This document shows positions 1 to 64,000 of a stretch of 64,000 bases of DNA, in pieces (within the stretch, counting starts at the first letter, position 1; the number at the start of each line of letters is the position of its first letter). The notes beneath the pieces are model-generated. The model was not told where the DNA came from. It was given only the letters and a program-made list of their open reading frames with translations, and searched no databases. The translations under genes and the position numbers were made by a program. The stretch comes from Dactylosporangium aurantiacum (GTDB lineage Bacteria; Actinomycetota; Actinomycetes; Mycobacteriales; Micromonosporaceae). Location of the stretch: the NCBI RefSeq assembly GCF_000716715.1, contig NZ_JNYJ01000037.1, positions 1 through 64,000 of the forward strand, written 5' to 3'.

Positions 1-1
1 G

Positions 2-230
2 CGCCCCACCGTCGCCGCGCCCCACCGCCACACCGTCGCCACGCCCCACCGTCGCCGCGCCCCACCGCCACACCGTCGCCACGCCCCACCGTCGCCGCGC
101 CCCACCGCCCCCGCGCCACGCCGTTGCCACGGCCCGCCGCCGCCACGCCCACCGTCGCCGCGCCCCACCGTCGCCACGCCCCACCGTCGCCGCGCCCCGC
201 CGTCGCCGCGCCCGGCTGTCGGTCAGGACC
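2..230. repeat. GC-rich tandem repeat at left edge; no gene seen in 1-456
   Basis: A 40-bp unit built on CGCCCCACCGTCGCCGCG is repeated almost exactly at 2-41, 42-81 and 82-118. It then decays into shorter units of about 12-16 bp around CGCCCCACCGTCGC up to about 230. The stretch 231-456 holds nothing I can support as a gene. Long open frames cross this region, but they follow from base composition and show no recognisable domain. It may be the repetitive tail of a gene lying outside the window or an intergenic repeat. Confidence 0.75.
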
Positions 231-456
231 GGTCGTTCCAGCGCCTCTCCGTCACCGGCGGGCGCCACCTGTTCCGCGGAGCACCAGCCGGCGTCGCCCG
301 CAACCGGCGTCGCTCATCGCCCGGCACTCCGGCAGCCGTCGCTCCCGGTGGCGATCCGACCGTTGGCCCGGCCACTTGCGGCTGTCCGCCCGGACGGACG
401 GTTCCAGTGCGGGTGACAGGGCCAGTCGTCGGCGCCGGACCGGGGGCGGGGCCGCG

Positions 457-3114
457 TCAGTAGTCGGCGGGGCGGGGGTGGGGTGGGGCGTGCAGGTTCA
501 GGATCAGGTCGATCACCAGGGCCGTCCACCCCGTCTGGTGCGCCGCGCCCAGACCTGCGCCAGTGTCGCCGTGGAAGTACTCGTAGAACAGGAGCAGGTC
601 GTGCCAGGCGGGGTCGTTCTGGAAGAGGGGGACGTCGCCGAAGACGGGCCGGCGGCCGGTGTCGTCGTTGCGGAACAGGTTGACCAGGCGGCGGGACAGG
701 TCGTCGGCGACGGCGCTGAGGGTGGCCATCTTGCCGCTGCCGGCGGGGTACTCGACCTGCAGGTCGTCGCCGAAGAACTCGGAGAAGCGGCGGACCGCCT
801 CGATGAGGATGTAGTTGACCGGGAACCAGATGGGGCCGCGCCAGTTGGAGTTGCCGCCGAAGAGGCCGCTGGTGGATTCGCCGGGCTCGTAGCCGACGGT
901 GTAGTCCGCCTCGCCGACGTGGACGGTGAAGGGTTGGTCGCGGTGGGCGCGGGAGAGGGTGCGCAGGCCGTACGGGGAGAGGAACTCCTCCTCGTCGAGC
1001 ATGCGCTGCAGGATGCGGATCAGCTGGTCGGGGCCGACCATCGACAGCAGGCGCAGCTGCTGGCCGCCGCGGCTCTTCTTCGCGCCGACCACGTCGCCGT
1101 ACTCGGGCTTGTTGGTGAGGAACCAGCGCAGGCGGGCGGCGACGTCGGGCAGGCGGCGCAGCGTGGAGGAGCTGATGATGGTGGTGGCGGTGAGCGGCAG
1201 CAGGCCGACCACGGAGCGGACCTTCAGCGGGATGCGCTGGCCGTCGGCGGTGCGCAGCACGTCGTAGAAGAAGGCCTCCTCCTCGTCCCACAGGCCGAAC
1301 TCGTAGGCGGCGTCGGCGATGTACGCGAAGTGCTCGAGGAACTTGGCGGCGATGTCCTCGTACACCCGGTCGTGCACGGCGAGCGTGAGGGACATGTCGA
1401 GCAGGTTGAGGGCGTACATGGCCATCCACGCGGTGCCGTCGGACTGCTCGAGGCGGCCGCCGACCGGCAGTGCCGCCGAGCGGTCGAACGGGCCGACGTT
1501 GTCGAGGCCGAGGAAGCCGCCCTCGAAGACGTTGTTGCCCTCGGCGTCCTTGCGGTTGACCCACCAGGTGAAGTTGAGCAGCAGCTTGTGCAGCACGCGG
1601 GCGAGGAAGTCGAAGTCCTTGGAGCCGTCGATGGCGAAGACCCGCAGCGCGGCCCACGCGTGCACCGGCGGGTTCACGTCGCCGAACGCCCACTCGTAGG
1701 CGGGGATCTGGCCGTTGGGGTGCATGTACCACTCGCGCAGGAGCAGCAGCAGCTGGTCCTTGGCGAACCCGGGGTCCACGCGCGCGATGGCGACGCAGTG
1801 GAAGGCGAGGTCCCAGGCGGCGTACCACGGGTATTCCCACGGGTCGGGCATGGACAGCACGTCACAGCTGTTCATGTGCCACCAGTGGCTGTTGCGGCCG
1901 TGGCGGCGGCTGTCCGGCGGGGGCTCGGAGACGGGGTCGCCCTCCAGCCAGCGGGCCACGTCGAAGTGGAAGAACTGCTTGCCCCACATGAGGCCGGCGA
2001 CGCCCTGCCGGACGATCATCGTCTCCTCGGGGGTGGCGGTCGGTGGGACGAGGGCGGCGAAGTAGGCGTCGGCCTCCGCGGCCCGCCGGGACATGGTGGT
2101 CTCGAAGTCGTTGCGCAGGTCGGCGGGGGCGAGGTCCTTGGCGCCGGGGGCGTTGAGGTTCAGCCGGAGCCGGATCTCGCGGGTGCCGCCGGCGGGCACG
2201 GTGATCACGTAGTGCAGCGCGGCCTTGGTGCCGACCAGGTCGGGGTTGACCGTGTCCTTGCCGTGCAGGATGTGGTCGTTGATGCCGTCTTTGGGGAACT
2301 TTCGACCTGGTTTGCCCCAGATGCGGTCGCCGTTGGTCTCGTTGTTGCAGAACAGCGGGCGGGGCGTGCCGTCGCCGGTCAGCGCGAGGCGGCCGAGGAG
2401 CCGGTGCTCGGCGAGCAGGCCGTTGTCCTTGGCGCGGATCTCGGGCTCGTAGTCGCGGCCGGGCAGCCCCCACGCCCACGTGTTGCGGAACCACAGGGTC
2501 GGCAGCACGTGCAGGCTGGCCTGCTCGGGGCCCTTGTTCTCGATCGTGATGCGCATGCACATGTCGGTCGGGCCGGCCTTGGCGTAGTCGACCTCGACCG
2601 CCCAGTAGCGGTCCTCGTCGAAGACGCCGGTGTCGACCAGCTCGTACTCGGGCTCGTCACGGCCGCGGCGGCAGTTCTCGGCGACCAGGTCGTCGTAGGG
2701 GAACGCCTGTTGCGGGTAGTGGTACCGCCACTTCATCCAGGAGTGGGTGGGGGTGGAGTCCAGGTACCACCAATAGTCCTTGACGTCCTCGCCGTGGTTG
2801 CCGAGGTCGCCGCCGAGGCCGAACATCCGCTCCTTGAGGATCGGGTCCTTGCCGTTCCACAGGGCGAGGGCGAAACAGAAGGTCTGGCGGTCGTCGCAGA
2901 TGCCCGCCATCCCGTCCTCGTTCCAGCGGTACGCGCGGGAGCGGGCCTGGTCGTGCGGGAAGTAGTCCCAGGCCGTGCCGTAGGCGCTGTAGTCCTCGCG
3001 GACCGTGCCCCAGGCGCGCTCGGACAGGTAGGGCCCCCAGCCCCGCCATGGGCGCTCCCCGCTGTCGGCCTCGGCCAGCCGGCGACGTTCAGCGTTCCCA
3101 TCGTCCTCGATCAC
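457..3114 (-). CDS. GH63/MGH1-like glucosidase
   Basis: This is a large cytosolic glycoside hydrolase of the GH63 / mannosylglycerate-hydrolase-like clan, probably acting on short alpha-glucosides. There is no signal peptide. The N-terminal part has the conserved RPWRGWGPYLSER block near residue 19. The (alpha/alpha)6 barrel occupies about the C-terminal 500 residues, with YPWYAAWDLAFH (likely general acid Asp), YEWAFGDVNPP, and the NSNWRGPIWFPVN block typical of the clan near the C-terminus. The frame stays open upstream into the divergent gene. I prefer the GTG at 3114 (885 aa) because GGAG lies 9 nt upstream and homologues start shortly before the RPWRGWG block. It is transcribed away from a debranching enzyme, which supports a role in storage-glucan turnover. 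Family is secure; substrate is inferred. Confidence 0.85.
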   Translation of the reverse strand: MIEDDGNAERRRLAEADSGERPWRGWGPYLSERAWGTVREDYSAYGTAWDYFPHDQARSRAYRWNEDGMAGICDDRQTFCFALALWNGKDPILKERMFGLGGDLGNHGEDVKDYWWYLDSTPTHSWMKWRYHYPQQAFPYDDLVAENCRRGRDEPEYELVDTGVFDEDRYWAVEVDYAKAGPTDMCMRITIENKGPEQASLHVLPTLWFRNTWAWGLPGRDYEPEIRAKDNGLLAEHRLLGRLALTGDGTPRPLFCNNETNGDRIWGKPGRKFPKDGINDHILHGKDTVNPDLVGTKAALHYVITVPAGGTREIRLRLNLNAPGAKDLAPADLRNDFETTMSRRAAEADAYFAALVPPTATPEETMIVRQGVAGLMWGKQFFHFDVARWLEGDPVSEPPPDSRRHGRNSHWWHMNSCDVLSMPDPWEYPWYAAWDLAFHCVAIARVDPGFAKDQLLLLLREWYMHPNGQIPAYEWAFGDVNPPVHAWAALRVFAIDGSKDFDFLARVLHKLLLNFTWWVNRKDAEGNNVFEGGFLGLDNVGPFDRSAALPVGGRLEQSDGTAWMAMYALNLLDMSLTLAVHDRVYEDIAAKFLEHFAYIADAAYEFGLWDEEEAFFYDVLRTADGQRIPLKVRSVVGLLPLTATTIISSSTLRRLPDVAARLRWFLTNKPEYGDVVGAKKSRGGQQLRLLSMVGPDQLIRILQRMLDEEEFLSPYGLRTLSRAHRDQPFTVHVGEADYTVGYEPGESTSGLFGGNSNWRGPIWFPVNYILIEAVRRFSEFFGDDLQVEYPAGSGKMATLSAVADDLSRRLVNLFRNDDTGRRPVFGDVPLFQNDPAWHDLLLFYEYFHGDTGAGLGAAHQTGWTALVIDLILNLHAPPHPRPADY

Positions 3115-3268
3115 GAAGTCATTCTCCGTCGCAGATGTTTCGCTCAAGTTGAGCAGGTCTCGTCGTAGCCTGATGTCGCTTTTGTCGGTCCACCCAATCT
3201 TGCCTTGATCAATAATCTTGTCGCGAGTCGCTCGCGCCCTGCCACCCTTTGCCACCAAGATTGTGCCC

Positions 3269-5188
3269 ATGGTGGTGTTCGGTGCGCAGGTATGCGGTGA
3301 TTTGTCGGCCGGAGCGGCCCGTGAGTGGCTCGTCACGGACGGCGTCGGTGGTTACGCGATGGGCACCGTCTCCGGGCTGCGGACCCGCAGGTACCACGGC
3401 CTGCTGGTGGTCGCGGAGCCCGGGCAGCCGGCCCGCCGGCACCTGGGGCTCGCCGCGCTCGACCCGGTCCTGACCCTGCCGTCCGGCGCCAGTGTGTCCC
3501 TCGCCACCCACGAGTGGAGCGGCGGCGTGGTGAGTCCCGAGGGCCACACCCTCCTCGAGCGGTTCGAGCTGGTCGACGGGTTGCCGCGGTGGCGGTGGCG
3601 GATCGGGCCGGTCGTCGTGGAGCGCACCCTCGCCATGGTCCACGGCCGGTCGCACGTCGGCATCGTGCACCGTCTCCTCAGCGCTCCGGACGAGGTGAAA
3701 CTCACGCTGAAGGCGCTCGTCACGTGGCGTGACGCACACGCCGAGCGGGGCGCCTCGGGCCCGCCGCCGGTGGTGGCGTCCACGGCGGACGGCGCCGTCG
3801 TCGAGCGGGCGTTCCGGCTGCACGGGCCTTCCTGGCGGGTCGGCGGCGAGTGGTACCGGGGTGCCTACGCCCGCGAGGAGGCGGCGCGGGGGCTGAACGC
3901 GGCGGAGGACCTCTGGTTCGCCGGGGAGTTCGGCGCGTCGCTGCGCGCCGGCGAGGCGGTCGAGGTCGAGGCGTGGGCCGGTGACGGCGAGGCGCGCGGC
4001 GCGCGGCGGATCGTCGACCGCGCGCGGGACCGGGCGCGGTCGTTGACGCACGACGCTTGCGACGATGTGGATGCGGCGCTCGTACTGGCGGCCGACGCGT
4101 TCGTCGTCGCGGGCGCGCAGGGGGCGCCGGACGTGGTGGCCGGCTACCCGTGGTTCGGCACCTGGGCGCGCGACACCATGACCAGCTACGAAGGGCTGTT
4201 CCTGGCGACCGGCTGGTGCGACGAGGGCCGTGAGCTGCTGCGCGCCTACGCCGCCACGCTGTCGGAGGGCATGCTGGCCAACACCGCCGACACCGGACAG
4301 ACGGAGTACAACACCGTCGACGGCACGCTGTGGTTCCTGCACGCCGTCGAGCGGCACGTCACCGCCACGGACGACGAGGACCTGGCCGCGGAGGTCCTGC
4401 CGGGGTTGGAGCAGGTCGTCGCCGCGCACGTCGCCGGCACCCGGTACGGCATCCGGGTCGACCCCACGGACGGCCTCGTCACGCAGGGCGCCCCGGGCGT
4501 CGCGCTCACCTGGATGGACGCCAGGGTCGACGGGATCCCCGTCACACCGCGGGTCGGCAAGCCGGTCGAGGTCAACGCGCTGTGGATCAACGGGCTCGCG
4601 GCCGTCGCCGGGCTCAAGGAGCGCCTCGGCGGCGACGCGGCCGGGCTGCACCGGCTCCGCGAGCGGGCCGCGGCGAGCTTCGCCTCGCGCTACCGCATCG
4701 TGCGGGCCGCAAGCGACGTGCAGGATGCGGCGGCCCTGTACGACGTGGTCGACGGCCCCGACGGCGACGACCCGGCGACCCGCCCGAACCAGCTGCTGGC
4801 GTGGAGCCTGCCGCACGCCCCGCTGCGCGGCACCCCCGTACCGGAGCGGCTGTTCTCCCTGTTCACGCCGCTTGGACCGCGCTCGCTCGCGGTGGACGAC
4901 CCGGCGTTCACCGGCACCCACCGCGGGTCGCCGGCCGAGCGGGACCGGGCGTACCACCAGGGCACGGTATGGCCCTGGCTGACCGGCCCGTACGTCGACG
5001 CGCTGCGGCACAGTCAGGCGAAGGACCACCGCGAGCTGCTCGCCGGTATCGAGGCGCACCTGTGGGAGTGGGGTGTGGGTTCGGTCAGCGAGACAGCGGA
5101 CGGGCTCGCTCCGCATCGGGCCACCGGGTGCCCGTTCCAGGCGTGGTCCGTCGCGGAGACCCTGCGCGTCAGGCGGATTGTCGGCTGA
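3269..5188 (+). CDS. amylo-alpha-1,6-glucosidase (glycogen debranching enzyme)
   Basis: Hydrolyses alpha-1,6 branch points during glycogen breakdown in the cytoplasm. The 639-residue protein has the family N-terminus (REWLVTDGVGGYAMGTVSG and RTRRYHGLLV, residues about 15-48). A GDE_C (alpha/alpha)6 barrel follows from about residue 275, with PWFGTWARDTMTS (catalytic Asp region), TEYNTVDGTLWF, TWMDARV and QGTVWPWLTGPYVD. A TTG at 3218 would extend the frame by 17 residues, but the ATG at 3269 matches the usual MVVFG start. The 154-bp gap to the divergent GH63-like gene must hold both promoters. A GT4 glycosyltransferase follows 172 bp downstream, making a small glucan locus. Confidence 0.92.
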   Translation: MVVFGAQVCGDLSAGAAREWLVTDGVGGYAMGTVSGLRTRRYHGLLVVAEPGQPARRHLGLAALDPVLTLPSGASVSLATHEWSGGVVSPEGHTLLERFELVDGLPRWRWRIGPVVVERTLAMVHGRSHVGIVHRLLSAPDEVKLTLKALVTWRDAHAERGASGPPPVVASTADGAVVERAFRLHGPSWRVGGEWYRGAYAREEAARGLNAAEDLWFAGEFGASLRAGEAVEVEAWAGDGEARGARRIVDRARDRARSLTHDACDDVDAALVLAADAFVVAGAQGAPDVVAGYPWFGTWARDTMTSYEGLFLATGWCDEGRELLRAYAATLSEGMLANTADTGQTEYNTVDGTLWFLHAVERHVTATDDEDLAAEVLPGLEQVVAAHVAGTRYGIRVDPTDGLVTQGAPGVALTWMDARVDGIPVTPRVGKPVEVNALWINGLAAVAGLKERLGGDAAGLHRLRERAAASFASRYRIVRAASDVQDAAALYDVVDGPDGDDPATRPNQLLAWSLPHAPLRGTPVPERLFSLFTPLGPRSLAVDDPAFTGTHRGSPAERDRAYHQGTVWPWLTGPYVDALRHSQAKDHRELLAGIEAHLWEWGVGSVSETADGLAPHRATGCPFQAWSVAETLRVRRIVG

Positions 5189-5360
5189 CCTTTACACCCC
5201 AGAAATGAGATTTGCCTCCCCGGTAACCCTCGCCCGGCAGGATGAGTCTCAAGCCCACCCATCTCGTCACACGTGAGTTTGATTTGCGTGTGTCAGCGTT
5301 GGCGCGCGTGGGTAACAGGGCGGGCGTTTTGATCAACAACTCAACTGTGGGGGCGGCCAC

Positions 5361-6665
5361 GTGGACCAGAACATCGGAAGTGCGGCGAGACCGATGCGGA
5401 TCCTGATGCTCTCGTGGGAGTACCCGCCGGTCGTCGTCGGCGGGCTGGGCAGGCACGTGCACGCCCTCGCCACGTCGCTGGTGACGGCGGGCCACGAGGT
5501 CACGGTGGTGACCCGGCACGCCCCCGGGGCTCCGCTGGAGGAGTACGCCGAGGGCGTCCGCGTCGTCCGCGCGGCGGAGGACCCGCCGCTGTTCCCGCTC
5601 GCGACCTCCACGCTGCTGGCGTGGACGATGGCGTTCAACCACACGCTGACCCGGGCCGCCCTGCGGGCCGCGGCGACCGGCGAGTACGACCTCATCCACG
5701 CCCACGACTGGCTGGTCACGCACACCGCCGTCACCCTCAAGGAGTGCCTCGACCTGCCGCTGGTCGCGACCATCCACGCCACCGAGGCCGGCCGGCACCA
5801 GGGCTGGCTGCCCGACGAGATGAACAAGTGCATCCACTCCGTGGAGTGGTGGCTCGGCCACGAGGCCTGCCGTGTGGTGGTCTGCTCCGAGTACATGCGC
5901 TGGGAGGTGACCCGGCTGCTCGACCTCGCGCCGGCCCGGGTCTCCGTCGTCGCCAACGGCGTGGACTCCAGTGTCTGGAAGGCGCCGTCCCGGGCCGTCA
6001 ACGCCGCCCGCGCCAGGTTCGCCGGCGACGGTCCCCTCATCGGCTACGCCGGCCGCCTCGTGTACGAGAAGGGCGTGCAGGACCTCATCGCCGCCCTGCC
6101 CGAGCTGCGCGCCCGGCACAACGGCCTGCGGGTCGTCATCGCCGGCGACGGGCCGCACCGCGCGGAACTGCAGGAGGACGTACGCCGGCTGCGGCTGCAA
6201 CGCGCGGTCAGCTTCGCCGGGTTCATGGGCGAGGGCGAGCTGCCGGCGCTCATGGCCGCCACCGACGCCCTGGTGGTGCCGAGCATCTACGAGCCGTTCG
6301 GCATGGTCGCCCTCGAGGGCGCCTCGGCCGGCGCGCCGCTCGCGGTCGCCGCGACCGGCGGCCTCGCCGAGATCGTCGAGCCGGGCGAGACCGGCGTGAC
6401 GTTCCCGGCGAAGAGCCCTGACGCGCTCGCCGCGTCCGTCGGCACCCTCCTGGAGGACGAGCCCTTCGCCCGCCGGGTCGCCAAGAAGGCGCGCACGATG
6501 GTCGGCCAGAAGTACGGCTGGTCCACCATCGCGGCCAACACCGCCGACGTCTACCGCACCGCGATCACCGAGGCCCCCGGCTTCGCCGCGAAGCAGGCCG
6601 CCGCGGTCCTCGAGCACGGCCGACCGCAGATCGTCGTGCCCGAGGGCAACCTTTTGACGATCTGA
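5361..6665 (+). CDS. GT4-family glycosyltransferase (glycogen-synthase-like)
   Basis: A GT-B retaining glycosyltransferase of 434 aa. The N-terminal half has the acceptor-domain start MRILMLSWEYPP and GGLGRHVHALA, resembling actinobacterial glycogen/maltosyl synthases. The C-terminal half has GRLVYEKGVQDLIAALP and the donor-binding E-x7-E motif (EPFGMVALEGA). The GTG at 5361 follows a G-rich stretch; an internal ATG at 5394 (MRILML) is a possible alternative start. The 172 bp upstream are the most AT-rich of the neighbourhood and contain TTGATCAA, so it probably has its own promoter. Proximity to the debranching enzyme suggests alpha-glucan synthesis, but the donor and acceptor cannot be read from sequence. 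Confidence 0.85.
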   Translation: MDQNIGSAARPMRILMLSWEYPPVVVGGLGRHVHALATSLVTAGHEVTVVTRHAPGAPLEEYAEGVRVVRAAEDPPLFPLATSTLLAWTMAFNHTLTRAALRAAATGEYDLIHAHDWLVTHTAVTLKECLDLPLVATIHATEAGRHQGWLPDEMNKCIHSVEWWLGHEACRVVVCSEYMRWEVTRLLDLAPARVSVVANGVDSSVWKAPSRAVNAARARFAGDGPLIGYAGRLVYEKGVQDLIAALPELRARHNGLRVVIAGDGPHRAELQEDVRRLRLQRAVSFAGFMGEGELPALMAATDALVVPSIYEPFGMVALEGASAGAPLAVAATGGLAEIVEPGETGVTFPAKSPDALAASVGTLLEDEPFARRVAKKARTMVGQKYGWSTIAANTADVYRTAITEAPGFAAKQAAAVLEHGRPQIVVPEGNLLTI

Positions 6666-6676
6666 GTCGCATCTTT

Positions 6677-6711
6677 GAACGGCCCCGGCGAGAACTTTGC
6701 CGGGGCTGTTC
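6677..6711 (+). terminator. Hairpin terminator after the GT4 gene
   Basis: A 13-bp stem with one mismatch (GAAC-x-GCCCCGGC paired with GCCGGGGC-x-GTTC) around a 9-nt loop, 12 nt after the stop codon. There is no long T-run, as is usual in high-GC actinobacteria. Confidence 0.65.
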
Positions 6712-6794
6712 GCATTTGCGGTCTCGCGTCCGGGCGCGTTGGCGATTAGGGTCTCTGGGGTATAGCGACCGGAATCGATCAGGACGGCACTTGG

Positions 6795-8450
6795 GTGAGC
6801 GGGACGGCTGACGAGGTCCTCGGCAACAGGTACCGGCTCATCGCACCCGTCGGCACCGGTGGCATGGCGGTCGTGTGGCGGGCCCAGGACCTCGTGCTCG
6901 ACCGCGACGTCGCGATCAAGCTGCTCGCCGAGGAGCTCGCCAACAAACCCGGCAACCGGGAGCGCATCCGGGCCGAGGCGCAGGTCGTCGCCCGGCTCCA
7001 GCACCCCAACATCACCGCCGTGCACGACTACGGCGAAGCCGGCGACGCGCAGGCGGGCCGCCACGGCCGCCGCCCGTACGTGGTGATGGAGCTCCTCGAG
7101 GGCGAGCTGCTGTCCAACCGGCTGCGCAGCGGGCCCATGTCGTGGCGCCGGGCGACCCAGATCTGCGCGCAGGTCGCCGCCGGGCTCGCCGCCGCGCACG
7201 AGCGCCACGTCGTGCACCGCGACATCAAGCCCAGCAACATCATGCTCACCGCCGCCGGCGCGAAGATCCTCGACTTCGGCGTCGCCGGGCTCACCGGCTC
7301 GTTCGACCCCGACGACGAGGACGGCACCGTCTTCGGCACGCCCGCCTACCTGGCCCCCGAGCGGCTCCTCGGCGGCGGCGTCATCCCGGCGACCGACGTG
7401 TACACCGTCGGGCTGCTCGTCTACCGGTGCCTCACCGACCGGCTGCCGTGGCACGCGGACACGCCGACGCAGATGATCGCCAACCACGTGTACGAGCCGC
7501 CGCACCCGCTGCCCGACATCCCCGGCCTGCCCCGCGACATCGGGCAGCTCGTCGCCCAGTGCCTCGCGAAGGATCCCGCCACGCGGCCGCCGGCGGCGTA
7601 CGTCGCCCGTACCCTCGCCGCCGCCACCGGCATCCACGTGGTCCTCCCCGGGGAGGACGGCACCTCCACCCAGGAGGTGCACGCCCCCGCGACCGCCGTG
7701 CCGCGCCCGAGTGAGCCGGTGGAGGCGACGTTCGGCCGGGAGGTGACCGTCCCGCGCCAGCGGGCCGCCAGGCGCCGCAGCCGGCGGGCCGTCCTCGGCG
7801 CGGCCCTCGCCGTGGTCCTCGCCGTCGGCGCGGGCGCCCTCGCCGTCTGGAAGCCGTGGGAGCCCAGGCCCGCGTGCAGCATCGACTACTACAGCCGGCC
7901 CGAGCCGGCCGACGGCGTGGACCGGGGGTTCGCCGCGCGCATCGTCATCGCCAACTCCGGCAACCGGCCCGCCGACCCGTGGCGGCTGCACTTCCTGCTC
8001 CCGGGCGGGCAGGAGATCACGCAGATCACCGGCGGCCTCGCCACCTGGGAGCGGGTGGGCGGCGGCGTCCGGATGACCGGCGCCTACGCGCTGCCGCCCG
8101 GCAAGGCGCTCACCGTCGGCATGAACGGTGCCCGCGGGGTGCAGCCCTTGCCGACCGACTTCACCGTCAACGACGTCGCCTGCGACACCCGGTGGGCCGA
8201 CCTGCGGCGCGGCGCCACCCTCCCGCCGATGACGGACCTGGTCAACCCGCCGAAGGACGAGAACCGCCCGAAGGCGACCACCCCGCCGGGCCCGCCGGAA
8301 GGCGGTGGCCCGCCCGGCGGCGGCGGGTTCGACGGGGACCGGCCACCGCCGCCGCCCGGCGAGGACGGGGGCGGCGGCCCGCCGCCGAGCGGCCGCCCGA
8401 CGAGCACTGCGGGGCCGTCGCCGTCGCGCTACGTTCAGAACCGTGCCTGA
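6795..8450 (+). CDS. Transmembrane Ser/Thr protein kinase with extracellular CBM2-like domain
   Basis: A 551-aa receptor kinase. The cytosolic kinase domain (residues about 10-275) has GTGGMAVVW, VAIK, HRDIKPSN, DFG and GTPAYLAPER, all intact. One membrane segment follows near residues 331-352 (AVLGAALAVVLAVGAGALAV). The outside domain (about 356-465) has the layout of a family-2 carbohydrate-binding module: bounding cysteines (ACSIDYY and NDVACD), GFAARIVIANSGNRP, PGGQEITQI and LPPGKALTVGMNG. The tail is Pro/Gly-rich. PknB-type kinases usually carry PASTA or other sensors here; a CBM2-like sensor suggests binding of a polysaccharide. The surface Trp residues that bind cellulose are only partly kept, so the ligand is uncertain. 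The stop overlaps the start of the lipase gene by 8 nt, so it heads a three-gene operon. Confidence 0.9.
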   Translation: MSGTADEVLGNRYRLIAPVGTGGMAVVWRAQDLVLDRDVAIKLLAEELANKPGNRERIRAEAQVVARLQHPNITAVHDYGEAGDAQAGRHGRRPYVVMELLEGELLSNRLRSGPMSWRRATQICAQVAAGLAAAHERHVVHRDIKPSNIMLTAAGAKILDFGVAGLTGSFDPDDEDGTVFGTPAYLAPERLLGGGVIPATDVYTVGLLVYRCLTDRLPWHADTPTQMIANHVYEPPHPLPDIPGLPRDIGQLVAQCLAKDPATRPPAAYVARTLAAATGIHVVLPGEDGTSTQEVHAPATAVPRPSEPVEATFGREVTVPRQRAARRRSRRAVLGAALAVVLAVGAGALAVWKPWEPRPACSIDYYSRPEPADGVDRGFAARIVIANSGNRPADPWRLHFLLPGGQEITQITGGLATWERVGGGVRMTGAYALPPGKALTVGMNGARGVQPLPTDFTVNDVACDTRWADLRRGATLPPMTDLVNPPKDENRPKATTPPGPPEGGGPPGGGGFDGDRPPPPPGEDGGGGPPPSGRPTSTAGPSPSRYVQNRA

Positions 8451-9279
8451 ACGGTTCGCGGGTCCTGTCGGGTTCGTCTTCGGCGGCGGCGGCGTCCTCG
8501 GCGCGGTCGAGGTCGGCATGGTGCGCGCCCTGCTGCACGCCGGGATCCGTCCCGACCTCGTCGTCGGCACGTCGATCGGCGCGTTCAACGGCGCGGCCGT
8601 CGCCGCCGACCCGGACGAGCGGGTCGCCGAGCGCCTCACCGAGCTGTGGGTGTCGCCGGAGGCCCGCACCGTGTACGGCGACTCGCTGCCCCGCCAGCTG
8701 GGCCGCTTCGCCCGCCGCACCCACCTGCACTCCCAGGCGCCGCTGCGGCGGCTGCTGACCCGCGAGCTCGGCGCCGACACCACCTTCGACGACCTGCCCG
8801 TGCCGTTCCAGTGCTGCGCCGCCAGCATCGAACGCGCCGCGGAGCACTGGTTCGACAAGGGTTCCGTCGTCGAGGCCGTGCTCGCGAGTTCGGCCGTGCC
8901 GGGGCTGCTGCCGCCCGTACACCTCGGGGACGAGCATTTCATCGACGGCGGGATCGTCAATTCCGTCCCCGTCGGCCGCGCCGTCACCCTTGGGGCCAGG
9001 ACGGTCTTCGTCATGCAGGTCGGCCGGATCGAGCGCCCGCTGCGGCCGCCGCGGCGGCCGTGGGAGGTCGCGCAGGTCGCGTTCGAGGTCGCGCGGCGGC
9101 ACCGCTTCGCCCGCGAGCTGTCCGAGGCGCCGCCCGAGGTCACCGTGCACGTCCTACCGACCGGCGGCGGCTCCGCACGCGACGACTCACCGCTGTCCTA
9201 CCGCGACATGACCCTCGCGCGGGCCCGCATCGAGCGCGCGTACCAGGCCACGAGCGCCTACCTGGAAGCGGCGGCGTAG
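8443..9279 (+). CDS. Patatin-like phospholipase
   Basis: A 278-aa serine lipid acyl hydrolase of the patatin/RssA type. The oxyanion-hole glycine motif FGGGGVLGA is at residues about 10-18, the nucleophile elbow GTSIG at about 43-47, and the catalytic-dyad Asp in DGG (FIDGGIVNSVP) at about residue 168. The frame is open far upstream, but GTG 8443 gives the usual short N-terminus and overlaps the kinase stop by 8 nt, which suggests translational coupling. The next gene starts in a TAGTG overlap. Grouped with an acyltransferase, it may act in phospholipid remodelling. Substrate unknown. Confidence 0.88.
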   Translation: MPERFAGPVGFVFGGGGVLGAVEVGMVRALLHAGIRPDLVVGTSIGAFNGAAVAADPDERVAERLTELWVSPEARTVYGDSLPRQLGRFARRTHLHSQAPLRRLLTRELGADTTFDDLPVPFQCCAASIERAAEHWFDKGSVVEAVLASSAVPGLLPPVHLGDEHFIDGGIVNSVPVGRAVTLGARTVFVMQVGRIERPLRPPRRPWEVAQVAFEVARRHRFARELSEAPPEVTVHVLPTGGGSARDDSPLSYRDMTLARARIERAYQATSAYLEAAA

Positions 9280-10274
9280 TGCCGCCCCGCTGGCTGCGCC
9301 GCGTCGTGCTCGCCCCGGTCTTCCTCGGCGTCGTGCTCGTGGTGCTCGTCATGATGCCCGTCCTGCTGCTCGCCGCCGCCGTCGCGGCACCGTTCGGGTC
9401 CGGACGGCTGCGCGCCCTGCGGGTCACCTGGATGGTGGCGGTCTACCTGCTGCTGGAGGCCGTCGCGCTGGTCGTGCTGTTCGGGCTCTGGGTCGGCAGC
9501 GGGTTCGGCTGGAAGCTGCGCGGGCCGCGGTTCCAGCGGATCCACTACGTGCTCACCGGCTGGTTCCTGCGGGTGCTGTACGCGCAGGCCCGCTGGGCGC
9601 TCGGCGTCAAGGTCGCGGTGGTCGGCCCCCACCCCGACGTCGCCGCGCCGGGCCGCCCCGAGCTGGTGTTCTGCCGGCACGCCGGGCCCGGCGACTCGTT
9701 CCTGCTCATCCACGCGCTGGTCAACTGGTTCGACCGGGAGCCGCGCATCGTCCTCAAGCACACCCTGCAGTGGGACCCGGTCATCGACGTCATCCTCAAC
9801 CGGCTGCCGAACCTGTTCCTCACCGCCGGCGGCGGCGACCCGTCGCAGGTCGCCGCCCTCGCGACCGGCCTGGACGACAACGACGCCCTGGTGCTCTTCC
9901 CGGAGGGCGGCAACTTCACCCCGACCCGCCGGGAACGCGCCATCCGGCGGCTGCGCGACCTCGGCCTGCACGCGCTGGCCGAGCGCGCCGGTCGCATGCG
10001 GCACGTCGTGGCGCCGCGGCCGGGCGGGACCCTCGCCGCGCTCGACGCCGCGCCGGAGGCCGGGGTGATCTGGGTCGCGCACACCGGCCTGGACAAGCTG
10101 CTTACCGTCGGGGACCTGTGGCGGCACCTGCCGCTCGACCTCACCATCACGATGCGCTGGTGGTCGGTGGACGCCGCGCAGGTGCCGGACGGTCACGAGC
10201 AGCGCGTCGACTGGCTGTACGAGTGGTGGGGCCGCATCGACGCGTGGATCGACCGGCACGGTCCCGGGTCGTAG
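9279..10274 (+). CDS. PlsC-like 1-acyl-glycerol-3-phosphate acyltransferase, membrane-anchored
   Basis: A 331-aa protein with two or three N-terminal membrane helices (residues about 10-75), then a PlsC/LPLAT domain. The catalytic HX4D motif is RHAGPGDS near residue 134 and the glycerol-phosphate site is FPEGGN near residue 206. The product would be phosphatidate or a related lipid. The GTG at 9279 shares its G with the TAG of the lipase gene, so the two are translationally coupled. A kinase, a lipase and an acyltransferase in one overlapping operon suggest kinase-linked membrane lipid remodelling. The domain is longer than bacterial PlsC (about 240 aa) because of the N-terminal helices. Confidence 0.85.
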   Translation: MPPRWLRRVVLAPVFLGVVLVVLVMMPVLLLAAAVAAPFGSGRLRALRVTWMVAVYLLLEAVALVVLFGLWVGSGFGWKLRGPRFQRIHYVLTGWFLRVLYAQARWALGVKVAVVGPHPDVAAPGRPELVFCRHAGPGDSFLLIHALVNWFDREPRIVLKHTLQWDPVIDVILNRLPNLFLTAGGGDPSQVAALATGLDDNDALVLFPEGGNFTPTRRERAIRRLRDLGLHALAERAGRMRHVVAPRPGGTLAALDAAPEAGVIWVAHTGLDKLLTVGDLWRHLPLDLTITMRWWSVDAAQVPDGHEQRVDWLYEWWGRIDAWIDRHGPGS

Positions 10275-10309
10275 CCGGCCGCTCCTGACCGCGGCGTGGT
10301 TCCGGGGCG

Positions 10310-10415
10310 GCGGCGCGGCGCGTGGCGGCGGGCGGCGGCGGACGGCGGGCGGCTGCGGACGGCGGGCGGCGGCGGGCGGCGGGCGGCGGCGGGCGGCGGC
10401 GGGCGGCTGCGGCGG
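10310..10415. repeat. GGC-rich low-complexity repeat between operons
   Basis: Irregular tandem copies of GGCGGGCGGC/GGCGGACGGC fill most of the 191-bp gap between the acyltransferase and oxidoreductase genes. All three plus-strand frames stay open through it, but the predicted peptides are only Gly/Arg/Ala runs, so I treat it as non-coding. Confidence 0.7.
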
Positions 10416-10465
10416 TGTTCGGGGGTTGGCGTGGGTGGGGTGCGGTGTTCGTGCAGAATGGCCGG

Positions 10466-11359
10466 ATGCGATTCGGGGTGCTGGGCACGGGACACTGGGC
10501 TGCGACGACACAGGCGGTGGCCCTGGCGGCGCACCCCGAGGCCAGCCTGGTCGGTGTCTGGGGCCGCTCCCCCGCCAAGACCGCCGCCGTCGCCGAGTCG
10601 TTCGGGATCACCGCGTTCGACGACGTCGACAAGCTGCTCGACGCCGTCGACGCGGTCGCGATCGCGCTGCCGCCGCAGATCCAGGCCGACCTCGCCGCCC
10701 GGGCCGCCCGCGCCGGCAAGCACCTGCTGCTCGACAAGCCGCTTGCACTGACCGTCGAGTCCGCGTCCGCGGTCGTCGACGCGGTCACCGACAACGGCGT
10801 CGCGTCCGTGGTCTTCTTCACCAACCGGTTCATTCCCGCCGTCGCCGAGTTCCTGCGCGACAACGAGGCGCTCGGTGGCTGGTACGCCGCGCACGCCACC
10901 ATGTACGCCTCGATCTTCCAGCCCGGCAACCCGTATGCGGGATCGACGTGGCGCAGGGAGCACGGCGGGCTGTGGGACCTCGGCCCGCACGCCCTCTCGG
11001 TCGTCCTGCCGCTGCTCGGGCCCGTCGTCGACCTCAGCGCCGCCGACGGCCCCCACGACACCGTGCACCTCCTCCTGCGGCACGACAGCGGCGCGGCGAG
11101 CACGCTGTCGCTGACCCTCGACGCCGCGCCCGACGCGACGACGTTCGGGTTCTCGTACTACGGCGAGCACGGCGCCCTGACCCTGCCCGCGTGGGGCGCC
11201 GACACCCCCGTCACGGCGTTCGGGCACGCGGTGACGGCACTGATCGCGGCGGCCGGCGGTGTGCCGCACCCGTGCGACGTGCGGTACGCGGCCTCCATCA
11301 CCGGCATCCTGAGCGCGGCGGACCAGGCCCGCCGCACCCAGACGATCGTCACCGTCTGA
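10466..11359 (+). CDS. Gfo/Idh/MocA-family oxidoreductase
   Basis: A 297-aa NAD(P)-dependent sugar or cyclitol dehydrogenase-like protein. It has a Rossmann motif at the N-terminus (GVLGTGHWA, residues 4-12), a DKPLAL segment in place of the usual EKP, and the GGLWDLGPHALS motif with the catalytic Asp and His near residues 174-180. It is slightly shorter than typical (about 330 aa). The ATG at 10466 lacks a clear Shine-Dalgarno; GTG 10451 is an alternative. It stands alone between a low-complexity stretch and a convergent gene, so the pathway is unknown. Confidence 0.85.
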   Translation: MRFGVLGTGHWAATTQAVALAAHPEASLVGVWGRSPAKTAAVAESFGITAFDDVDKLLDAVDAVAIALPPQIQADLAARAARAGKHLLLDKPLALTVESASAVVDAVTDNGVASVVFFTNRFIPAVAEFLRDNEALGGWYAAHATMYASIFQPGNPYAGSTWRREHGGLWDLGPHALSVVLPLLGPVVDLSAADGPHDTVHLLLRHDSGAASTLSLTLDAAPDATTFGFSYYGEHGALTLPAWGADTPVTAFGHAVTALIAAAGGVPHPCDVRYAASITGILSAADQARRTQTIVTV

Positions 11360-11403
11360 CCGTTTCCCCGCTTCGCACGGTGGGCGGCCGGACCGATCCC
11401 GCC

Positions 11404-11428
11404 GCTGACGGTCGTCGTGGCCGTCAGC
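11404..11428. terminator. Hairpin between convergent genes
   Basis: GCTGACGG and CCGTCAGC form an 8-bp stem with a 9-nt loop. It lies 45 nt after the oxidoreductase stop and overlaps the last codons of the convergent membrane-protein gene. It probably acts as a shared terminator. Confidence 0.45.
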
Positions 11429-14400
11429 GCATGCGGGTCACCGCCGCCCGCAGGCGCCGGACGTCGCGGATGCGCCGCTCGTACGTCGTGGCCAGGGCGA
11501 CCAGCACGAGACCCGCCACCGCGAGGGGTGCCCACCTCGGCAGCAGGTCCCAGTACACGGCGATCTCGTGCAGCGCGATCACCACGAGGGCCGACCCGCC
11601 GACGACCGCCGGCGCCTGCAGCCGGCGCACCGCCCCCACGACGACGACGGCCAGCGCGCCGAGGCCCAGCAGCAGCCGCCGCAGCGGCTCGCCCTCGCTC
11701 ACCAGCACCGAGGCGAGGCTCGGCCCGAACGCCGCGAACAGCGCCGGCCCGTACGCCACCCAGCTGCCGAGCCGCTCCACGCCCTCCGGTCGCCGGTGTG
11801 CCGCGTACCAGCCGACGGCGGCGGCGACCGCACCGGCCGGCAGCGTGTACGCCTCCAGCAGGGCGACGTCGTTGGACGCGAGCACCAGCCAGTACGCGAC
11901 CAGCTGCGCGGCGCCCGCCACCCCGGCGAACACCACCCGCGGGCCGCCGGTCAGCGCCCGCAACCCGAGGACGATCCCCCACAGGCTGCTGATCCCGGCC
12001 ATCGCCGCCAGGTCCGCGGTGGTGAGCAGGAACGCGACCACCGCAGTGGCGTGCGCGACCACCTCCAGCACCAGCGCCTCACCCGGCACCGCGCCACGCT
12101 GCACGTCGCTTGCGGCGGGTCGGACCCGGCGGATGACGACCGCCGCCGCGAGGATGACGGCGGCCGCGAGCAGCACCCAGTAGCCCGCCCAGCGCAGCGG
12201 CAGCTCCGCCGCCCGGGCCGCGGCGAACGCCAGCCATCCGGCGCTGACCGCACCCGTGAGCCAGCCGAGCGTGCGGGCCACCGAGGTCCGCCCGGCGACC
12301 CCGACGACGGCCGCGGTGACCAGGACCGCCGCGAGGGCCGCGAGGGTCGCGGGTCTCGTCGCCAGGCAGCCCGCGAGTCCGGCCCCACCGGTGAACCAGC
12401 ACGTGACCGCACCGACGTTGACCCGCAGGGCGCGGGCGTGTGGGCGCACCAGGGCCGCGGCCAGTGCGGTGGCCAGCCCACCCGCCAGGGTCACCGCCGG
12501 CACGGCCGGCCACGGCGCCTCGGCGGCGAGGCAGCCGAGCACGACCGCCATGGTCGCCGGCGCGCCCGCGAGGGTCCACACCGCCGCCCGCGTGCGCCGG
12601 GCCACGAGCAACGCGAGCACCGCGACGAGGGCGAGCGCCGCGGCGGCCGGACCGGGCCCGAACGCCTGCGCCGCGCCGGCCCACCACCGCCCGCCCGGGT
12701 CGAGCCCCACCCCGTCCGGTGCGCCTTGCCAGATGGCCCCGAGCCAGCGGTACGGCCGCAGCAACGTCTCGAACACCGCCGGCCCGACCGCCAGCAGCGT
12801 GACCGCCGCGGGGATGACAGCGGGGAGCGCCGCCTGCACGGACCATGCAGGCACCGGTCCTACCGAGGTAGGACCGCCGGGAGTCGCCAGGGGCCGATCG
12901 GCGCCGACCGCCCGTCGTGGGGCTCCCCCGGTGACCGCGGACCAGGCCGACAGCACGGCCGCGGCCGCGAACACCCCGAACGGCAGGTGCCCGCCGTCCG
13001 ACGCGGACAGCCCGGCCGCGGTGAGGGTCACGCCGAGACCGGCGAGAGCGACGCCGAACACGCCAGCCGCGCCGGACACCGCCGCAGTGCCGGACACCGC
13101 CGCCGCGCCGGACACCGCCGCTGTGCCGGACACCGCCGCCGTGCCGGACACAGCCGCCGCGCCGGACACAGCCGCCGTGCCGGACACAGCCGCCGTGCCG
13201 GACACAGCCGCCGTGCCGGACACAGCCGCGGTGCCGGACACCGCCGCCGTGCCGGACACAGCCGCGCTGGATCTGGTTCGGAGCGTGGCGACGAGCACGG
13301 TGGCGAGCGCGAGTCCGGCGGCCGCGCCGTACATCGGCGCGGGGACGTGCAGGGCGCTGCCGGCGCCGGTGAGCCGGACGGCGGCCGCGGCGAGCAGCGG
13401 CAGCCCCGCGAGGCCGACGGTGACGGCCGGGGTCGCGAGGCGCGGCGTCCTGTCCCGCAGGGCGAGCAGCACGCACAGGCCGGTCAGGGCCACCATGGTG
13501 AGCAGCGTCGCGAGTGGGGTGTCCAGCCCGGTGAGGACGGCATGCGCGGCCACGACCGGCAGTGAGACGGCGGCCCACCACCCGGCCGGCGGGGTCACCC
13601 ACAGCTGCCGCACGGCGACCGGCTGCCCGGCCAGGGGCGGCGAGCCCGCACCGAACGGGACGCCTCGTACGGGATCGAACGCGGGCCGGCCCGCCACGTC
13701 CGGCTTCCCGCCGGTCGAGCCCGAGGCGTCCGCAGTGACGGCGTCCGGAGCGTCGACCGCCGTCCAGCCGCCGGTCGCCGGCCACTCCGCAGCCGAACCA
13801 CCGGCGGCTGAACCACCGGCGGCTGAACCACCAGCAGCTGAACCATCGGTGGTCGGCACGCCGGCCGGGTGGTCTGCAATCTCCGCGGCCCCGGTCACCT
13901 GACCACCGGCCGCCGGCGGGACGGGAGCGGTCGCCGGCCGCGCCGACCACTGCAGCGCTGCCACGGACAGCGCGGCGAGCACCGCGAAGTCCAGCGCGGA
14001 CACCACCGGCAGCGGCGCGTCGAACGCCCCCGGGACGGCGAACCCCACGAGCACCACCGCCGGCCACACCACCCAACGGGACCGGGACAGGACGAGGAAC
14101 GCCGCCGCGATCGGCAGCAGGGCGACCGGCACCTGCCACGAGTACAGGTTGTCCATCGTGGACACGGGGCCGTGCCAGGCGGGCAGTGCGCGGCCCACGG
14201 CGGAGGCGGCGGCGACGAGGGCCGCGACGGTGTACGGGACGGCGGTCGCGCCGGCGACGACGAAGGCGCCGGTCCTGGCGCCCGCCCGGACGCGGTCGGG
14301 CAGCACGGCGACGGCCAGCGCGATCAGCACCGGCACGCAGGCGAACGCGAGCGCCTGCTGGTCCGTGACGACCTCGGCGAGGACCCGGACGGCGACGATC

Positions 14401-15596
14401 GCGACGATGCACACCGCGACCCCGGCACCGACATGCGCGGTGACGCGGTGCACGAGGCCGGCGGCGACGATGACGGCGGCCAGGGTGAGCATCGCGGCGG
14501 CGGCGCCGAGGACGGCGGGCACGCCGTCGACGGTGGTCAACGCGACGAAGCCCAGCGGGACGGCGAGCGTGACCGCCAGTCCGGCACCGATCCAGGCGGC
14601 CTTCTCCACGGTACGGGCGAGCAGCAGGTCCAGCGCCGCGACGGCGGCGAACGTGAACGTCCACCCGGTTGCCTCGAACGACCGCTCGGCGGCGAGCAGC
14701 GGCAGCACCGGCTGCGCCGCGAGGAGGGCCGCGAAGCGGGGGCCCCGCAAGCCGGTTGCGACGGCGTAGCCGCCGGCGACGACGGCGGTGACCGCGCAGA
14801 CCAGCCCCGCGTACGTCCTGGGCCCGGTGGCGTCGGCGAGGCCGGCGAGGTTGACGTACCAGGCCGCGTAGCCGTCCAGCAGCACCAGCAGCAGGCCCAG
14901 CGCGGCGAACGTCTCCGCCGTCGACCGCAGGCCGCGGGAGAGCGCGACCGGGGGCACGGCGAGGGTGATGAGGGTGATCGTCGCCAGGATCGCGGCCCGG
15001 CCGACCACGCCGAAGCTCGCCCAGGCGACCGCCGCGAACACGATCGCGGCGCTGCCGAGCAGCAGGCCGCCGAGGATGAACAGCAGGTTCTGCACGGTCC
15101 GGGGACTGGTCTCGGCCTGCCCGGCGGCGGGGACGGCAACCGGCCAACGGCCACCCGGCGCGCCGGGAGCCCCCGCGGCCGCCACGGCGCCGGCGCCACC
15201 CGAAGCCCCCGCGGCACCTGAGACGCCGGCGGCACCCGCGGCGCCCGAGACGGCCGCAGCGCCAGGGGCGGAGCTCACCGGCGGGAGCGGCCGTACCGGC
15301 GCGGGGGGCGCGGGGGCGAGCGCGCCCCTGGCCGCCTGCACCGCCTGGCTGACCCGTGCCGCAAGCAGGTTGCGCTGGGCGCGGACGGCGTTCAGTCGCT
15401 GGACCGCGGCGCCGTACCTGCTGCGGGCCTCGTCCAGGTCGGCGCGGGCCGCCTCGACCTCGGCGAGGAGCTCGTCGGCGCGGGTGCCGAGCCGTACCAC
15501 CTCGGCGGCATCCGGGAACGGGGCACGACCGCAGCCGGAGCAGCCGGCCTCCAGGTCGGCCTGGCCGCCGCAGAACGGGCACGGATACGTCATCAT
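11424..15596 (-). CDS. SCO7613-like giant multi-pass membrane protein with N-terminal zinc ribbon
   Basis: A 1390-aa protein. It begins with a four-cysteine zinc-ribbon-like segment (CPFCGG then CSGCGR, residues about 5-23), a coiled-coil-like Glu/Ala/Arg stretch (about 35-80) and a Pro/Ala/Gly linker. A very long series of hydrophobic segments fills the rest. This layout matches the SCO7613 C-terminal-domain membrane proteins of actinobacteria, whose function is unknown. Two low-complexity insertions interrupt it: an AAGGS repeat (near 13.8 kb) and an 18-bp repeat coding AAVSGT (near 13.1 kb). Tandem ATG codons at 15596 and 15593 are the likely start; the frame extends 7 codons further upstream. 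No enzymatic motif is visible. Confidence 0.8.
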   Translation of the reverse strand: MMTYPCPFCGGQADLEAGCSGCGRAPFPDAAEVVRLGTRADELLAEVEAARADLDEARSRYGAAVQRLNAVRAQRNLLAARVSQAVQAARGALAPAPPAPVRPLPPVSSAPGAAAVSGAAGAAGVSGAAGASGGAGAVAAAGAPGAPGGRWPVAVPAAGQAETSPRTVQNLLFILGGLLLGSAAIVFAAVAWASFGVVGRAAILATITLITLAVPPVALSRGLRSTAETFAALGLLLVLLDGYAAWYVNLAGLADATGPRTYAGLVCAVTAVVAGGYAVATGLRGPRFAALLAAQPVLPLLAAERSFEATGWTFTFAAVAALDLLLARTVEKAAWIGAGLAVTLAVPLGFVALTTVDGVPAVLGAAAAMLTLAAVIVAAGLVHRVTAHVGAGVAVCIVAIVAVRVLAEVVTDQQALAFACVPVLIALAVAVLPDRVRAGARTGAFVVAGATAVPYTVAALVAAASAVGRALPAWHGPVSTMDNLYSWQVPVALLPIAAAFLVLSRSRWVVWPAVVLVGFAVPGAFDAPLPVVSALDFAVLAALSVAALQWSARPATAPVPPAAGGQVTGAAEIADHPAGVPTTDGSAAGGSAAGGSAAGGSAAEWPATGGWTAVDAPDAVTADASGSTGGKPDVAGRPAFDPVRGVPFGAGSPPLAGQPVAVRQLWVTPPAGWWAAVSLPVVAAHAVLTGLDTPLATLLTMVALTGLCVLLALRDRTPRLATPAVTVGLAGLPLLAAAAVRLTGAGSALHVPAPMYGAAAGLALATVLVATLRTRSSAAVSGTAAVSGTAAVSGTAAVSGTAAVSGTAAVSGAAAVSGTAAVSGTAAVSGAAAVSGTAAVSGAAGVFGVALAGLGVTLTAAGLSASDGGHLPFGVFAAAAVLSAWSAVTGGAPRRAVGADRPLATPGGPTSVGPVPAWSVQAALPAVIPAAVTLLAVGPAVFETLLRPYRWLGAIWQGAPDGVGLDPGGRWWAGAAQAFGPGPAAAALALVAVLALLVARRTRAAVWTLAGAPATMAVVLGCLAAEAPWPAVPAVTLAGGLATALAAALVRPHARALRVNVGAVTCWFTGGAGLAGCLATRPATLAALAAVLVTAAVVGVAGRTSVARTLGWLTGAVSAGWLAFAAARAAELPLRWAGYWVLLAAAVILAAAVVIRRVRPAASDVQRGAVPGEALVLEVVAHATAVVAFLLTTADLAAMAGISSLWGIVLGLRALTGGPRVVFAGVAGAAQLVAYWLVLASNDVALLEAYTLPAGAVAAAVGWYAAHRRPEGVERLGSWVAYGPALFAAFGPSLASVLVSEGEPLRRLLLGLGALAVVVVGAVRRLQAPAVVGGSALVVIALHEIAVYWDLLPRWAPLAVAGLVLVALATTYERRIRDVRRLRAAVTRMR
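13071..13268 (-). repeat. 18-bp in-frame tandem repeat coding AAVSGT
   Basis: Eleven copies of an 18-bp unit (each containing CCGGACAC on the plus strand) lie inside the membrane-protein gene. They translate to eleven VSG-T/A-AA hexapeptides. Copies differ mainly at synonymous third positions, so the array is not brand new, but the peptide is nearly invariant. The segment is hydrophilic/neutral and sits between predicted membrane helices. Confidence 0.9.
13791..13848 (-). repeat. 15-bp in-frame repeat coding AAGGS
   Basis: About four copies of a 15-bp unit around GCTGAACCACCGGCG, coding repeated Gly-Ser-Ala-Ala-Gly in the same membrane protein. It is probably a flexible loop. Confidence 0.8.
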
Positions 15597-15704
15597 GCCG
15601 TCAGGATGGCGCTGCAAGGTCGTTGCGGGTATCGGGTGCGGTACTCATCCTCGTCTGAGTACCGGGATCTTCCTGTCGTGGTGGCGACGGGGCATGCTGG
15701 CGGG

Positions 15705-16004
15705 ATGCGGTTGCTCTCCGAGGCTGAGTACAAGGCGACGATGGAGCCCGAGCCGATACAGATCGGTCCGGACGACGAGCCGCCGTTCGACTTCTGGCCC
15801 TACTTCGACGCTATCCCGGAGGAGCACCTGGGCGGGCACGACTTCAGTGAGGGCAGCGTCAACTACGCCTGGCAGATGCCCGTCGGCGAGCTGCAGCACG
15901 TCCTGGTGAACTGTGAGACCCCGAACGTGTTCCTGGTCCTCGTCCTCGACCTGCGCACCGAGACCGTCCTGGGGCACTACCTGCTCGACATCTACGGCGT
16001 CTGA
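15705..16004 (+). CDS. Conserved-looking hypothetical protein, 99 aa
   Basis: A small acidic soluble protein starting MRLLSEAEYKATM. It is rich in Asp/Glu/Pro in its first half (GPDDEPPFDFWPYFD) and ends in a regular hydrophobic/charged stretch (NVFLVLVLDLRTETVLGHYLL). I do not recognise a family. The composition and size resemble small accessory or immunity-type proteins, but no toxin-like partner is adjacent. The frame remains open upstream to 15606, inside the 5' end of the divergent membrane gene; ATG 15705 is chosen because the acidic protein begins there. It is followed by a convergent regulator 24 nt away. Confidence 0.65.
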   Translation: MRLLSEAEYKATMEPEPIQIGPDDEPPFDFWPYFDAIPEEHLGGHDFSEGSVNYAWQMPVGELQHVLVNCETPNVFLVLVLDLRTETVLGHYLLDIYGV

Positions 16005-16027
16005 GGACAGGCGGGAAGGACAGCCGG

Positions 16028-16687
16028 CTAGTCGTCGAGGCCGCGCTCGATGGCGTACCGCACCAGGTCGACCCGGCTGTGCAGCTGCAGCTTGTTCAGG
16101 GTGTTCTGCACATGGTTCTGCACCGTGCGGTGCGACAGCACGAGGCGCTCCGCGATCTCCTTGTACGTGACGCCCTTGGCGACCAGCCGCAGCACCTCGG
16201 TCTCCCGCTCGGTCAGCCGCGGCGCGTCGGGGTCCTCGGCCCGGGTCACCGTCGCCAGCCGCCGGAACTCGCCGAGCACCAGCCCGGCCAGCCCGGGCGT
16301 GAACACGGCGTCGCCCTCGGCCGTGCGCCGCACCGCCGCGAGGAACTCCTCCCTCGCCGCCGACTTCACCAGATAGCCGGTCGCGCCGGCCTTGACCGCG
16401 TCGAGCACGTCCTGCTGCTCGCCGCTGGCGGACAGCATCAGGATCCGCACCTCGGGGCAGGACGCCAGCAGGCCCTGGATGACCTCGACCCCGGACCGGT
16501 CGGGCAGCTGCAGGTCGAGGACGACGACGTCGGGGCGGACGGACCCGGCGATGCGGACCGCCTGGGCGCCCTCGCCGACGGCGGCGACGACCTCGTAGCC
16601 CGCCTCCGCCAGGTCCCGGGCGACGCCCTCACGCCACATCGGGTGGTCGTCGACCACCATGACCCGGAGCGGTCCCGCTGCTTCCAC
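16028..16687 (-). CDS. NarL/FixJ-family response regulator
   Basis: A 219-aa two-component regulator. The receiver domain (residues about 8-125) has VVDDH acidic residues, phospho-acceptor Asp in VVLDLQLPD, the Ser of MLSASG and the Lys of GYLVKSA. The C-terminal LuxR-type helix-turn-helix (about 155-215) has LTERETEVLRLVAKG and SHRTVQNHVQNTLNKL. No histidine kinase gene is adjacent, so it is an orphan in this window. The GTG start is at 16687. It lies in the same direction as, and 76 nt downstream of, the GGDEF-EAL protein gene, so the two may be co-transcribed. Confidence 0.9.
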   Translation of the reverse strand: MEAAGPLRVMVVDDHPMWREGVARDLAEAGYEVVAAVGEGAQAVRIAGSVRPDVVVLDLQLPDRSGVEVIQGLLASCPEVRILMLSASGEQQDVLDAVKAGATGYLVKSAAREEFLAAVRRTAEGDAVFTPGLAGLVLGEFRRLATVTRAEDPDAPRLTERETEVLRLVAKGVTYKEIAERLVLSHRTVQNHVQNTLNKLQLHSRVDLVRYAIERGLDD

Positions 16688-16763
16688 GCCGGCAGCCTAT
16701 CGGTCCGGCTGCATGGAGGCTGCCCGCACCGCCGGCCATGCGGGTGCGGCACGACGGCGGGGT

Positions 16764-19526
16764 TCAGAACAGCCTGGTCCGGTGCCGCTCCAGGAACGCC
16801 TCGACGTGCTCGGCGTGGTCGGGGCGGCTCAGCAGGTACCCCTGCCCGAGCTGGCAGCCGGCGGCGCGGACCACGTCGACGTGCGACTCGGTCTCCAGGC
16901 CGCAGGCGATCACGTCGATGCCGAGGCGCCGGGCGAGGCTGACCACCACGTCGACGATCGGGGTGGCTGGGGCGCGCTGGCCGGCCGGTTCGCTGAACAG
17001 CACCTGGTCGATCTTCAGCACGTCGACCGGGAGGCGGCGCAGGTGGGCGAGGGCGGTGGGGCCGGTGCCGAAGTGGTCGATCGCGGTGCGGACGCCGAGG
17101 GCGCGCAGGCCGGCGAGCTGCTCCACGGCGCCGGCGTCGTCGGGCAGGGACGCCTCGGCGACCTCGATGATGAGCGACTCGGCGGGGACGCAGTGGGTGT
17201 CGACGGCGGTGGCGACGGTGGCGAGCCAGCCGGCGGCGGCGAGCTGGCGGGCCGAGGCGTTGACCGACATCCACAGGTCGCGGCCGTCGGCGCGCCAGCG
17301 GGACAGCTGGCGGCACGCCTGGTGCAGGGCCCACTCGGCGAGCTCGTCGGCGAGGCCGAGCTCCTCGGCGACGGGGAGGAACTCCTGCGGCGGCACGACG
17401 CCGAGTCGGGGGTGCCGCCAGCGCAGGAGGGCCTCGACGCCGACCGGCCGGCGCTGGGCGAGCTCGACGACGGGCTGGTAGACGAGGTCGAGCTCGCCGC
17501 GGCCGACGATCCCGGGCAGTTGCTGCTCCATGTCGGTACGGCGCACGAGCGCCGCCTCGAACGACCTGTCGTAGCACTCGACCCGACCGCCCTCGCGGCC
17601 CCGGGCGACCTGCCGGGCGCGCCGCCGGGCGATGTCCGCGTGCCGCAGGACCCCCTCCGCCCCGAGGTCGAAGGCACCGGACAGCCCCGAAACACCGGAA
17701 AGGCCGGACGGACCGGAGAAGCCGGACGCACCGGAAAGGCCGGAAGCACCGGAGGACCCGTCGGAGGCACCGAACAGATCGGCGACCCCCACGTCCGCGG
17801 CCAGGTGCACCGTGTGCCCCGGCAGGTGGAACGGCTCCGCCAGCGCCGTGGCCAGCCGCGTGGCGAGCGCGAACGCGTGCACCAGCGACGCGCCGGTGAG
17901 CACGCCGAACCCGGCGCCGCCGAGGCGGGCGGGCAGGTCGTCGCGGCCGACAGCGGTACGCAACCGGCGGGCGGCCTCGATGAGCACGGCGTTGGCGACG
18001 GTGGGGCCGTGCAGGTCGGCGACGCTCTCGAACCGGTCGAGCTCGACCAGCAGCACGGAGCCGGCGGTGGTGGTGCCGCGGGCCTCGGTGACCGCCGCCA
18101 GGAACTTGCGCCGGTTGGCCAGGCCGGTCTGCTCGTCGGTCCAGGTCACCTCGTCGAGGCTGCGCTGCAGCTGGGCGCGGTCGCCGACGTCGCGGACGTG
18201 GACGACGACCCCGGCGACCTCGGGGGCGGCGCGCTGGTCGCTGACGGTGGACTCGGTGTCGCGCCAGCGCCCGAAGCCGTCGCGGAGGCGGGCCTGGACC
18301 AGGACGTGCTGTTCGCCGGCGAGGACGGCGTGCAGCGCCCCGGTGGCCGGGCCGGCGTCGGCCGGGTGCAGCAGGCCGACGAACGGCCGGCCGAGGACGT
18401 CCTGGTCGGAGAGGCTGAACTGGCGGGCCGCGGCCGGTGACTGCCAGCGCACGATCAGCTCGGCGTCCAGCACGACGGTGACGTCGGTGGAGCCCGCGAC
18501 CAGCGTCTTGAAGTGGGCCTCGCGGGTGGCGAGGGTGCGCGCGTACCGGCGGATGTCCCGGGCGGCGAGCGCCTCGCGCAGCGCGACGGCGACGACGGCG
18601 GCGAAGCCGAGACCGATCGCGGTGCGGTCGAACCGGCCGCCGGTGAGCAGGTGCAGCACGGACACCGCGACGGCGAGCAGGGCCGGGCCGATGAGCAGCG
18701 GGTAGCCGGCGAGGGTGCCGTCGCTGTCGGCGGCGTGCGGGCTGCTGGGCGCGTCGTCGGCGCGCCGCGCGCCGGTGAGGATGAGGAACGGCCCGGCGAG
18801 CAGGGCGAGGCCGGCGGCGGCGAGCCCGGCGCAGATCCGGCCGCTGGCCGGGCCGAACAGGTCGCCGGGGCCGTCGAGCGCGGACAGCAGGACGGTGAAG
18901 ACGCCGAGCCCGACGATCGACAGCGCGGCGCCGCCGGCGCAGCCGAGGGCCGCAGGGCGGTGCCGGACCGCGCGCAGGCCGGTGACGACGGCGACGGAGA
19001 CCGCGACGCAGCAGGTGACGGCGACGGTCAGCGGCAGCGGGCCAGCGAGGGTGGACGCGGCCGGCGCGGTGGCGAGGACCCAGACGCTGTAGCACAACGT
19101 GACGCCGATGCCGGCGCCGTCGAGCAGGCGGCGCAGCCGGGCGCGGACGGTGGGTGCGGTGCCCGGCAGCAGGAGCAGGCCGAGCAGGAACGTGGGCGCG
19201 GCGACCAGGGTGGTGACGGCGGCGACGCGGCCGGGCGCGGCGATCGACGGCGTCAGCGCGGCCGCGCCGGCCGCGGCGACACCGACGCCGGTGAACAGGG
19301 CGCCCATGCCGAGGAACCCGGCGCCGCGGCACGGGCCGAAGCTGCCCCGGCCGTGGTGGACGCGCAGGGCGAGCCGGATGAGGGCACCGGCGTGGACGAG
19401 GGAGCCGGCGGCGACCCCGGCGGCCACGGCGCCGAGGGACAGCACCGGGCCGGCGGCGGCCGCGGCGCTGAACGCGGCGACCGCGGTGACCAGGACGAGC
19501 CAGAACGTGCGCGGGTTGCTGACCAC
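16764..19526 (-). CDS. Membrane PAS-GGDEF-EAL protein with degenerate catalytic motifs
   Basis: A 920-aa cyclic-di-GMP-type protein. About nine membrane helices fill residues 1-310. A PAS domain follows (about 340-460), then a GGDEF-like domain (about 475-640) and an EAL domain (about 665-910). The GGDEF signature reads GGAGF, so cyclase activity is unlikely. The EAL domain keeps EALLRW, the Asn of SVNASA and the Lys of LKIDQ. However, the DDFGTG motif is DHFGTG and the usual AEGVET is ACGLET, so two metal ligands are missing. It is probably a sensor or effector that binds c-di-GMP rather than making or degrading it. A Ser-Gly repeat interrupts the end of the GGDEF domain. The GTG start is at 19526. 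Confidence 0.88.
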   Translation of the reverse strand: MVSNPRTFWLVLVTAVAAFSAAAAAGPVLSLGAVAAGVAAGSLVHAGALIRLALRVHHGRGSFGPCRGAGFLGMGALFTGVGVAAAGAAALTPSIAAPGRVAAVTTLVAAPTFLLGLLLLPGTAPTVRARLRRLLDGAGIGVTLCYSVWVLATAPAASTLAGPLPLTVAVTCCVAVSVAVVTGLRAVRHRPAALGCAGGAALSIVGLGVFTVLLSALDGPGDLFGPASGRICAGLAAAGLALLAGPFLILTGARRADDAPSSPHAADSDGTLAGYPLLIGPALLAVAVSVLHLLTGGRFDRTAIGLGFAAVVAVALREALAARDIRRYARTLATREAHFKTLVAGSTDVTVVLDAELIVRWQSPAAARQFSLSDQDVLGRPFVGLLHPADAGPATGALHAVLAGEQHVLVQARLRDGFGRWRDTESTVSDQRAAPEVAGVVVHVRDVGDRAQLQRSLDEVTWTDEQTGLANRRKFLAAVTEARGTTTAGSVLLVELDRFESVADLHGPTVANAVLIEAARRLRTAVGRDDLPARLGGAGFGVLTGASLVHAFALATRLATALAEPFHLPGHTVHLAADVGVADLFGASDGSSGASGLSGASGFSGPSGLSGVSGLSGAFDLGAEGVLRHADIARRRARQVARGREGGRVECYDRSFEAALVRRTDMEQQLPGIVGRGELDLVYQPVVELAQRRPVGVEALLRWRHPRLGVVPPQEFLPVAEELGLADELAEWALHQACRQLSRWRADGRDLWMSVNASARQLAAAGWLATVATAVDTHCVPAESLIIEVAEASLPDDAGAVEQLAGLRALGVRTAIDHFGTGPTALAHLRRLPVDVLKIDQVLFSEPAGQRAPATPIVDVVVSLARRLGIDVIACGLETESHVDVVRAAGCQLGQGYLLSRPDHAEHVEAFLERHRTRLF
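17672..17768 (-). repeat. Ser-Gly-rich 9-bp repeat inserted in the GGDEF domain
   Basis: Imperfect 9-bp units (GGCCGGACG/GCACCGGAA types) code about ten Ser-Gly-x triplets. They fall between the last strands of the GGDEF domain and its final helix, a place where this domain normally has no insertion. Confidence 0.8.
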
Positions 19527-19603
19527 GGTCGTGTCGCTTTCGCGAGGCGATGGGCACGGGGGGATTCGTGCCTATTGAGGCCAACGAGGAGATCCGCCCG
19601 CGG

Positions 19604-20155
19604 TTACTGCCCGACCGTGAGGATCTCGCGGATCGCGGCGAGGCGGGCCGCCCGCTGCTCGCCGGTGAGCGCGCCGCGGGTCAGCTCGTCGAGCAGCAGC
19701 CCGTCGACGAGCGCGATGGCGAGCCGGGCCCGGTCCTCGGAGCCGAACAGCTCGGTCGCCCGCCGCACGAACCCGCCGGCGAGGGTGTCCGCCGAGTCGC
19801 CGAGCTCCGCGCGGGCCTGCGGGTCGAGCATGAGCATGAACCGGGCCCTGGTCCTGGTCGCCTGCGGCCCGGCCCAGGCGGCGAGCAGCACCCCGAGATC
19901 ACCGCCGAGGTCACCGCCGCGGGAACCGGCGGGAGAACCGGCGGCCGCGTCGGCGAGGTCCAGCGCGGCGATGCGGGTCAGCGCGGCGGTGAGCAGCGCG
20001 GCCCGGCTCGGGAAGTGGTAGCTGCAGGTGCCCTGCGGCAGCCCGGCCCTGGTGTCGACGGCCCGGTGGGTCAGCGCCCGGACGCCGCCGGTGCCGACCA
20101 CCTCGATGGCCGCGTCGGCCAGGCGGGTCTTGCGATCCGCGTCACGAACGTTCAC
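19604..20155 (-). CDS. TetR-family transcriptional repressor
   Basis: A 183-aa regulator with an N-terminal TetR helix-turn-helix (residues about 10-55: AAIEVVGTGGVRALTHRAVD, then QGTCSYHFPSRAALL). A variable ligand-binding C-terminal domain contains a Gly/Ser-rich loop (SPAGSRGGDLGGDLG). The GTG start at 20155 lies 63 bp from the divergent FAD monooxygenase gene. Two palindromes in the gap are the expected operators. It most likely represses both itself and the monooxygenase, with a small molecule as inducer. Confidence 0.9.
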   Translation of the reverse strand: MNVRDADRKTRLADAAIEVVGTGGVRALTHRAVDTRAGLPQGTCSYHFPSRAALLTAALTRIAALDLADAAAGSPAGSRGGDLGGDLGVLLAAWAGPQATRTRARFMLMLDPQARAELGDSADTLAGGFVRRATELFGSEDRARLAIALVDGLLLDELTRGALTGEQRAARLAAIREILTVGQ

Positions 20156-20164
20156 CCCGGCGAT

Positions 20165-20201
20165 GCTACAGGTGTAGCGTCAGTTGCTACAGATGTAGTA
20201 A
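20165..20201. promoter_or_regulatory. Twin palindromic operators for the TetR regulator
   Basis: GCTACA-GG-TGTAGC is a perfect 14-bp palindrome at 20165-20178. CTACA-GA-TGTAG, flanked by TTG and TAA, is at 20187-20198. Their centres are 21 bp apart (two helical turns), so two repressor dimers could bind the same face. The gap also contains the monooxygenase Shine-Dalgarno GGAGGGGG (20207-20214). Confidence 0.75.
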
Positions 20202-20218
20202 TCCCGGAGGGGGCGGCA

Positions 20219-21337
20219 GTGCACGCGATCGTGATCGGCGGCGGCATCGGCGGGCTGGCCACGGCCCGCGGCCTCGGGCGGCAGGGCTGGGACGTCACCG
20301 TGCTGGAGCGGCAGCCGGACCTGGGCCAGATCGGCGCGGGCATCTCGCTGTGGCCCAACGCGATGCGGGCCCTGCACCACCTCGGCATCGGCGCCGCGGT
20401 CGAGCGGGCCGGCGCCCGCGTCCGGGGCGGCGGCCTGCGCGCCTGGCACGGGCGCTGGCTCAGCCGGGTCGAGCTCGCCGCGCCGGCGGTCATGCTGCAC
20501 CGCGCCGACCTGCACGAGATCCTGCTCGACGGGCTGCCGGCGACGGTGCGCACCGGGCACCCGGTCACCGACGTCGGCGCGCTCGGCGACGCGGACCTCG
20601 TCGTCGGCGCGGACGGCATCGGCAGCGTGGTGCGGGCCGCGTACGCCCCGCACGTGCGGGTCACCGACAGCGGGCAGGTGGCGTGGCGGGCGATGGTCCG
20701 CGCCGAGGTCGACGGCGGCGGCGAGACCATGGGGCCACGCGGCTGGCGGTTCGGGTACGCGCCGACCGGCCGGGGCACCGTCTACTGGTACGTCGCCGCG
20801 CCCGGCCCGCTGCGCACCGGCACCCGCGCCGAGCAGCTCGCCGAGCTCAGGGCGGTGCTCGCCGGCTGGCACGACCCGGTCGGCCGGCTGCTCGCCGCGA
20901 CGGCACCCGAGCAGCTGCTGCACCATCCGCTGCGGGAGCTGCGCCCGGTCGCCCCGATGCGCTTCGGCGAGCGGGTCGCGCTGGTCGGCGACGCCGCGCA
21001 CGCCATGACGCCCAACCTGGGTCAGGGCGCGTGCCAGGCCCTGGAGGACGCCGTCACCCTGGCCGTCCTGCTGCCGAAGGGTGCCGCTGTGTCGTCCGCG
21101 CTTCAGGTGTACGACCAGCAGCGCCGCCCGCGCACCGCGGCCGTGTCGCGGCGGTCGCGTCAGGTCGGGCGGGTCGCCGGGGCGAAGGGCAGGCTGACCG
21201 GCGCGCTCGCGCGGGCCCTGGTCCGGCTGACCCCGGACCGGATGGCCGCGTCGGCCGCCCAGCGGGTCGCCGCGTGGAGCCCGCAGGACGTCAAGGTCCC
21301 CGGCAGGGCGATCACGCCGGCAGGCGGGCGCCGTTGA
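20219..21337 (+). CDS. FAD-dependent aromatic-ring monooxygenase-like protein
   Basis: A 372-aa PHBH-fold flavoprotein. It has the Rossmann FAD motif GGGIGGLATARGL (residues 7-19), the mid-chain DG motif (GADGIGSVVR) and the GD motif (VALVGDAAHAMTPNLGQG), all intact. Such enzymes hydroxylate aromatic or polyketide substrates with NAD(P)H and oxygen. The GTG at 20219 has a strong GGAGGGGG ribosome site and lies next to TetR operators, so expression is probably induced by a ligand of the regulator. Its 3' end overlaps the convergent phosphatase gene by 26 bp. A role in resistance or drug modification is possible but not shown. Confidence 0.88.
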   Translation: MHAIVIGGGIGGLATARGLGRQGWDVTVLERQPDLGQIGAGISLWPNAMRALHHLGIGAAVERAGARVRGGGLRAWHGRWLSRVELAAPAVMLHRADLHEILLDGLPATVRTGHPVTDVGALGDADLVVGADGIGSVVRAAYAPHVRVTDSGQVAWRAMVRAEVDGGGETMGPRGWRFGYAPTGRGTVYWYVAAPGPLRTGTRAEQLAELRAVLAGWHDPVGRLLAATAPEQLLHHPLRELRPVAPMRFGERVALVGDAAHAMTPNLGQGACQALEDAVTLAVLLPKGAAVSSALQVYDQQRRPRTAAVSRRSRQVGRVAGAKGRLTGALARALVRLTPDRMAASAAQRVAAWSPQDVKVPGRAITPAGGRR

Positions 21338-22133
21338 CCTGGTCGCGGCCGAGCCAGCTCTTCAACCGGTGCCGCAGCCCCTTCGGCTCGGGCACGTCGT
21401 CGCCCACGATGTCGGCGACGACCGCGGTGATGTTGTCGGGCCCGCCGCCGCGCAGCGCGAGGTCGACGAGCCGCTCGACGCATTCGTCGACGTCGGCGTA
21501 CTCGCGCAGGACCTCCTCGATCGTCTCGGCCCGCAGCACACCGGACAGCCCGTCGCTGCACAGCAGGTAGCGGTCGCCGGCGCGGGCCGGGACCACCGAG
21601 TAGACCGGGTCGGTCGGCTGGCCCTGCAGGACCCGGCTGACCAGCGACCGCTGCGGGTGCGTCGCGGCCTCCTCGAGCGTGATGCGGCCCTCGTCGACCA
21701 GCATCTGCACGTACGTGTCGTCGCGGGTGACCTGCTCGAAGTCGTCGCCGCGCAGCAGGTACGCCCGCGAGTCGCCGATGTGCACGAGCCCGACCCGGTC
21801 GCCGGAGAAGAGGATGGCGGTGAGCGTCGTGCCCATGCCCTGCTTCTCCGGGTCGGCCTCGACCTCGTCGCGGATGCGCCGGTTGGCGTCGGACACCGCG
21901 GTGCGCAAGGCGGTCAGCAGGTCGCTGCCGGCGAACTCCTCGTCGAGCGGGGTCATCGCCTCGATCGCCAGCCGGCTGGCGACGTCGCCGGCCGCCATGC
22001 CGCCCATGCCGTCGGCGACCGCCAGGAGCCGCCCACCGGCGAACATCGAGTCCTGGTTGCTGCTACGGACGATCCCGACCTCGGTCCTGGCGGCCCACTC
22101 CAGCGCGAGGGGGCGCGGCTGCGACGCTTCCAT
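21312..22133 (-). CDS. PP2C-family Ser/Thr protein phosphatase
   Basis: A 273-aa metal-dependent phosphatase of the PstP type. Motifs in order: RSSNQDSMF, VADGMGGMAAGDVAS, HIGDSRAYLLR, LLCSDGLSGVL and GGPDNITAVVADI, with all acidic metal ligands present. There is no membrane segment, unlike PstP itself, so it is cytosolic. The frame extends upstream but ATG 22133 gives the usual N-terminus (LEWAARTEVGIVR). A 63-bp gap separates it from a divergent LuxR-type gene. Several receptor kinases lie within 30 kb and could be counterparts. Its C-terminus overlaps the monooxygenase gene tail-to-tail. Confidence 0.92.
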   Translation of the reverse strand: MEASQPRPLALEWAARTEVGIVRSSNQDSMFAGGRLLAVADGMGGMAAGDVASRLAIEAMTPLDEEFAGSDLLTALRTAVSDANRRIRDEVEADPEKQGMGTTLTAILFSGDRVGLVHIGDSRAYLLRGDDFEQVTRDDTYVQMLVDEGRITLEEAATHPQRSLVSRVLQGQPTDPVYSVVPARAGDRYLLCSDGLSGVLRAETIEEVLREYADVDECVERLVDLALRGGGPDNITAVVADIVGDDVPEPKGLRHRLKSWLGRDQVNGARLPA

Positions 22134-22196
22134 GGTCGTCAGCGTGCCCGACCGGCGCACACGGCGTCTGTACGCACTTCTGCGTATCGTGGCCGC

Positions 22197-25136
22197 ATGC
22201 CCGCCACCCCGTTCATCGGACGAGCCGAGGAGCTCGCCGAGATCATGGACGCCTGGGCGGCCCTGGCCGGCCGGCCGGGACCGGCGGCCGGACCGCTCGC
22301 GGCACCCGCCGGCCCGCGGGTCGTGCTGGTCACGGGCGAGGCCGGTAGCGGCAAGAGCAGGCTGGTCGCCGAGGTGCTGGACCGGCTGGAGCCCCGGCCG
22401 CCGGTGGTGCTCGCCGGCGCTGCCCGTACCCTCGGCGCCGCACCGCACGACTGGCTCGCCTCGGTGCTCAGCGGGCACCCCGTCGACGGTGGCGTGCCGC
22501 CCGAGCTGGCGCAGCGCTCACCCACGGCCGGCGCCGGGACCCGGCTCGCGCCCGCCGCGATGCTGCGGGCCGCCGTCGACGTGGTCCGGACGCTGCTGGA
22601 CGGCCGCTGCGGCGTGCTCGTCGTGGAGGACCTGCACGACCTCGACCCGGCCAGCCTGACGCTCATCGGCGAGCTCGCCGCGACCGCCGCGCTGCCGGCG
22701 CTGCTGCTGGTGACCAGCCGCCCGCCGCAGGAGGCCGCGTTCGCGCCGGCGGCCGCGCGGACGCTGCGCCGGCTCAGCGGCGCGCCGTCGGTGGTGCGGG
22801 CGCACCTGGCGCCGTTCGACGCCCGGGAGACCGCCGAGCTGGTCGAGGCGCACCGCGGCGGCACCCCGCCGCCGGAGACGGTCCGGGCGCTGCTGAACCG
22901 CACCGGCGGCAACCCGTTCTGGCTGACGGAGCTGGTCACCGCCCGGGGCGACCTGGCCGGCGCGCCGCTGCCCGCGCACGTCGCCGGCCTGCTCGTCGAG
23001 CCGCTCGCCGGCGAGCCGGCCCTGGTCGGCCGGGTGGCCCGCGCCGCGGCGCTGCTCGGCGATCCGGTCGAGACCGACGTGCTCGTGCACGTGTGCGAGG
23101 GCGAGATCGAGCCGGCGCTGCGCCGGCTGCTGGACCTCGGCATGCTGGTCATCGCCCCCGACCTGGCCCCGGCGGGTCCGCTGCGGTTCCGCCACCCGCT
23201 GCTGCGCGAGGCCCTCGCCCGCAGCGCCCTGCCCAGCGAGCGGGCCAGGGTGCACGGGCTGGCCCGGGCCCTCGCGGTCGAGCTGGGCGACGACGCGGCC
23301 CTCGCCAGGCACGCCGCCGCGCTCGGCCGGCTCGGGGAGGCGTCCGCGGCCGCGGTGCGGGGCGCGCTGACCAGCCTCGCGACGGGCCTGCCGGACGCCG
23401 CCCTGGAACTGGTCGGCCTGGGGCTGCGCGCCGCCGGCCCCGGTGCCGCACCGACCGGCCGGGAGCTGGCCCGGGCCGGCGCGGTGGCGGCGTTCGTGGC
23501 GGGCCGGTTCACCGTCGCGGAGCGGCACGCGGCGGACTGGCTGCGCCAGGCCGCGGGCGCGGTCGAGACCTCCGACGCGCACCGGCTCGCCGCCGAGATC
23601 CGCTGGTGCCTCGCCGACCGCCCCGGCCACCTGACCGCCCTCGCCGACGCCCGCGCCACCCTCGCCGCGGCCACCGGTCCGGCCGGCGCCGGCCCGGTAG
23701 CCGGCGCGGCAGCCGCCCCGGACGGCGGCACGGCCGACGCCTACGGCGCCAGGAATGACGGCACGGACGGCACCACGGCCGACGCCTGCGGCGGCACGGA
23801 CGGCACCACGGCCGACGACGCGGCGGGCGGCGCGGACGGCGACGCCGGTGACGGCGGGATCGCGGCGGCGTGGGCGCGGCAGCTGGCGGCGGAGGCGGCG
23901 AGCGCGCTGCGCACCCGGGCGCCGGTCGAGGTGGTGCCGCTCGCCGAGGCCGCCATGGTCGCCGCCGAGCAGTCCGGGGAGAGCATCGCGTCGGCCGGGG
24001 TCACGCTCGGCACGGCGCTCGCGTTCGGCGGTGCGCGCGACCGGGGCGTGGCGTTGCTGCACGCCTGCCGGCAGATCGCCGAACACGACCGCGATCCGGT
24101 GACCGTGGGCCGGGCCGTCAACAACCTGGTGGCCGTCGACCTGCCCGGGCTCGGCGACGTGACCGGGCGGCGGCTGTTCGACGAGGCGATGGCCGCGATC
24201 GGCCGGTCCGGCCTGGAGTTCTGCGCCGGGCGCACGACCGCGCTCGGCGTCGCGCACGCGCTGCGGACCGGCGACCTGGCCCGGGCGGAGACCCTCGTGT
24301 GGTCCCGGCTGCCGATCGAGACCGACCCCGTGGAGCGGGTGCGGTTCGCGGCGACCGCCGGGCTGCTCGCCGTCGAGCGCGGCGACGACCCCCTCGCGGT
24401 GCGGCTGCTCGCCCGAGCCGACGGCGAGGGCCGCGACGTCGGCCTGGTCCGGGTGCTGCGGGTGGCGGTCGCGGCCCGCGGCGTGCACCCCGTCGACCCC
24501 GCCCTGGCCCTGGCCGAGTGCGTCGGCCGGTGCCGGCCGGCCCGGCTGGTCGAGGCGGCCCGGTGGGCGCTGCACGGCGGGGTGCCGGCCGCGACGGTCG
24601 AGGACCTCGTCGGTGACGCGGTCGGCGCGGCACCGCAGCTGCGGCTGCTCCTGGCGGTCGCGGCGGGCCGGGACGCCGCCGCCGTCGAGCTGCTGCCGGC
24701 CGCCCTGCGCCACGGCGACGGGCCGGCCGGGGGCGACACCGCGGGCACCGTCGAGGTGGTGGAGGCCGCACCGTACGACGCCGCCGTGCACACCGCGGCC
24801 GCGCACGCCCTGCTGCGGCTGGGCCGCGCCGCCGACGCCCGGCAGCACGCGGAGCGGGCGGTGGCGCTGCTCGTGCACTGGCCCGGGTGGCGGCTGGCCG
24901 AGGCGGAGACGCTGCTGCACAGCCTGCGCGCCGGCGGTGACCTGACCGCCCGGGAGATCGAGGTGCTCGGCTGCCTCGCCGCCGGCATGTCCAACCAGCA
25001 GGTGGCCAGTTCCCTGGGCATCTCGATCCGCACCGTCACCGTGCACGTGTCCAACCTGCTGCGCAAGACCGGCGCCGCGTCGCGCACCGAGGCGGCGCTG
25101 TGGGCGGTCCGCCACCGCGTCATCACGCCCACCTGA
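22197..25136 (+). CDS. Large ATP-binding LuxR-type (LAL) transcriptional regulator
   Basis: A 979-aa STAND-type regulator. The Walker A motif GEAGSGKSRL is at residues about 47-56, with Walker B-like VLVVEDLHDLD at about 140-150. A long helical repeat middle follows, and a C-terminal LuxR helix-turn-helix (about 918-975: LTAREIEVLGCLAAGMSNQQVA, SIRTVTVHVSNLLRKTGA). A 45-residue Asp/Gly/Thr/Ala linker (near 23.73-23.87 kb) breaks the helical region. The ATG at 22197 begins MPATPFIGRAEEL, the usual start of the ATPase domain. No Shine-Dalgarno is obvious, so it may be leaderless. LAL proteins commonly control secondary metabolism or sugar use; the target is not evident. Confidence 0.9.
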   Translation: MPATPFIGRAEELAEIMDAWAALAGRPGPAAGPLAAPAGPRVVLVTGEAGSGKSRLVAEVLDRLEPRPPVVLAGAARTLGAAPHDWLASVLSGHPVDGGVPPELAQRSPTAGAGTRLAPAAMLRAAVDVVRTLLDGRCGVLVVEDLHDLDPASLTLIGELAATAALPALLLVTSRPPQEAAFAPAAARTLRRLSGAPSVVRAHLAPFDARETAELVEAHRGGTPPPETVRALLNRTGGNPFWLTELVTARGDLAGAPLPAHVAGLLVEPLAGEPALVGRVARAAALLGDPVETDVLVHVCEGEIEPALRRLLDLGMLVIAPDLAPAGPLRFRHPLLREALARSALPSERARVHGLARALAVELGDDAALARHAAALGRLGEASAAAVRGALTSLATGLPDAALELVGLGLRAAGPGAAPTGRELARAGAVAAFVAGRFTVAERHAADWLRQAAGAVETSDAHRLAAEIRWCLADRPGHLTALADARATLAAATGPAGAGPVAGAAAAPDGGTADAYGARNDGTDGTTADACGGTDGTTADDAAGGADGDAGDGGIAAAWARQLAAEAASALRTRAPVEVVPLAEAAMVAAEQSGESIASAGVTLGTALAFGGARDRGVALLHACRQIAEHDRDPVTVGRAVNNLVAVDLPGLGDVTGRRLFDEAMAAIGRSGLEFCAGRTTALGVAHALRTGDLARAETLVWSRLPIETDPVERVRFAATAGLLAVERGDDPLAVRLLARADGEGRDVGLVRVLRVAVAARGVHPVDPALALAECVGRCRPARLVEAARWALHGGVPAATVEDLVGDAVGAAPQLRLLLAVAAGRDAAAVELLPAALRHGDGPAGGDTAGTVEVVEAAPYDAAVHTAAAHALLRLGRAADARQHAERAVALLVHWPGWRLAEAETLLHSLRAGGDLTAREIEVLGCLAAGMSNQQVASSLGISIRTVTVHVSNLLRKTGAASRTEAALWAVRHRVITPT

Positions 25137-25178
25137 GCCCCACCCGAGCCCCACCCGAGCCCCACCCGAGCCCCACCG
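25135..25178. repeat. 11-bp direct repeat across the LuxR-gene stop codon
   Basis: Four head-to-tail copies of GAGCCCCACCC (the last ends in G) begin inside the TGA stop of the LuxR-type gene and run into the intergenic gap. Confidence 0.85.
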
Positions 25179-25187
25179 GAGCCCTGG

Positions 25188-25210
25188 GTGGGCCCGGCCG
25201 CCGGGCCCAC
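25188..25210. terminator. Bidirectional hairpin between convergent genes
   Basis: GTGGGCCCGG and CCGGGCCCAC form a perfect 10-bp stem with a 3-nt loop, centred between the stops of the LuxR-type gene (25136) and the kinase gene (25239). Confidence 0.65.
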
Positions 25211-25238
25211 GCGGAAACCGGCGGGAGCGCCCGAGGGC

Positions 25239-26582
25239 TCAGGCCAGGGACGCGCCGAGGACGACCACGGCGGCGTCGATCTCGTCGTACGCGCCGGCGC
25301 TGATCGACCGCTCCCGTTCCCGGTCGATCAGCTGCTTGCGCAGCATCTCGACGCGGCGGGCGGCGTCCGGCGGCTGGGCCATGATGTTGTTGACCTGGTT
25401 GCGGATGTCGTCGACGACGTCGGTGCGGATCTCGCCGGCGGCGAAGCGCCGGTCGACGACGGCGAGGACGGCCCGGCCCGCCTGCTGCGGGGTGAGCCGC
25501 GCCGGGGACGCCGACGGCGACGGCGACGGGGCGCCCGTCGTCGCGGCGGGCGACGTGGTGCGGCCCCGGGTCGGCGACGGGGTGGCGCCCGGCGACGGCT
25601 GGACGGTGACCGCCGGCGGGATGGACACCACGATGCTCACCGTGGGCACCGGTGCGGCGTTGTCGTCGCGTACCGTGCCCCGCCACAGGTAGCCGAGCCC
25701 TGCCAGTACCGTCGCCGCCAGGATCACGGCGAGGACCGGCACCCACCGGCGGCGCCCCCGCTCCGTCGCCGACTCCAGCACGGCCGCGACCTCGGCCGCG
25801 GTCGGGCGCTCGGTGGGGTCGGCGGCCAGGCAGCGCAGGCAGATCGCGGCCACGGCCGGTGGCACGCCCGGCACCGCGAGGGCCGGGCGGTGGTCGGCGG
25901 CGATGGCCCGCTCGAGCTCGTCCCAGGTCGCGGCCCGCACGGGCGGGGCACCGGTGAGCATCTCGAACAGCAGCACGCCGAGGGCGTACACGTCGGTGGA
26001 GCCGCTGGCGGGCGCGCCGACGAGCCGCTCCGGCGCGACGTACGGCGGGGTGCCGAACGTCAGCGTGTCGCGCTGGCCGACGTCGGCGGCGATGCCGAAG
26101 TCGAGCAGCTTGACCCCGTCGGTGGTGAGCATGACGTTCTCGGGGGTGACGTCGCGGTGCACGACGCCGCGGCGGTGCGCGGCGTGCAGCACGTCGGCGA
26201 CGGTGGCCGCGACCGCGACGGCGTCCTGCCACGGCAGCGGGCCCTCGGCGAGCCGGCCGGCGAGGGAGACCCCGTCGAGCAGCTGCATGACGACGTACGC
26301 GGCGATGCGGCCGTGCGGGGTGACGGTCTCGCCGTAGTCGTAGACGCCGATCGCGTTGGGGTGCTCGATCCGCGCGGCGGCGCGCGCCTCCCGCCGGATC
26401 CGCTCCCGCTGGCCGCCGTCGGTGCCGACGGGCCCGTCGAGGACCTTGACGGCGACCGTGCGCTCCAGGGTGTTGTCCCACGCCCGCCACACGACGGACA
26501 TGCCGCCGGCGCCGACGGGTCGCCTCAAGATGTACCGCCGGGCCAGGACATCGCCTTCCCGCAGCTGACCGTCCTGCATCAC
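25239..26582 (-). CDS. Transmembrane Ser/Thr protein kinase
   Basis: A 447-aa kinase. The catalytic domain (residues about 12-265) has GAGGMSVVW, VAVKVL, DFG and GTPPYVAPERL. The catalytic loop reads HRDVTPEN, with Thr replacing the usual Lys. A membrane segment near residue 275-292 (VLAVILAATVLAGLGYLW) leads to a Thr/Pro/Ser-rich outside linker. A small helical C-terminal domain (about 360-445: AGRAVLAVVDRRFAAGEI) follows. The start is GTG 26582 or ATG 26579, 4 nt after the stop of the LacI-type gene, so both are likely in one transcript. Substrate unknown. Confidence 0.9.
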   Translation of the reverse strand: MMQDGQLREGDVLARRYILRRPVGAGGMSVVWRAWDNTLERTVAVKVLDGPVGTDGGQRERIRREARAAARIEHPNAIGVYDYGETVTPHGRIAAYVVMQLLDGVSLAGRLAEGPLPWQDAVAVAATVADVLHAAHRRGVVHRDVTPENVMLTTDGVKLLDFGIAADVGQRDTLTFGTPPYVAPERLVGAPASGSTDVYALGVLLFEMLTGAPPVRAATWDELERAIAADHRPALAVPGVPPAVAAICLRCLAADPTERPTAAEVAAVLESATERGRRRWVPVLAVILAATVLAGLGYLWRGTVRDDNAAPVPTVSIVVSIPPAVTVQPSPGATPSPTRGRTTSPAATTGAPSPSPSASPARLTPQQAGRAVLAVVDRRFAAGEIRTDVVDDIRNQVNNIMAQPPDAARRVEMLRKQLIDRERERSISAGAYDEIDAAVVVLGASLA

Positions 26583-26586
26583 GTCG

Positions 26587-27579
26587 CTAGCTGGACGCTC
26601 GGAGGACGAGCTCGGTCGGCAGGACAGGGCTGTCCGGTGAGCCGTCCAGCAGCAGCGCGGCCGCCGTGGCGCCGAGCTCCGAGACCGGCTGGCGCACCGT
26701 GCTCAGCGCCGGCGTGGTGTAGGACGCCAGGGGCGCGTCGTCGAAGCCGATGACGGCGACGTCCTCGGGGACCCGCCGGCCGGCCTTGCGCAGCGCCTGC
26801 AGGGCGCCGGCGGCCATGGCGTCGGAGGCGACGAACAGCGCGTCCAGGCGCGGCATCCGGTCCAGCAGCCAGGCGGCGGCGTGCCCGCCCGAGGCGGTGG
26901 TGAAGTCACCGTACGCGACGGCGGGGGCACGGCCGGCGGCCTCCAGGGCCCGGCGGTAGCCCTCGAGGCGGTCGGCCGCGGCGGGCGAGTCGGGCGGCCC
27001 GGCGATGGTCGCGATGGCCCGGCGTCCGCGCAGGATGAGGTGCTCGACGGCCTGGCGGGCGCCGTCGTGGTTGTCGACGTCCACGAACGGGATGTCCAGG
27101 CCCTCGGCCGGGCGGCCGGTGGCCCGCAGCGGCACCCGGGACGCGGCGAGGGAGACCGTCAGGGGGTGGCTGCTGTGCCCGCCGAGCAGCAGCACGCCGC
27201 CGACGCCGCCGGTGGTCAGGAACTGCGTCGCGGACGCGATCGTGCCCCGGGTCGCGGACATCGTCAGCAGCGGCACGCCGTGGCGGGTCAGCTCTTCCTC
27301 GGCGCCGGCGAGCAGCCGCGCGGAGAAGGTGTCGTGGAACAGCCGGGCGGTGGGCTCGAAGACCAGGGCCGCGACGGGCAGCCGCTGCGACACGCGGTCG
27401 GGCCGGCGGGGCCCGCGGTGGCGGACATAGCCGAGCTGTGCGATGGCGTCGTGCACCGACACCCGGGCCGAGGTGCTGACCCTGACCCGGCCGGTGAGAA
27501 CGCGCGACACGGTCGCGGCGGAGACCCCCGCGGCGGCGGCGACCTCAGTGACGGTTGGTGGCGATGGCTCGTCAGGCAT
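26587..27579 (-). CDS. LacI-family transcriptional regulator
   Basis: A 330-aa regulator with the LacI helix-turn-helix at residues about 9-32 (TVTEVAAAAGVSAATVSRVL). A periplasmic-binding-protein-like sugar domain follows, ending FDDAPLASYTTPALSTVRQP. ATG 27579 has AGGAG 5 nt upstream. It is followed at once by a kinase gene, an unusual pairing, and no sugar transporter is adjacent. It is a different lineage from the second LacI gene at 61.6 kb. An imperfect inverted repeat just upstream may be its own operator. Confidence 0.9.
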   Translation of the reverse strand: MPDEPSPPTVTEVAAAAGVSAATVSRVLTGRVRVSTSARVSVHDAIAQLGYVRHRGPRRPDRVSQRLPVAALVFEPTARLFHDTFSARLLAGAEEELTRHGVPLLTMSATRGTIASATQFLTTGGVGGVLLLGGHSSHPLTVSLAASRVPLRATGRPAEGLDIPFVDVDNHDGARQAVEHLILRGRRAIATIAGPPDSPAAADRLEGYRRALEAAGRAPAVAYGDFTTASGGHAAAWLLDRMPRLDALFVASDAMAAGALQALRKAGRRVPEDVAVIGFDDAPLASYTTPALSTVRQPVSELGATAAALLLDGSPDSPVLPTELVLRASS

Positions 27580-27591
27580 CCCGTCTCCTGT

Positions 27592-27604
27592 AGGAGCGAT
27601 TCCT
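27592..27604. promoter_or_regulatory. Possible operator upstream of the LacI gene
   Basis: AGGA-GCGAT-TCCT is a short inverted repeat 12 bp upstream of the LacI start. It may be an autoregulatory site, but it is short and overlaps nothing else diagnostic. The 191-bp gap to the divergent kinase is otherwise AT-rich and presumably holds both promoters. Confidence 0.3.
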
Positions 27605-27771
27605 GCGGCCAGCGTCAGCCACCGTTACTCGGATGTCAACTATGCGTTTCGATCGGCTGTGTGGTTCCTTTGGTACACCCGACATATGTGGATTTATGCC
27701 ATCGACACGGGCTGTGGTAAACCTCGCTGGGACTTCCGCCATCGGGACCGAATAGGGAATAGTCGGCGCTT

Positions 27772-28590
27772 GTGTCGGAGATCGAGCTTGGCCGCAGGGT
27801 GCTGGAGCGCTTCCTGCTGGTCCGCCCGATCGCCCGCGGCGGCATGTCGCTGGTGTATGAGGCAGTCGATTTGGAGCAGCTGCGCCCGGCCGCGGTGAAG
27901 GTGCTCGCCCCCGCGTTCGCCAACAACGGCCGCGCGGTGCACTCCGCCCGGCGGGAGCCCCTGCTCATGCAGCGGATGCGGCACCCGACCGTGCCCAAGA
28001 TCTTCGGGTACGGCGAGCTGGACACCGGCCGCGCGAGCGTGCCCTGCGTGGCGATGGAGCTGCTCAACGGCGTGCCGCTGACCAAGCGCCTGGCCGAGGG
28101 GCCGCTGCCGTGGCAGCACGCGGTCGAGATCGCCGCGTCCGTCGCCGAACTGCTGGCGGTCGCACACCGCCGCGGCATCGCGCACCGCGACCTGACCGCC
28201 GACAACGTCATGCTGACCACCGCCGGCGTGAAGATCATCGACTTCGGCCTCGCCGTGCCGTTCGCGCACCCGGCCGCGTCCCGGGTCGAGCACGCCCCCG
28301 CCTGGGACGTCTACGCCCTCGGCGTGCTGCTGTACCAGATGCTCACCGGGCGCTCACCGCACGCACCGGGCGCCAGGCTGCTGCAACCGGTCGCCACCCC
28401 GGTCTTGCTCGCACCGGGCCTGCCACGCTCCGTAGCGGAGCTGTGCCGCCAGTGCATGGCCAAGCGGCCGGCGGACCGGCCCGACAGCGCCGCGGTCGCC
28501 CTGTCGCTGTGGGCGGAGTTCGCAACCGACTGGCAACACCAGGACTCCTTCACTGAGAGCTACCGCACACGGTCTGACCACTCTGCGTAG
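27772..28590 (+). CDS. Soluble Ser/Thr kinase-like protein without activation segment
   Basis: A 272-aa kinase-fold protein with no membrane segment. It has the glycine loop ARGGMSLVY, a candidate Lys in AAVKVL, catalytic loop HRDLTADN (Thr for Lys) and DFG. Directly after DFG only about 20 residues precede the alpha-F helix (WDVYALGVLLYQMLTG). The activation loop with its GTxxYxxPE/APE motif is missing. It may be an atypical kinase or pseudokinase. The GTG start at 27772 has weak ribosome-site signals. It lies about 190 bp upstream of the LPXTG/glycosyltransferase operon in the same direction and could influence it. Confidence 0.8.
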   Translation: MSEIELGRRVLERFLLVRPIARGGMSLVYEAVDLEQLRPAAVKVLAPAFANNGRAVHSARREPLLMQRMRHPTVPKIFGYGELDTGRASVPCVAMELLNGVPLTKRLAEGPLPWQHAVEIAASVAELLAVAHRRGIAHRDLTADNVMLTTAGVKIIDFGLAVPFAHPAASRVEHAPAWDVYALGVLLYQMLTGRSPHAPGARLLQPVATPVLLAPGLPRSVAELCRQCMAKRPADRPDSAAVALSLWAEFATDWQHQDSFTESYRTRSDHSA

Positions 28591-28780
28591 TCTCCGTATT
28601 TTGCCTGCGTAAGCGCCCTGTCAGGTCCTTGGACGGACTTGGCCCGCTCGGGTGCATCCGACCATGCTCACCCATTGTGATTGCCCCTCGGCCGATCCAA
28701 GCTTCTCGGACAAGGTGCACAACGGTTGCCAACACGGAGCCGGATGGCATCACCGCAGAGATAGCCGAGGGGAAGCTGTC

Positions 28781-28948
28781 ATGTCAGGAACGAAGGTCAC
28801 CGGCGTCATCGTGACCGGCGGATCCACCGCCGCATCACTGCCAGTCACCGGAAGCCCCGTCTTCGCCATCGTCGTCGCAGGTGTCGCGCTCGTCGTCACC
28901 GGTGCCCTGATGGTGCGGGCGTCCCGCTTCAACCGCAGCGCAGCCTGA
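28781..28948 (+). CDS. LPXTG-motif membrane microprotein, 55 aa
   Basis: A tiny protein with a short Thr/Gly/Val-rich N-terminus and the sorting-like motif LPVTG (residues 20-24). A hydrophobic helix (about 27-45) and a basic tail (RASRFNR) follow. This order matches a sortase cell-wall sorting signal, but there is no separate N-terminal signal peptide and almost no mature protein. The ATG at 28781 has a strong GAGGGGA site. The stop is 3 nt before the processive glycosyltransferase gene, so it is the first gene of that operon. It might be a wall-anchored tag, or a small membrane partner of the synthase, as IcaD/PgaD are elsewhere. I see no sortase gene in the window. Confidence 0.75.
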   Translation: MSGTKVTGVIVTGGSTAASLPVTGSPVFAIVVAGVALVVTGALMVRASRFNRSAA

Positions 28949-28951
28949 CGC

Positions 28952-30262
28952 ATGACGGCGATCCTTCTGGTCGGCTTCGCGCTCCTGACGTTGTGGCCGG
29001 CGTACAACCTGGCACTGGTGGCCTTCACCGCCAGTGACTCGGCCACCGCCGGCCGGCGTCGCCGGCGCGATGCCGTCGCGCCGAACGAGCACGAGCCGCT
29101 GACCTTCTGGATCGTCGTGCCCGCCCTCAACGAGGAACGGGTTGTCGGCCGGACCGTCTCCGCCGCACTGGCGCTGGCGGGCCCGGCAGGCACGCGCACC
29201 AGGGTCCTGGTGGTCGATGACGGATCGGACGACGGCACCCCGGACGTCCTGGCCGCCATCGACCACCCGGGTCTGACCGTGCTGCGCCGGGACTTCCCCA
29301 ACGCCCGCAAGGGCAAGGGCGAGGCGCTCAACGCCGCGTTCCGGGCGATCCGCGACCTGACCCTGCTGCACGGCGAGGACCCGGCGCTCGTCGCGGTCGG
29401 CGTCATCGACGGCGACGGGCGGGGCAGCGCCAACATCCTCACCGAGGTGTCGCGCCAGATGCGCGACCCGCGGGTCGGCGCGGTGCAGACCCGGGTGCGC
29501 ATCCACAACCGCAACCGTGTCCTCGGCGCCGTGCAGGACCTCGAGTTCGCCGCCATCGCCAACGCCAGCCAGCTGCTGCGCAACGCCGCGGGGACGGTCG
29601 GGCTGGGCGGCAACGGGCAGTTCGCCCGGCTGTCGTCGCTGATGCGGCTCGGCGACGCGCCGTGGTCGCACTGCCTGGTCGAGGACCTCGAGCTCGGGCT
29701 GCGGATGCACCTGAACGGCGAGCGCATCCGGTACACCTCGATCGCCAACGTCAACCAGCAGGGCCTCGTCGACGTGAAGCGGCTGCTGCGGCAGCGCACC
29801 CGGTGGGCCCAGGGCAACCTGCAGTGCGTCGGCTACGTGCCGAAGCTGGTCGCCTCCCGGAAGATCCGCAACCACGCGCTGCTGGAGATGCTGTACTACC
29901 TGCTCGCGCCGTGGATGAACGCCTTCGGCACGGCGGCGGTGTTCGGCCTCTGGGCGGTCGCGATGTGGCGGCTCCTGCCCGGCCACGGACAGTCGGTCCT
30001 GATCCACTCGTGGGCGCAGATGGGGCAGGTCGCGCTCTTCTGGGCGCTCGGCATGACCGTCCCGGGCGTCGTGTGGGCGCTGGTCCACCGCGTCCAGCTC
30101 GGCGACGAGAAGCTCTGGCGACTGCTGGTCGCCGCCGTCGCGTACCCCTTCTTCCTCCTGCTCGGCCTGGTCAGCACCTGGCGGGCGATCGGCCGGCAGA
30201 TCAGCCGGCGACAGGCCTGGGCGAAAACAGAACGCCTGGTCGAAGAGCCGGTTCTCTCGTAA
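28952..30262 (+). CDS. Processive family-2 glycosyltransferase (polysaccharide synthase)
   Basis: A 436-aa membrane glycosyltransferase of the PgaC/IcaA/HasA/cellulose-synthase type. One N-terminal helix (residues about 4-26) precedes the GT2 domain with VVDDGSDDG, the DxD-type IDGDG, the acceptor VEDLELG and the processivity motif QRTRW. Three or four C-terminal helices follow (about 309-405). It would polymerise a UDP-sugar and extrude the chain through the membrane. It lies between the LPXTG microprotein gene (3-nt gap) and UDP-GlcNAc 2-epimerase (13-nt gap), so the polymer probably contains an N-acetylhexosamine. The exact sugar cannot be decided from sequence. Confidence 0.88.
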   Translation: MTAILLVGFALLTLWPAYNLALVAFTASDSATAGRRRRRDAVAPNEHEPLTFWIVVPALNEERVVGRTVSAALALAGPAGTRTRVLVVDDGSDDGTPDVLAAIDHPGLTVLRRDFPNARKGKGEALNAAFRAIRDLTLLHGEDPALVAVGVIDGDGRGSANILTEVSRQMRDPRVGAVQTRVRIHNRNRVLGAVQDLEFAAIANASQLLRNAAGTVGLGGNGQFARLSSLMRLGDAPWSHCLVEDLELGLRMHLNGERIRYTSIANVNQQGLVDVKRLLRQRTRWAQGNLQCVGYVPKLVASRKIRNHALLEMLYYLLAPWMNAFGTAAVFGLWAVAMWRLLPGHGQSVLIHSWAQMGQVALFWALGMTVPGVVWALVHRVQLGDEKLWRLLVAAVAYPFFLLLGLVSTWRAIGRQISRRQAWAKTERLVEEPVLS

Positions 30263-30275
30263 AGGACGTCAGCAC

Positions 30276-31445
30276 ATGTCTCCCGAAGTCTTCCTCATCG
30301 CCGGTACCCGCCCCGAGGCCATCAAGCTGGCGCCCGTCGCCGCCGCGATGCGCGCCGCCGGCCGGCTCACCCCGGTGCTGGTCGCCAGCGGGCAGCACCC
30401 GACGATGGTCACCCAGGCCCTCGACGCGTTCGACGTCCAGGCCGACGTGACCCTGCCGCTGCAGCGGGTCACCGGCAGCCAGCCCGAGCTGCTCACCGCG
30501 ATGATCTCGTCACTGGACGCCCTGCTGGAGGAGCGCAAGCCGGCCGCGGTCGTCGTGCAGGGCGACACCACCACGACGCTCGCCGGCGCCATGGCCGCGT
30601 TCTGGCGGCGCATCCCGGTCGTGCACCTGGAGGCGGGGCTGCGCTCCGGCGACCTGGACTCGCCGTTCCCGGAGGAGGCCAACCGCAAGCTCGTCGGCCA
30701 GCTCGCCGCGCTGCACCTGGCGCCGACCGCGCTCGCCGCGACGAACCTGCTCGACGAGAGCGTCACCCCGGCGAACGTGCTCATCACCGGCAACACGGTG
30801 GTGGACGCGGCCCTGTCGATCGCCGCCCGCGAGCTGCCGTTCACCGACGCCCGCATCGCCGCCGCCGTCGACGCCGCCGAGCACGGCAAAGCCCGCCTGG
30901 TCCTGGTCACCGCGCACCGCCGCGAGTCGTGGGGCGAGCCCCTGGACCGCATCCTCAGCGCGGTGCGCCGCCTGATCGAGGCGTACCCCGACATCCGGGT
31001 CGTCCTGCCGGCGCACGCCAACCCGGCCGTGCGCGCCCAGGTCGAGGCCGGCCTCGCCGGGGTGCCCCGGGTGACGGTCACCGACCCGCTGCCCTACCCG
31101 GACCTCGCCCGGCTGCTGTCGCGGGCGTACCTGACGCTCACCGACTCCGGCGGCATCCAGGAGGAGGCGCCGTCGTTCAAGGTGCCGGCGCTCGTCCTGC
31201 GTGAGGTCACCGAGCGCGTCGAGTCGCTGCACGCGGGTTGCGCGAAGCTCGTCGGCACGGACGAGGACCTCATCGTCGCCGAGGCGGCCCGGCTGCTCGA
31301 CGACCCGGTCCTGCGGCAGTCGATGACCGCCAACGGCAACCCCTACGGCGACGGGCTCGCGTCGCAGCGCACCGAGCAGGCCGTCGCCGCGATGCTCGGC
31401 CTCGCCGCGCACCCCGCCCCCATGCCGACCACCGTCTCCGTCTGA
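30276..31445 (+). CDS. wecB: UDP-N-acetylglucosamine 2-epimerase (non-hydrolysing)
   Basis: Interconverts UDP-GlcNAc and UDP-ManNAc in the cytoplasm. The 389-aa length is typical. Motifs are intact: GTRPEAIKLAPV (residues 10-21), GQHPTMV, GDTTTT (Asp near 91), HLEAGLRS (Glu near 113), FPEEANRK (Glu near 127), TAHRRES (His near 208) and TDSGGIQEE near 290. An AAGGA ribosome site precedes ATG 30276. It sits between a processive glycosyltransferase and a secreted deacetylase-like protein, which suggests that ManNAc units enter an exported polysaccharide; supply for cell-wall linkage units is the alternative. Confidence 0.93.
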   Translation: MSPEVFLIAGTRPEAIKLAPVAAAMRAAGRLTPVLVASGQHPTMVTQALDAFDVQADVTLPLQRVTGSQPELLTAMISSLDALLEERKPAAVVVQGDTTTTLAGAMAAFWRRIPVVHLEAGLRSGDLDSPFPEEANRKLVGQLAALHLAPTALAATNLLDESVTPANVLITGNTVVDAALSIAARELPFTDARIAAAVDAAEHGKARLVLVTAHRRESWGEPLDRILSAVRRLIEAYPDIRVVLPAHANPAVRAQVEAGLAGVPRVTVTDPLPYPDLARLLSRAYLTLTDSGGIQEEAPSFKVPALVLREVTERVESLHAGCAKLVGTDEDLIVAEAARLLDDPVLRQSMTANGNPYGDGLASQRTEQAVAAMLGLAAHPAPMPTTVSV

Positions 31446-31465
31446 GTTAGGGATCCCGTACCGAC

Positions 31466-33067
31466 ATGCGCAAGCTGATCAGTTCGCTCGCGGCCGTCAC
31501 CGTGGCCGCGTCGCTCGCCCTCGCCGCACCGGCGGCCCCGGCCTTCGCCGCCGCGCCCACCGCCACGCGCTCCGGCGCCGGGGCACCGGGCTCGAACGCC
31601 GCGACGAAGACGCTCGTCCTCTACGACAACACCGGCCCGTACTCCTGGCTCGGCGAGGACTACGCGACGATGGCGACGAACCTCGTCTCCCACTTCGGGT
31701 CCTGGACCGCCCACCCGGTCGGCGCCTACAAGGCCGGTGAGATGTCGGCCTACTCCGCCGTCGTCTACGTCGGCTCCACCTACGACGAGCCGCTGCCGAC
31801 CGCGTTCCTCGACGACACCCTCGCCGACACGAAGCCGGTCGTGTGGATGTACAACAACATCTGGCAGCTGACCGCCCGCTCCGCCGACTTCGTCGGCACG
31901 TACGGCTACACCTGGAAGGGCTACGACACGTCCCCGGTGTCGCGGATCGACTACAACGGCACCACGATGACCCGCGACGTGCGCAACGCCGGCGGCATCA
32001 TGGACTACGTCGTCTCCGACCCGGCGAAGGCCGTCCCCGTCGGCACCGCGGTCCGCGCCGACGGCACCACCTTCCCGTGGGGCATCCGGTCCGGCAACCT
32101 GACCTACCTCGGCGAGATCCCGCTGTCCTACATCACCTCCAGCGACCGCTACCTCGCCTTCTCCGACCTGCTCTACTCGGTGCTCGCCCCGCAGACCGCC
32201 GCGCGGCACCGCGCCCTGGTCCGCATCGAGGACGTCGGCCCCGACGCCGACCCCGCCGAGCTGCGCGCCGTCGCCGACTACCTGTACTCGAAGAAGGTCC
32301 CCTTCACCGTCGCCGTCTACAGCCGGTACCGCGACCCGAAAGGCGTGAACAACGATGGCAAGGCCGAGGACTACACGCTGCGCCAGCGGCCACTGGTGGT
32401 CAGCGCCCTGAAGTACATGCAGAGCAAGGGCGGCACCCTGCTCCAGCACGGCTACACCCACCAGCTCGACGCGATCGACAACCCGTACGACGGCGTCAGC
32501 GCCAACGACTTCGAGTTCTTCATGGCGCACGTCGACGCCAACGACGCCGTCATCTACGACGGCCCGGTGAAGAACGACTCGGCGCTCAACGTGACCGCCC
32601 GCGTCATGGCCTCGCGCACCGACTGGCTCCTCGCCGGCCTGAAGCAGCCGACCATCTTCGAGTTCCCGCACTACGCGGCGAGCGCCCTGGACTACAAGAC
32701 GATCAACACGCTGTACGGCGTGCGCTACGAGCGCGGCCTCTACTTCCCGGGCGTGCTGTCCGGCGGCACGGTCGACAACAGCACCGCGCGCATGGTCGGG
32801 CAGTTCTTCCCCTACACGGTCCGTGACGTCTACGGCTCGACCGTCATCCCGGAGAACATCGGCAACATCGAGCCGGAGCCGTTCAACCAGCACCCGGCCG
32901 TCCTTCCCGCCGACCTGATCGCCAACGCGAAGACCAACCTGGCCGTCCGCGACGGCGTGGCGAGCTTCTTCTACCACCCGTACCTGGGCACCGACTACCT
33001 GAAGCAGACGGTGGAGGGCATCCAGGGCCTCGGCTACACGTTCGTCTCCGCGGCGGCGATGTCCTGA
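31466..33067 (+). CDS. Secreted DUF2334 polysaccharide-deacetylase-like protein
   Basis: A 533-aa exported protein. Residues 1-30 form a Sec signal peptide ending AAPAFAAAP. A Rossmann/flavodoxin-like domain follows (about 48-245, starting TLVLYDNTGPY). The DUF2334 polysaccharide-deacetylase-superfamily domain (about 250-520) has the acidic metal motif RIEDVGPDADP and a HGYTH metal site, with a later FEFPHYAAS block. Deacetylase-type chemistry on N-acetylated sugars outside the cell is the likely role. As last gene of the LPXTG-GT2-wecB operon it would modify the exported polymer, much as PgaB/IcaB do. A strong terminator hairpin follows the stop. Confidence 0.85.
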   Translation: MRKLISSLAAVTVAASLALAAPAAPAFAAAPTATRSGAGAPGSNAATKTLVLYDNTGPYSWLGEDYATMATNLVSHFGSWTAHPVGAYKAGEMSAYSAVVYVGSTYDEPLPTAFLDDTLADTKPVVWMYNNIWQLTARSADFVGTYGYTWKGYDTSPVSRIDYNGTTMTRDVRNAGGIMDYVVSDPAKAVPVGTAVRADGTTFPWGIRSGNLTYLGEIPLSYITSSDRYLAFSDLLYSVLAPQTAARHRALVRIEDVGPDADPAELRAVADYLYSKKVPFTVAVYSRYRDPKGVNNDGKAEDYTLRQRPLVVSALKYMQSKGGTLLQHGYTHQLDAIDNPYDGVSANDFEFFMAHVDANDAVIYDGPVKNDSALNVTARVMASRTDWLLAGLKQPTIFEFPHYAASALDYKTINTLYGVRYERGLYFPGVLSGGTVDNSTARMVGQFFPYTVRDVYGSTVIPENIGNIEPEPFNQHPAVLPADLIANAKTNLAVRDGVASFFYHPYLGTDYLKQTVEGIQGLGYTFVSAAAMS

Positions 33068-33081
33068 CGCGCTGACGATCC

Positions 33082-33112
33082 GGGCCGGGCTCCGCACCGC
33101 GGGGCCCGGCCC
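33082..33112. terminator. Hairpin terminator after the polysaccharide operon
   Basis: GGGCCGGGC and GCCCGGCCC form a 9-bp perfect stem with a 13-nt loop, 14 nt after the stop, followed by TTCT. It lies between convergent genes and may serve both. Confidence 0.65.
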
Positions 33113-33126
33113 TTCTCCGTCCGCGG

Positions 33127-33492
33127 TCAGGTCTCCAGCAGGAGGTCGGGCATGAGGCGTTCGATCGCGTACAGGTCGTAGACCCGGCGGACCTCGGCGA
33201 TCAGGCCGGACTCCGTCACCACCAGGAACTCGGCGAGGCGGAACTGCTCGGCGTCCACGGCGCAGTCGTAGACGAGGGCGACGCGCTGGTCGATGACCGT
33301 GCGCGAGAACACCGACACCGAGGTGAGCCCGGCGGCATACCCGGTGAGCTTCTCGATGAAGTCACCGTCGGGGTCGAGGTTGGACTCGACGCGGGCGCCC
33401 GCGGCGAGCAGGCTGAACAGCGCGCTCGTGCGGCCGGTGGTCCAGGCCGCGACCCAGCGCGCGGCGACATCCTCAACAGCGGTCGCGTCCAT
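33127..33492 (-). CDS. NTF2-like (SnoaL-type) small protein
   Basis: A 121-aa single-domain protein with a cone-fold NTF2-like pattern. It begins VEDVAARWVAAWTTG, has SVFSRTVIDQRVALVYDC in the middle and ends FLVVTESGLIAEVRRVYDL. Proteins of this type are small-molecule binders, isomerases or cyclases. ATG 33492 is chosen because the fold starts there; the frame is open further upstream but would run into the GH88 promoter. It is divergent from the GH88 gene with 79 bp between, and that gap holds a LacI-type palindrome. Function unknown. Confidence 0.75.
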   Translation of the reverse strand: MDATAVEDVAARWVAAWTTGRTSALFSLLAAGARVESNLDPDGDFIEKLTGYAAGLTSVSVFSRTVIDQRVALVYDCAVDAEQFRLAEFLVVTESGLIAEVRRVYDLYAIERLMPDLLLET

Positions 33493-33541
33493 CACGCGCC
33501 ATCCTGCCACGAACGAAAGCGACCCGGCCCCGGGGTTCTCA

Positions 33542-33555
33542 GGAAAGCGCTTTCC
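33542..33555. promoter_or_regulatory. LacI-type palindromic operator before the GH88 gene
   Basis: GGAAAGCGCTTTCC is a perfect 14-bp palindrome with the central CG typical of LacI-family sites. It lies 16 bp upstream of the GH88 start, so bound repressor would block transcription initiation. A one-base variant is found at 61551-61564 next to a lacI-type gene. Confidence 0.8.
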
Positions 33556-33571
33556 CCTTATCCTCGTGGGC

Positions 33572-34993
33572 ATGTTGCGCATCGATGACGGGCTCGCGCC
33601 CAAGGATCTGCTGCCCGCGATCGGGCGGATGTGGGAGCTGTCCGCCGGGAAGATCGACGCGATCGACGCGTCGAACCCGCCGGGCGGCAGCCAGGGAGCG
33701 CCCGTGTTCACCGTCGAGGGGCGGTACACGGCGCGCGGCTGGACCGAGTGGACCCAGGGGTTCCAGGTCGGCTCGGCGCTGCTGCAGTTCGACGCGACCA
33801 GCGACCGGCACTTCTTCGAGCAGGGCCGCCGCCACACGATCGAGGTGATGGCGCCGCACGTCAGCCACATCGGCGTGCACGACCACGGGTTCAACAACGT
33901 CAGCACGTACGGCACGCTGCGCCGCCTCATCCTGGAGGGCCGCGCCGGCGAGCAGGACCTGCACTTCGCCGAGCTGGCCCTGAAGATCAGCGGCGCCGTG
34001 CAGGCGGCCCGGTGGAGCCGCACCGCGGACGGCGGCGGGTACATCTACTCGTTCAACGGGCCGCAGTCGCTGTTCGTCGACACCATCCGCTCCTGCCGGT
34101 CCCTCGCCGTGGCCCACCGGCTCGGGCACGTGCTCATGGGCGAGCACGACGAGCGCATCGACCTGCTCACCCGGCTCACCCAGCACGCGGAGAGCACCGC
34201 CCGGTACAACGTCTACTTCGGTGCGGGCCGCGACACCTACGACGTCCGCGGCCGCACCGCGCACGAGGCGCTGTTCAACGTCAACGACGGCCGCTTCCGG
34301 GCGCCGAGCACGCAGCAGGGCTACTCCGCGTTCTCCACCTGGACGCGCGGCCTGGCCTGGGCGATGCTCGGCTTCGCGGAGCTGCTGGAGTTCCACCCGT
34401 CCGACCTGTTCCGCTCGGCCGCGCAAGCCACGTGCGACTTCTACCTGGAGCACTCCCCCGCCGACGGCGTGCCGTACTGGGACACCGGCGCGCCGGGCCT
34501 GGTGCACCTGGACGTGGACGCCCCGGCGGACCCGTTCAACCGTTACGAGCCGGTCGACTCCAGCGCCGCCGCCATCGCCGCGCAGGGCCTGCTGCGCCTC
34601 GGCCGGTGCACCGGGGAGGACCGGTACACCCAGGCGGGGCTGACCGTCGCACGGACGTTGCTGCAGGAGCCGTACCTGTCGACGGACCCGCGGCACGAAG
34701 GGCTGCTGCTGCACTCGGTGTACCACCGCCCGAACGGCTGGGACCACGTCCCGGCGGGCCAGTCGGTGCCGAACGGGGAGTCCAGCATGTGGGGCGACTA
34801 CCACCTGCGCGAGCTGGCGCTGTACATCGGCCGCCTGGTCGACGGCCCGTACTACACGTTCTTCGCCGGCGAGCCGGCGGACGGCGACGGCGCGGGCGAC
34901 GGCGCGGCCGGCGGCGGCAACGGCGACGCGGCCGGCGGCGGCAACGGCGGCGCGGCCGGCGGCGGCGCGGCGGACGGCGGGGTGGGGGCGTGA
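33572..34993 (+). CDS. GH88-like unsaturated glucuronyl/galacturonyl hydrolase
   Basis: A 473-aa (alpha/alpha)6-barrel hydrolase related to GH88/GH105. It would release 4,5-unsaturated uronic acids from oligosaccharides made by polysaccharide lyases. Family signals: [31 protein letters not shown] (likely catalytic Asp), FNVNDGRF and [16 protein letters not shown]. No signal peptide is present, so it acts on imported oligosaccharides. The last 40 residues are a Gly/Ala/Asn/Asp tail, probably a repeat expansion. No Shine-Dalgarno precedes the ATG, so translation may be leaderless. Its stop overlaps the SDR start (GTGA). Confidence 0.85.
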
Positions 34994-35745
34994 GCGCGGC
35001 GCTGGTCACCGGGGCCTCCCGAGGCATCGGGCGGGGCATCGCGATCGCCCTGGCCGGGGCCGGGTTCGACGTGGTGGTGAACTACGCGTCCAACCTCGCC
35101 GCCGCGGAGGACACCGCGAAGGAGATCGAGAAGCTCGGCGCCCGGGCCGTCCTCGTCCGTGCGGACGTCGGCGACGCCGAGGACCGCGCAAGACTCGTGC
35201 ACGAGGCGCACGAGGCCTTCGGCACGCTGGACCTGCTGGTGAACAACGCGGGGGTGGCCCCGTCGGTGCGGGCGGACCTGCTGGAGGCGACCGAGGAGTC
35301 GTTCGACCGGCTCGTCGGCATCAACCTCAAGGGGCCGTACTTCCTCACCCAGCAGGTCGCCCGCCGGATGGTCGACGCCGGCACCGCCGGGAAGATCGTC
35401 ACGATCTCGTCGATGAGCGCGTACACCGCGAGCGTGAACCGGGGTGACTACTGCGTGACGAAGGCCGGCCTCGGCATGATGACGAAGCTGTTCGCGGCCC
35501 GCCTCGCCGAGCACGGGATCACCGTGTTCGAGGTGCGGCCCGGCATCATCGCCACCGACATGACAGGGGCCGTGCAGGCGAAGTACGACAAGCTCATCCT
35601 CTCCGACGGCATCACCCCGATCCGGCGCTGGGGCACCCCCGGCGACGTCGGCCGGGCGGTGGTCGCGATCGCCACGGACCTGCTGCCGTTCTCCACGGGC
35701 CAGGTCATCGACGTGGACGGCGGGTTCCACCTGCGGACCCTGTAG
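34990..35745 (+). CDS. Short-chain dehydrogenase/reductase
   Basis: A 251-aa SDR of the FabG-like classical type. It has cofactor motif TGASRGIG (residues 7-14), NNAGVA, catalytic Ser in TISSMS, the YxxxK pair in DYCVTK, and PGIIATDM. It is coupled by a 4-nt GTGA overlap to the GH88 gene. In that setting an attractive role is reduction of the unsaturated-uronate product (4-deoxy-5-keto-uronate) towards 2-keto-3-deoxygluconate, as done by SDRs in alginate and ulvan pathways. This is inference from context; annotation as 3-ketoacyl-ACP reductase would be by similarity only. Confidence 0.88.
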
Positions 35746-37177
35746 TGGGCCCGGCCGCCGGGGCCGGCCCGGCGGCCGGGCCCCCGGCGCCATCGGCGCC
35801 GGCGATCTCGGCGGCGGCGCGGGCGCGCAGCAGGTCGTGGACCGCCTCGATGTCGGCCGGGGCGGTGCGGGAGGCGAGCCAGTACATGACGCCGGTGGGG
35901 ATGAAGAACGCCTGGAAGGCGGCGAGCCCCACGGCGAGGTTCGTCGGCGGCGGGAAGCTGCGCGCGAGGGCCGCGAACACCGCACCGACCACGCCGTTGC
36001 CGGCGGCGCGGCCGACGCCGTTGACGAGGTTGCCCAGGGAGTAGACGGTGCCGCGGTGCTCGGGCGGGTTGGCGTCGGCGATGAGGGCGAACCAGTTCGG
36101 CGAGTTCGCGGACGTGAGCGCGAGGGCCAGCAGCGCGCAGAGGAACGCGGCGAGCAGGCTCGGCGTGGTGAACATGGCGCCGAACACGAGGGCGGTGGCG
36201 GACCGGCCGTCCGGGGCGGGCAGCGACAGCGGGGCGAAGAACAGCACCACGTACAGCGGCACACCGGCGAGGATGCCGATCGCGGCGACCTTCGCCCGGC
36301 CGCCCGGGTCCCGCCGCTGCCAGCGGTCGCCGAGCAGGCCGCCGACCACGGACAGCACGCCGCCGAGCTGGAACAGGGTGGCGAGGATGCCGCCGATCTG
36401 GATGGCGGACTGCTCGTCGTAGCCCTGTGCCTCGGCCCTGGCCTGGAAGAGCCGGGGCAGCCACACGAGGGACCCGAACGCCGCCTGGGCGGTGAGCCCC
36501 TGCAGGATCAGCCAGACGTTGGTGCGCCGCGCGACGATGCCGGGCAGCTCGGCGCGGGAGATGCGGTGCTCGTACTCCTCGCCGGCGGCGAACACGGCGG
36601 CGAGGTCCGGCTCGCTCTGGCCGCGGCGGATGTCTGCCGTGGTGAAGTACGCGGCGGCGGCGAGGACCCCGAGGACGGCCAGGACGACGAACGGCCGCCG
36701 CCAGTCCGCGCCGCCGAGCTGGCTGGCGACGAGGACCCCGGCGAGGGTGCCGACGCCCTGCGACAGGCCCCACAGGCTCATGACGAGGCCGCGGCGGCGG
36801 GGCGAGATGAGGTCACTGACGACGGAGAACCCGACGGAGCCGACGGCGCCGAGCCCGACCGCGGCGACCAGCTGCGCGGTGAGGAACGACCAGTACCCCT
36901 GCGCGGCGACGGTCCCGACCGTGCCACCGGCCCAGATGAGGGTGCCGACCATGAGGACGGGCTTGCGGTCGGTGCGGTCACCGGCGTACGCCCAGCCGAC
37001 GGCGGCGACCGCGGTCACGAGGTACCCGACCGCGGTCACCACGCCGAGCGCTCCCTCGCCGACGCCGAGGGAGCGGCTGATCGGCGAGTAGAGCGGCGGC
37101 ACCAGACTGATCGCCACGTTGTCCAGCGACGCCAGCACGATGAAGACGGCGACGCTGTAGACGCGGTGGAAGCTCAC
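35705..37177 (-). CDS. MFS transporter
   Basis: A 490-aa major-facilitator protein with about twelve membrane segments and the inter-helix motif [13 protein letters not shown] (residues about 64-76). A cytosolic loop (about 205-235) divides the two halves. The C-terminal tail of about 35 residues is Ala/Gly/Pro-rich and is encoded over the 3' end of the convergent SDR gene (41-bp overlap). The GTG start is at 37177. Substrate unknown; its position next to GH88 and SDR genes makes sugar acid or oligosaccharide transport possible, but it is convergent and so not in their operon. Confidence 0.88.
35747..35783. terminator. Very strong hairpin inside the MFS gene tail
   Basis: Two 15-nt arms (35747-35761 and 35769-35783, starting GGGCCCGG and ending CCGGGCCC) pair perfectly around a 7-nt loop, 1 nt after the SDR stop. 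It also codes part of the Gly/Pro-rich C-terminus of the convergent MFS protein. It probably terminates GH88-SDR transcription. Confidence 0.6.
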
Positions 37178-37214
37178 GTCCGGACGGTAGCCCGTATCCC
37201 CAGCCTCGGCGACG

Positions 37215-37927
37215 TCAGCCCGTCTCGCCGGCGACGGCGAACGTGCGCAGCTTCTGCACGGCGAGGGCCGTCATGCCGACGGTGAAGACGCCGGCCATCA
37301 CGAAGCTGACGGGCACCGACACGTGGCCGGCGAGCACGTCGGTGGGGGCGAGCCAGTCCACGATCGTCTGCACGTACTGCTGGATGCTGAGCTTCGCCGT
37401 GCCCGACAGGATGTTGCCGAGCAGCCCTTCCCAGAGCACGACGTACACCAGGCCGAGCAGCACCGGGCGGCGGGTGATCACGCTGATCGCCAGGAACAGC
37501 GCCGAGTAGGCCAGCGCCCCGACGAACGCGCCGACGACCAGCGCGAACGCGAGCGGCGTGGAGTCGGCGAGCAGCCCGACCACGAACAGCGGCACCCCGG
37601 CGAACCCGCCGGTGACGCCGACCGCGACGGCGAGCTTCGTGAACACGATCTCCGAACGCGGCAGCGGCTTGGACAGGATGTGCGTGATCGTGCCGTCGTC
37701 GATCTCGGAGCCGAGCACGCCGGTGCCGACGATGAGCGCGATCACGGGCAGCACGGCGGTGAAGCCGAGCCCGACGATGACGGGCTCGCCCCAGCTCGTG
37801 GGCGGCTCGCCGAACGCCCGGGCCGCCCAGGCGAACCCGATGAGGATGATCGGCAGCGGCACCAGCAGCCAGATCCGCCGGCGGCCGAGCAGGCCGCGCG
37901 CGGTGATGCGGGCGATGGTCGGATTCA

Positions 37928-37928
<1 letters not shown>
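37215..37928 (-). CDS. ABC-2-type transporter permease
   Basis: A 237-aa protein with about six membrane helices starting after an N-terminal cytosolic stretch (MNPTIARITARGLLGRRR). It has the ABC-2/NosY-like GSEIDDGTITHILSKPLPR segment near residue 78-96. It is the last gene of a four-gene operon, its ATG sharing a base with the upstream ATPase stop (TGATG). It pairs with that ATPase as an exporter half. Substrate unknown. Confidence 0.85.
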
Positions 37929-38838
<910 letters not shown>

Positions 38839-38839
<1 letters not shown>

Positions 38840-39711
38840 CAGGCGGCCACCTTCCGGTAACGCAGGAGCAGGAGGGAGAGGCAGCCGGCGAGCAGCAGGA
38901 GGGTGGCGACACCGTAGGCGGGTCCGTAGTCGCCGATCGGCATGGGGTCGTTGTCCAGCGTGCCGAAGAGCCACTGCTCGACGCCGATGAGCAACGTCAT
39001 CGGGTTGACGATGAACGCGAGGCTGGACAGCGCGCTGTCCTGGCCGCCGATGACGTTGAGGATGCCGACCATCGGCGCGGTGATGACGAAGACGCCGACG
39101 ATGAACGCCGCGGCGAACGCCCGCCGGCCGCTCAGCGACGCCACCAGCAGCGCGATCGCGGCGAGGATCAGCGACCGGATCACGGCACCGGCCAGGCCCG
39201 GACCCATGTCGCCGAGCTCCTTCATGGCGCCGCTGAACCCGTCGGTACGGGTGAACACGGCGCCGATGTAGATCAGCAGCTGCGGCACGGCGAGCAGCAG
39301 CAGCACCACGGTCGACAGCGCGGCGTACTTGGTCAGCGCGTAGTCGGTGCGCCCGAGGGGCCGGCTGAAGTACAGCGGCAGCGTCCGGTCCCGCAGGTCG
39401 CGCGAGACCAGCTCCGGCGCGACGATGGCGAGGAACAGCATCACCGGGAAGCTGATGGTGTTGGCGAACCCGCGGTAGCTGATGAAGGACTCGCCGGTGA
39501 GCGAGCGGACCGCGATCTCGATGACGGCGACGCTGAGCGCGATGCCGATCACCAGCCACGGGAAGATCTTCGCCTTGGCGCCCCGGCCGATGCCGAACGC
39601 GGTGCGCAGGCTCTGCTCGTAGAGGGAGCGGTTGGCGTACGCGCGGCCGAGCCGGGGGCCCGTGTAGCGCTGGTAGCCGATGTCATGGATGACGCTAGTT
39701 GGCTGCGCCAT
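38839..39711 (-). CDS. ABC-2-type transporter permease
   Basis: A 290-aa membrane protein with about six helices. The N-terminal cytosolic region begins IHDIGYQRYTGPRLGR, a pattern of actinobacterial ABC-2 permeases, and SRDLRDRTLPLYFSRPLGR follows helix two. Its start overlaps the upstream ATPase gene by 17 nt and its stop overlaps the next ATPase, so all four genes are coupled. It probably forms a complex with one of the two ATPases. Confidence 0.87.
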
Positions 39712-40645
39712 GGCCGACCTCCTGTGCTGCTGCCGGTCCGGTCACGGACGGGGTCTGGAAGAGCTCGGCGACGCGGTGCCGGCGCTGGTCGAGGCGGTGC
39801 AGGGGCAGGTCGAGCTCGGCGACCGCGATGAGGATGCGGTCGTACACCTCGTCGCTGTCCATCGGCACCATGAGCGCGTGCCCGTCGCGGGTGACCGGCA
39901 GGCCCTGCTCGGCGAGGCGGGCCACCAGCTGCTCCACGCCCTCGCTCACCTCGACGGTGAGCACGTCGCGGCTGGTCGTCATGTCCGACACGGTCGCGGA
40001 GCGCAGCAGCTTGCCGCCGTCGATCGCGATCAGCGAGGTGCAGATCCGCTCGACCTCGCCCAGCAGGTGGGAGCACACGACGATGGAGATGCCGAACTCG
40101 GTGCCGATGCGGTGCACCAGCTCCAGCATCGCGTCCCGGCCGGCCGGGTCGAGGCCGTTGGTCGGCTCGTCCAGCAGCAGCAGGTCAGGGTCGTGCGCGA
40201 GGGCCTGGGCCAGCTTGACCCGCTGCTTCATGCCGGTGGAGTAGCCGCCGATCTGGCGGTACCGCTCCTCGTAGAGCCCGACGTGCCGCAGCGCCTCGGA
40301 GGCCCGCTCCCGGGCGGCGTTGGCGGGCAGGCCGCTCATCCGCGCCAGGTGGGTCACGTACTCGGCGGCCGATGTCTCGCTCGGCAGGCAGTCGTGCTCG
40401 GGCATGTACCCGACCCGCTGCCGCACCTGCACCGACTGCGTCGTCGGGTCGAGCCCGAGCACCCGCAGCTCTCCGCCGGACGGCTGGAGCAGGCCGAGCA
40501 TGATCTTGATAAACGTGGACTTGCCGGCGCCGTTCGCGCCGACCAGCCCGATGATCCCGGGCTCCACCGCCAGGGTCAGTTCGGAAAGGGCGGTGACGCC
40601 ACCCCCGTAGCGCTTCGTCAGCGCACGCGTCTCGATGAGTGCCAC
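39695..40645 (-). CDS. ABC transporter ATP-binding protein (first gene of operon)
   Basis: A 316-aa ATPase with Walker A GANGAGKSTF (residues about 33-42), signature YSTGMKQRV, Walker B LLLLDEPTNG and His in CSHLLGE. An accessory C-terminal domain follows. GTG 40645 (VALIETRALTKRYGGG) is the likely start; the frame extends 16 codons further. It heads the order ATPase-permease-ATPase-permease. The divergent gene is a diguanylate cyclase, and the gap holds repeated CTCAGGTT boxes. Confidence 0.9.
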   Translation of the reverse strand: MALIETRALTKRYGGGVTALSELTLAVEPGIIGLVGANGAGKSTFIKIMLGLLQPSGGELRVLGLDPTTQSVQVRQRVGYMPEHDCLPSETSAAEYVTHLARMSGLPANAARERASEALRHVGLYEERYRQIGGYSTGMKQRVKLAQALAHDPDLLLLDEPTNGLDPAGRDAMLELVHRIGTEFGISIVVCSHLLGEVERICTSLIAIDGGKLLRSATVSDMTTSRDVLTVEVSEGVEQLVARLAEQGLPVTRDGHALMVPMDSDEVYDRILIAVAELDLPLHRLDQRRHRVAELFQTPSVTGPAAAQEVGHGAAN

Positions 40646-40718
40646 GTCGCCGACCTTACGGACCGTGAACCCCGAGGACCATCCGGAACGCACCTGAACC
40701 CGGCCACCTAGGGGTTCA

Positions 40719-40776
40719 ACCTGAGATTCGGCTCAGGTTCGCTCAGTCACTTCTCAGGTTCGTCACACTCAGGTCG
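40719..40776. promoter_or_regulatory. Cluster of CTCAGGTT boxes between ABC operon and diguanylate cyclase
   Basis: AACCTGAG (40719-40726), 6 bp, CTCAGGTT (40733-40740) form a perfect inverted repeat. Further direct copies follow at 40754-40761 (CTCAGGTT) and 40769-40776 (CTCAGGTC). The spacings between the direct copies are 21 and 15 bp. The cluster sits in the 156-bp divergent promoter region and looks like a multi-site binding region for one regulator, whose identity is unknown. Confidence 0.6.
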
Positions 40777-40801
40777 GCGCCGTGACTGCCGACGTGGGGG
40801 C

Positions 40802-41833
40802 GTGGATTCACCCCTGCTCCGCGTCAGACGCAGCATCGAGTGGGCCGGCCTCGTCAGCCGGTCCGTCTCCGTGCTGTGGATCGTCGGGTCGCTGGTGCTG
40901 TGGTCGCTACCGGTGACGACGGCGCTGTGGGCGGTCCAGCTGACCCTGACCAACCTGCTGGCGTGGTACGCGCTGCGCAAGGCCGGGCACCGCCGCTATC
41001 CGGTGCTGAGCGCGCTGGTCATCGCCGCCGACACGGCCTCGGTCATCGGCGCGGTCATGGTCACCAGCAGATTCTCCCCGGCCGCCCTGTGGCCCGTCTT
41101 CGTCATCGCGATCATCGTCGGCGCCTTCCGCGGCCAGCTGGCCGGCGCCCTGCTCACCTGGCTCGCCACCACCGCCGGCTGCGTCACCCTGTACGTGTGG
41201 TCCGGCCCGATCGCGGGCCGCCCGATGACCCACGACCTCGTCGGCCTCGCCCCGGCCCTGCACCTGGTGGTCGCGATCCTCGCCGGCCTGCTGGCCCGGG
41301 GCCACCACACCCAGCTGCGCCGGCTCGCCGAGGCCCGCGCCGAGCTGCGCCGCCTCGCGCTGCACGACCCGCTCACCGGGCTGGGCAACCGCAACCTGCT
41401 GGAGGAGTTCACCCGCGCCGGCCTCACCCCGGGCGGCCCCACCTCCGTACTGGTGCTGGACCTGGACGGCTTCAAGGCCGTCAACGACACCCTCGGCCAC
41501 GCCGCCGGCGACGAGCTGCTCCGCGTCGTCGGTGCCCGGCTGCGCGGCCACGCCCGCGACGGCGACCTGGTGACCCGGCTCGGCGGCGACGAGTTCGTGC
41601 TGCTGCTGCCGGGCGCCTCCGCCGAGGTGGCGGCCGAGGTGGCGGCCCGGCTCCGGTTCGCCATCACCGCCCCGGTCACCATCGACGGCCGGTCCGTGCG
41701 CATCGACGCGAGCGTGGGCGCGGCGACCGCGGCGGGGCCGGGAGACACCCTGGACGCGCTGCTGCGGGCCGCCGACGCCGGCATGTACCGGGAGAAGGCC
41801 GGCCGGCGGCGCCCGACGGCCCACGCCGCGTAG
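40802..41833 (+). CDS. Membrane diguanylate cyclase (GGDEF)
   Basis: A 343-aa protein with about five membrane helices (residues about 15-165), a short coiled linker (QLRRLAEARAELRRLALHD) and a complete GGDEF domain (about 180-335). The domain has LTGLGNRN, DLDGFKAVND and the active-site signature RLGGDEF. No RxxD inhibitory site is obvious directly before the signature. It should make cyclic di-GMP at the membrane. The GTG start at 40802 follows the CTCAGGTT cluster, so it may be co-regulated with the divergent exporter. It contrasts with the degenerate GGDEF-EAL protein at 16.8-19.5 kb. Confidence 0.92.
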   Translation: MDSPLLRVRRSIEWAGLVSRSVSVLWIVGSLVLWSLPVTTALWAVQLTLTNLLAWYALRKAGHRRYPVLSALVIAADTASVIGAVMVTSRFSPAALWPVFVIAIIVGAFRGQLAGALLTWLATTAGCVTLYVWSGPIAGRPMTHDLVGLAPALHLVVAILAGLLARGHHTQLRRLAEARAELRRLALHDPLTGLGNRNLLEEFTRAGLTPGGPTSVLVLDLDGFKAVNDTLGHAAGDELLRVVGARLRGHARDGDLVTRLGGDEFVLLLPGASAEVAAEVAARLRFAITAPVTIDGRSVRIDASVGAATAAGPGDTLDALLRAADAGMYREKAGRRRPTAHAA

Positions 41834-41894
41834 CAGCGATCGCCCGCCGTGACGGACGGGCGCCGGGGTCGCGGGTCGGGCGTATGCTCATCGC

Positions 41895-42152
41895 ATGTCG
41901 TGGTCGCTGACCACCCTCCTCGCCGCGTGGTCCTCGGTGACCTCGCCGGCCGACGCCGTCGCCATGGCGACGGCGGTCCTCGCCGCGCTCGCGATCGTCC
42001 TCGCCGCGCGGCTGCTCACCGGGGCACCCACGGCGGCGCCGCGGGTCGTGCCGGTGCCGGCCCGGGCCCGTTCCCGCTGGGCCCGCCCTTCCCGGGCGAC
42101 GGACCCCGACGCGGCCGGGCGGCCGCGGCCCCGGGCGCCCGGACGGCGGTAG
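41895..42152 (+). CDS. Small DUF6412-like membrane protein
   Basis: An 85-aa protein with one membrane segment (residues about 20-42: AVAMATAVLAALAIVLAARL). A basic/proline-rich tail contains DPDAAGRPRPRAPG, a pattern I associate with the DUF6412 family found next to YidC-like genes in actinobacteria. ATG 41895 follows the cyclase gene by 61 bp. A role alongside the neighbouring insertase is plausible but unproven. Confidence 0.7.
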   Translation: MSWSLTTLLAAWSSVTSPADAVAMATAVLAALAIVLAARLLTGAPTAAPRVVPVPARARSRWARPSRATDPDAAGRPRPRAPGRR

Positions 42153-42478
42153 TTCCTCCCGACTCCCGTCCGTCCGTTCCTCCGCGCGCTGTCCACCTGC
42201 CGGTGCCGAGCGCCCGCCTGCCCTGAGTGCCCGCCGATGGCGGCGCCCGCCGGCCGGGGAGCGCCTCGCGGCCCGCCCCGCCCTGGCCACCCGCCGACAC
42301 CACGACCGACGTCCACGACCGACACGACCGACGTCCACGACCGACGCCGCCCATCGGCGCGCCGCCGGTCGGGGTCGTCGCCGTCCGGGGTGTCGCCGGC
42401 GTGGGTGCCGGGTGTCGTGTCGCCGGCCGGCTCCGGTGGCGGTCCGGCGCGCGTACCGAAGCCGAAAGGGCTCCCGTC
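42153..42478. other. Gene-free gap with 22-bp tandem duplication
   Basis: This 326-bp gap between the DUF6412-like and YidC-like genes holds no gene I can support. It contains a perfect 22-bp tandem duplication (42301-42322 and 42323-42344) built from CGACCGACGTCCACGACC. An open frame reaches through it to the YidC gene, but the peptide is low-complexity Pro/Arg/Ala. Confidence 0.6.
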
Positions 42479-43063
42479 GTGCTGCACCATGTCCTCGTCC
42501 TGCTGTCCACCACCACCGGATCCGTCGCCGCCGCCATCGTCATCGCCACCCTCGCCGTCCGCGCCGCGCTGCTGCCGTTGAGCCTGCGGGCGTACCGCGC
42601 CGAGAAGGTCCGCGCCCGGCTCGCCCCGCAGCTCACCGCGTTGCGGGAGCGGCACGGCAAGGACCCGGTCGCGCTCGCCGAGAAGACCGCCGAGCTCATG
42701 CGGGCCGAAGGGTCCGGGCCGCTCGCCGGGATCCTGCCGACGCTCGCCCAAGCGCCGGTGATCTGGCTGCTGTACCGCGAGTTCAGCGGCGACGCCGTGC
42801 GCGGGCACACGCTGCTCGGCGCCGACCTCACCGCCCGGCTCCTGGACCACCCGGCGCTGCCCGCCGGCTGGCTGATCGTCGCCGCCCTCGCCGCGATCGC
42901 GGTCTGGAACGTGCGGCAGCTCCCGGCCGGCTCGCCGGGCTTCGTCAGGGTGCTGTCGTTCGGCACCGTGGCGTTCGCCGCCCTCACCCCCGTCGCGGCC
43001 GGGATCTACCTGGTCACCTCGGGGCTCTGGACGGCCGTCGAGCGGATCGTCGCGCGGCGCTGA
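42479..43063 (+). CDS. YidC/Oxa1-family membrane protein insertase (short form)
   Basis: A 194-aa membrane protein. The first helix with LAVRAALLPLSLRAYRAEK (positively charged groove end) is followed by the cytosolic hairpin ARLAPQLTALRERHGKDP. Three further helices follow. It is shorter than main YidC proteins (about 300 aa or more) and lacks a large extracellular domain, as in accessory YidC2-like proteins of actinobacteria. GTG 42479 is chosen because GAAAGGG lies 8-9 nt upstream and the first helix starts there. It is probably a dedicated insertase for particular small membrane proteins. Confidence 0.82.
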   Translation: MLHHVLVLLSTTTGSVAAAIVIATLAVRAALLPLSLRAYRAEKVRARLAPQLTALRERHGKDPVALAEKTAELMRAEGSGPLAGILPTLAQAPVIWLLYREFSGDAVRGHTLLGADLTARLLDHPALPAGWLIVAALAAIAVWNVRQLPAGSPGFVRVLSFGTVAFAALTPVAAGIYLVTSGLWTAVERIVARR

Positions 43064-43072
43064 GGAGCAGCG

Positions 43073-43102
43073 CTTTTGCACGTACCAGCGCAAAGTTTTT
43101 TT
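43073..43102 (+). terminator. Intrinsic terminator after the YidC-like gene
   Basis: CTTT-GC and GC-GCAAAG arms with one bulge form a short stem followed at once by a run of seven T residues (43096-43102). This is rare for the window and resembles a classical rho-independent terminator. The AT-rich TTTATATAAA after it is a likely promoter element for the Ebo-type operon. Confidence 0.5.
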
Positions 43103-43104
43103 CG

Positions 43105-43229
43105 TTTATATAAAAGTTCGGTTGCCACTGGCGGAAGGAGGAAACGAGTTCTACGCTGCCAACTCAAGCGACAGTCGGCGATGTCGCCACAAGATCGTCA
43201 CACAACTCCAACGGTCATGGGAGGGCCCG
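43105..43229 (+). promoter_or_regulatory. Leader/promoter region of the Ebo-type operon
   Basis: A TATATAAA element at 43107-43114 is followed by about 115 nt of leader. The leader has two inverted repeats: GAGTT-N10-AACTC (43145-43164) and GGCGA-TG-TCGCC (43177-43188). It also has a GGAAGGAGG purine tract (43133-43141) not followed by a usable start at normal spacing, before the real GGAGGG site near 43220. This suggests regulation by an operator or RNA structure. I could not match it to a known riboswitch. Confidence 0.4.
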
Positions 43230-44345
43230 GTGCGAACGGGTGTGTGGCTGGTAGGCGCGCGCGGTTCCGTCGCCGTCACCAGCATCGTCGGCGCTGCCGC
43301 TGTGCGCGCCGGGCTCACCGAGCCGATCGGTTGTGTCACCGAGCATCCGGTGCTGCGCAGCGACGCGCTGCCCGCCTTCGGCGACCTCGTCTTCGGCGGT
43401 CACGACATCGCCACCATCAGCGTGGTGAAGAAGGCCGAGGCCCTCGCCGAGTCCGGGGTGGTGCCGGCCCGGCTGGTGGCGACCCTGCACTCGGAGCTGG
43501 CGGCGGTGGACGAGGAGATCCGTCCACTGCCGCACGGCACCGCCGCCGAGGTCGCCGCCGCGGTCACCGCCGACCTGCTGCACTTCCGGCGGCGGCACGG
43601 CCTGGCCCGGGTGGTGGTCGTCAACGTCGCCTCCACGGAGGCCGCGGCGGCGCCCCACCCCGCCCACACGAGCCTGGAGTCGCTGCGCGACGCGCTCGAC
43701 ACGCTGCCGCCCAGCGCGTTGATGGCGTACGCGGCCTTCGAGGCGGGCTGCGCCTTCGTCGACTTCACCCCGTCCACCGGCGCCCGCCTGCCCGCCCTGC
43801 ACGAGCTGGCCACGGCGAGCCGGGTGCCCTACGCCGGGCACGACGGCAAGACCGGCGAGACGCTGATCAAGTCGGTGCTGGCGCCGATGTTCGCCATGCG
43901 CAACCTGCGGGTGCGGTCCTGGTCCGGGACCAACCTGCTGGGCGGCGGCGACGGCGCGACCCTGGCCGAGCCCGCCGCCAACGCCGCGAAGTCGGCCAGC
44001 AAGCAGCGGGTGCTCAGCGAGACCCTCGGCTACCAGCCCGACGGCCACACCCGCATCGAGTACGTGCCCGACATCGGCGACTTCAAGACCGCCTGGGACC
44101 TCATCACGTTCGCCGGGTTCCTCGGCACGCCGATGCGGATGGAGTTCACCTGGCACGGCTGCGACTCCGCGCTCGCCGCGCCGCTGGTGCTGGACCTGGC
44201 CCGGCTCACCGCCGCCGCGCACGGTGCCGGGCGGGTCGGGCCGCTGACCGAGCTGGCGTTCTTCTTCAAGGACCCGCTCGGCGAGGTCGACCACGCGCTC
44301 GGCGCGCAGTTCGAGGCCCTCGCCACGTTCGTGCGGTCGCTGTGA
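43230..44345 (+). CDS. myo-Inositol-1-phosphate-synthase-like cyclase (first gene of Ebo-type operon)
   Basis: A 371-aa NAD-dependent sugar-phosphate cyclase of the inositol-3-phosphate synthase superfamily. It has the Rossmann motif GARGSVA (residues 8-14), HDGKTGETLIKS near 200-212, GTNLLGGGDG, the Lys pair in KSASKQRV, and YVPDIGDFKTAWD near 278-290. The equivalent blocks in true inositol synthase carry catalytic Lys and Asp residues. It probably cyclises a hexose phosphate (or a close analogue) to a cyclitol phosphate. GTG 43230 has GGAGGG upstream; the frame extends further but without a fold. Its stop overlaps the prenyltransferase start. It occupies the place of the dehydroquinate-synthase-like EboD of other Ebo operons. 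Confidence 0.88.
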   Translation: MRTGVWLVGARGSVAVTSIVGAAAVRAGLTEPIGCVTEHPVLRSDALPAFGDLVFGGHDIATISVVKKAEALAESGVVPARLVATLHSELAAVDEEIRPLPHGTAAEVAAAVTADLLHFRRRHGLARVVVVNVASTEAAAAPHPAHTSLESLRDALDTLPPSALMAYAAFEAGCAFVDFTPSTGARLPALHELATASRVPYAGHDGKTGETLIKSVLAPMFAMRNLRVRSWSGTNLLGGGDGATLAEPAANAAKSASKQRVLSETLGYQPDGHTRIEYVPDIGDFKTAWDLITFAGFLGTPMRMEFTWHGCDSALAAPLVLDLARLTAAAHGAGRVGPLTELAFFFKDPLGEVDHALGAQFEALATFVRSL

Positions 44346-45235
44346 GCACCCCCGCCGCCCGACCCGGCGGGCAGGTCCTCGACTGGCGGACGCTCGCCGA
44401 GCTGGTGCGGGCGCCCGCGGCGCTGAGCGTGCCGGGTGACGTCGTCGCGGGGGCCGCCGCCGCGGGCACCCTGGGGCCGCGCACGCCGCTGCTCGCCTCC
44501 TCATCCGTCCTGCTGTACTGGGCGGGCATGGCCGCCAACGACTGGTCCGACCGCGACCTGGACGCAGTCGAACGACCGGAGCGGCCGATCCCGTCGGGCC
44601 GCGTCACACCCGGGGCCGCGTTCGGGGTCGCGGCCGGCCTGACCGCCGCGGGCGTCGCGCTCGCCGGGCTGGCCGGCGGCCGCCGCGCCCTCGCCGTCGC
44701 CGTGCCGCTCGCCGGCACCGTGTGGGCCTACGACCTCAAGCTCAAGAACACCCCGGCGGGACCGGCGGCGATGGCGGCCTGCCGCGCGCTGGACGTGCTC
44801 CTCGGCGCGAGCGGCGGGCGCCTGCGCCGGGCCGTGTACCCGGCGGCGACGGTGTTCGCGCACACGTACACCGTGACCGCGCTGTCCCGCGCCGAGGTCC
44901 ACGGCTCCACGCCGTCGCTGCCCGCCGCCACGCTGGCCGGGTCCGCCGCGGTGGCGGTGTCGGCGGCGCTGCCGTCGCGGCGCCCCGGATGGCGGTCGCT
45001 GATCCCGCTCGCGCTGTCCGGCTGGTACGCGAAACGCTACGGTGAGGCGCAGCTGCGGGCTCTCGAGAAACCGACCGCGGGCAACATCCGGGCGTCGGTC
45101 GGGGCCGGGATCGTCAACCTGCCGACGCTGCAGGGCGCGCTCACCGCACGGGCCGGCGCACCGATCGCCGGGATCGCCGTCGCGGCCGCCGCGCCGCTGG
45201 GCCGGCACCTCGCGAAACGGCTGTCACCGACATGA
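44342..45235 (+). CDS. eboC: UbiA-family prenyltransferase (SCO3242/EboC type)
   Basis: A 297-aa membrane prenyltransferase with about eight helices. The first Asp-rich motif is ANDWSDRDLDA (residues about 63-73) and the second is YDLKLKNT (about 129-136), both intact for binding Mg-prenyl-diphosphate. This sequence type matches the SCO3242 family encoded next to inositol-synthase-like genes in Streptomyces. It would transfer a polyprenyl group to the cyclitol-type product of the operon at the membrane. It starts at GTG in a GTGA overlap with the cyclase gene and ends in an ATGA overlap with the next gene. Confidence 0.88.
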   Translation: MSTPAARPGGQVLDWRTLAELVRAPAALSVPGDVVAGAAAAGTLGPRTPLLASSSVLLYWAGMAANDWSDRDLDAVERPERPIPSGRVTPGAAFGVAAGLTAAGVALAGLAGGRRALAVAVPLAGTVWAYDLKLKNTPAGPAAMAACRALDVLLGASGGRLRRAVYPAATVFAHTYTVTALSRAEVHGSTPSLPAATLAGSAAVAVSAALPSRRPGWRSLIPLALSGWYAKRYGEAQLRALEKPTAGNIRASVGAGIVNLPTLQGALTARAGAPIAGIAVAAAAPLGRHLAKRLSPT

Positions 45236-46092
45236 GCCTGCGGTTCGGGTACGGGACGAACGGCTTCAGCAACCACCGCCTCGACGACGCGCTGACCGTC
45301 ATCGCCGGGCTCGGCTACACCGGGGTGGCCCTGACGCTGGACCACCATCATCTGGACCCGTACGACAGCAACCTGTGGCGGCACGTCCGCGCGCTCGGGC
45401 AGCGGCTGCAGGAGCTCGGCCTCGGCGTCGTCATCGAGACCGGCGCCCGGTTCCTGCTCGACCCGTGGCACAAGCACGCGCCGACGCTGCAGGACGACGA
45501 GCCCGAGGCGCGCGTCGACTTCCTGCGCCGGGCCGTGCGCATCGGCGCCGACCTCGGCGCGGAGGCGGTCAGCTTCTGGGCCGGGGTGCGCCCGCCCGGG
45601 CTGCCGCCGGACGTCGCGTGGCGGCGGCTCGTCACCGGCTGCGCCGAGGTGCTCGCCGCCGCCGAGGGCGCGGAGATGATGCTCGGGTTCGAGCCCGAGC
45701 CCGGGATGCTCGTCGAGTCGATCACGGACTGGGAGCGGCTGCGCGCCGACCTCGGCGCGCCCGTCCACTTCGGCCTGACCCTGGACATCGGCCACTGCCG
45801 CTGCCTGGAGCCGTGGCCCGCCGACGAGTGCGTCCGGCGCGTCGCCGGGCAGCTGGTCAACGTGCAGATCGACGACATGCGCCGCGGGGTGCACGAGCAC
45901 CTCGAGTTCGGCACCGGCGAGGTCGACTTCCCGGCGGTGCTGCGGGCCCTCACCGAGACCGACTACGGCGGCCTGGTCGCCGTCGAGCTGCCCCGGCACA
46001 GCCACGCCGCGCCCGCCGTGGCCCGGGACTCCCTCGCGTTCCTGCGCGCCGCCGAAGCGCAGGCACTGGACCGATTCCAGGAGGTGCCATGA
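45232..46092 (+). CDS. Sugar phosphate isomerase/epimerase (xylose-isomerase-like TIM barrel)
   Basis: A 286-aa AP-endonuclease-2-like TIM barrel. Metal ligands are visible in GFEPEPGM (Glu), LTLDIGHC (Asp, His), NVQIDDM (Asp) and VAVELPRHSH (Glu). It begins LRFGYGTNGFSNHRL. It probably isomerises or epimerises the cyclitol or a sugar precursor. ATGA overlaps join it on both sides, so it is translated as part of the seven-gene operon. A second TIM-barrel gene of a different type (EboE) lies three genes downstream. Confidence 0.85.
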   Translation: MSLRFGYGTNGFSNHRLDDALTVIAGLGYTGVALTLDHHHLDPYDSNLWRHVRALGQRLQELGLGVVIETGARFLLDPWHKHAPTLQDDEPEARVDFLRRAVRIGADLGAEAVSFWAGVRPPGLPPDVAWRRLVTGCAEVLAAAEGAEMMLGFEPEPGMLVESITDWERLRADLGAPVHFGLTLDIGHCRCLEPWPADECVRRVAGQLVNVQIDDMRRGVHEHLEFGTGEVDFPAVLRALTETDYGGLVAVELPRHSHAAPAVARDSLAFLRAAEAQALDRFQEVP

Positions 46093-46685
46093 ACCTGTAC
46101 GACTCCCTCACCGCCGAGCTGACGGACACGGTGTGGCTCGACACGGCGCTCGAGACCGTGGCCCGGCAGCCCTCGGCGATCGGCCGGCTCTTCCCCGCCG
46201 CCGGCCGCCGCTGCGGGCGGTGGGCCCTCACCGGGCTGCCCGGCTGGACCGTCGACGACGCGGCCCGGGTCCTCCTGCTGACCCGCATGCCCGCAAGCGC
46301 CCTGCAGACCGAGCTGGAGCCGCTCTACCGGTACGGTGACGGCGCGGAGAAGCGGGCCGTGCTGCGGGCGCTGCCGCTGCTGCCGCCGCAGGACGCCGCG
46401 CCGGGGATCCTGCTCGACGCGTTGCGCACGAACGACACCCGGCTCGTCGCCGCCGCGCTCGGCCCCGCCGCCGCGTGCCTGCCCGACGCCGCGTGGCGGC
46501 AGGGCGTGCTGAAGGCGGTCTTCATGGGCCTGCCGCTGGCCGCCGTCGCCGACCTCGACACGCGCGCCGACGCCGAGCTCGCCACCATGCTCGCCGGGCT
46601 CGTCGAGGAGCGCACCGCCGCCGGGCGCGCCGTCGCCGAGGACGCCATGGCGCTGTTGCACCGTCTTCAGGAGAGGGTCTCGTGA
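46089..46685 (+). CDS. eboA: EboA-domain protein
   Basis: A 198-aa soluble, helical, Ala/Leu-rich protein with HEAT-like repeating helices (RWALTGLPGW, YGDGAEKRAVLRALPLLP, RLVAAALGPAAACL). This is the pattern of EboA, the family-defining protein of unknown biochemical role in Ebo operons. No catalytic motif is seen. It is joined to both neighbours by overlapping start/stop codons. Identification rests on this helical pattern and the surrounding TatD, EboE, UbiA and phosphodiesterase genes. Confidence 0.8.
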   Translation: MNLYDSLTAELTDTVWLDTALETVARQPSAIGRLFPAAGRRCGRWALTGLPGWTVDDAARVLLLTRMPASALQTELEPLYRYGDGAEKRAVLRALPLLPPQDAAPGILLDALRTNDTRLVAAALGPAAACLPDAAWRQGVLKAVFMGLPLAAVADLDTRADAELATMLAGLVEERTAAGRAVAEDAMALLHRLQERVS

Positions 46686-47548
46686 TGCGCATCTTCGACC
46701 CGCACATCCACATGACGTCACGGACCACCGACGACTACGAGCGGATGGCCGCCGCCGGGGTCCGCGCGCTGGTCGAGCCGGCGTTCTGGCTCGGGCAGCC
46801 GCGCACCAGCGTCGGCTCGTTCACCGACTACTTCGACTCCCTCGTCGGGTGGGAGCCGTTCCGGGCCTCCCAGTTCGGCATCCGGCACCACTGCACGATC
46901 GCGCTCAACCCGAAGGAGGCCAACGACGCCCGCTGCCGCGAGGTGCTGCAGGTGCTGCCGCGGTACCTGGAGAAGGACGGCGTCGTCGCGGTCGGCGAGA
47001 TCGGCTACGACTCGATGACGCCGGAGGAGGACGAGGTGTTCGCCGCGCAGCTCGCCCTCGCCGTCGAGCACGAGCTGCCGGCGATGGTGCACACCCCGCA
47101 CCGCGACAAGGCCCGCGGCACCGACCGGACCCTCGCCGTCGTCCGCGAGTCGGGCATCGACCCGGGCCGGGTCGTCGTGGACCACCTCAACGAGGTCACC
47201 GTCGCGCGGGTCGCCGAGAGCGGCTGCTGGATGGGGTTCTCGATCTACCCCGACACGAAGATGACCCCGCAGCGGATGGTCGCCATCCTGCAGGAGCACG
47301 GCTTGGACCGGGTCCTGGTGAACTCGGCCGCCGACTGGGGCCGCTCCGACCCGCTGCTGACGCGGTACACCGGCGAGGCGATGCTGGCCGCCGGGTTCAG
47401 CGACGACGACGTCGACCGGGTGCTGTGGCGCAACCCGGTGGAGTTCTACGGCCAGTCCAAGCGGCTCGACGTCTCCGACCTCGACACCATCGGGGCTCCC
47501 CTGCCGGCGACCTTCGAGGGGAACTCGATCCTCCGCGGCGGGTCGTGA
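46685..47548 (+). CDS. eboB: TatD-like metal-dependent hydrolase (EboB type)
   Basis: A 287-aa amidohydrolase-fold protein. Metal ligands: DPHIH at residues 5-9, Glu in GEIGYD, His in MVHTPHRDK and VDHLNE, and Asp in NSAADWG. All are intact, so it should be an active hydrolase. A GTG at 46682 in a GTGA overlap is an alternative start to ATG 46685. It is followed by EboE in a TGATG overlap. Substrate unknown; in Ebo operons the TatD-like protein always accompanies EboA and EboE. Confidence 0.87.
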   Translation: MRIFDPHIHMTSRTTDDYERMAAAGVRALVEPAFWLGQPRTSVGSFTDYFDSLVGWEPFRASQFGIRHHCTIALNPKEANDARCREVLQVLPRYLEKDGVVAVGEIGYDSMTPEEDEVFAAQLALAVEHELPAMVHTPHRDKARGTDRTLAVVRESGIDPGRVVVDHLNEVTVARVAESGCWMGFSIYPDTKMTPQRMVAILQEHGLDRVLVNSAADWGRSDPLLTRYTGEAMLAAGFSDDDVDRVLWRNPVEFYGQSKRLDVSDLDTIGAPLPATFEGNSILRGGS

Positions 47549-48684
47549 TGCGGCTGCGACACCCCGACGGCCAGGTCGTGCACCTGGCCTACGGGACCAA
47601 TGTCCACCCGGCGGAGGACCTGCCGGGCATCCTCACGCAACTCGATGTCTACGCGGCCCGGGTCCGGTCGCACCTCGACACCGCCGTCCTCGGGCTCGGG
47701 CTGTGGCTCGCCGCGCCGGTCGCCGCCGCCCTCGCCGCGGAGCCGGTCCTGCGCCGCCGGCTGCGCCGCGAGCTGGACGTGCGCGGCCTGGAGGTGGTGA
47801 CCCTCAACGGGTTCCCCTACGAGGCGTTCCACGCGCCGGTGGTGAAGAAGGCCGTGTACCTGCCGGACTGGGCCGACCCGCGGCGGCTGCGGTACACCAT
47901 GGACCTCGCCCGGGTCCTCGTGGACCTGCTGCCCGACGACGCCGCGCGGGGCTCGATCTCGACGCTGCCGCTCGGCTGGCGCGACCCGTGGGACAGCCCG
48001 CAGGTCGGCGCGGTCAACCGGGCCCTGGACCAGCTCGCGTACGGGCTGTCGTTCCTGGACCGGCCGATCCGGGTCGCCTTCGAGCCGGAGCCCGGGTGCG
48101 TCATCGAGAACACCCTGCAGGCGACCGTGCACCTGTCCCGGGTCGACCCCAGGTACCTCGGCGTCTGCGTCGACCTCGCGCACCTCGCGTGCGCCTGGGA
48201 GGACCCGGTCACCGCGGTGCAGCGCCTCGCCCGGGCCGGGCTGCCGGTGGTGAAGGTGCAGGTGTCGGCGGCCCTGTCCGTCGACGACCCGGGCGCGCCG
48301 GCCCTCGCCGGGTACGTCGAGCCCCGTTTCATGCACCAGACCCGCTCCCGCGGCTGCGCGGCGTCGTTCGACGACCTCGACGAGGCGCTCGCCAGCGGGG
48401 CCGACGGCCCGTGGCGGGTGCACTACCACGTGCCGCTGCACGCCTCGCCCGAGCCGCCGCTGGAGGCGACCACCGGCGTGCTGCGGGCCGGCCTCGCGGT
48501 GCTGCTCGGCGGGCCTGTCGCCGGCTGCGACCACCTCGAGGTCGAGACGTACACCTGGGGCGTGCTGCCGCCGTCCCAGCGCCCCACCGGGCCGCAGCAG
48601 CTCGCCGCCGGGATGGCCGCCGAGCTCGCCTACGCCCGCGACACCCTGCACGACCTCGGTCTCAAGACGTTGGAGCCACGATGA
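47548..48684 (+). CDS. eboE: EboE metabolite-traffic TIM-barrel protein
   Basis: A 378-aa xylose-isomerase-like TIM barrel with the EboE N-terminal signature HLAYGTNVHPAEDLPG. Later blocks are TLNGFPYEAFHAPVVKK, FEPEPGCVIEN and GVCVDLAHLACAWEDP with metal-type Glu, Asp and His, and HYHVPLHA. In cyanobacteria Ebo genes are needed to move the scytonemin monomer towards the periplasm, so this protein is named for metabolite traffic. Its reaction is unknown. ATG 47548 overlaps the TatD stop by one base; the stop overlaps the next ATG. Confidence 0.87.
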   Translation: MRLRHPDGQVVHLAYGTNVHPAEDLPGILTQLDVYAARVRSHLDTAVLGLGLWLAAPVAAALAAEPVLRRRLRRELDVRGLEVVTLNGFPYEAFHAPVVKKAVYLPDWADPRRLRYTMDLARVLVDLLPDDAARGSISTLPLGWRDPWDSPQVGAVNRALDQLAYGLSFLDRPIRVAFEPEPGCVIENTLQATVHLSRVDPRYLGVCVDLAHLACAWEDPVTAVQRLARAGLPVVKVQVSAALSVDDPGAPALAGYVEPRFMHQTRSRGCAASFDDLDEALASGADGPWRVHYHVPLHASPEPPLEATTGVLRAGLAVLLGGPVAGCDHLEVETYTWGVLPPSQRPTGPQQLAAGMAAELAYARDTLHDLGLKTLEPR

Positions 48685-50054
48685 GCAAGCCCCTGCTGGT
48701 CCTCGACGTGGTCGGGCTGACGCCCCGGCTGCTGCCGCACATGCCGCGCCTGTCCGCGGTCGGCGCCGCGGTGCCGCTGCGGCCCGTGCTGCCCGCGGTC
48801 ACCTGCTCCGTGCAATCGACGTTCCTCACCGGGGCCATGCCGTCCGACCACGGAATCGTCGGCAACGGCTGGTACTTCCGGGACCTGGGCGAGATCTTCC
48901 TGTGGCGCCAGCACAACGCCCTCGTCGGCGGCGACAAGCTGTGGCACGCCGCCCGCCGGGTCAAGCCGGACTACACGGTGGCGAACGTGTGCTGGTGGTA
49001 CGCGATGGGCGCCGACGTCGACTGGACCGTGACCCCGCGCCCCATCTACTACGCCGACGGGCGCAAGGAGCCGGACTGCTACACGTTCCCGCCCGCGCTG
49101 CACGACGAGCTGACCGCCCGCCTCGGCGAGTTCCCGCTGTTCACGTACTGGGGACCCGGCGCCGGCATCCCGTCCTCGGAGTGGATCGCCAGGGCCGCCG
49201 AGCAGATCCTGGTCGACAAGTCGCCGGACCTGACCCTGGTGTACCTGCCGCACCTCGACTACGACCTCCAGCGCTTCGGCCCGTCCTCGCCGGAGGCCGC
49301 CAAGGCCGCCGCCGCGCTGGACAACGTCGTCGCTCCCCTGCTGGCGGCCGCCGCCGCGCGGGACGTCACGGTCGTCGTCCTCTCGGAGTACGGCATCACC
49401 GACGCGAGCCGCCCGGTCGACGTCAACCGCCTGCTGCGCGCCGAAGGGCTGCTCAACGTCTACACCCAGGACGGCATGGAGTACCTCGACCCGTGGACGT
49501 CGCGGGCCTTCGCGGTCGCCGACCACCAGGTCGCGCACGTGTACGTCCGCGACGCCGCCGACCTGCCGCTGGTGCAGAAGCTGTGCGCCGGCCTGCCCGG
49601 CGTCGGCGAGGTCCTCGACGCCGCCGGCAAGCAGCGCACCGGCCTGGACCACGAGCGCGCCGGCGAGCTGGTCCTGCTCGCCGAGCCCGACGCGTGGTTC
49701 ACGTACTACTACTGGCTCGACGACGCCCGCCGCCCCGACTTCGCGCAGCTGGTCGAGATCCACCGCAAGCCCGGCTACGACCCGGCGGAGCTGCTCTTCG
49801 ACCCGGCCGCCCCGGGCGCGGCGAAGGCCCGGGCCGGGGTCGCGCTGGCCCGCAAGAAGCTCGGGATGCGGTACATGATGAGCGTCGTCGGCCTGGACGC
49901 CGGCGCCCGGGCGGTCAAGGGCTCCCACGGGCTGCTGCCGTCCACGGTGGACGACGGGCCGGTGTGGATGTGCAGCGACCCGGCGGTGGCGCCCGAGTCG
50001 GTCGACGCGACGGACGTGAAGGGGCTGCTGCTGCGCCTCGCCGGACTGGCCTGA
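48681..50054 (+). CDS. eboF: Alkaline-phosphatase-superfamily phosphodiesterase (EboF type)
   Basis: A 457-aa nucleotide-pyrophosphatase-like enzyme, last gene of the operon. Metal Asp 9 (LVLDVVGL) and nucleophile Thr 41 (PAVTCSVQ) fit the family. The usual DxxGHxxGP block reads DYDLQRFGP (Gln for His) and the usual SDHG reads SEYG, near residue 236, while the final His site KGSHG near 416 is kept. Thus some standard metal ligands are replaced, perhaps changing chemistry. There is no signal peptide, so it is cytosolic. It may release a phosphate or diphosphate group in the Ebo pathway. The ATG is in an ATGA overlap with eboE. Confidence 0.85.
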   Translation: MSKPLLVLDVVGLTPRLLPHMPRLSAVGAAVPLRPVLPAVTCSVQSTFLTGAMPSDHGIVGNGWYFRDLGEIFLWRQHNALVGGDKLWHAARRVKPDYTVANVCWWYAMGADVDWTVTPRPIYYADGRKEPDCYTFPPALHDELTARLGEFPLFTYWGPGAGIPSSEWIARAAEQILVDKSPDLTLVYLPHLDYDLQRFGPSSPEAAKAAAALDNVVAPLLAAAAARDVTVVVLSEYGITDASRPVDVNRLLRAEGLLNVYTQDGMEYLDPWTSRAFAVADHQVAHVYVRDAADLPLVQKLCAGLPGVGEVLDAAGKQRTGLDHERAGELVLLAEPDAWFTYYYWLDDARRPDFAQLVEIHRKPGYDPAELLFDPAAPGAAKARAGVALARKKLGMRYMMSVVGLDAGARAVKGSHGLLPSTVDDGPVWMCSDPAVAPESVDATDVKGLLLRLAGLA

Positions 50055-50076
50055 CGGGCGGCTCAGGCGTGCGGGT

Positions 50077-50961
50077 TCAGCGGACGAGGAGCCAGGCGCC
50101 CTGCGCGACGGTCCAGTGCCGGGAGCGGAACGGGCCGGTCAGCTCGCCGTCGGCGTTGACGTGGAACGGCTCGCCCTCGATGCGGATGTCACGGCCGCGC
50201 AGGTGGGTCACGTCGTCCCGGCCGGGGTGGCGGCCCTTGCGCAGGGCGAGGGCGTAGCCGACCCGCGCGAGGGGCCCGACGGCGAACGAGACGGTGACGT
50301 CGGCGAGGCCGTCCGTCGGGTCCGCGGCGGGGCCGAGCGCACCGGTGCCGCCGGCGATCGTCGGGGCGTTGGACAGCCCCGCCATCAGCACCCGCCGCCG
50401 CCCGCGCGCCACCACGGCGCCGTCGACGGTGACCCGCAGCCGCCACCCCCGCGCGGTGAACCCGGCGAGGACCGCGCCGATCGGGAACGCGGCGATCTTC
50501 AGCCACCGCTTCAGCGGCCGGGCCTTCAACGCGGCCTCGGCGCCGGCACCGACGTGGACGGCGTTGACGACGACCCCGGCACCGTCGGCGACGATCAGGT
50601 CCGTCGGGCGCGCCGTGCCGGTCGCGGCGAGCCGGGCGGCGGCCGCGACGTCGTCGACGGGGATGCCGACGCCGCGGGCGAAGTCGTTGCCGGTGCCGAG
50701 CGGGATCAGGGCGACCTCGCACGTGCCGGCCTCGCCCCGGCGCAGCAGCGCGCCGACCATCGTGTGCAGCGAGCCGTCACCGCCGACGACCACCAGCCGG
50801 CGCCCGCGGCGCGCGTCGAGGATCCGGTCCACGTCGCCGGCGTCGCCGCAGGCCGCCGTCTCCACGTCGCCGGCGTCGCGCAGGACGGTCAGGACCGCCT
50901 CGACGGCATCGGCCTCGGTCCGCCCGGCGAGCTCGTTCGTGACGACCAGCACCCCGCTCAC
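50077..50961 (-). CDS. Diacylglycerol/sphingosine-kinase-family lipid kinase
   Basis: A 294-aa protein of the DAGK catalytic family. It has the nucleotide motif VVGGDGSLH (residues about 57-65) and PLGTGNDFARG (about 83-93), with a C-terminal beta-rich domain ending GEPFHVNADGELTGPF. It phosphorylates a lipid (diacylglycerol or similar) in the cytoplasm at the membrane. GTG 50961 gives the normal N-terminus; the frame is open upstream. It is convergent with the Ebo operon, 22 bp apart, and lies downstream of the large LuxR-type gene in the same direction. Confidence 0.88.
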   Translation of the reverse strand: MSGVLVVTNELAGRTEADAVEAVLTVLRDAGDVETAACGDAGDVDRILDARRGRRLVVVGGDGSLHTMVGALLRRGEAGTCEVALIPLGTGNDFARGVGIPVDDVAAAARLAATGTARPTDLIVADGAGVVVNAVHVGAGAEAALKARPLKRWLKIAAFPIGAVLAGFTARGWRLRVTVDGAVVARGRRRVLMAGLSNAPTIAGGTGALGPAADPTDGLADVTVSFAVGPLARVGYALALRKGRHPGRDDVTHLRGRDIRIEGEPFHVNADGELTGPFRSRHWTVAQGAWLLVR

Positions 50962-51053
50962 GATACGGGCTGCATGTGACGTGCGACGCCGCCGCGACCG
51001 GGTCGTACCGGAGAACGACCGCCGACGACCCGCGGGACGTGCGGCAGGCCCCC

Positions 51054-53780
51054 TCAGCTGCCGGCCTTGACCCACGCGGCGATCTGCGTCCGCGACTCCA
51101 GGTTGAGCTTGCTCAGAATGTTGGAGACGTGCACGGCCGCGGTCCGCGGCGAGATGTACAGCCGACGGGCCAGCTCGGCGTTGGTCAGGCCCTCCGCGAG
51201 CAGCACCGCCACCTCCCGCTCCCGTGGCGTCAGGGCCTGGTCGCCGGCGACGGGGCCGCCGAGGCCGAGCCGCCCGCGCAGCGCCGACAGCTCCGCGACC
51301 CGCCACCCGGACCAGCGCGCGAGGAGCGGCTCGGCGGTGCGGACATGCTGGCGGGCTCCGTCGAGGTCGCCGAGGGCGACCAGGCAGCGGGCGGCGCCGA
51401 CGTGACCGGAGCCCTTCGTGGCCGGCAGCAGCATCGACGGCTCGGCGACCGCGCGCCGGTAGCCGGCGAGCGCGGCGGTGTGGTCGCCGGCGGCCTCGGC
51501 GATCTGCGCGTCGGCGAGCCACCGCCACGCGTCGTCGAAGAACGGGTCGTCGATCGCGGCGGCGACCGGCCGCAGCTCGTCGACGCCGAGCCCGCCGACG
51601 AGCCCGGCGGAGATGAGGTCGTGGGCGAAGTCGCGGCCGGTGACCCCGGTGACCCGCACCGCGTCGAGGACCGCCCGGAGCAGCTCGCGGGCCTGGTCGG
51701 TGTGCCCGCGCCGGGCGGCCAGGTGGAACTGCAGGCCGGGCACCGACGTCTGGGTCAGCATCGTGTACGTGTCGGTCGCCTCGACCATGCCGCGGATGAC
51801 GGTGTCGGCCCGGTCCAGCTCGCCGGCCTCCAGCAGCAGCCCGGCGAAGAACACGCCGTGGTAGTCGATGCCGTTGCGGGTGCGCAGCAGGCCGCGGTCG
51901 CGCCGCCGGGCCGACTCCAGCTCGGCGAGGGCCCCGCCGAGGTTGCCCTCCTGCACGGCGAGCCGGGCGCGGCCCTGGAAGTACGCGGCGACGGCGAGGG
52001 ACTCGAAGCCGGCCCGCTCAGCGAACGTCCGCATCCGCTCCAGCGCCGCGGCCCAGTCGGCCGGGCCGCCGGGCAGCAGGTTGTACAGGTTGTTGAGCGA
52101 CCGGGCGGCGAGCAGCCACTCGCCTGCCTGCTCGGCCTCCTGGGCCGCCTCGTTGAGCAGCTTGATGCCGTCGTCGACGCCGGCGGCGAAGTTGACCAGC
52201 GCCGAGCCCTTCTCGACCTTGCCGGCCAGCCACACGGCCGGCAGCCCGAGCCGCTCGCCGAGGCTGATCGCCTTGTCCGCCCACTCGATGGCGCACTCGG
52301 TGTTGTCCATGAGCATGTACGCCTGGGCGATCGCCGCATACGCGTGGGCCTTCGCCGGCCCGTCGTCGAGCGGCTCGATCTCGGCGCGCAGCTCCTCGGC
52401 CCGCTCCTGCATGCTGCCGCTGCTGCCGATCTCCCAGCTGAGCCGCACGAGCAGCCGCAGCGCGTCGGCGCGGTCGGCGCGGGTGCCGGCGGCGGCGAGC
52501 CAGCGGCGGCCGAGCTCCTGGGCGTCGTCGAGGAGCCCGGCGAGCCACGCGGCGCGCGCCCCGCACGAGAGCAGCTCCACGTCGTCGGGCAGCTCGTCGA
52601 GGCCCATCTCGGCCAGCTGCAGCGCCTGGTACGGCGAGCCCATCGCCAGGTAGGTGGCCAGTCCGCGCCGGGCGGCCTCGACCATGTCGAGGTAGCGGCC
52701 GGCGCCGCGGGCGTGGTGCGCGACGAGCGCGTAGTCCTTGCTGCCGGTGGACAGCAGCGTCTCCAGGGCCAGCTCGTGCAGGCGGCGGCGCTGGCGGGCG
52801 AGCAGCTCGTCGGCGAGCGCCTCGCGGGTCAGTGCGTGCCGGAAGCTGAACTCGTCGTCGCCGGTCTCCACCATCAGCCCGCGCCGCACGAGGACCCGCA
52901 GCGCGTCGATGAGCTCCGGCTCGCTGTGGCTGGTGACGGCTGCGAGCAGGTCGAACGGGACCTTGCGGCCGAGCACCGCGGCGGCCTCGACGATGCGTTT
53001 CTCGGTCGGGTCGAGGTCGTCGAGCTGGCGCCGCAGCGCCTCGGCCACGTTCCACGGCAGCGGCCGGTCGCACAGCGTGTCGAGGTCCTCGTCGCCGTTG
53101 GCCTTGATCAGCTCTTCGAGGAAGAACGGGTTGCCACCGGTGCGGTTGTGCAGTGACAGCGCCGTCCGGTACGCCGGCGGCCGGCCGGTCACGGACTTCA
53201 GGAACCGTGACGTCTCGGCGAGGTTGAGCCGCTCCAGCCGCACGTTGGTCACCATGTACCGCCGCTCGAGCCGGGTCAGCAGATCGGCCAGGGGGTGCCG
53301 GCGGGTGACCTCGTCGGGCCGGTAGGTGCCGATGAGCAGCCGGCTGCCGGGCAGGTCCGCGATCCGCTCGAACAGCGCGACGCTCTCCGAGTCGGCCCAG
53401 TGCAGGTCCTCGAACACGACCACCGACGGCCCGGGCGTGGTCAGCAGCCGCACGATCTCCAGCCCGGCCTGGATCCGGTCGATCATCGACCGGGACGCGT
53501 CGGTGACGGTCACCAGCAGCTCCGGGTCGAGCCCGGCCGAGCGGTGGCAGCTGTCGATCGCGTCGAGCAGCACCTCGAACGGCCGGCTCAGCGTGCCGGG
53601 ATCGGCCTGCCCGTCGAGCACCGGCACCGTCTCGGGCAAGCCCGTGATCAGCTCCTGCACCAGACGGCTCTTACCGATGCCCGGCTCGCCGCCGAGCATG
53701 GCGATGGACGGCTCGGACCCGTCGAGGAGCCGCCGCAACCGGCGCAGCTCATCGTCGCGGCCGACCATCACCTGGCTCAC
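51054..53780 (-). CDS. Large ATP-binding LuxR-type (LAL) transcriptional regulator
   Basis: A 908-aa STAND regulator: AAA-type ATPase (Walker A GGEPGIGKSRL near residues 31-41; Walker B-like VVVFEDLHWAD), a TPR-like helical middle, and a C-terminal LuxR helix-turn-helix (about 845-905: LTPREREVAVLLAEGLTNAELA, SPRTAAVHVSNILSKLN). GTG 53780 is chosen because it forms a GTGA overlap with the upstream microprotein gene; ATG 53768 and GTG 53801 are alternatives. The coupling suggests that the microprotein and regulator are made together. Target genes are not evident. It differs in sequence from the LAL gene at 22-25 kb. Confidence 0.9.
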   Translation of the reverse strand: MSQVMVGRDDELRRLRRLLDGSEPSIAMLGGEPGIGKSRLVQELITGLPETVPVLDGQADPGTLSRPFEVLLDAIDSCHRSAGLDPELLVTVTDASRSMIDRIQAGLEIVRLLTTPGPSVVVFEDLHWADSESVALFERIADLPGSRLLIGTYRPDEVTRRHPLADLLTRLERRYMVTNVRLERLNLAETSRFLKSVTGRPPAYRTALSLHNRTGGNPFFLEELIKANGDEDLDTLCDRPLPWNVAEALRRQLDDLDPTEKRIVEAAAVLGRKVPFDLLAAVTSHSEPELIDALRVLVRRGLMVETGDDEFSFRHALTREALADELLARQRRRLHELALETLLSTGSKDYALVAHHARGAGRYLDMVEAARRGLATYLAMGSPYQALQLAEMGLDELPDDVELLSCGARAAWLAGLLDDAQELGRRWLAAAGTRADRADALRLLVRLSWEIGSSGSMQERAEELRAEIEPLDDGPAKAHAYAAIAQAYMLMDNTECAIEWADKAISLGERLGLPAVWLAGKVEKGSALVNFAAGVDDGIKLLNEAAQEAEQAGEWLLAARSLNNLYNLLPGGPADWAAALERMRTFAERAGFESLAVAAYFQGRARLAVQEGNLGGALAELESARRRDRGLLRTRNGIDYHGVFFAGLLLEAGELDRADTVIRGMVEATDTYTMLTQTSVPGLQFHLAARRGHTDQARELLRAVLDAVRVTGVTGRDFAHDLISAGLVGGLGVDELRPVAAAIDDPFFDDAWRWLADAQIAEAAGDHTAALAGYRRAVAEPSMLLPATKGSGHVGAARCLVALGDLDGARQHVRTAEPLLARWSGWRVAELSALRGRLGLGGPVAGDQALTPREREVAVLLAEGLTNAELARRLYISPRTAAVHVSNILSKLNLESRTQIAAWVKAGS

Positions 53781-53965
53781 TCCGCTACGGCTGGCCCGCA
53801 CGCCACCAGCCTACCGGCGGGCGGGCGGTGCGATGGCTGTGACGGACGCGACCTGCGCCACCACGGCCGGTCGTCCCCGCCGGCGCGCCGGGGGCCGCGG
53901 CCGAGGCCGAGCAGGTCCTCCTGACGGTGCTGGACCTGCACGAAGAGAAACACTGGGTGCATCAT
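53777..53965 (-). CDS. Coupled microprotein upstream of the LuxR-type regulator, 62 aa
   Basis: A short basic protein starting with tandem ATG codons at 53965 and 53962, with AAGGAG 6 nt upstream. The N-terminus MMHPVFLFVQVQHRQEDLL resembles the other microprotein at 54381 (both have M-x-HP, hydrophobic residues, then V-x-RQ). The rest is Arg/Pro/Gly-rich. Its stop overlaps the GTG of the LuxR-type gene. It could be a leader for translational coupling or a functional peptide regulator. I cannot name a function. Confidence 0.65.
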   Translation of the reverse strand: MMHPVFLFVQVQHRQEDLLGLGRGPRRAGGDDRPWWRRSRPSQPSHRPPAGRLVACGPAVAE

Positions 53966-54004
53966 GGCTGGCTCCTTCACTCGGTGATGTCCCCATCCTG
54001 GTCG

Positions 54005-54039
54005 GGTAAGGAGCCGTTTCCATCTGTACCTGTTACGTA
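54005..54039 (-). promoter_or_regulatory. Shared-architecture promoter of microprotein gene 1
   Basis: On the minus strand TACGTA (54039-54034) is followed after exactly 22 nt by CCTTACC (54011-54005), about 40 nt before the ATG. The same arrangement precedes the second microprotein gene. Confidence 0.55.
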
Positions 54040-54179
54040 TCTTGGCCGCCGCGCCGGTACCTAGACCCGGTCGGCGGTCGTAGTCACCGCCGCACCGGCA
54101 CCACCGGACGCCGGCGGCGGACGCACCGGGCGGCGGACCCACCTGGCCCCGGACGCACTGCAGCCCCGGACGGTCCAAC

Positions 54180-54214
54180 GGCTGCCGCACCCGGAGGGAG
54201 GTGGTGCGGCAGCC
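54180..54214 (-). terminator. Hairpin terminator after microprotein gene 2
   Basis: GGCTGCCGCAC and GTGCGGCAGCC form a perfect 11-bp stem with a 13-nt loop, 36 nt beyond the stop of the 43-aa gene. Apart from this hairpin and the promoter at 54005-54039, the 284-bp gap 53966-54249 shows nothing I can support. Confidence 0.65.
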
Positions 54215-54249
54215 GCGGAGGCATCCGGGGCTGCGGGGTTGCGGGCCGG

Positions 54250-54381
54250 TCAGGCCGCCGTGCCGGAGCGATGCGCTCTGCGGCGCAGCTTTACGCGGCT
54301 TGACCAGTGTTTCGCCTCGTCGAGCATGTGCAGCTGGCGCTGGCGGACGAGCTCGGTCAGGAGAATCGGGTGGACGTTCAT
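54250..54381 (-). CDS. Microprotein gene 2, 43 aa
   Basis: A 43-aa basic, helix-forming peptide beginning MNVHPILLTELVRQRQ and ending in an Arg/Lys-rich tail. GGAG 8 nt upstream supports ATG 54381, and a strong terminator follows, so it is a free-standing gene. It is similar to the start of the coupled microprotein at 53965. Short HP-x-LL-x-x-L-x-RQRQ peptides of this kind seem widespread in actinobacteria, but I know of no assigned function. Confidence 0.7.
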   Translation of the reverse strand: MNVHPILLTELVRQRQLHMLDEAKHWSSRVKLRRRAHRSGTAA

Positions 54382-54422
54382 GTCGGTGCTCCTCTGCGAT
54401 CCGTGTGTCACCATCGTCGCGC

Positions 54423-54505
54423 GGTAAGGCCCACGCGGCATCGGTCACGCTTACGTAATCGCATCGGGCAGGCATACGTAGTCGGCCGCACGACCGAACT
54501 ACGTA
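54423..54505 (-). promoter_or_regulatory. Promoter of microprotein gene 2 with TACGTA array
   Basis: Three TACGTA palindromes lie at 54452-54457 (inside TTACGTAA), 54475-54480 and 54500-54505. The nearest one is followed, on the minus strand, by 22 nt and CCTTACC (54429-54423), exactly as before microprotein gene 1. The array may also serve the divergent DUF72 gene. Confidence 0.55.
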
Positions 54506-54553
54506 CACGTAGGCGACACAGGCCCTGCGGAAGCCGCCGTTTGTGGGTATCCG

Positions 54554-55303
54554 GTGGGCATGATGCTGATCGGCACGTCGGGCTGGCAGTACCGCGACTG
54601 GCGGGGCCCGTTCTACCCCCGTGAGCTGCCGCAGCGCGCCTGGCTGGAGCACTACGCGGGCGTGTTCGGCACGGTCGAGGTGAACAACGCGTTCTACCGG
54701 CTGCCGGAGCGCTCGACGTTCGAGGGATGGCGCGACCGTACGCCGGGGGACTTCGTCGTAGCGGTGAAGGCCAGCCGGTACCTGACCCACGTCCGCCGGC
54801 TGCGCGAGCCGCAGGAGCCGGTCGGGCGGCTGATGGAGCGGGCCGGCGGGCTGGGTGACCGGCTCGGGCCGGTACTGCTGCAGCTGCCACCGACGATGCG
54901 GGTGGACGTCGCGGCGCTGGACGCGACCCTGGCCGCGTTCCCCGCGGGGGTGCGGGTGGCGGTCGAGCCGCGGCACACCTCGTGGTGGGTCGACGAGGTG
55001 CGGCAGGTCCTGCGCGACCGTGGCGCGGCGCTGTGCTGGGCCGACCGGGGCAGCCGGCCGGTGACGCCGCTGTGGGCGACCAGCGACTGGGGCTACCTGC
55101 GGCTGCACGAGGGGCGGGCGAAGCCGTGGCCGCGGTACGGCCGCACCGCGCTGGACACGTGGGCGGGCCGGCTGGCGCAGTTCGGCGAGTCGTACGTCTA
55201 CTGCAACAACGACCCGGGCTGCGCCGCCGTGCGCGACGCGCTGGCGCTGGCCCGGCTGGCCCGGCGCCGAGGGCTGGAGGTTGGTCGGGCGGGCGCGCCG
55301 TAG
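54554..55303 (+). CDS. DUF72 (YecE-like) protein
   Basis: A 249-aa TIM-barrel-like protein of the DUF72 family: IGTSGWQYRDWRGPFYP at the start, EVNNAFYRLP, FVVAVKASRYLTH, GPVLLQLPP and FGESYVYCNNDPG. The family is widespread and its function is unresolved. The start is GTG 54554 or one of the ATG codons at 54560 and 54563; there is no clear ribosome site, so it may be leaderless. It is divergent from microprotein gene 2. Confidence 0.88.
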   Translation: MGMMLIGTSGWQYRDWRGPFYPRELPQRAWLEHYAGVFGTVEVNNAFYRLPERSTFEGWRDRTPGDFVVAVKASRYLTHVRRLREPQEPVGRLMERAGGLGDRLGPVLLQLPPTMRVDVAALDATLAAFPAGVRVAVEPRHTSWWVDEVRQVLRDRGAALCWADRGSRPVTPLWATSDWGYLRLHEGRAKPWPRYGRTALDTWAGRLAQFGESYVYCNNDPGCAAVRDALALARLARRRGLEVGRAGAP

Positions 55304-55312
55304 GCTGACCCG

Positions 55313-55417
55313 ATGGCCAAGTTCCTCTGCGTGATCATGATGCTGATCGCGCTGTTCGCGTACCTCGTCTGGCAGCGCAACCGGCTGCTGCGCCGCGGGC
55401 ACCGCGACGGGGACTGA
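55313..55417 (+). CDS. Very small single-helix membrane protein, 34 aa
   Basis: An ATG 9 nt after the DUF72 stop opens a 34-codon frame. The peptide starts MAKFLCVIMMLIALFAYLVW (one membrane helix) and ends in a basic tail (QRNRLLRRGHRDGD). The helix plus positive-inside tail and close spacing to DUF72 support a real gene; the ribosome site is weak. It ends 1 bp before the convergent kelch gene stop. Function unknown. Confidence 0.55.
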   Translation: MAKFLCVIMMLIALFAYLVWQRNRLLRRGHRDGD

Positions 55418-56395
55418 TCAGCACGGGTCGAGCTCGAGGGACTCCGTGGTGGCGGCGACGAACAGCCCCGGCTGCGGCCCGCCCGGCAGCGTGACGAGGG
55501 TGGAGCCGACGGTCACCACCGCGAGCCCGTGCCGCGGGTTGGGCATGCCGGGCAGCGCCCGCCACCGCTGCGTCGCCGGGTCGAAGAGCTCCACCTGCGG
55601 AAATGTCGCCTTGCCCTCACCGCCGGCGGCGACGACCCAGCCGTGGCAGGTGCCGGTCGCGGCGAGACCGCCCCGCGCGGTCGGCAGGTCGGGCCGCCGC
55701 GTCCAGGCACCCGTGGCCGGGTCGTAGGACTCGACGGTGGCGAGGTTGCCGGCGGAGGTCCGGCCGCCGACGGTGTAGAACAGCCCGCCCGCCGCCGCGC
55801 CGCCGAGGTGCTCGCGCCGGGTGGGCGGTCCGGGTGCGGAGCGCCACCGCTCGGTCACGGTGTCGTAGATCAGCGTCGTGGCGGCCAGGACGTCCTTGCC
55901 CGGGCCGATCCCGCCCGCCACGAAGATCGAAGTGCCCAGTGCCGCTCCTGTACCGGCACCGCGCGCCTCCGGCATGTCCGCCACCGACTCCCACCGGGCC
56001 GCGCCGGCCGCGAGACGGAAGGCCGCCGCGCTCGGGGTGCCGTCGCCGAGGTAGCCGCCGAACACGTAGACCACCCCGCCGACCGCGGCCGCCATCGCGT
56101 GGTTGACGGCGAGCGGCAGCGGCGGCCCGGCCGTCCAGGCGCCGGTGGCGGTGTCGTAGATCTCGACGGTCTTCAGGCTGCCCCCGTCGCGCTGGTACCC
56201 GCCGGCGACCACGATCCGCGTGCCGGACACGGCGGCGGCGACCTCGGTGCGCTCGGAGGGGGCGTCGGCCAGCCGGCGCCACGGGCCGGTCCGGTCCGTG
56301 GCGGTCGCGGGGCCAGTGGTGGGATGGGACCCGGACGACCCCGTGCACGCGGTCAGTCCGACCAGCATCGCGGCGGCCAGCAGTGCGACCCGCAT
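55418..56395 (-). CDS. Kelch-repeat lipoprotein
   Basis: A 325-aa exported lipoprotein: signal peptide with lipobox LTAC (Cys 17), a Ser/Thr/Gly linker, then a six-bladed kelch-type beta-propeller. Repeated blocks are VVAGGYQRDGGSLKTVEIYD, VYVFGGYLGDG, IFVAGGIGPG, FYTVGGRTSAGN and WVVAAGGEGKATF, each with the GG pair and a spaced Tyr/Trp. ATG 56395 is chosen because the signal peptide begins there. Such propellers bind proteins or sugars at the cell surface. No neighbour points to a partner. Confidence 0.85.
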   Translation of the reverse strand: MRVALLAAAMLVGLTACTGSSGSHPTTGPATATDRTGPWRRLADAPSERTEVAAAVSGTRIVVAGGYQRDGGSLKTVEIYDTATGAWTAGPPLPLAVNHAMAAAVGGVVYVFGGYLGDGTPSAAAFRLAAGAARWESVADMPEARGAGTGAALGTSIFVAGGIGPGKDVLAATTLIYDTVTERWRSAPGPPTRREHLGGAAAGGLFYTVGGRTSAGNLATVESYDPATGAWTRRPDLPTARGGLAATGTCHGWVVAAGGEGKATFPQVELFDPATQRWRALPGMPNPRHGLAVVTVGSTLVTLPGGPQPGLFVAATTESLELDPC

Positions 56396-56616
56396 GGGTC
56401 CAGTGTCGTCGATACGACGCCACATCGGTACCGGCGCGGCATCAGAAGTTTCAATTCATCCGATAGCCGATAAATTGGCCGGACAAAGCACGCGAATGCC
56501 CCGAAGTCGGTCTACGTAATGCGTTCGAAGAATTGCTGTCGGTGATGGTGGGGCAACGGAAGCGCTACCTTTTCGATATTCTGTGCGCTCTATGGGGACC
56601 GGAGGGGGGCCGCCAC

Positions 56617-56670
56617 ATGGGTATGCGAGGTGTCGTGTCACTGCATGAGCGTCTGCGTGGCACGCGGTGA
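56617..56670 (+). CDS. 17-aa leader peptide overlapping the marR start
   Basis: ATG 56617 has a very strong site (GGAGGGGGG, 6-7 nt upstream). It opens a 17-codon frame, MGMRGVVSLHERLRGTR, whose TGA (56668-56670) overlaps the GTG start of the MarR gene as GTGA. The strong site belongs to the leader, not to marR, so MarR translation probably depends on leader translation. The peptide is basic; I do not recognise it. Confidence 0.6.
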   Translation: MGMRGVVSLHERLRGTR

Positions 56671-57125
56671 CCGCTACGCAGGACGTCGCCGCGCATTCGA
56701 CGGCGACGGAGACCGTGCTGCACCTGCACCGGGCGGCCAACGCCGTGCGGCAGCACGTCGAGCAGGTGGTGCTGCGTCCGCGGCAGCTGACGTGGACCGG
56801 CTTCGTGGTGCTGCGCACGGTGTGGGGGGCCCGCAGGATGGAGACCCGGCACGTCGCCGAGCAGGCGGGCATCTCCAAGGCGACGCTCACCGGCGTCGTC
56901 GACACGCTGTCGGGCCGGGGGCTGGTGCGGCGCGGCCCGCACCCCGACGACGGCCGGCTGGTCGTGCTGCAACTCACCCGCAAGGGCCAGCGGCTCATCC
57001 GTGAGCTGCTGCCGGAGTCACAGAGCGCGGAGGTGTTCGCCCTTTCCTACCTCGAACCGGCCCAGCTCGCCGTCGTCACGACTGCACTGCGTGGAATGAT
57101 CGCTCACCTGGAGCGACCACGCTGA
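56667..57125 (+). CDS. MarR-family transcriptional regulator
   Basis: A 152-aa winged-helix regulator. The core helices (residues about 20-50), recognition region HVAEQAGISKATLTGVVDTL (about 70-89), wing RRGPHPDDGRLVVLQLT with the conserved DxR, and a C-terminal dimer helix are all present. GTG 56667 lies in the GTGA overlap with the leader. No divergent transporter or enzyme gene is adjacent (a kelch gene diverges 220 bp away), so the regulon is unclear. Confidence 0.88.
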   Translation: MTATQDVAAHSTATETVLHLHRAANAVRQHVEQVVLRPRQLTWTGFVVLRTVWGARRMETRHVAEQAGISKATLTGVVDTLSGRGLVRRGPHPDDGRLVVLQLTRKGQRLIRELLPESQSAEVFALSYLEPAQLAVVTTALRGMIAHLERPR

Positions 57126-57263
57126 GGTGACGGCGGTGGCGTCATCCGTCCAGCTGTCAGTCGTTGGACGGAGCAGGTCAACAGGTGTGACCTCCGGCGC
57201 GGACGTCCGCGCGCGTCTCGACTAGTGTCGGGGCACCATGCGCGGATGCCGGCCGGTGCAAAT

Positions 57264-57279
57264 GTGCCCGAACGGGCAC
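57264..57279. promoter_or_regulatory. Perfect inverted repeat upstream of the kinase gene
   Basis: GTGCCCG-AA-CGGGCAC is a 16-bp perfect inverted repeat 88 bp before the kinase ATG. It could be an operator (the MarR protein upstream is a candidate) or a small hairpin in the transcript. The rest of the 241-bp gap shows no gene. Confidence 0.45.
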
Positions 57280-57366
57280 GAGGGTTGCATCCAGGGTGGT
57301 CTTTTCATCTCGCGGTGAACAGATCAGACTGCATAGGACCTGTGCCAAGTGGCTGGAAGGACCCCG

Positions 57367-58746
57367 ATGACCGAGGCAGGCACGCACGACGGCGCCGGTG
57401 AGTCCGGCACGCCGGACCTGCCGCTGCGCTCGGCCGCGCCGTCACGTCGCGCCGCCGTCGGGGACCTCACCAACAACGACCCGATCCGCATCGACGACTA
57501 CCGGCTGATCGGGCAGCTCGGCGTCGGCGGCATGGGCACCGTCTACCTGGCCCAGTCCCCCGACGGCTCCCGCGTGGCCGTGAAGCTGGTCCACGCGCAC
57601 CTCGCCCGCGACCCGCGGTTCCGGGTGCGCTTCGCCGGTGAGGTCCGGGCCGCGCAGCGGGTCCCCGGGTTCTGCACCGCCCGCGTGCTCGACTCCGGGA
57701 TGCACGAGGAGCGGCCCTACCTGGTCACCGAGTATCTCGAGGGCATCCCGCTGTCCCGGCTCGTCGCCGACGACGGCCCGCTCGACCCGGCGATGCTGCA
57801 CAGCGTCGCGCTGGGCGTCGCGGCCGCGCTCGCCGCGATCCACAACGTCGGGCTGGTCCACCGCGACCTCAAGCCGAGCAACCTCATGGTCACCCTCGGT
57901 GGCGTCCGGATCATCGACTTCGGCATCGCCCGCGCGATGGACGCCGCGAGCGACATCACCGGCACCGGCAACATCGTCGGCAGCCTCGGCTGGGCCTCGC
58001 CGGAGCAGCTGCGCGCCGAGGAGCCCACGGCCGCCATGGACATCTTCGGGTGGGGCTGCCTGGTCGCGTTCGCGGCCACCGGCCGCCACCCGTACGGCGG
58101 CGAGGAGGCCGCGGCCCGCGCCTGGAAGATCCTCGAGGGCGAGCCCGACCTCAACGGCATCCCCGACCCGGTCCGCGAGCTGGTCGCCGCCGCGCTGAGC
58201 CGCGACCCCCTGGACCGGCCCGACGCCCGGCAGCTGCTGCTCGGCCTGGCCATCGACGACCTCGACGCGGCGCCGCTGCCGGCACAGCGCCGCTGGCTGC
58301 GCGGCTCGACCCAGATGTCGCGCCGCCGGGTGACCTCGATGGCGATCGCCGTGCCGATGGCCCTGGCGCTGGTCTTCGCCGCCGCCGAGACCACGTCGGA
58401 CATGATGGGCGGCAGGTCCGACCCCGGCACCCACCGCGGCAGCACCAGCGGCGACGAGGTCGGCAACAACCTCTCGCCCGCGCCCAACCCGGGCGTGACC
58501 GGCATCCAGCGGCCCAACCCGGGCTCGACGACCAGCGCGGGCAACCCGACCAACGGCCCGCAGGTGTTCCCCACGGTCTCCGGGGTCGCGTCGGTCACCT
58601 CGACCGCGGTCCCCACGACGTCCGCGCCGACGACGCCGCCGGCCACGACGCCGAGCGTCGAGCCCACCACGGCGCCGCCGACGACGACACCGCCGCCGCC
58701 GACCGACACCGTCGATCCGGGTGGCGGCGGCAACCAGGTCCCCTGA
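57367..58746 (+). CDS. Transmembrane Ser/Thr protein kinase
   Basis: A 459-aa receptor kinase. After a 45-residue disordered N-terminus, the kinase domain (about 46-305) has GVGGMGTVY, VAVKLV, HRDLKPSN, IIDFGIA and GSLGWASPEQL, all intact. One membrane helix lies near residue 323-341 (VTSMAIAVPMALALVFAAA). The outside part is a Thr/Pro/Asn-rich stalk with no folded domain. ATG 57367 has AAGGA upstream; GTG 57349 would add six residues. A strong terminator follows. Substrate and signal unknown. Confidence 0.92.
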   Translation: MTEAGTHDGAGESGTPDLPLRSAAPSRRAAVGDLTNNDPIRIDDYRLIGQLGVGGMGTVYLAQSPDGSRVAVKLVHAHLARDPRFRVRFAGEVRAAQRVPGFCTARVLDSGMHEERPYLVTEYLEGIPLSRLVADDGPLDPAMLHSVALGVAAALAAIHNVGLVHRDLKPSNLMVTLGGVRIIDFGIARAMDAASDITGTGNIVGSLGWASPEQLRAEEPTAAMDIFGWGCLVAFAATGRHPYGGEEAAARAWKILEGEPDLNGIPDPVRELVAAALSRDPLDRPDARQLLLGLAIDDLDAAPLPAQRRWLRGSTQMSRRRVTSMAIAVPMALALVFAAAETTSDMMGGRSDPGTHRGSTSGDEVGNNLSPAPNPGVTGIQRPNPGSTTSAGNPTNGPQVFPTVSGVASVTSTAVPTTSAPTTPPATTPSVEPTTAPPTTTPPPPTDTVDPGGGGNQVP

Positions 58747-58752
58747 CGCGTC

Positions 58753-58785
58753 GACGGCGGCACCTCGCAACGGGGTGCCGCCGTC
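58753..58785. terminator. Strong bidirectional hairpin
   Basis: GACGGCGGCACC and GGTGCCGCCGTC form a perfect 12-bp stem with a 9-nt loop between the kinase stop (58746) and the convergent isomerase stop (58824). Confidence 0.75.
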
Positions 58786-58823
58786 AGCTCCGCGGCACCC
58801 GACCCGTGCGCCGGTGCCGCGGC

Positions 58824-59645
58824 TCAGAGCACGTGCGTCAGGTAGCCCTCGATCGACTCGGCCAGCACGTCCGCGCCGGGGCGGGACCAGACCGCCTCGT
58901 GGAACACCTCGACCTCGATCGGGCCCGTGTACCCGGTCGCGTCGACCGCCTCGCGGAAGCGCCGCAGCTCGACGCAGCCGGTGCCCGGCAGCCCCCGGCC
59001 GAGCAGCACGCCCTCCGGCAGCGGGGTGATCCAGTCGGCCACCTGGAAGCAGGCGATGCGACCCTCGGCGCCGGCCCGTGCGAGCTGCTTCCAGATCTGG
59101 TCGTCCCACCAGAGGTGGTACGTGTCCACGGCCACTCCCACCGCCGACGGCGGATACGGCGCCGCCAGGTCCAGCGCGTTGGACAGCGTCGACACGACGC
59201 ACCGGTCCGAGGCGAACATCGGGTGCAGGGGCTCGATCGCCAGGCGTACACCGGCGGCCTCGGCGTGCGGGACGAGCTCGCCGATCGCGTCGCCCACGGT
59301 GCGGCGCGCCGCGTCCAGGTCCCGGCTGCCGTCGGGGAGCCCGCCGCTGACCAGGACGAGCACCGGCGCCTGGAGGGCCGCCGCCTCGTCGATGGCGCGG
59401 CGGTTGTCGTCGAACCAGCCGGGCGTGGTGAAGAACCCGCCCCGGCACAGGGTCGTGACGGTGAGCCCGGCCGATCGCACCAGGGCGGCGGTCCGTTCGA
59501 GGCCGAACGTGCCCACCTGGTCGCGCCACAGCCCGAGCTGGGTGACGCCCTGCTTGACGCAGCCGTCGACCGTCTCGTCGACGGGCCAGCGCTTCGTCGT
59601 GGCCTGGTTCAGCGAGAACCGCTCGAGCCTCGGGTCGGCGCTCAC
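58824..59645 (-). CDS. Sugar phosphate isomerase/epimerase (TIM barrel)
   Basis: A 273-aa AP-endonuclease-2-like protein. Metal-binding residues are visible in LAIEPLHPMF (Glu), GVAVDTYHLWWD (Asp, His), CFQVADW (Asp-type position) and IEVEVFHEA (Glu). GTG 59645 overlaps the stop of the Gfo/Idh/MocA gene (GTGA). Such pairs act in inositol or keto-sugar catabolism, where a dehydrogenase makes a keto-sugar and the isomerase acts on it. It is the last gene of the LacI-controlled operon. Confidence 0.87.
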   Translation of the reverse strand: MSADPRLERFSLNQATTKRWPVDETVDGCVKQGVTQLGLWRDQVGTFGLERTAALVRSAGLTVTTLCRGGFFTTPGWFDDNRRAIDEAAALQAPVLVLVSGGLPDGSRDLDAARRTVGDAIGELVPHAEAAGVRLAIEPLHPMFASDRCVVSTLSNALDLAAPYPPSAVGVAVDTYHLWWDDQIWKQLARAGAEGRIACFQVADWITPLPEGVLLGRGLPGTGCVELRRFREAVDATGYTGPIEVEVFHEAVWSRPGADVLAESIEGYLTHVL

Positions 59646-60793
59646 AGGTCCAGCGCCGGGATCTCGATGCGCCGGCCCTCGCGGGCGGCCTGCAGGCCGA
59701 GCTCGGCGAGCTGGACTCCCCGGGCGCCGGCGGCGAAGTCCCACGGGAAGTCGGCGCCGTCCACGACGTGCCGCAGGAACAGCTCCCACTGCACCTTGAA
59801 GCCGTTGTCGAACGGCTCGTTGTCCGGCACCGCCTGCCACTGCGCGCGGAACGGCTCGGTGACCGGCAGGTCCGGGTTCCACACCGGCTTCGGGGTGGTG
59901 CCGCGGTGCTGGACGTGGCACTCGCGCAGGCCGGCGACGGCGCTGCCGTGGGTGCCGTCGACCTGGAACTCGACCAGCTCGTCGCGGCGGACCCGCACCG
60001 CCCAGGAGGAGTTGATCTGCGCGACGATGCCGCCCTCCAGCTCGAACGTGCCGTACGCCGCGTCGTCGGCGGTCGCCTCGTACGCCTGGCCGGCCTCGTC
60101 CACGCGGGACGGGATGTGGGTCGCGATGGTCGCCTGCACGGAGCGGATCGGGGCGAACAGCTGCTCCAGCACGTACTGCCAGTGCGGGAACATGTCCACG
60201 ACGATGCCGCCGCCGTCGGCGGACCGGTAGTTCCACGACGGGCGCTGCGCGGCCTGCCAGTCGCCCTCGAACACCCAGTAGCCGAACTCGCCGCGCACCG
60301 ACAGGATCCGGCCGAAGAAGCCGCCGTCGACGAGGCGCTTGAGCTTGCGCAGCCCCGGCAGGAACAGCTTGTCCTGCACGACGCCGTGCTTGATGCCGGC
60401 GGTCCGCGCGGCGCGGCACAGTGCGACCGCGGCGTCGGTGTCCTCGGCGAGGGGCTTCTCGGTGTAGACGTGCAAGCCTGCGTCGATGGCGGCGCGGATC
60501 GCCTTCTCCCGCTGCTGGGTCACCTGCGCGTCGAAGTAGATCTGCACGTCGGAGCGGGCGAGCGCGGCGTCGAGGTCGGTCGTCCACTCGGTCAGCCCGT
60601 GCCGCTGCGCCAGCTGCGCGAGCTTGTCGGCGTTGCGGCCGACGAGGACGGGCTCCGGCCAGATCAGCGAGCCGTCACGCGACGGCAGGCCGCCCTGCTC
60701 GCGGATCGCGAGCAGGGAGCGGACCAGATGCTGGCGGTACCCCATGCGGCCGGTGACGCCGTTCAGCACGATACCGATCGGGATGCGGGACAA
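59642..60793 (-). CDS. Gfo/Idh/MocA-family oxidoreductase
   Basis: A 383-aa NAD(P)-dependent dehydrogenase-like protein with a modified Rossmann start (GIVLNGVTGRMGYRQH), the EKPLAE motif near residue 113 and the GGGIVVDMFPHW block carrying catalytic Asp/His positions near residue 195. The start is TTG 60793, supported by GAGGAG about 6 nt upstream; TTG is rare here. It lies between a cupin gene (18-nt gap) and a TIM-barrel isomerase (overlap). The group is probably a sugar or cyclitol catabolic operon controlled by the LacI regulator encoded divergently. Confidence 0.88.
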   Translation of the reverse strand: MSRIPIGIVLNGVTGRMGYRQHLVRSLLAIREQGGLPSRDGSLIWPEPVLVGRNADKLAQLAQRHGLTEWTTDLDAALARSDVQIYFDAQVTQQREKAIRAAIDAGLHVYTEKPLAEDTDAAVALCRAARTAGIKHGVVQDKLFLPGLRKLKRLVDGGFFGRILSVRGEFGYWVFEGDWQAAQRPSWNYRSADGGGIVVDMFPHWQYVLEQLFAPIRSVQATIATHIPSRVDEAGQAYEATADDAAYGTFELEGGIVAQINSSWAVRVRRDELVEFQVDGTHGSAVAGLRECHVQHRGTTPKPVWNPDLPVTEPFRAQWQAVPDNEPFDNGFKVQWELFLRHVVDGADFPWDFAAGARGVQLAELGLQAAREGRRIEIPALDL

Positions 60794-60811
60794 CGGGACT
60801 CCTCAGGCTCC

Positions 60812-61534
60812 TCACGCGGCGGTGGCGTGGTAGGTGTCGAGCAGGCCGCACATGCCGTGCCTGCCGTGTTCGCTCGGCGCGGGCAGCACGTTGATGCCGC
60901 CGGCGCCGAGATGACTCGCGTCGCCGGCGGCGAGCGCGTCGATCTGCCGGCCCGTCTCCAGCGCGACGCGGAGCGCGCCGCGCTCCCACCGCTCACGCCA
61001 GCCGGGCAGTTTGGGGGCGACCAGCCTGGCCGCGGCGGCCTGGAACGCGGCGAGGCCGTCGGGGCCGCTCTCGCGCAGCGCCAGGAACCCGGTGACGGCC
61101 AGGTCCCGGCGGCGGAACGCGGCGCCCAGGTCGGTGCCGGGCGCCCCACCCTCGGGCAGCGTCGCGGCCTCGGCGTACGCGGCGGGGTCGGCCAGCACGT
61201 CGGGCGGGAACGTCAGCACCGCGTCGCCCGCCTCCGGCAGGCCGCTGTTCTGCATCACCACCACGATCTGCAGGCCGCCCTCGTTGACGAGGCGGTGGAT
61301 CGTGCCGGGCGGGAACCAGGCGACGGTGCCGGTGCGCAGGGGCGTCTCCCGGTACCCCTCCCCGGACAGCGTCTGGACGTGCCCCTCGCCGGCGGTCACC
61401 ACGTACCCCTCCGAGCAGGTGAGGTGCATGTGCGGGGTCCCGCCGAACAGCCCGTCCGGAGCGAGCGAGTCATAGACGGACAACCGGGAGATCCCGACCG
61501 CTCCGGGCATCTGGTCCCGCGCCACTGCCGTCAC
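60812..61534 (-). CDS. Cupin-domain protein
   Basis: A 240-aa protein with a cupin barrel (residues about 20-120): PHMHLTCSEGYVV supplies the first metal His pair and Glu, and WFPPGTIHRLVNEG the second His. The rest is helical. It could be a sugar isomerase-like or sugar-binding metal enzyme. The frame continues to 61573, but that would place the LacI-type palindrome in the coding region, so a start near GTG 61534 (or GTG 61525) is preferred. It is the first gene of the operon with the oxidoreductase and TIM-barrel genes. Confidence 0.8.
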   Translation of the reverse strand: MTAVARDQMPGAVGISRLSVYDSLAPDGLFGGTPHMHLTCSEGYVVTAGEGHVQTLSGEGYRETPLRTGTVAWFPPGTIHRLVNEGGLQIVVVMQNSGLPEAGDAVLTFPPDVLADPAAYAEAATLPEGGAPGTDLGAAFRRRDLAVTGFLALRESGPDGLAAFQAAAARLVAPKLPGWRERWERGALRVALETGRQIDALAAGDASHLGAGGINVLPAPSEHGRHGMCGLLDTYHATAA

Positions 61535-61550
61535 CGCCTCTTTCACGCCA

Positions 61551-61564
61551 GGAAAACGCTTTCC
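61551..61564. promoter_or_regulatory. LacI-type operator between cupin operon and lacI gene
   Basis: GGAAAACGCTTTCC is a 14-bp near-palindrome (one mismatch) identical in 13 of 14 positions to the perfect palindrome before the GH88 gene at 33542-33555. It lies 17 bp from the cupin start and 60 bp from the regulator start, well placed to control both. Confidence 0.8.
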
Positions 61565-61623
61565 TCTGGTCATGTCGACGCTAACCCGTATGCTGCGAAC
61601 GAGTCAATGGAAGGAGGCGGACG

Positions 61624-62637
61624 ATGGCGACGCTCGCCGACGTGGCCCGCCGTGCCGGGGTGTCGCCCGCGACCGCCTCGCGGATCATCAGCGGCAGCAC
61701 GAAACTCGTCACCGACGAGCTGCGCGAGCGGGTGCTGCGCGCGGTCGACGAGCTGCAGTACGTGCCCAACGCGCACGCGCAGTTCCTCGCCCGGGCCCAG
61801 CGCACCGCCGTCGGCGTCATCGTGCACGACGTTTCCGACCCGTACTTCGCCGAGATCACCCGCGGCCTGCAACAGGTCGCCACCGCGGCGGGCCGGCTCG
61901 TCATCATCTGCAACAGCTACCGCGACCCGGCCCGCGAGCTGGAGTACGTGGAGCTGCTGCGGGCCCAGCAGGTCGCGGCCATCATCCTGGCCGGCTCCGG
62001 CTACCACGACCCCGCGTTCACGAAGGCGCTGACGGGCAAGCTGGCCGCCTACACCCGCACCGGCGGCAGGGTCAGCGTCATCGGCCGGCACGAGCTGCCC
62101 GGCGACGCGGTCATGCCGGCCAACGCCGACGGCGGCCACCTCGCCGGCGTCGAGGTCTTCGGCGGCGGCCACCGCAAGGTCGGCGTCATCGCCGGCCCGA
62201 AGGTCCTGACCACCACCACTGACCGGCTCGCCGGCCTGCGCCGCGCCGCCCGCCAGTACGGCCGCACCCTGCCCCCGCGGCGCGTCGTCTTCGCCGACTT
62301 CGACCGCGACAGCGGCGCCGACGCGACCCGCCGGCTGCTGGACGACTCCCCCGACCTGACGGCCATCGTGGCCCTCAACGACTCGATGGCGGTCGGCACG
62401 CTCAGCGTGCTGCGCGAGCGGGGCATCGCGGTGCCGCAGCAGGTGAGCGTGGTCGGCTTCGACGACATGCCGATCGCGCGGGACGTGACGCCGGCCCTGA
62501 CGACGGTCCGGCTGCCGCTGACGGAGATGGGCGCGCGGGCGATGACGATGGCGCTGGAGGACCGGGCGCGGACCCCGCGGGTGGAGCCGGCGGCGGCGAC
62601 GCTGGTGCACCGGGAGTCGTCGGCTCCCCTGACCTGA
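61624..62637 (+). CDS. LacI-family transcriptional regulator
   Basis: A 337-aa repressor with the helix-turn-helix at residues 3-25 (TLADVARRAGVSPATASRII) and hinge region VPNAHAQFLARAQ. The sugar-binding domain contains GVIVHDVSDPYFAEITRGLQ and ends GFDDMPIARDVTPALTTVRLP. ATG 61624 has GGAGG 6 nt upstream. It is divergent from the cupin-oxidoreductase-isomerase operon, and the palindrome between them is its likely operator. The same sequence before the GH88 gene makes that a probable second target. The inducer is probably a sugar acid or cyclitol. Confidence 0.92.
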   Translation: MATLADVARRAGVSPATASRIISGSTKLVTDELRERVLRAVDELQYVPNAHAQFLARAQRTAVGVIVHDVSDPYFAEITRGLQQVATAAGRLVIICNSYRDPARELEYVELLRAQQVAAIILAGSGYHDPAFTKALTGKLAAYTRTGGRVSVIGRHELPGDAVMPANADGGHLAGVEVFGGGHRKVGVIAGPKVLTTTTDRLAGLRRAARQYGRTLPPRRVVFADFDRDSGADATRRLLDDSPDLTAIVALNDSMAVGTLSVLRERGIAVPQQVSVVGFDDMPIARDVTPALTTVRLPLTEMGARAMTMALEDRARTPRVEPAAATLVHRESSAPLT

Positions 62638-62664
62638 CTCATTCCCGGTCGGTGGGGCATTTTG

Positions 62665-63396
62665 TCACGCGCCGGTGGCGATCTCCGCGTACGTCGGCAG
62701 GCCCTCCCCGTCGACCGGCGCGCCGTCGCGGACGGCCCGGGCCGCCCTCACGGCCGCGGCGAGCGCCACCCGGAACAGCAGCGAGCCGGTGCTCACCCGC
62801 CGCACCCCCAGCTCGGCCAACTCGGCGACCGTCGGTCCGCAAGGCTCGTGCAGCACGTTGACCGGCACATCCACCGCACGGACGACGGCCGCGATGTCCG
62901 CCGGCGCCCGCAGCCCCGGCACGAAGACCCCGTCGGCCCCGGCGTCCACGTACGCCCGCACCCGCCGCAACGCCTCCCTCAGCTCACCGCCCCGCTGCCA
63001 GTGCGTGTCGGTCCGGGCGTTGACGAACAGCCCGGGCACCTCCCGCTTCACCGCGCGGATCAGGCGCACCTGCCGCTCGACCGGCCCCATCGCGTCCTCG
63101 ACGTTGATCCCCGCCGCCCCGGCCGCGGCGACCGCGACCGCCTCCCGCACGGACCCGCGTTCGATGTCGACGCTCACGTGACAGGGCAGCCCGGCGATCC
63201 TGCGGACCAGCCGCAGCGACTCCTCACCGGTGGCGTCCTGCCCGTCCGGCAACCCGTTCGCGGCGGCGACACCGAGGCTCGTCGTCCCGATGGCCGGAAA
63301 CCCGGCCGCCGCCAGCATCCGGGCGGACGCGACATCCCAGGCGTTGGGAAGGACGAGCGGCTCCCCGGCGCGGTGCAGTGACCGGAAGTCGCTCAT
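62665..63396 (-). CDS. Isocitrate lyase/PEP mutase-family protein
   Basis: A 243-aa TIM-barrel protein of the ICL/PEP-mutase superfamily: PLVLPNAWDVASARMLAAAG at the N-terminus, TTSLGVAAANG, SVDIERG, GINVEDAMG with metal Glu/Asp, and FVNARTDTHW. The isocitrate lyase signature KKCGH is absent, so it belongs to the short PEP-mutase-like branch (C-C or P-C lyase/mutase of 2-oxo acids). Its ATG forms an ATGA overlap with the P450-like gene upstream, so the two are made together. Substrate unknown. Confidence 0.88.
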   Translation of the reverse strand: MSDFRSLHRAGEPLVLPNAWDVASARMLAAAGFPAIGTTSLGVAAANGLPDGQDATGEESLRLVRRIAGLPCHVSVDIERGSVREAVAVAAAGAAGINVEDAMGPVERQVRLIRAVKREVPGLFVNARTDTHWQRGGELREALRRVRAYVDAGADGVFVPGLRAPADIAAVVRAVDVPVNVLHEPCGPTVAELAELGVRRVSTGSLLFRVALAAAVRAARAVRDGAPVDGEGLPTYAEIATGA

Positions 63397-64000
63397 CGCG
63401 CTTCACCCGCGACGACCGGCGAACCGACCACCGGCGAACCGACCACCGGCGACCCGACGACCGGCGAGGCGACGGCGGCGATCGTCCCGGCGGGGACCGC
63501 ACCGGCGGTGCCGAGCCCGCCACCGGGCCGGGCGGGTTCCGCGGTCCCATCATTCGGGATCGGGTCTGTGCCCGGTGCACGCGCCGATTCGCCGCCACCG
63601 GGGAACTCGCCCCTAGCCGACACGCCCGCGGCGGCTCCGTCGCGTGCGGGCCCGCCGCCCAGGTGCGCGCTGAGCGCCCCCTCGGCCAGGGCCAGCGCGT
63701 GGGCGCGACCCGGACAGCCGCGCGGGCCGGCGCCGAACGGGATGCCGTGCAGGCCGACCCGTACGACCTCGCCCGGCGCGACCTGTGCGCCGCCGACGTC
63801 GGCCGGGCGGGTGGCCATCCGCTTCGTGGCGGCGACCGGTGGCGCGTCGCGCAGCACCCGGCGCAGCGCCCGGTCGACGTCCTGCGCGGCGACCAGCTCC
63901 CCGGCTCCGGTCACCCGGTCGACGTCCTCCGCGGCGACCAGCTCCCCGGCTCCGGTCACCCGGTCGACGTCCTCCGCGGCGACCAGCTCCCCGGCTCCGG
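63393..64000 (-). CDS. Partial cytochrome P450-like protein, compressed, with repeats (runs off right edge)
   Basis: Only the C-terminal part is in the window; the frame is open to 64000. It has the heme-loop signature FGAGPRGCPG with the Cys thiolate, followed by an L-helix-like RAHALALAEGAL. Before it stands RALRRVLRDAPPVAATKRMATRPADVGG, like the K-helix/ERR region. Only about 10 residues separate VRVGLHG from the heme loop, so the usual 30-40-residue meander is missing. Upstream is a 15-residue repeat and the C-terminus has repeated SPVVG. The stop overlaps the ATG of the PEP-mutase-like gene. It may be a P450-derived or shortened P450 protein. Confidence 0.7.
   Translation of the reverse strand, partial: GAGELVAAEDVDRVTGAGELVAAEDVDRVTGAGELVAAQDVDRALRRVLRDAPPVAATKRMATRPADVGGAQVAPGEVVRVGLHGIPFGAGPRGCPGRAHALALAEGALSAHLGGGPARDGAAAGVSARGEFPGGGESARAPGTDPIPNDGTAEPARPGGGLGTAGAVPAGTIAAVASPVVGSPVVGSPVVGSPVVAGEAR
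63411..63470 (-). repeat. 12-bp repeat coding SPVVG at the P450-like C-terminus
   Basis: Four imperfect units around CCGACCACCGGCGA (12-15 bp) code a Ser-Pro-Val-Val-Gly series just before the stop codon. Confidence 0.7.
63871..64000 (-). repeat. 45-bp in-frame tandem repeat in the P450-like gene
   Basis: Units start at 63871, 63916 and 63961 (CGGTCGACGTCCT...), each 45 bp; the last is cut by the window edge. On the minus strand they code the 15-residue unit VTGAGELVAAEDVDR. Copies are almost identical at DNA level, so the array is recent and may continue beyond the window. Confidence 0.9.

Follow-up and report, generated by a model that had tools for sequence, protein, structure and literature searches.

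The window analysed here, a 64,000-nucleotide stretch of DNA from the soil actinobacterium Dactylosporangium aurantiacum, contains a cluster of seven genes encoding a cyclase of the myo-inositol phosphate synthase (MIPS) type and relatives of the Ebo proteins (Table 1). The MIPS gene has a GTG start at 43230 with GGAGGG upstream, and each of the six genes that follow begins in a short overlap with its predecessor, namely GTGA for UbiA, ATGA for the TIM-barrel protein, EboA and the phosphodiesterase, and TGATG for TatD and EboE. An earlier note on this DNA had described seven consecutive genes with an overlap at every junction and had named their families, all of which was borne out by the coordinates, the junctions and the family profiles. 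The operon anatomy is solid.

Related loci were obtained from a scan of genome contigs limited to the best 80 stretches encoding EboE out of at least 590, all with actinobacterial names, and the counts lean to close relatives. All seven families lay on one strand in 54 of these 80 loci. The gene order was identical to that of the window in 52 of the 54, the remaining two having extra fragment hits, and the arrangement is therefore more than chance. Overlapping starts are possible in 35 to 52 of the 54 seven-gene loci, varying by junction, and all six junctions are able to overlap together in nine, so the window, with its complete overlap, is not typical in this respect.

Table 1 Genes of the operon, with the evidence for each assignment
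Feature	Coordinates	Strand	Evidence
MIPS-type cyclase, 371 aa; in EboD's place	43230..44345	+	PF07994/PF01658; 1u1i relative; active site; clade
UbiA-family membrane prenyltransferase, SCO3242 family, EboC-like	44342..45235	+	NF045897; motifs
TIM-barrel sugar isomerase/epimerase-like protein, companion of MIPS	45232..46092	+	PF01261
EboA-domain protein and possible scaffold, all-helical HEAT-like solenoid by prediction	46089..46685	+	NF035938
TatD-like metal hydrolase, EboB counterpart	46685..47548	+	PF01026; identity to ebo-cluster TatD
EboE, TIM-barrel 'metabolite traffic protein'	47548..48684	+	NF035939
Type I phosphodiesterase/nucleotide pyrophosphatase family, EboF counterpart	48681..50054	+	PF01663

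The encoded proteins

The window MIPS carries both MIPS Pfam domains (PF07994, 157 bits, cut-off 25; PF01658, 109 bits, cut-off 27), and its closest solved structure is the A. fulgidus MIPS 1u1i (223 bits). Seven active-site residues were checked in a comparison covering residues 141-371 of the A. fulgidus protein and all were present, with D205, N235, K254, K258, K286, D312 and K347 of the window protein corresponding to D225, N255, K274, K278, K306, D332 and K367. The seven positions were invariant in 34 ebo-linked actinobacterial MIPS and in the 120 database relatives listed, and five of them are named as important for the A. fulgidus enzyme (PMC5614600). The window MIPS is predicted to convert glucose 6-phosphate to inositol 1-phosphate. 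It shares sequence family and active-site residues with the archaeal-type myo-inositol-1-phosphate synthase, an enzyme not known to be linked to UbiA enzymes or Ebo proteins. It is distant from canonical INO1 and failed the mycothiol INO1 model TIGR03450 (29.5 bits, cut-off 638), a model that the genome's other MIPS passed (661.6 bits).

The prenyltransferase passed the SCO3242-family model NF045897 (383 bits, cut-off 260) and failed the EboC model NF035940 (132 bits, cut-off 250), as did five of six UbiA proteins from EboD-type clusters. The earlier note was correct in naming a UbiA prenyltransferase here, and its identification can be refined to the SCO3242 family. The motifs of the prenyltransferase are NDWSDRD from residue 66, YDLKLK from residue 130 and CRALD from residue 147; the two Asp motifs are kept, as is the Arg that follows the second one. 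The solved relatives were weak and included the archaeal ether-lipid enzyme DGGGP synthase.

The TIM-barrel protein matched PF01261 (121 bits, cut-off 31) and scored below every NCBIfam cut-off, the best model being hydroxypyruvate isomerase and others including IolE and IolO. Profiles for EboA and EboE matched the window proteins as had been claimed: EboA exceeded the domain model NF035938 (152 bits, cut-off 50), falling below the narrower family NF035937 (77 bits, cut-off 320), and EboE exceeded NF035939 (373.6 bits, cut-off 250). Structure prediction of EboA suggested an all-helical, possibly HEAT-like solenoid, a fold computed without an alignment being poor (pLDDT 50); profile search found no convincing relative among PDB sequences (best E 0.035), and no Foldseek match to the predicted structure reached E 0.001. 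TatD matched PF01026 (58 bits, cut-off 27) and no curated EboB model in the NCBIfam profile search, and was 53 % and 59 % identical, across about 285 residues, to the TatD proteins encoded in the EboD-type ebo clusters of Aureibacter and Azospirillum, respectively. The phosphodiesterase matched PF01663 (208 bits, cut-off 23), with 44 % and 55 % identity to its counterparts in the same two clusters. A ScyD/ScyE-type protein was rejected as a regular companion of the operon, phmmer having matched only the query's own locus L118, L125 and, weakly, L087 among the loci longer than 3 kb that were compared.

Distribution of MIPS and EboD

The phylum sample consisted of 296 Actinomycetota genomes, in which operon-type MIPS was defined as scoring over 300 bits and EboE as scoring over its curated cut-off. 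Operon-type MIPS occurred in exactly the EboE-positive genomes (13/13 versus 0/283; Fisher p 6e-23, not corrected for kinship), and the presence and absence of the two varied jointly within five families of the sample. The weakest of the 13 scored 307.6 bits and the strongest other match 207.8 bits. The window MIPS and 33 other actinobacterial ebo-linked MIPS formed one clade (support 87/98). Across the phylum sample these comparisons show a dedicated MIPS lineage, its active site intact as judged from the aligned residues, that is tied to EboA, EboB, EboE, EboF and the UbiA enzyme.

EboD (NF004852) was found over its cut-off in none of the 296 genomes, that of the window included, and in none of 34 named EboE-positive genomes taken from the 80, while both positive-control plasmids passed. 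A hidden EboD elsewhere in the window's genome was ruled out, since the protein with its only DHQ-synthase domain passes the AroB model and not NF004852. The earlier note would have been refuted by EboD-like cyclases normally coexisting elsewhere in the same genomes; none was found in this survey, in which MIPS was the cyclase that accompanied EboE. The note's proposal that MIPS takes the cyclase slot stood insofar as MIPS is present and EboD missing; the exchange does not look one-for-one, judging by the additional type of TIM-barrel protein that comes with MIPS.

Twelve non-actinobacterial plasmid loci were chosen from more numerous matches (seven with EboD, one from Gemmatimonadota and four haloarchaeal). 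EboD was present in seven, MIPS in four (Gemmatirosa and three haloarchaea), neither in one (the haloarchaeal L195) and both in none. The EboD locus of a Gloeothece plasmid (L123) had only TatD and EboD of the ebo set; in another EboD locus (L115) an isomerase-annotated gene, unmatched by the window TIM-barrel protein, adjoins TatD. The window's type of TIM-barrel protein accompanies MIPS in ebo-type clusters and was found in none of the seven EboD loci with the window protein as query, a search that a more distant isomerase would escape. The haloarchaeal (Halocatena, Natronococcus and Halobaculum plasmids) and Gemmatirosa clusters also hold MIPS, TIM-barrel proteins, UbiA, TatD and a phosphodiesterase, and neither EboA nor EboE was seen in the haloarchaeal ones (profiles on the Halocatena proteins; annotation and phmmer for the others). 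The three ebo-linked haloarchaeal MIPS grouped with a Halomarina MIPS from outside such a cluster. A single origin of ebo-linked MIPS from actinobacteria, haloarchaea and Gemmatirosa was rejected when the Halomarina copy was left out (AU test p 0.0025) and had a p of 0.47 when it was included, so MIPS may have been recruited to ebo clusters once or several times, both being compatible with the AU tests.

The NCBIfam family of the window UbiA is named after SCO3242 of Streptomyces coelicolor, where the rest of the seven-gene cluster presumably lies beside SCO3242 and SCO3243. These two genes, one annotated as a putative transferase and the other as a myo-inositol phosphate synthase, are listed with the calcium-dependent antibiotic (CDA) cluster and treated as part of it (PMC3610822). 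EboA, TatD-like EboB, UbiA, EboE and EboF belong to the eboABCDEF operon of eustigmatophyte plastids, Bacteroidetes, Cyanobacteria and others (Yurchenko et al. 2016, PMC5133447), and the window has their counterparts in one co-directional cluster. It differs in having MIPS and an additional TIM-barrel protein and no EboD, in the SCO3242 family of its UbiA enzyme, and in its order (MIPS-UbiA-TIM-EboA-TatD-EboE-PDE). The same paper inferred an isoprenoid-cyclitol product for EboD-type clusters and noted a fusion of EboA with a xylose-isomerase-like domain in actinobacteria; the word 'inositol' occurs 0 times in its main text.

Proposed pathway and alternatives

We infer a product and a function for the operon, the product being a prenylated cyclitol, and lean towards the view that the actinobacterial Ebo variant, with MIPS replacing EboD, makes a prenylated inositol-type lipid that aids metabolite movement. 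MIPS would cyclise glucose 6-phosphate, giving inositol 1-phosphate. Isomerisation or dephosphorylation of the ring would fall to the two TIM-barrel proteins and to TatD and the phosphodiesterase as hydrolases, and the UbiA enzyme would attach a prenyl chain to this ring. EboA, as a predicted helical solenoid, would hold the soluble partners together near the membrane, and the prenyl-inositol lipid would help to carry a metabolite across it, as proposed for cyanobacterial Ebo in scytonemin export. In Nostoc ebo mutants the scytonemin monomer stays in the cytoplasm, and a need for Ebo genes in metabolite translocation is reported from these mutants (PMC6282210).

The cluster might instead make an inositol-derived small molecule, with UbiA using a different acceptor, for instance an aromatic acid, and with no prenyl-inositol lipid formed, which we regard as unlikely. 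In vitro, UbiA-297, a relative of EboC, uses 8-hydroxyquinoline-2-carboxylic acid and quinaldic acid as farnesyl acceptors, but it was assayed in crude membrane fractions and with preselected aromatic acceptors (PMC9235831). In P. fluorescens NZI7, the EDB cluster is described as holding a full ebo cluster (PMC6282210) and is reported in a review to turn tryptophan into indole compounds (PMC9655573). Against an aromatic acceptor stand 50 of the 54 seven-gene loci, in which the genes for UbiA and MIPS overlap or are able to. It is quite improbable that the Ebo proteins form by themselves a machine that exports or chaperones a metabolite, with a polar head or tag supplied by the cyclase and no lipid carrier. 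One common intermediate builds up in the studied Nostoc ebo mutants, in which gene-specific ones were not detected (PMC6282210), and the predicted solenoid of EboA, with no convincing PDB relative by sequence or Foldseek, would suit such a machine; six of the seven operon proteins, however, resemble enzyme families, and MIPS has an intact active site.

Two further readings concern MIPS itself. A housekeeping inositol supply for phosphatidylinositol or mycothiol, in the operon by chance, is very improbable and was set aside. MIPS relatives are common in Actinomycetota, with some match in 196 of the 296 genomes, but the canonical INO1 encoded separately in the window's genome makes such a role unlikely, operon-type MIPS tracked EboE exactly in the sample, and the seven operon genes include no CDP-alcohol transferase. 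Formation of a different ring, such as the five-membered cyclitol phosphate made by the aristeromycin enzyme, is most improbable. That enzyme, Ari2, uses fructose 6-phosphate. Aristeromycin work is cited in PMC5350119, and the solved relatives include a five-membered-cyclitol-phosphate synthase (6k96), so MIPS relatives can switch product; the window MIPS nevertheless matches 6k96 with 49 bits, against 223 for 1u1i, and retains all seven checked residues.

The prenylated inositol-type lipid might, more broadly, be common to both kinds of cluster, EboD and operon-type MIPS being unrelated cyclases recruited for the six-carbon ring head of one prenyl-cyclitol lipid that serves as an export carrier in several bacterial phyla and haloarchaea. 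If this doubtful extension were true, EboD would use a hexose phosphate and not sedoheptulose 7-phosphate as proposed, and MIPS and its companion TIM-barrel protein would jointly replace EboD. 2-Deoxy-scyllo-inosose synthase, in the EboD superfamily, acts on a hexose phosphate. The position of EboD near sedoheptulose-phosphate cyclases in the published tree (PMC5133447) argues against a shared lipid derived from hexose phosphate, as does Phycorickettsia, which has ebo and is predicted to possess sedoheptulose 7-phosphate (PMC6092422).

Many phyla and some algal plastids carry ebo genes, which Nostoc requires for scytonemin. We found no paper identifying the product of the Ebo pathway and none describing the exchange of EboD for MIPS, despite the long-standing annotation of SCO3242 and SCO3243. 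The hint as to the ring given by EboD is vague, and the MIPS reaction is well characterised, so that, from the actinobacterial variant, inositol 1-phosphate can be predicted as a concrete precursor in the genetically tractable Streptomyces. MIPS as the ring-forming enzyme would narrow the possible ebo products, and because labelled inositol or glucose could be traced into a prenyl lipid, the question of the Ebo product would become directly testable.

The overlapping operon and its cyclase

The seven genes of the ebo-type operon overlap by, 5' to 3', GTGA, ATGA, ATGA, TGATG, TGATG and ATGA, and the gene order and fully overlapping anatomy described in the earlier note are borne out, the curated and Pfam profiles being in agreement. 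EboE and the EboA domain, as that note had named them, both exceeded their cut-offs in the curated profile search (373.6 bits vs 250 and 152 vs 50), and the prenyltransferase belongs to the SCO3242 family (383 vs 260); SCO3242 and SCO3243 appear as CDA-cluster genes in an excerpt of PMC3610822. Pfam domains identify the cyclase as a myo-inositol-1-phosphate synthase (MIPS), the prenyltransferase as a UbiA enzyme and, beside EboA and EboE, the three others as a TIM barrel resembling xylose isomerase, a hydrolase of the TatD family and a type I phosphodiesterase. A diacylglycerol-kinase-like gene lies at the operon's 3' end, before the regulator listed below.

Coordinates of the operon, its surroundings and related loci
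Feature	Location	Strand	Remarks
Seven-gene ebo-type operon	window 43230-50054	+	six overlapping junctions
YidC/Oxa1-like short membrane insertase	window 42227-43063	+	ends ~165 bases 5' of operon
Large regulator	window 51054-53801	opposite to operon	AAA and LuxR-type domains
Family 2 glycosyltransferase, then DUF2334 gene ~1.2 kb on	window 28949-33064	+	possibly polysaccharide-related
G279 cluster (fourteenth EboE genome)	L030:5642-10643
ScyD/ScyE family protein	L118:4096-5298, L125:4817-6016		directly upstream of MIPS-type ebo operons, two Streptomyces plasmids
Gemmatirosa kalamazoonensis plasmid	L127:7316-14435		EboE, TatD, phosphodiesterase, UbiA, MIPS, window-type TIM; no EboD
Haloarchaeal plasmids	L120:6208-12509, L121:9016-15689, L194:6040-12590		TatD, two TIM-barrel proteins, UbiA, MIPS, phosphodiesterase together
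Long hypothetical protein, then 'ferritin-like protein', near EboD-type loci	L114:2069-5087, L117:4073-7133, L123:10981-14262		by annotation; betaproteobacterium, Bacteroidota member and cyanobacterium, respectively

The closest database protein to the window MIPS (93% identity) is labelled Dactylosporangium maewongense, and the closest solved protein is the Archaeoglobus fulgidus (Af) enzyme (223 bits). In alignment to the latter the window protein keeps seven positions, Af D225 (presumably an active-site residue), N255, K274, K278, K306, D332 and K367. The 34 ebo-linked actinobacterial MIPS selected for the phylogeny keep them without exception, as do the Gemmatirosa copy, three haloarchaeal ones and the 120 database relatives among the matches listed. 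The same positions are equally kept in the 17 other actinobacterial MIPS and in the mycothiol-type INO1, so they point to an intact MIPS active site and to no feature specific to the operon. Five of the seven are named as important in an excerpt of PMC5614600, and K278 corresponds to the latter lysine in the K-x-x-x-K motif described there. The window MIPS falls below the INO1 model (29.5 bits vs 638), which a second MIPS of the D. aurantiacum genome exceeds (661.6).

Distribution in Actinomycetota

An evenly drawn sample of 296 Actinomycetota genomes was searched with the window MIPS, and matches above 300 bits were taken as operon type. Some match was obtained in 196 genomes and an operon-type match in 13 only, the same 13 in which EboE exceeded its cut-off (Fisher p 6e-23, kinship ignored); the weakest of these scored 307.6 bits and the next match in any genome 207.8. 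Related genomes of the sample without EboE were also without operon-type MIPS, both being absent from 3/8 genomes of one genus (g8) and 7/8 of one family (f2). EboE was present in a fourteenth genome, G279, whose UbiA gene is broken up over different frames, residues 85-138 falling in a gap, and whose EboE is without residues 116-284; no TIM or MIPS gene was found near this cluster, the best MIPS (198 bits) is on a different contig, and the cluster looks decayed or misassembled.

An EboD-like cyclase elsewhere in the same genomes, the counter-case raised in the earlier note, was not found: no protein exceeded the cut-off of NF004852, the model covering EboD of known clusters, in the 296 sampled genomes or in 34 EboE-positive actinobacterial genomes from the contig scan. 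Two EboD proteins encoded on plasmids scored 531 and 571 bits with this model, and both positive controls were detected (Salipiger plasmid, 534; Gloeothece plasmid, 594). The single DHQ-synthase domain of the D. aurantiacum genome lies in a protein over the AroB model (337.9 vs cut-off 305).

The neighbourhood survey proposed in that note placed MIPS beside the cluster in 56 of 80 contig-scan loci (the best 80 of at least 590). The complete seven-family set is present in 54 of the 56, and likewise in 12 of the 14 EboE stretches of sampled genomes (L018 and L030 were without MIPS). Twelve of the 24 contig-scan loci without adjoining MIPS start at most 630 bases from a contig end; nine of their genomes have a MIPS match above 270 bits, one (G314) has a 90-bit piece only, and two (G311, G312) have none of operon type. 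The other 12, with more than 6 kb of upstream DNA, are all from Streptomyces (e.g. L096), and operon-type MIPS (>370 bits) occurs elsewhere in 11 of these genomes, the exception being S. alanosinicus. In several second loci of genomes without adjoining MIPS, MIPS adjoins TIM. L018 and the 12 Streptomyces loci carry an ebo-type cluster with no cyclase beside it. In four contig-scan loci a single open frame covers both TIM and EboA, which fits the actinobacterial TIM-EboA hybrids noted by Yurchenko et al. in an excerpt of PMC5133447.

Clusters with EboD and clusters with MIPS

Among the plasmid records opened, EboD without MIPS was found in Mycetohabitans, Ketogulonicigenium, Azospirillum, Salipiger, Aureibacter, Deinococcus and Gloeothece, and MIPS without EboD in four Streptomyces plasmids, Gemmatirosa, Halocatena, Natronococcus and Halobaculum; a Haladaptatus plasmid had neither nearby, and no locus opened had both. 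With the window TIM as query, which more distant isomerases would escape, a match was found in 0/7 EboD loci, 55/56 contig-scan MIPS loci (from the best 80 of at least 590 scanned), 4/4 Streptomyces plasmids and Gemmatirosa (258 bits), so it appears that MIPS together with a TIM-barrel protein takes the place of EboD. Haloarchaeal matches were weaker (90-99 bits), including in a locus without MIPS. Caution comes from the Ketogulonicigenium EboD locus, where a different isomerase-annotated gene, weakly IolE-like (29 bits) and not matched by the window TIM, lies beside TatD.

With Gemmatirosa, whose plasmid record is without annotation, the MIPS variant extends to another phylum. No EboA or EboE was seen in the haloarchaeal loci (profiles on the Halocatena proteins; the others by annotation and phmmer), and haloarchaeal L195 has the same set minus a nearby MIPS. 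The 34 ebo-linked actinobacterial MIPS fell into one clade of a tree of 64 rows (support 87/98, short of the tool's star), separate from other actinobacterial MIPS and very distant from INO1. The haloarchaeal ebo-linked MIPS cluster with a Halomarina copy (97/71) that adjoins glycosyltransferase genes. A clade of all ebo-linked MIPS excluding Halomarina was rejected (AU test p 0.0025) and one including it was not (p 0.47), so MIPS may have joined once or several times.

Standing, putative product and role

By its sequence, the operon is a real MIPS-carrying ebo variant found across several families of Actinomycetota. No description of MIPS replacing EboD was found in the literature covered, which included no bioRxiv preprints and only a minority of subscription papers. 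The word inositol occurs 0 times in the Ebo papers PMC5133447, PMC6282210 and PMC9235831 and in PMC6092422. Ebo clusters of Saccharomonospora are treated in PMC9235831, which counts EboD as an ebo gene, whereas the Saccharomonospora locus L068 shows all seven genes in the MIPS arrangement, in a genome without EboD over the cut-off.

What the sequences establish is the gene content and the intact active sites; the product and each reaction leading to it we infer. Most likely, MIPS would yield inositol 1-phosphate, the isomerase-like and hydrolase-like proteins would adjust it, and UbiA would prenylate the adjusted species to a lipid that assists export. The proposed export role is borrowed by analogy from Nostoc, where deletion of ebo genes leaves the scytonemin monomer in the cytoplasm (excerpt of PMC6282210). 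In L118 and L125 the ScyD/ScyE protein (NF033206, 243 bits in L118) and a multicopper oxidase downstream surround the MIPS-type operon in a manner resembling the cyanobacterial scytonemin cluster. Other plasmid ebo loci lie beside NRPS (L119) or polyketide-type aromatase/cyclase genes (L126), and this proximity to biosynthetic genes, seen in a few loci and with no control set for comparison, fits a service role of the operon for various metabolites.
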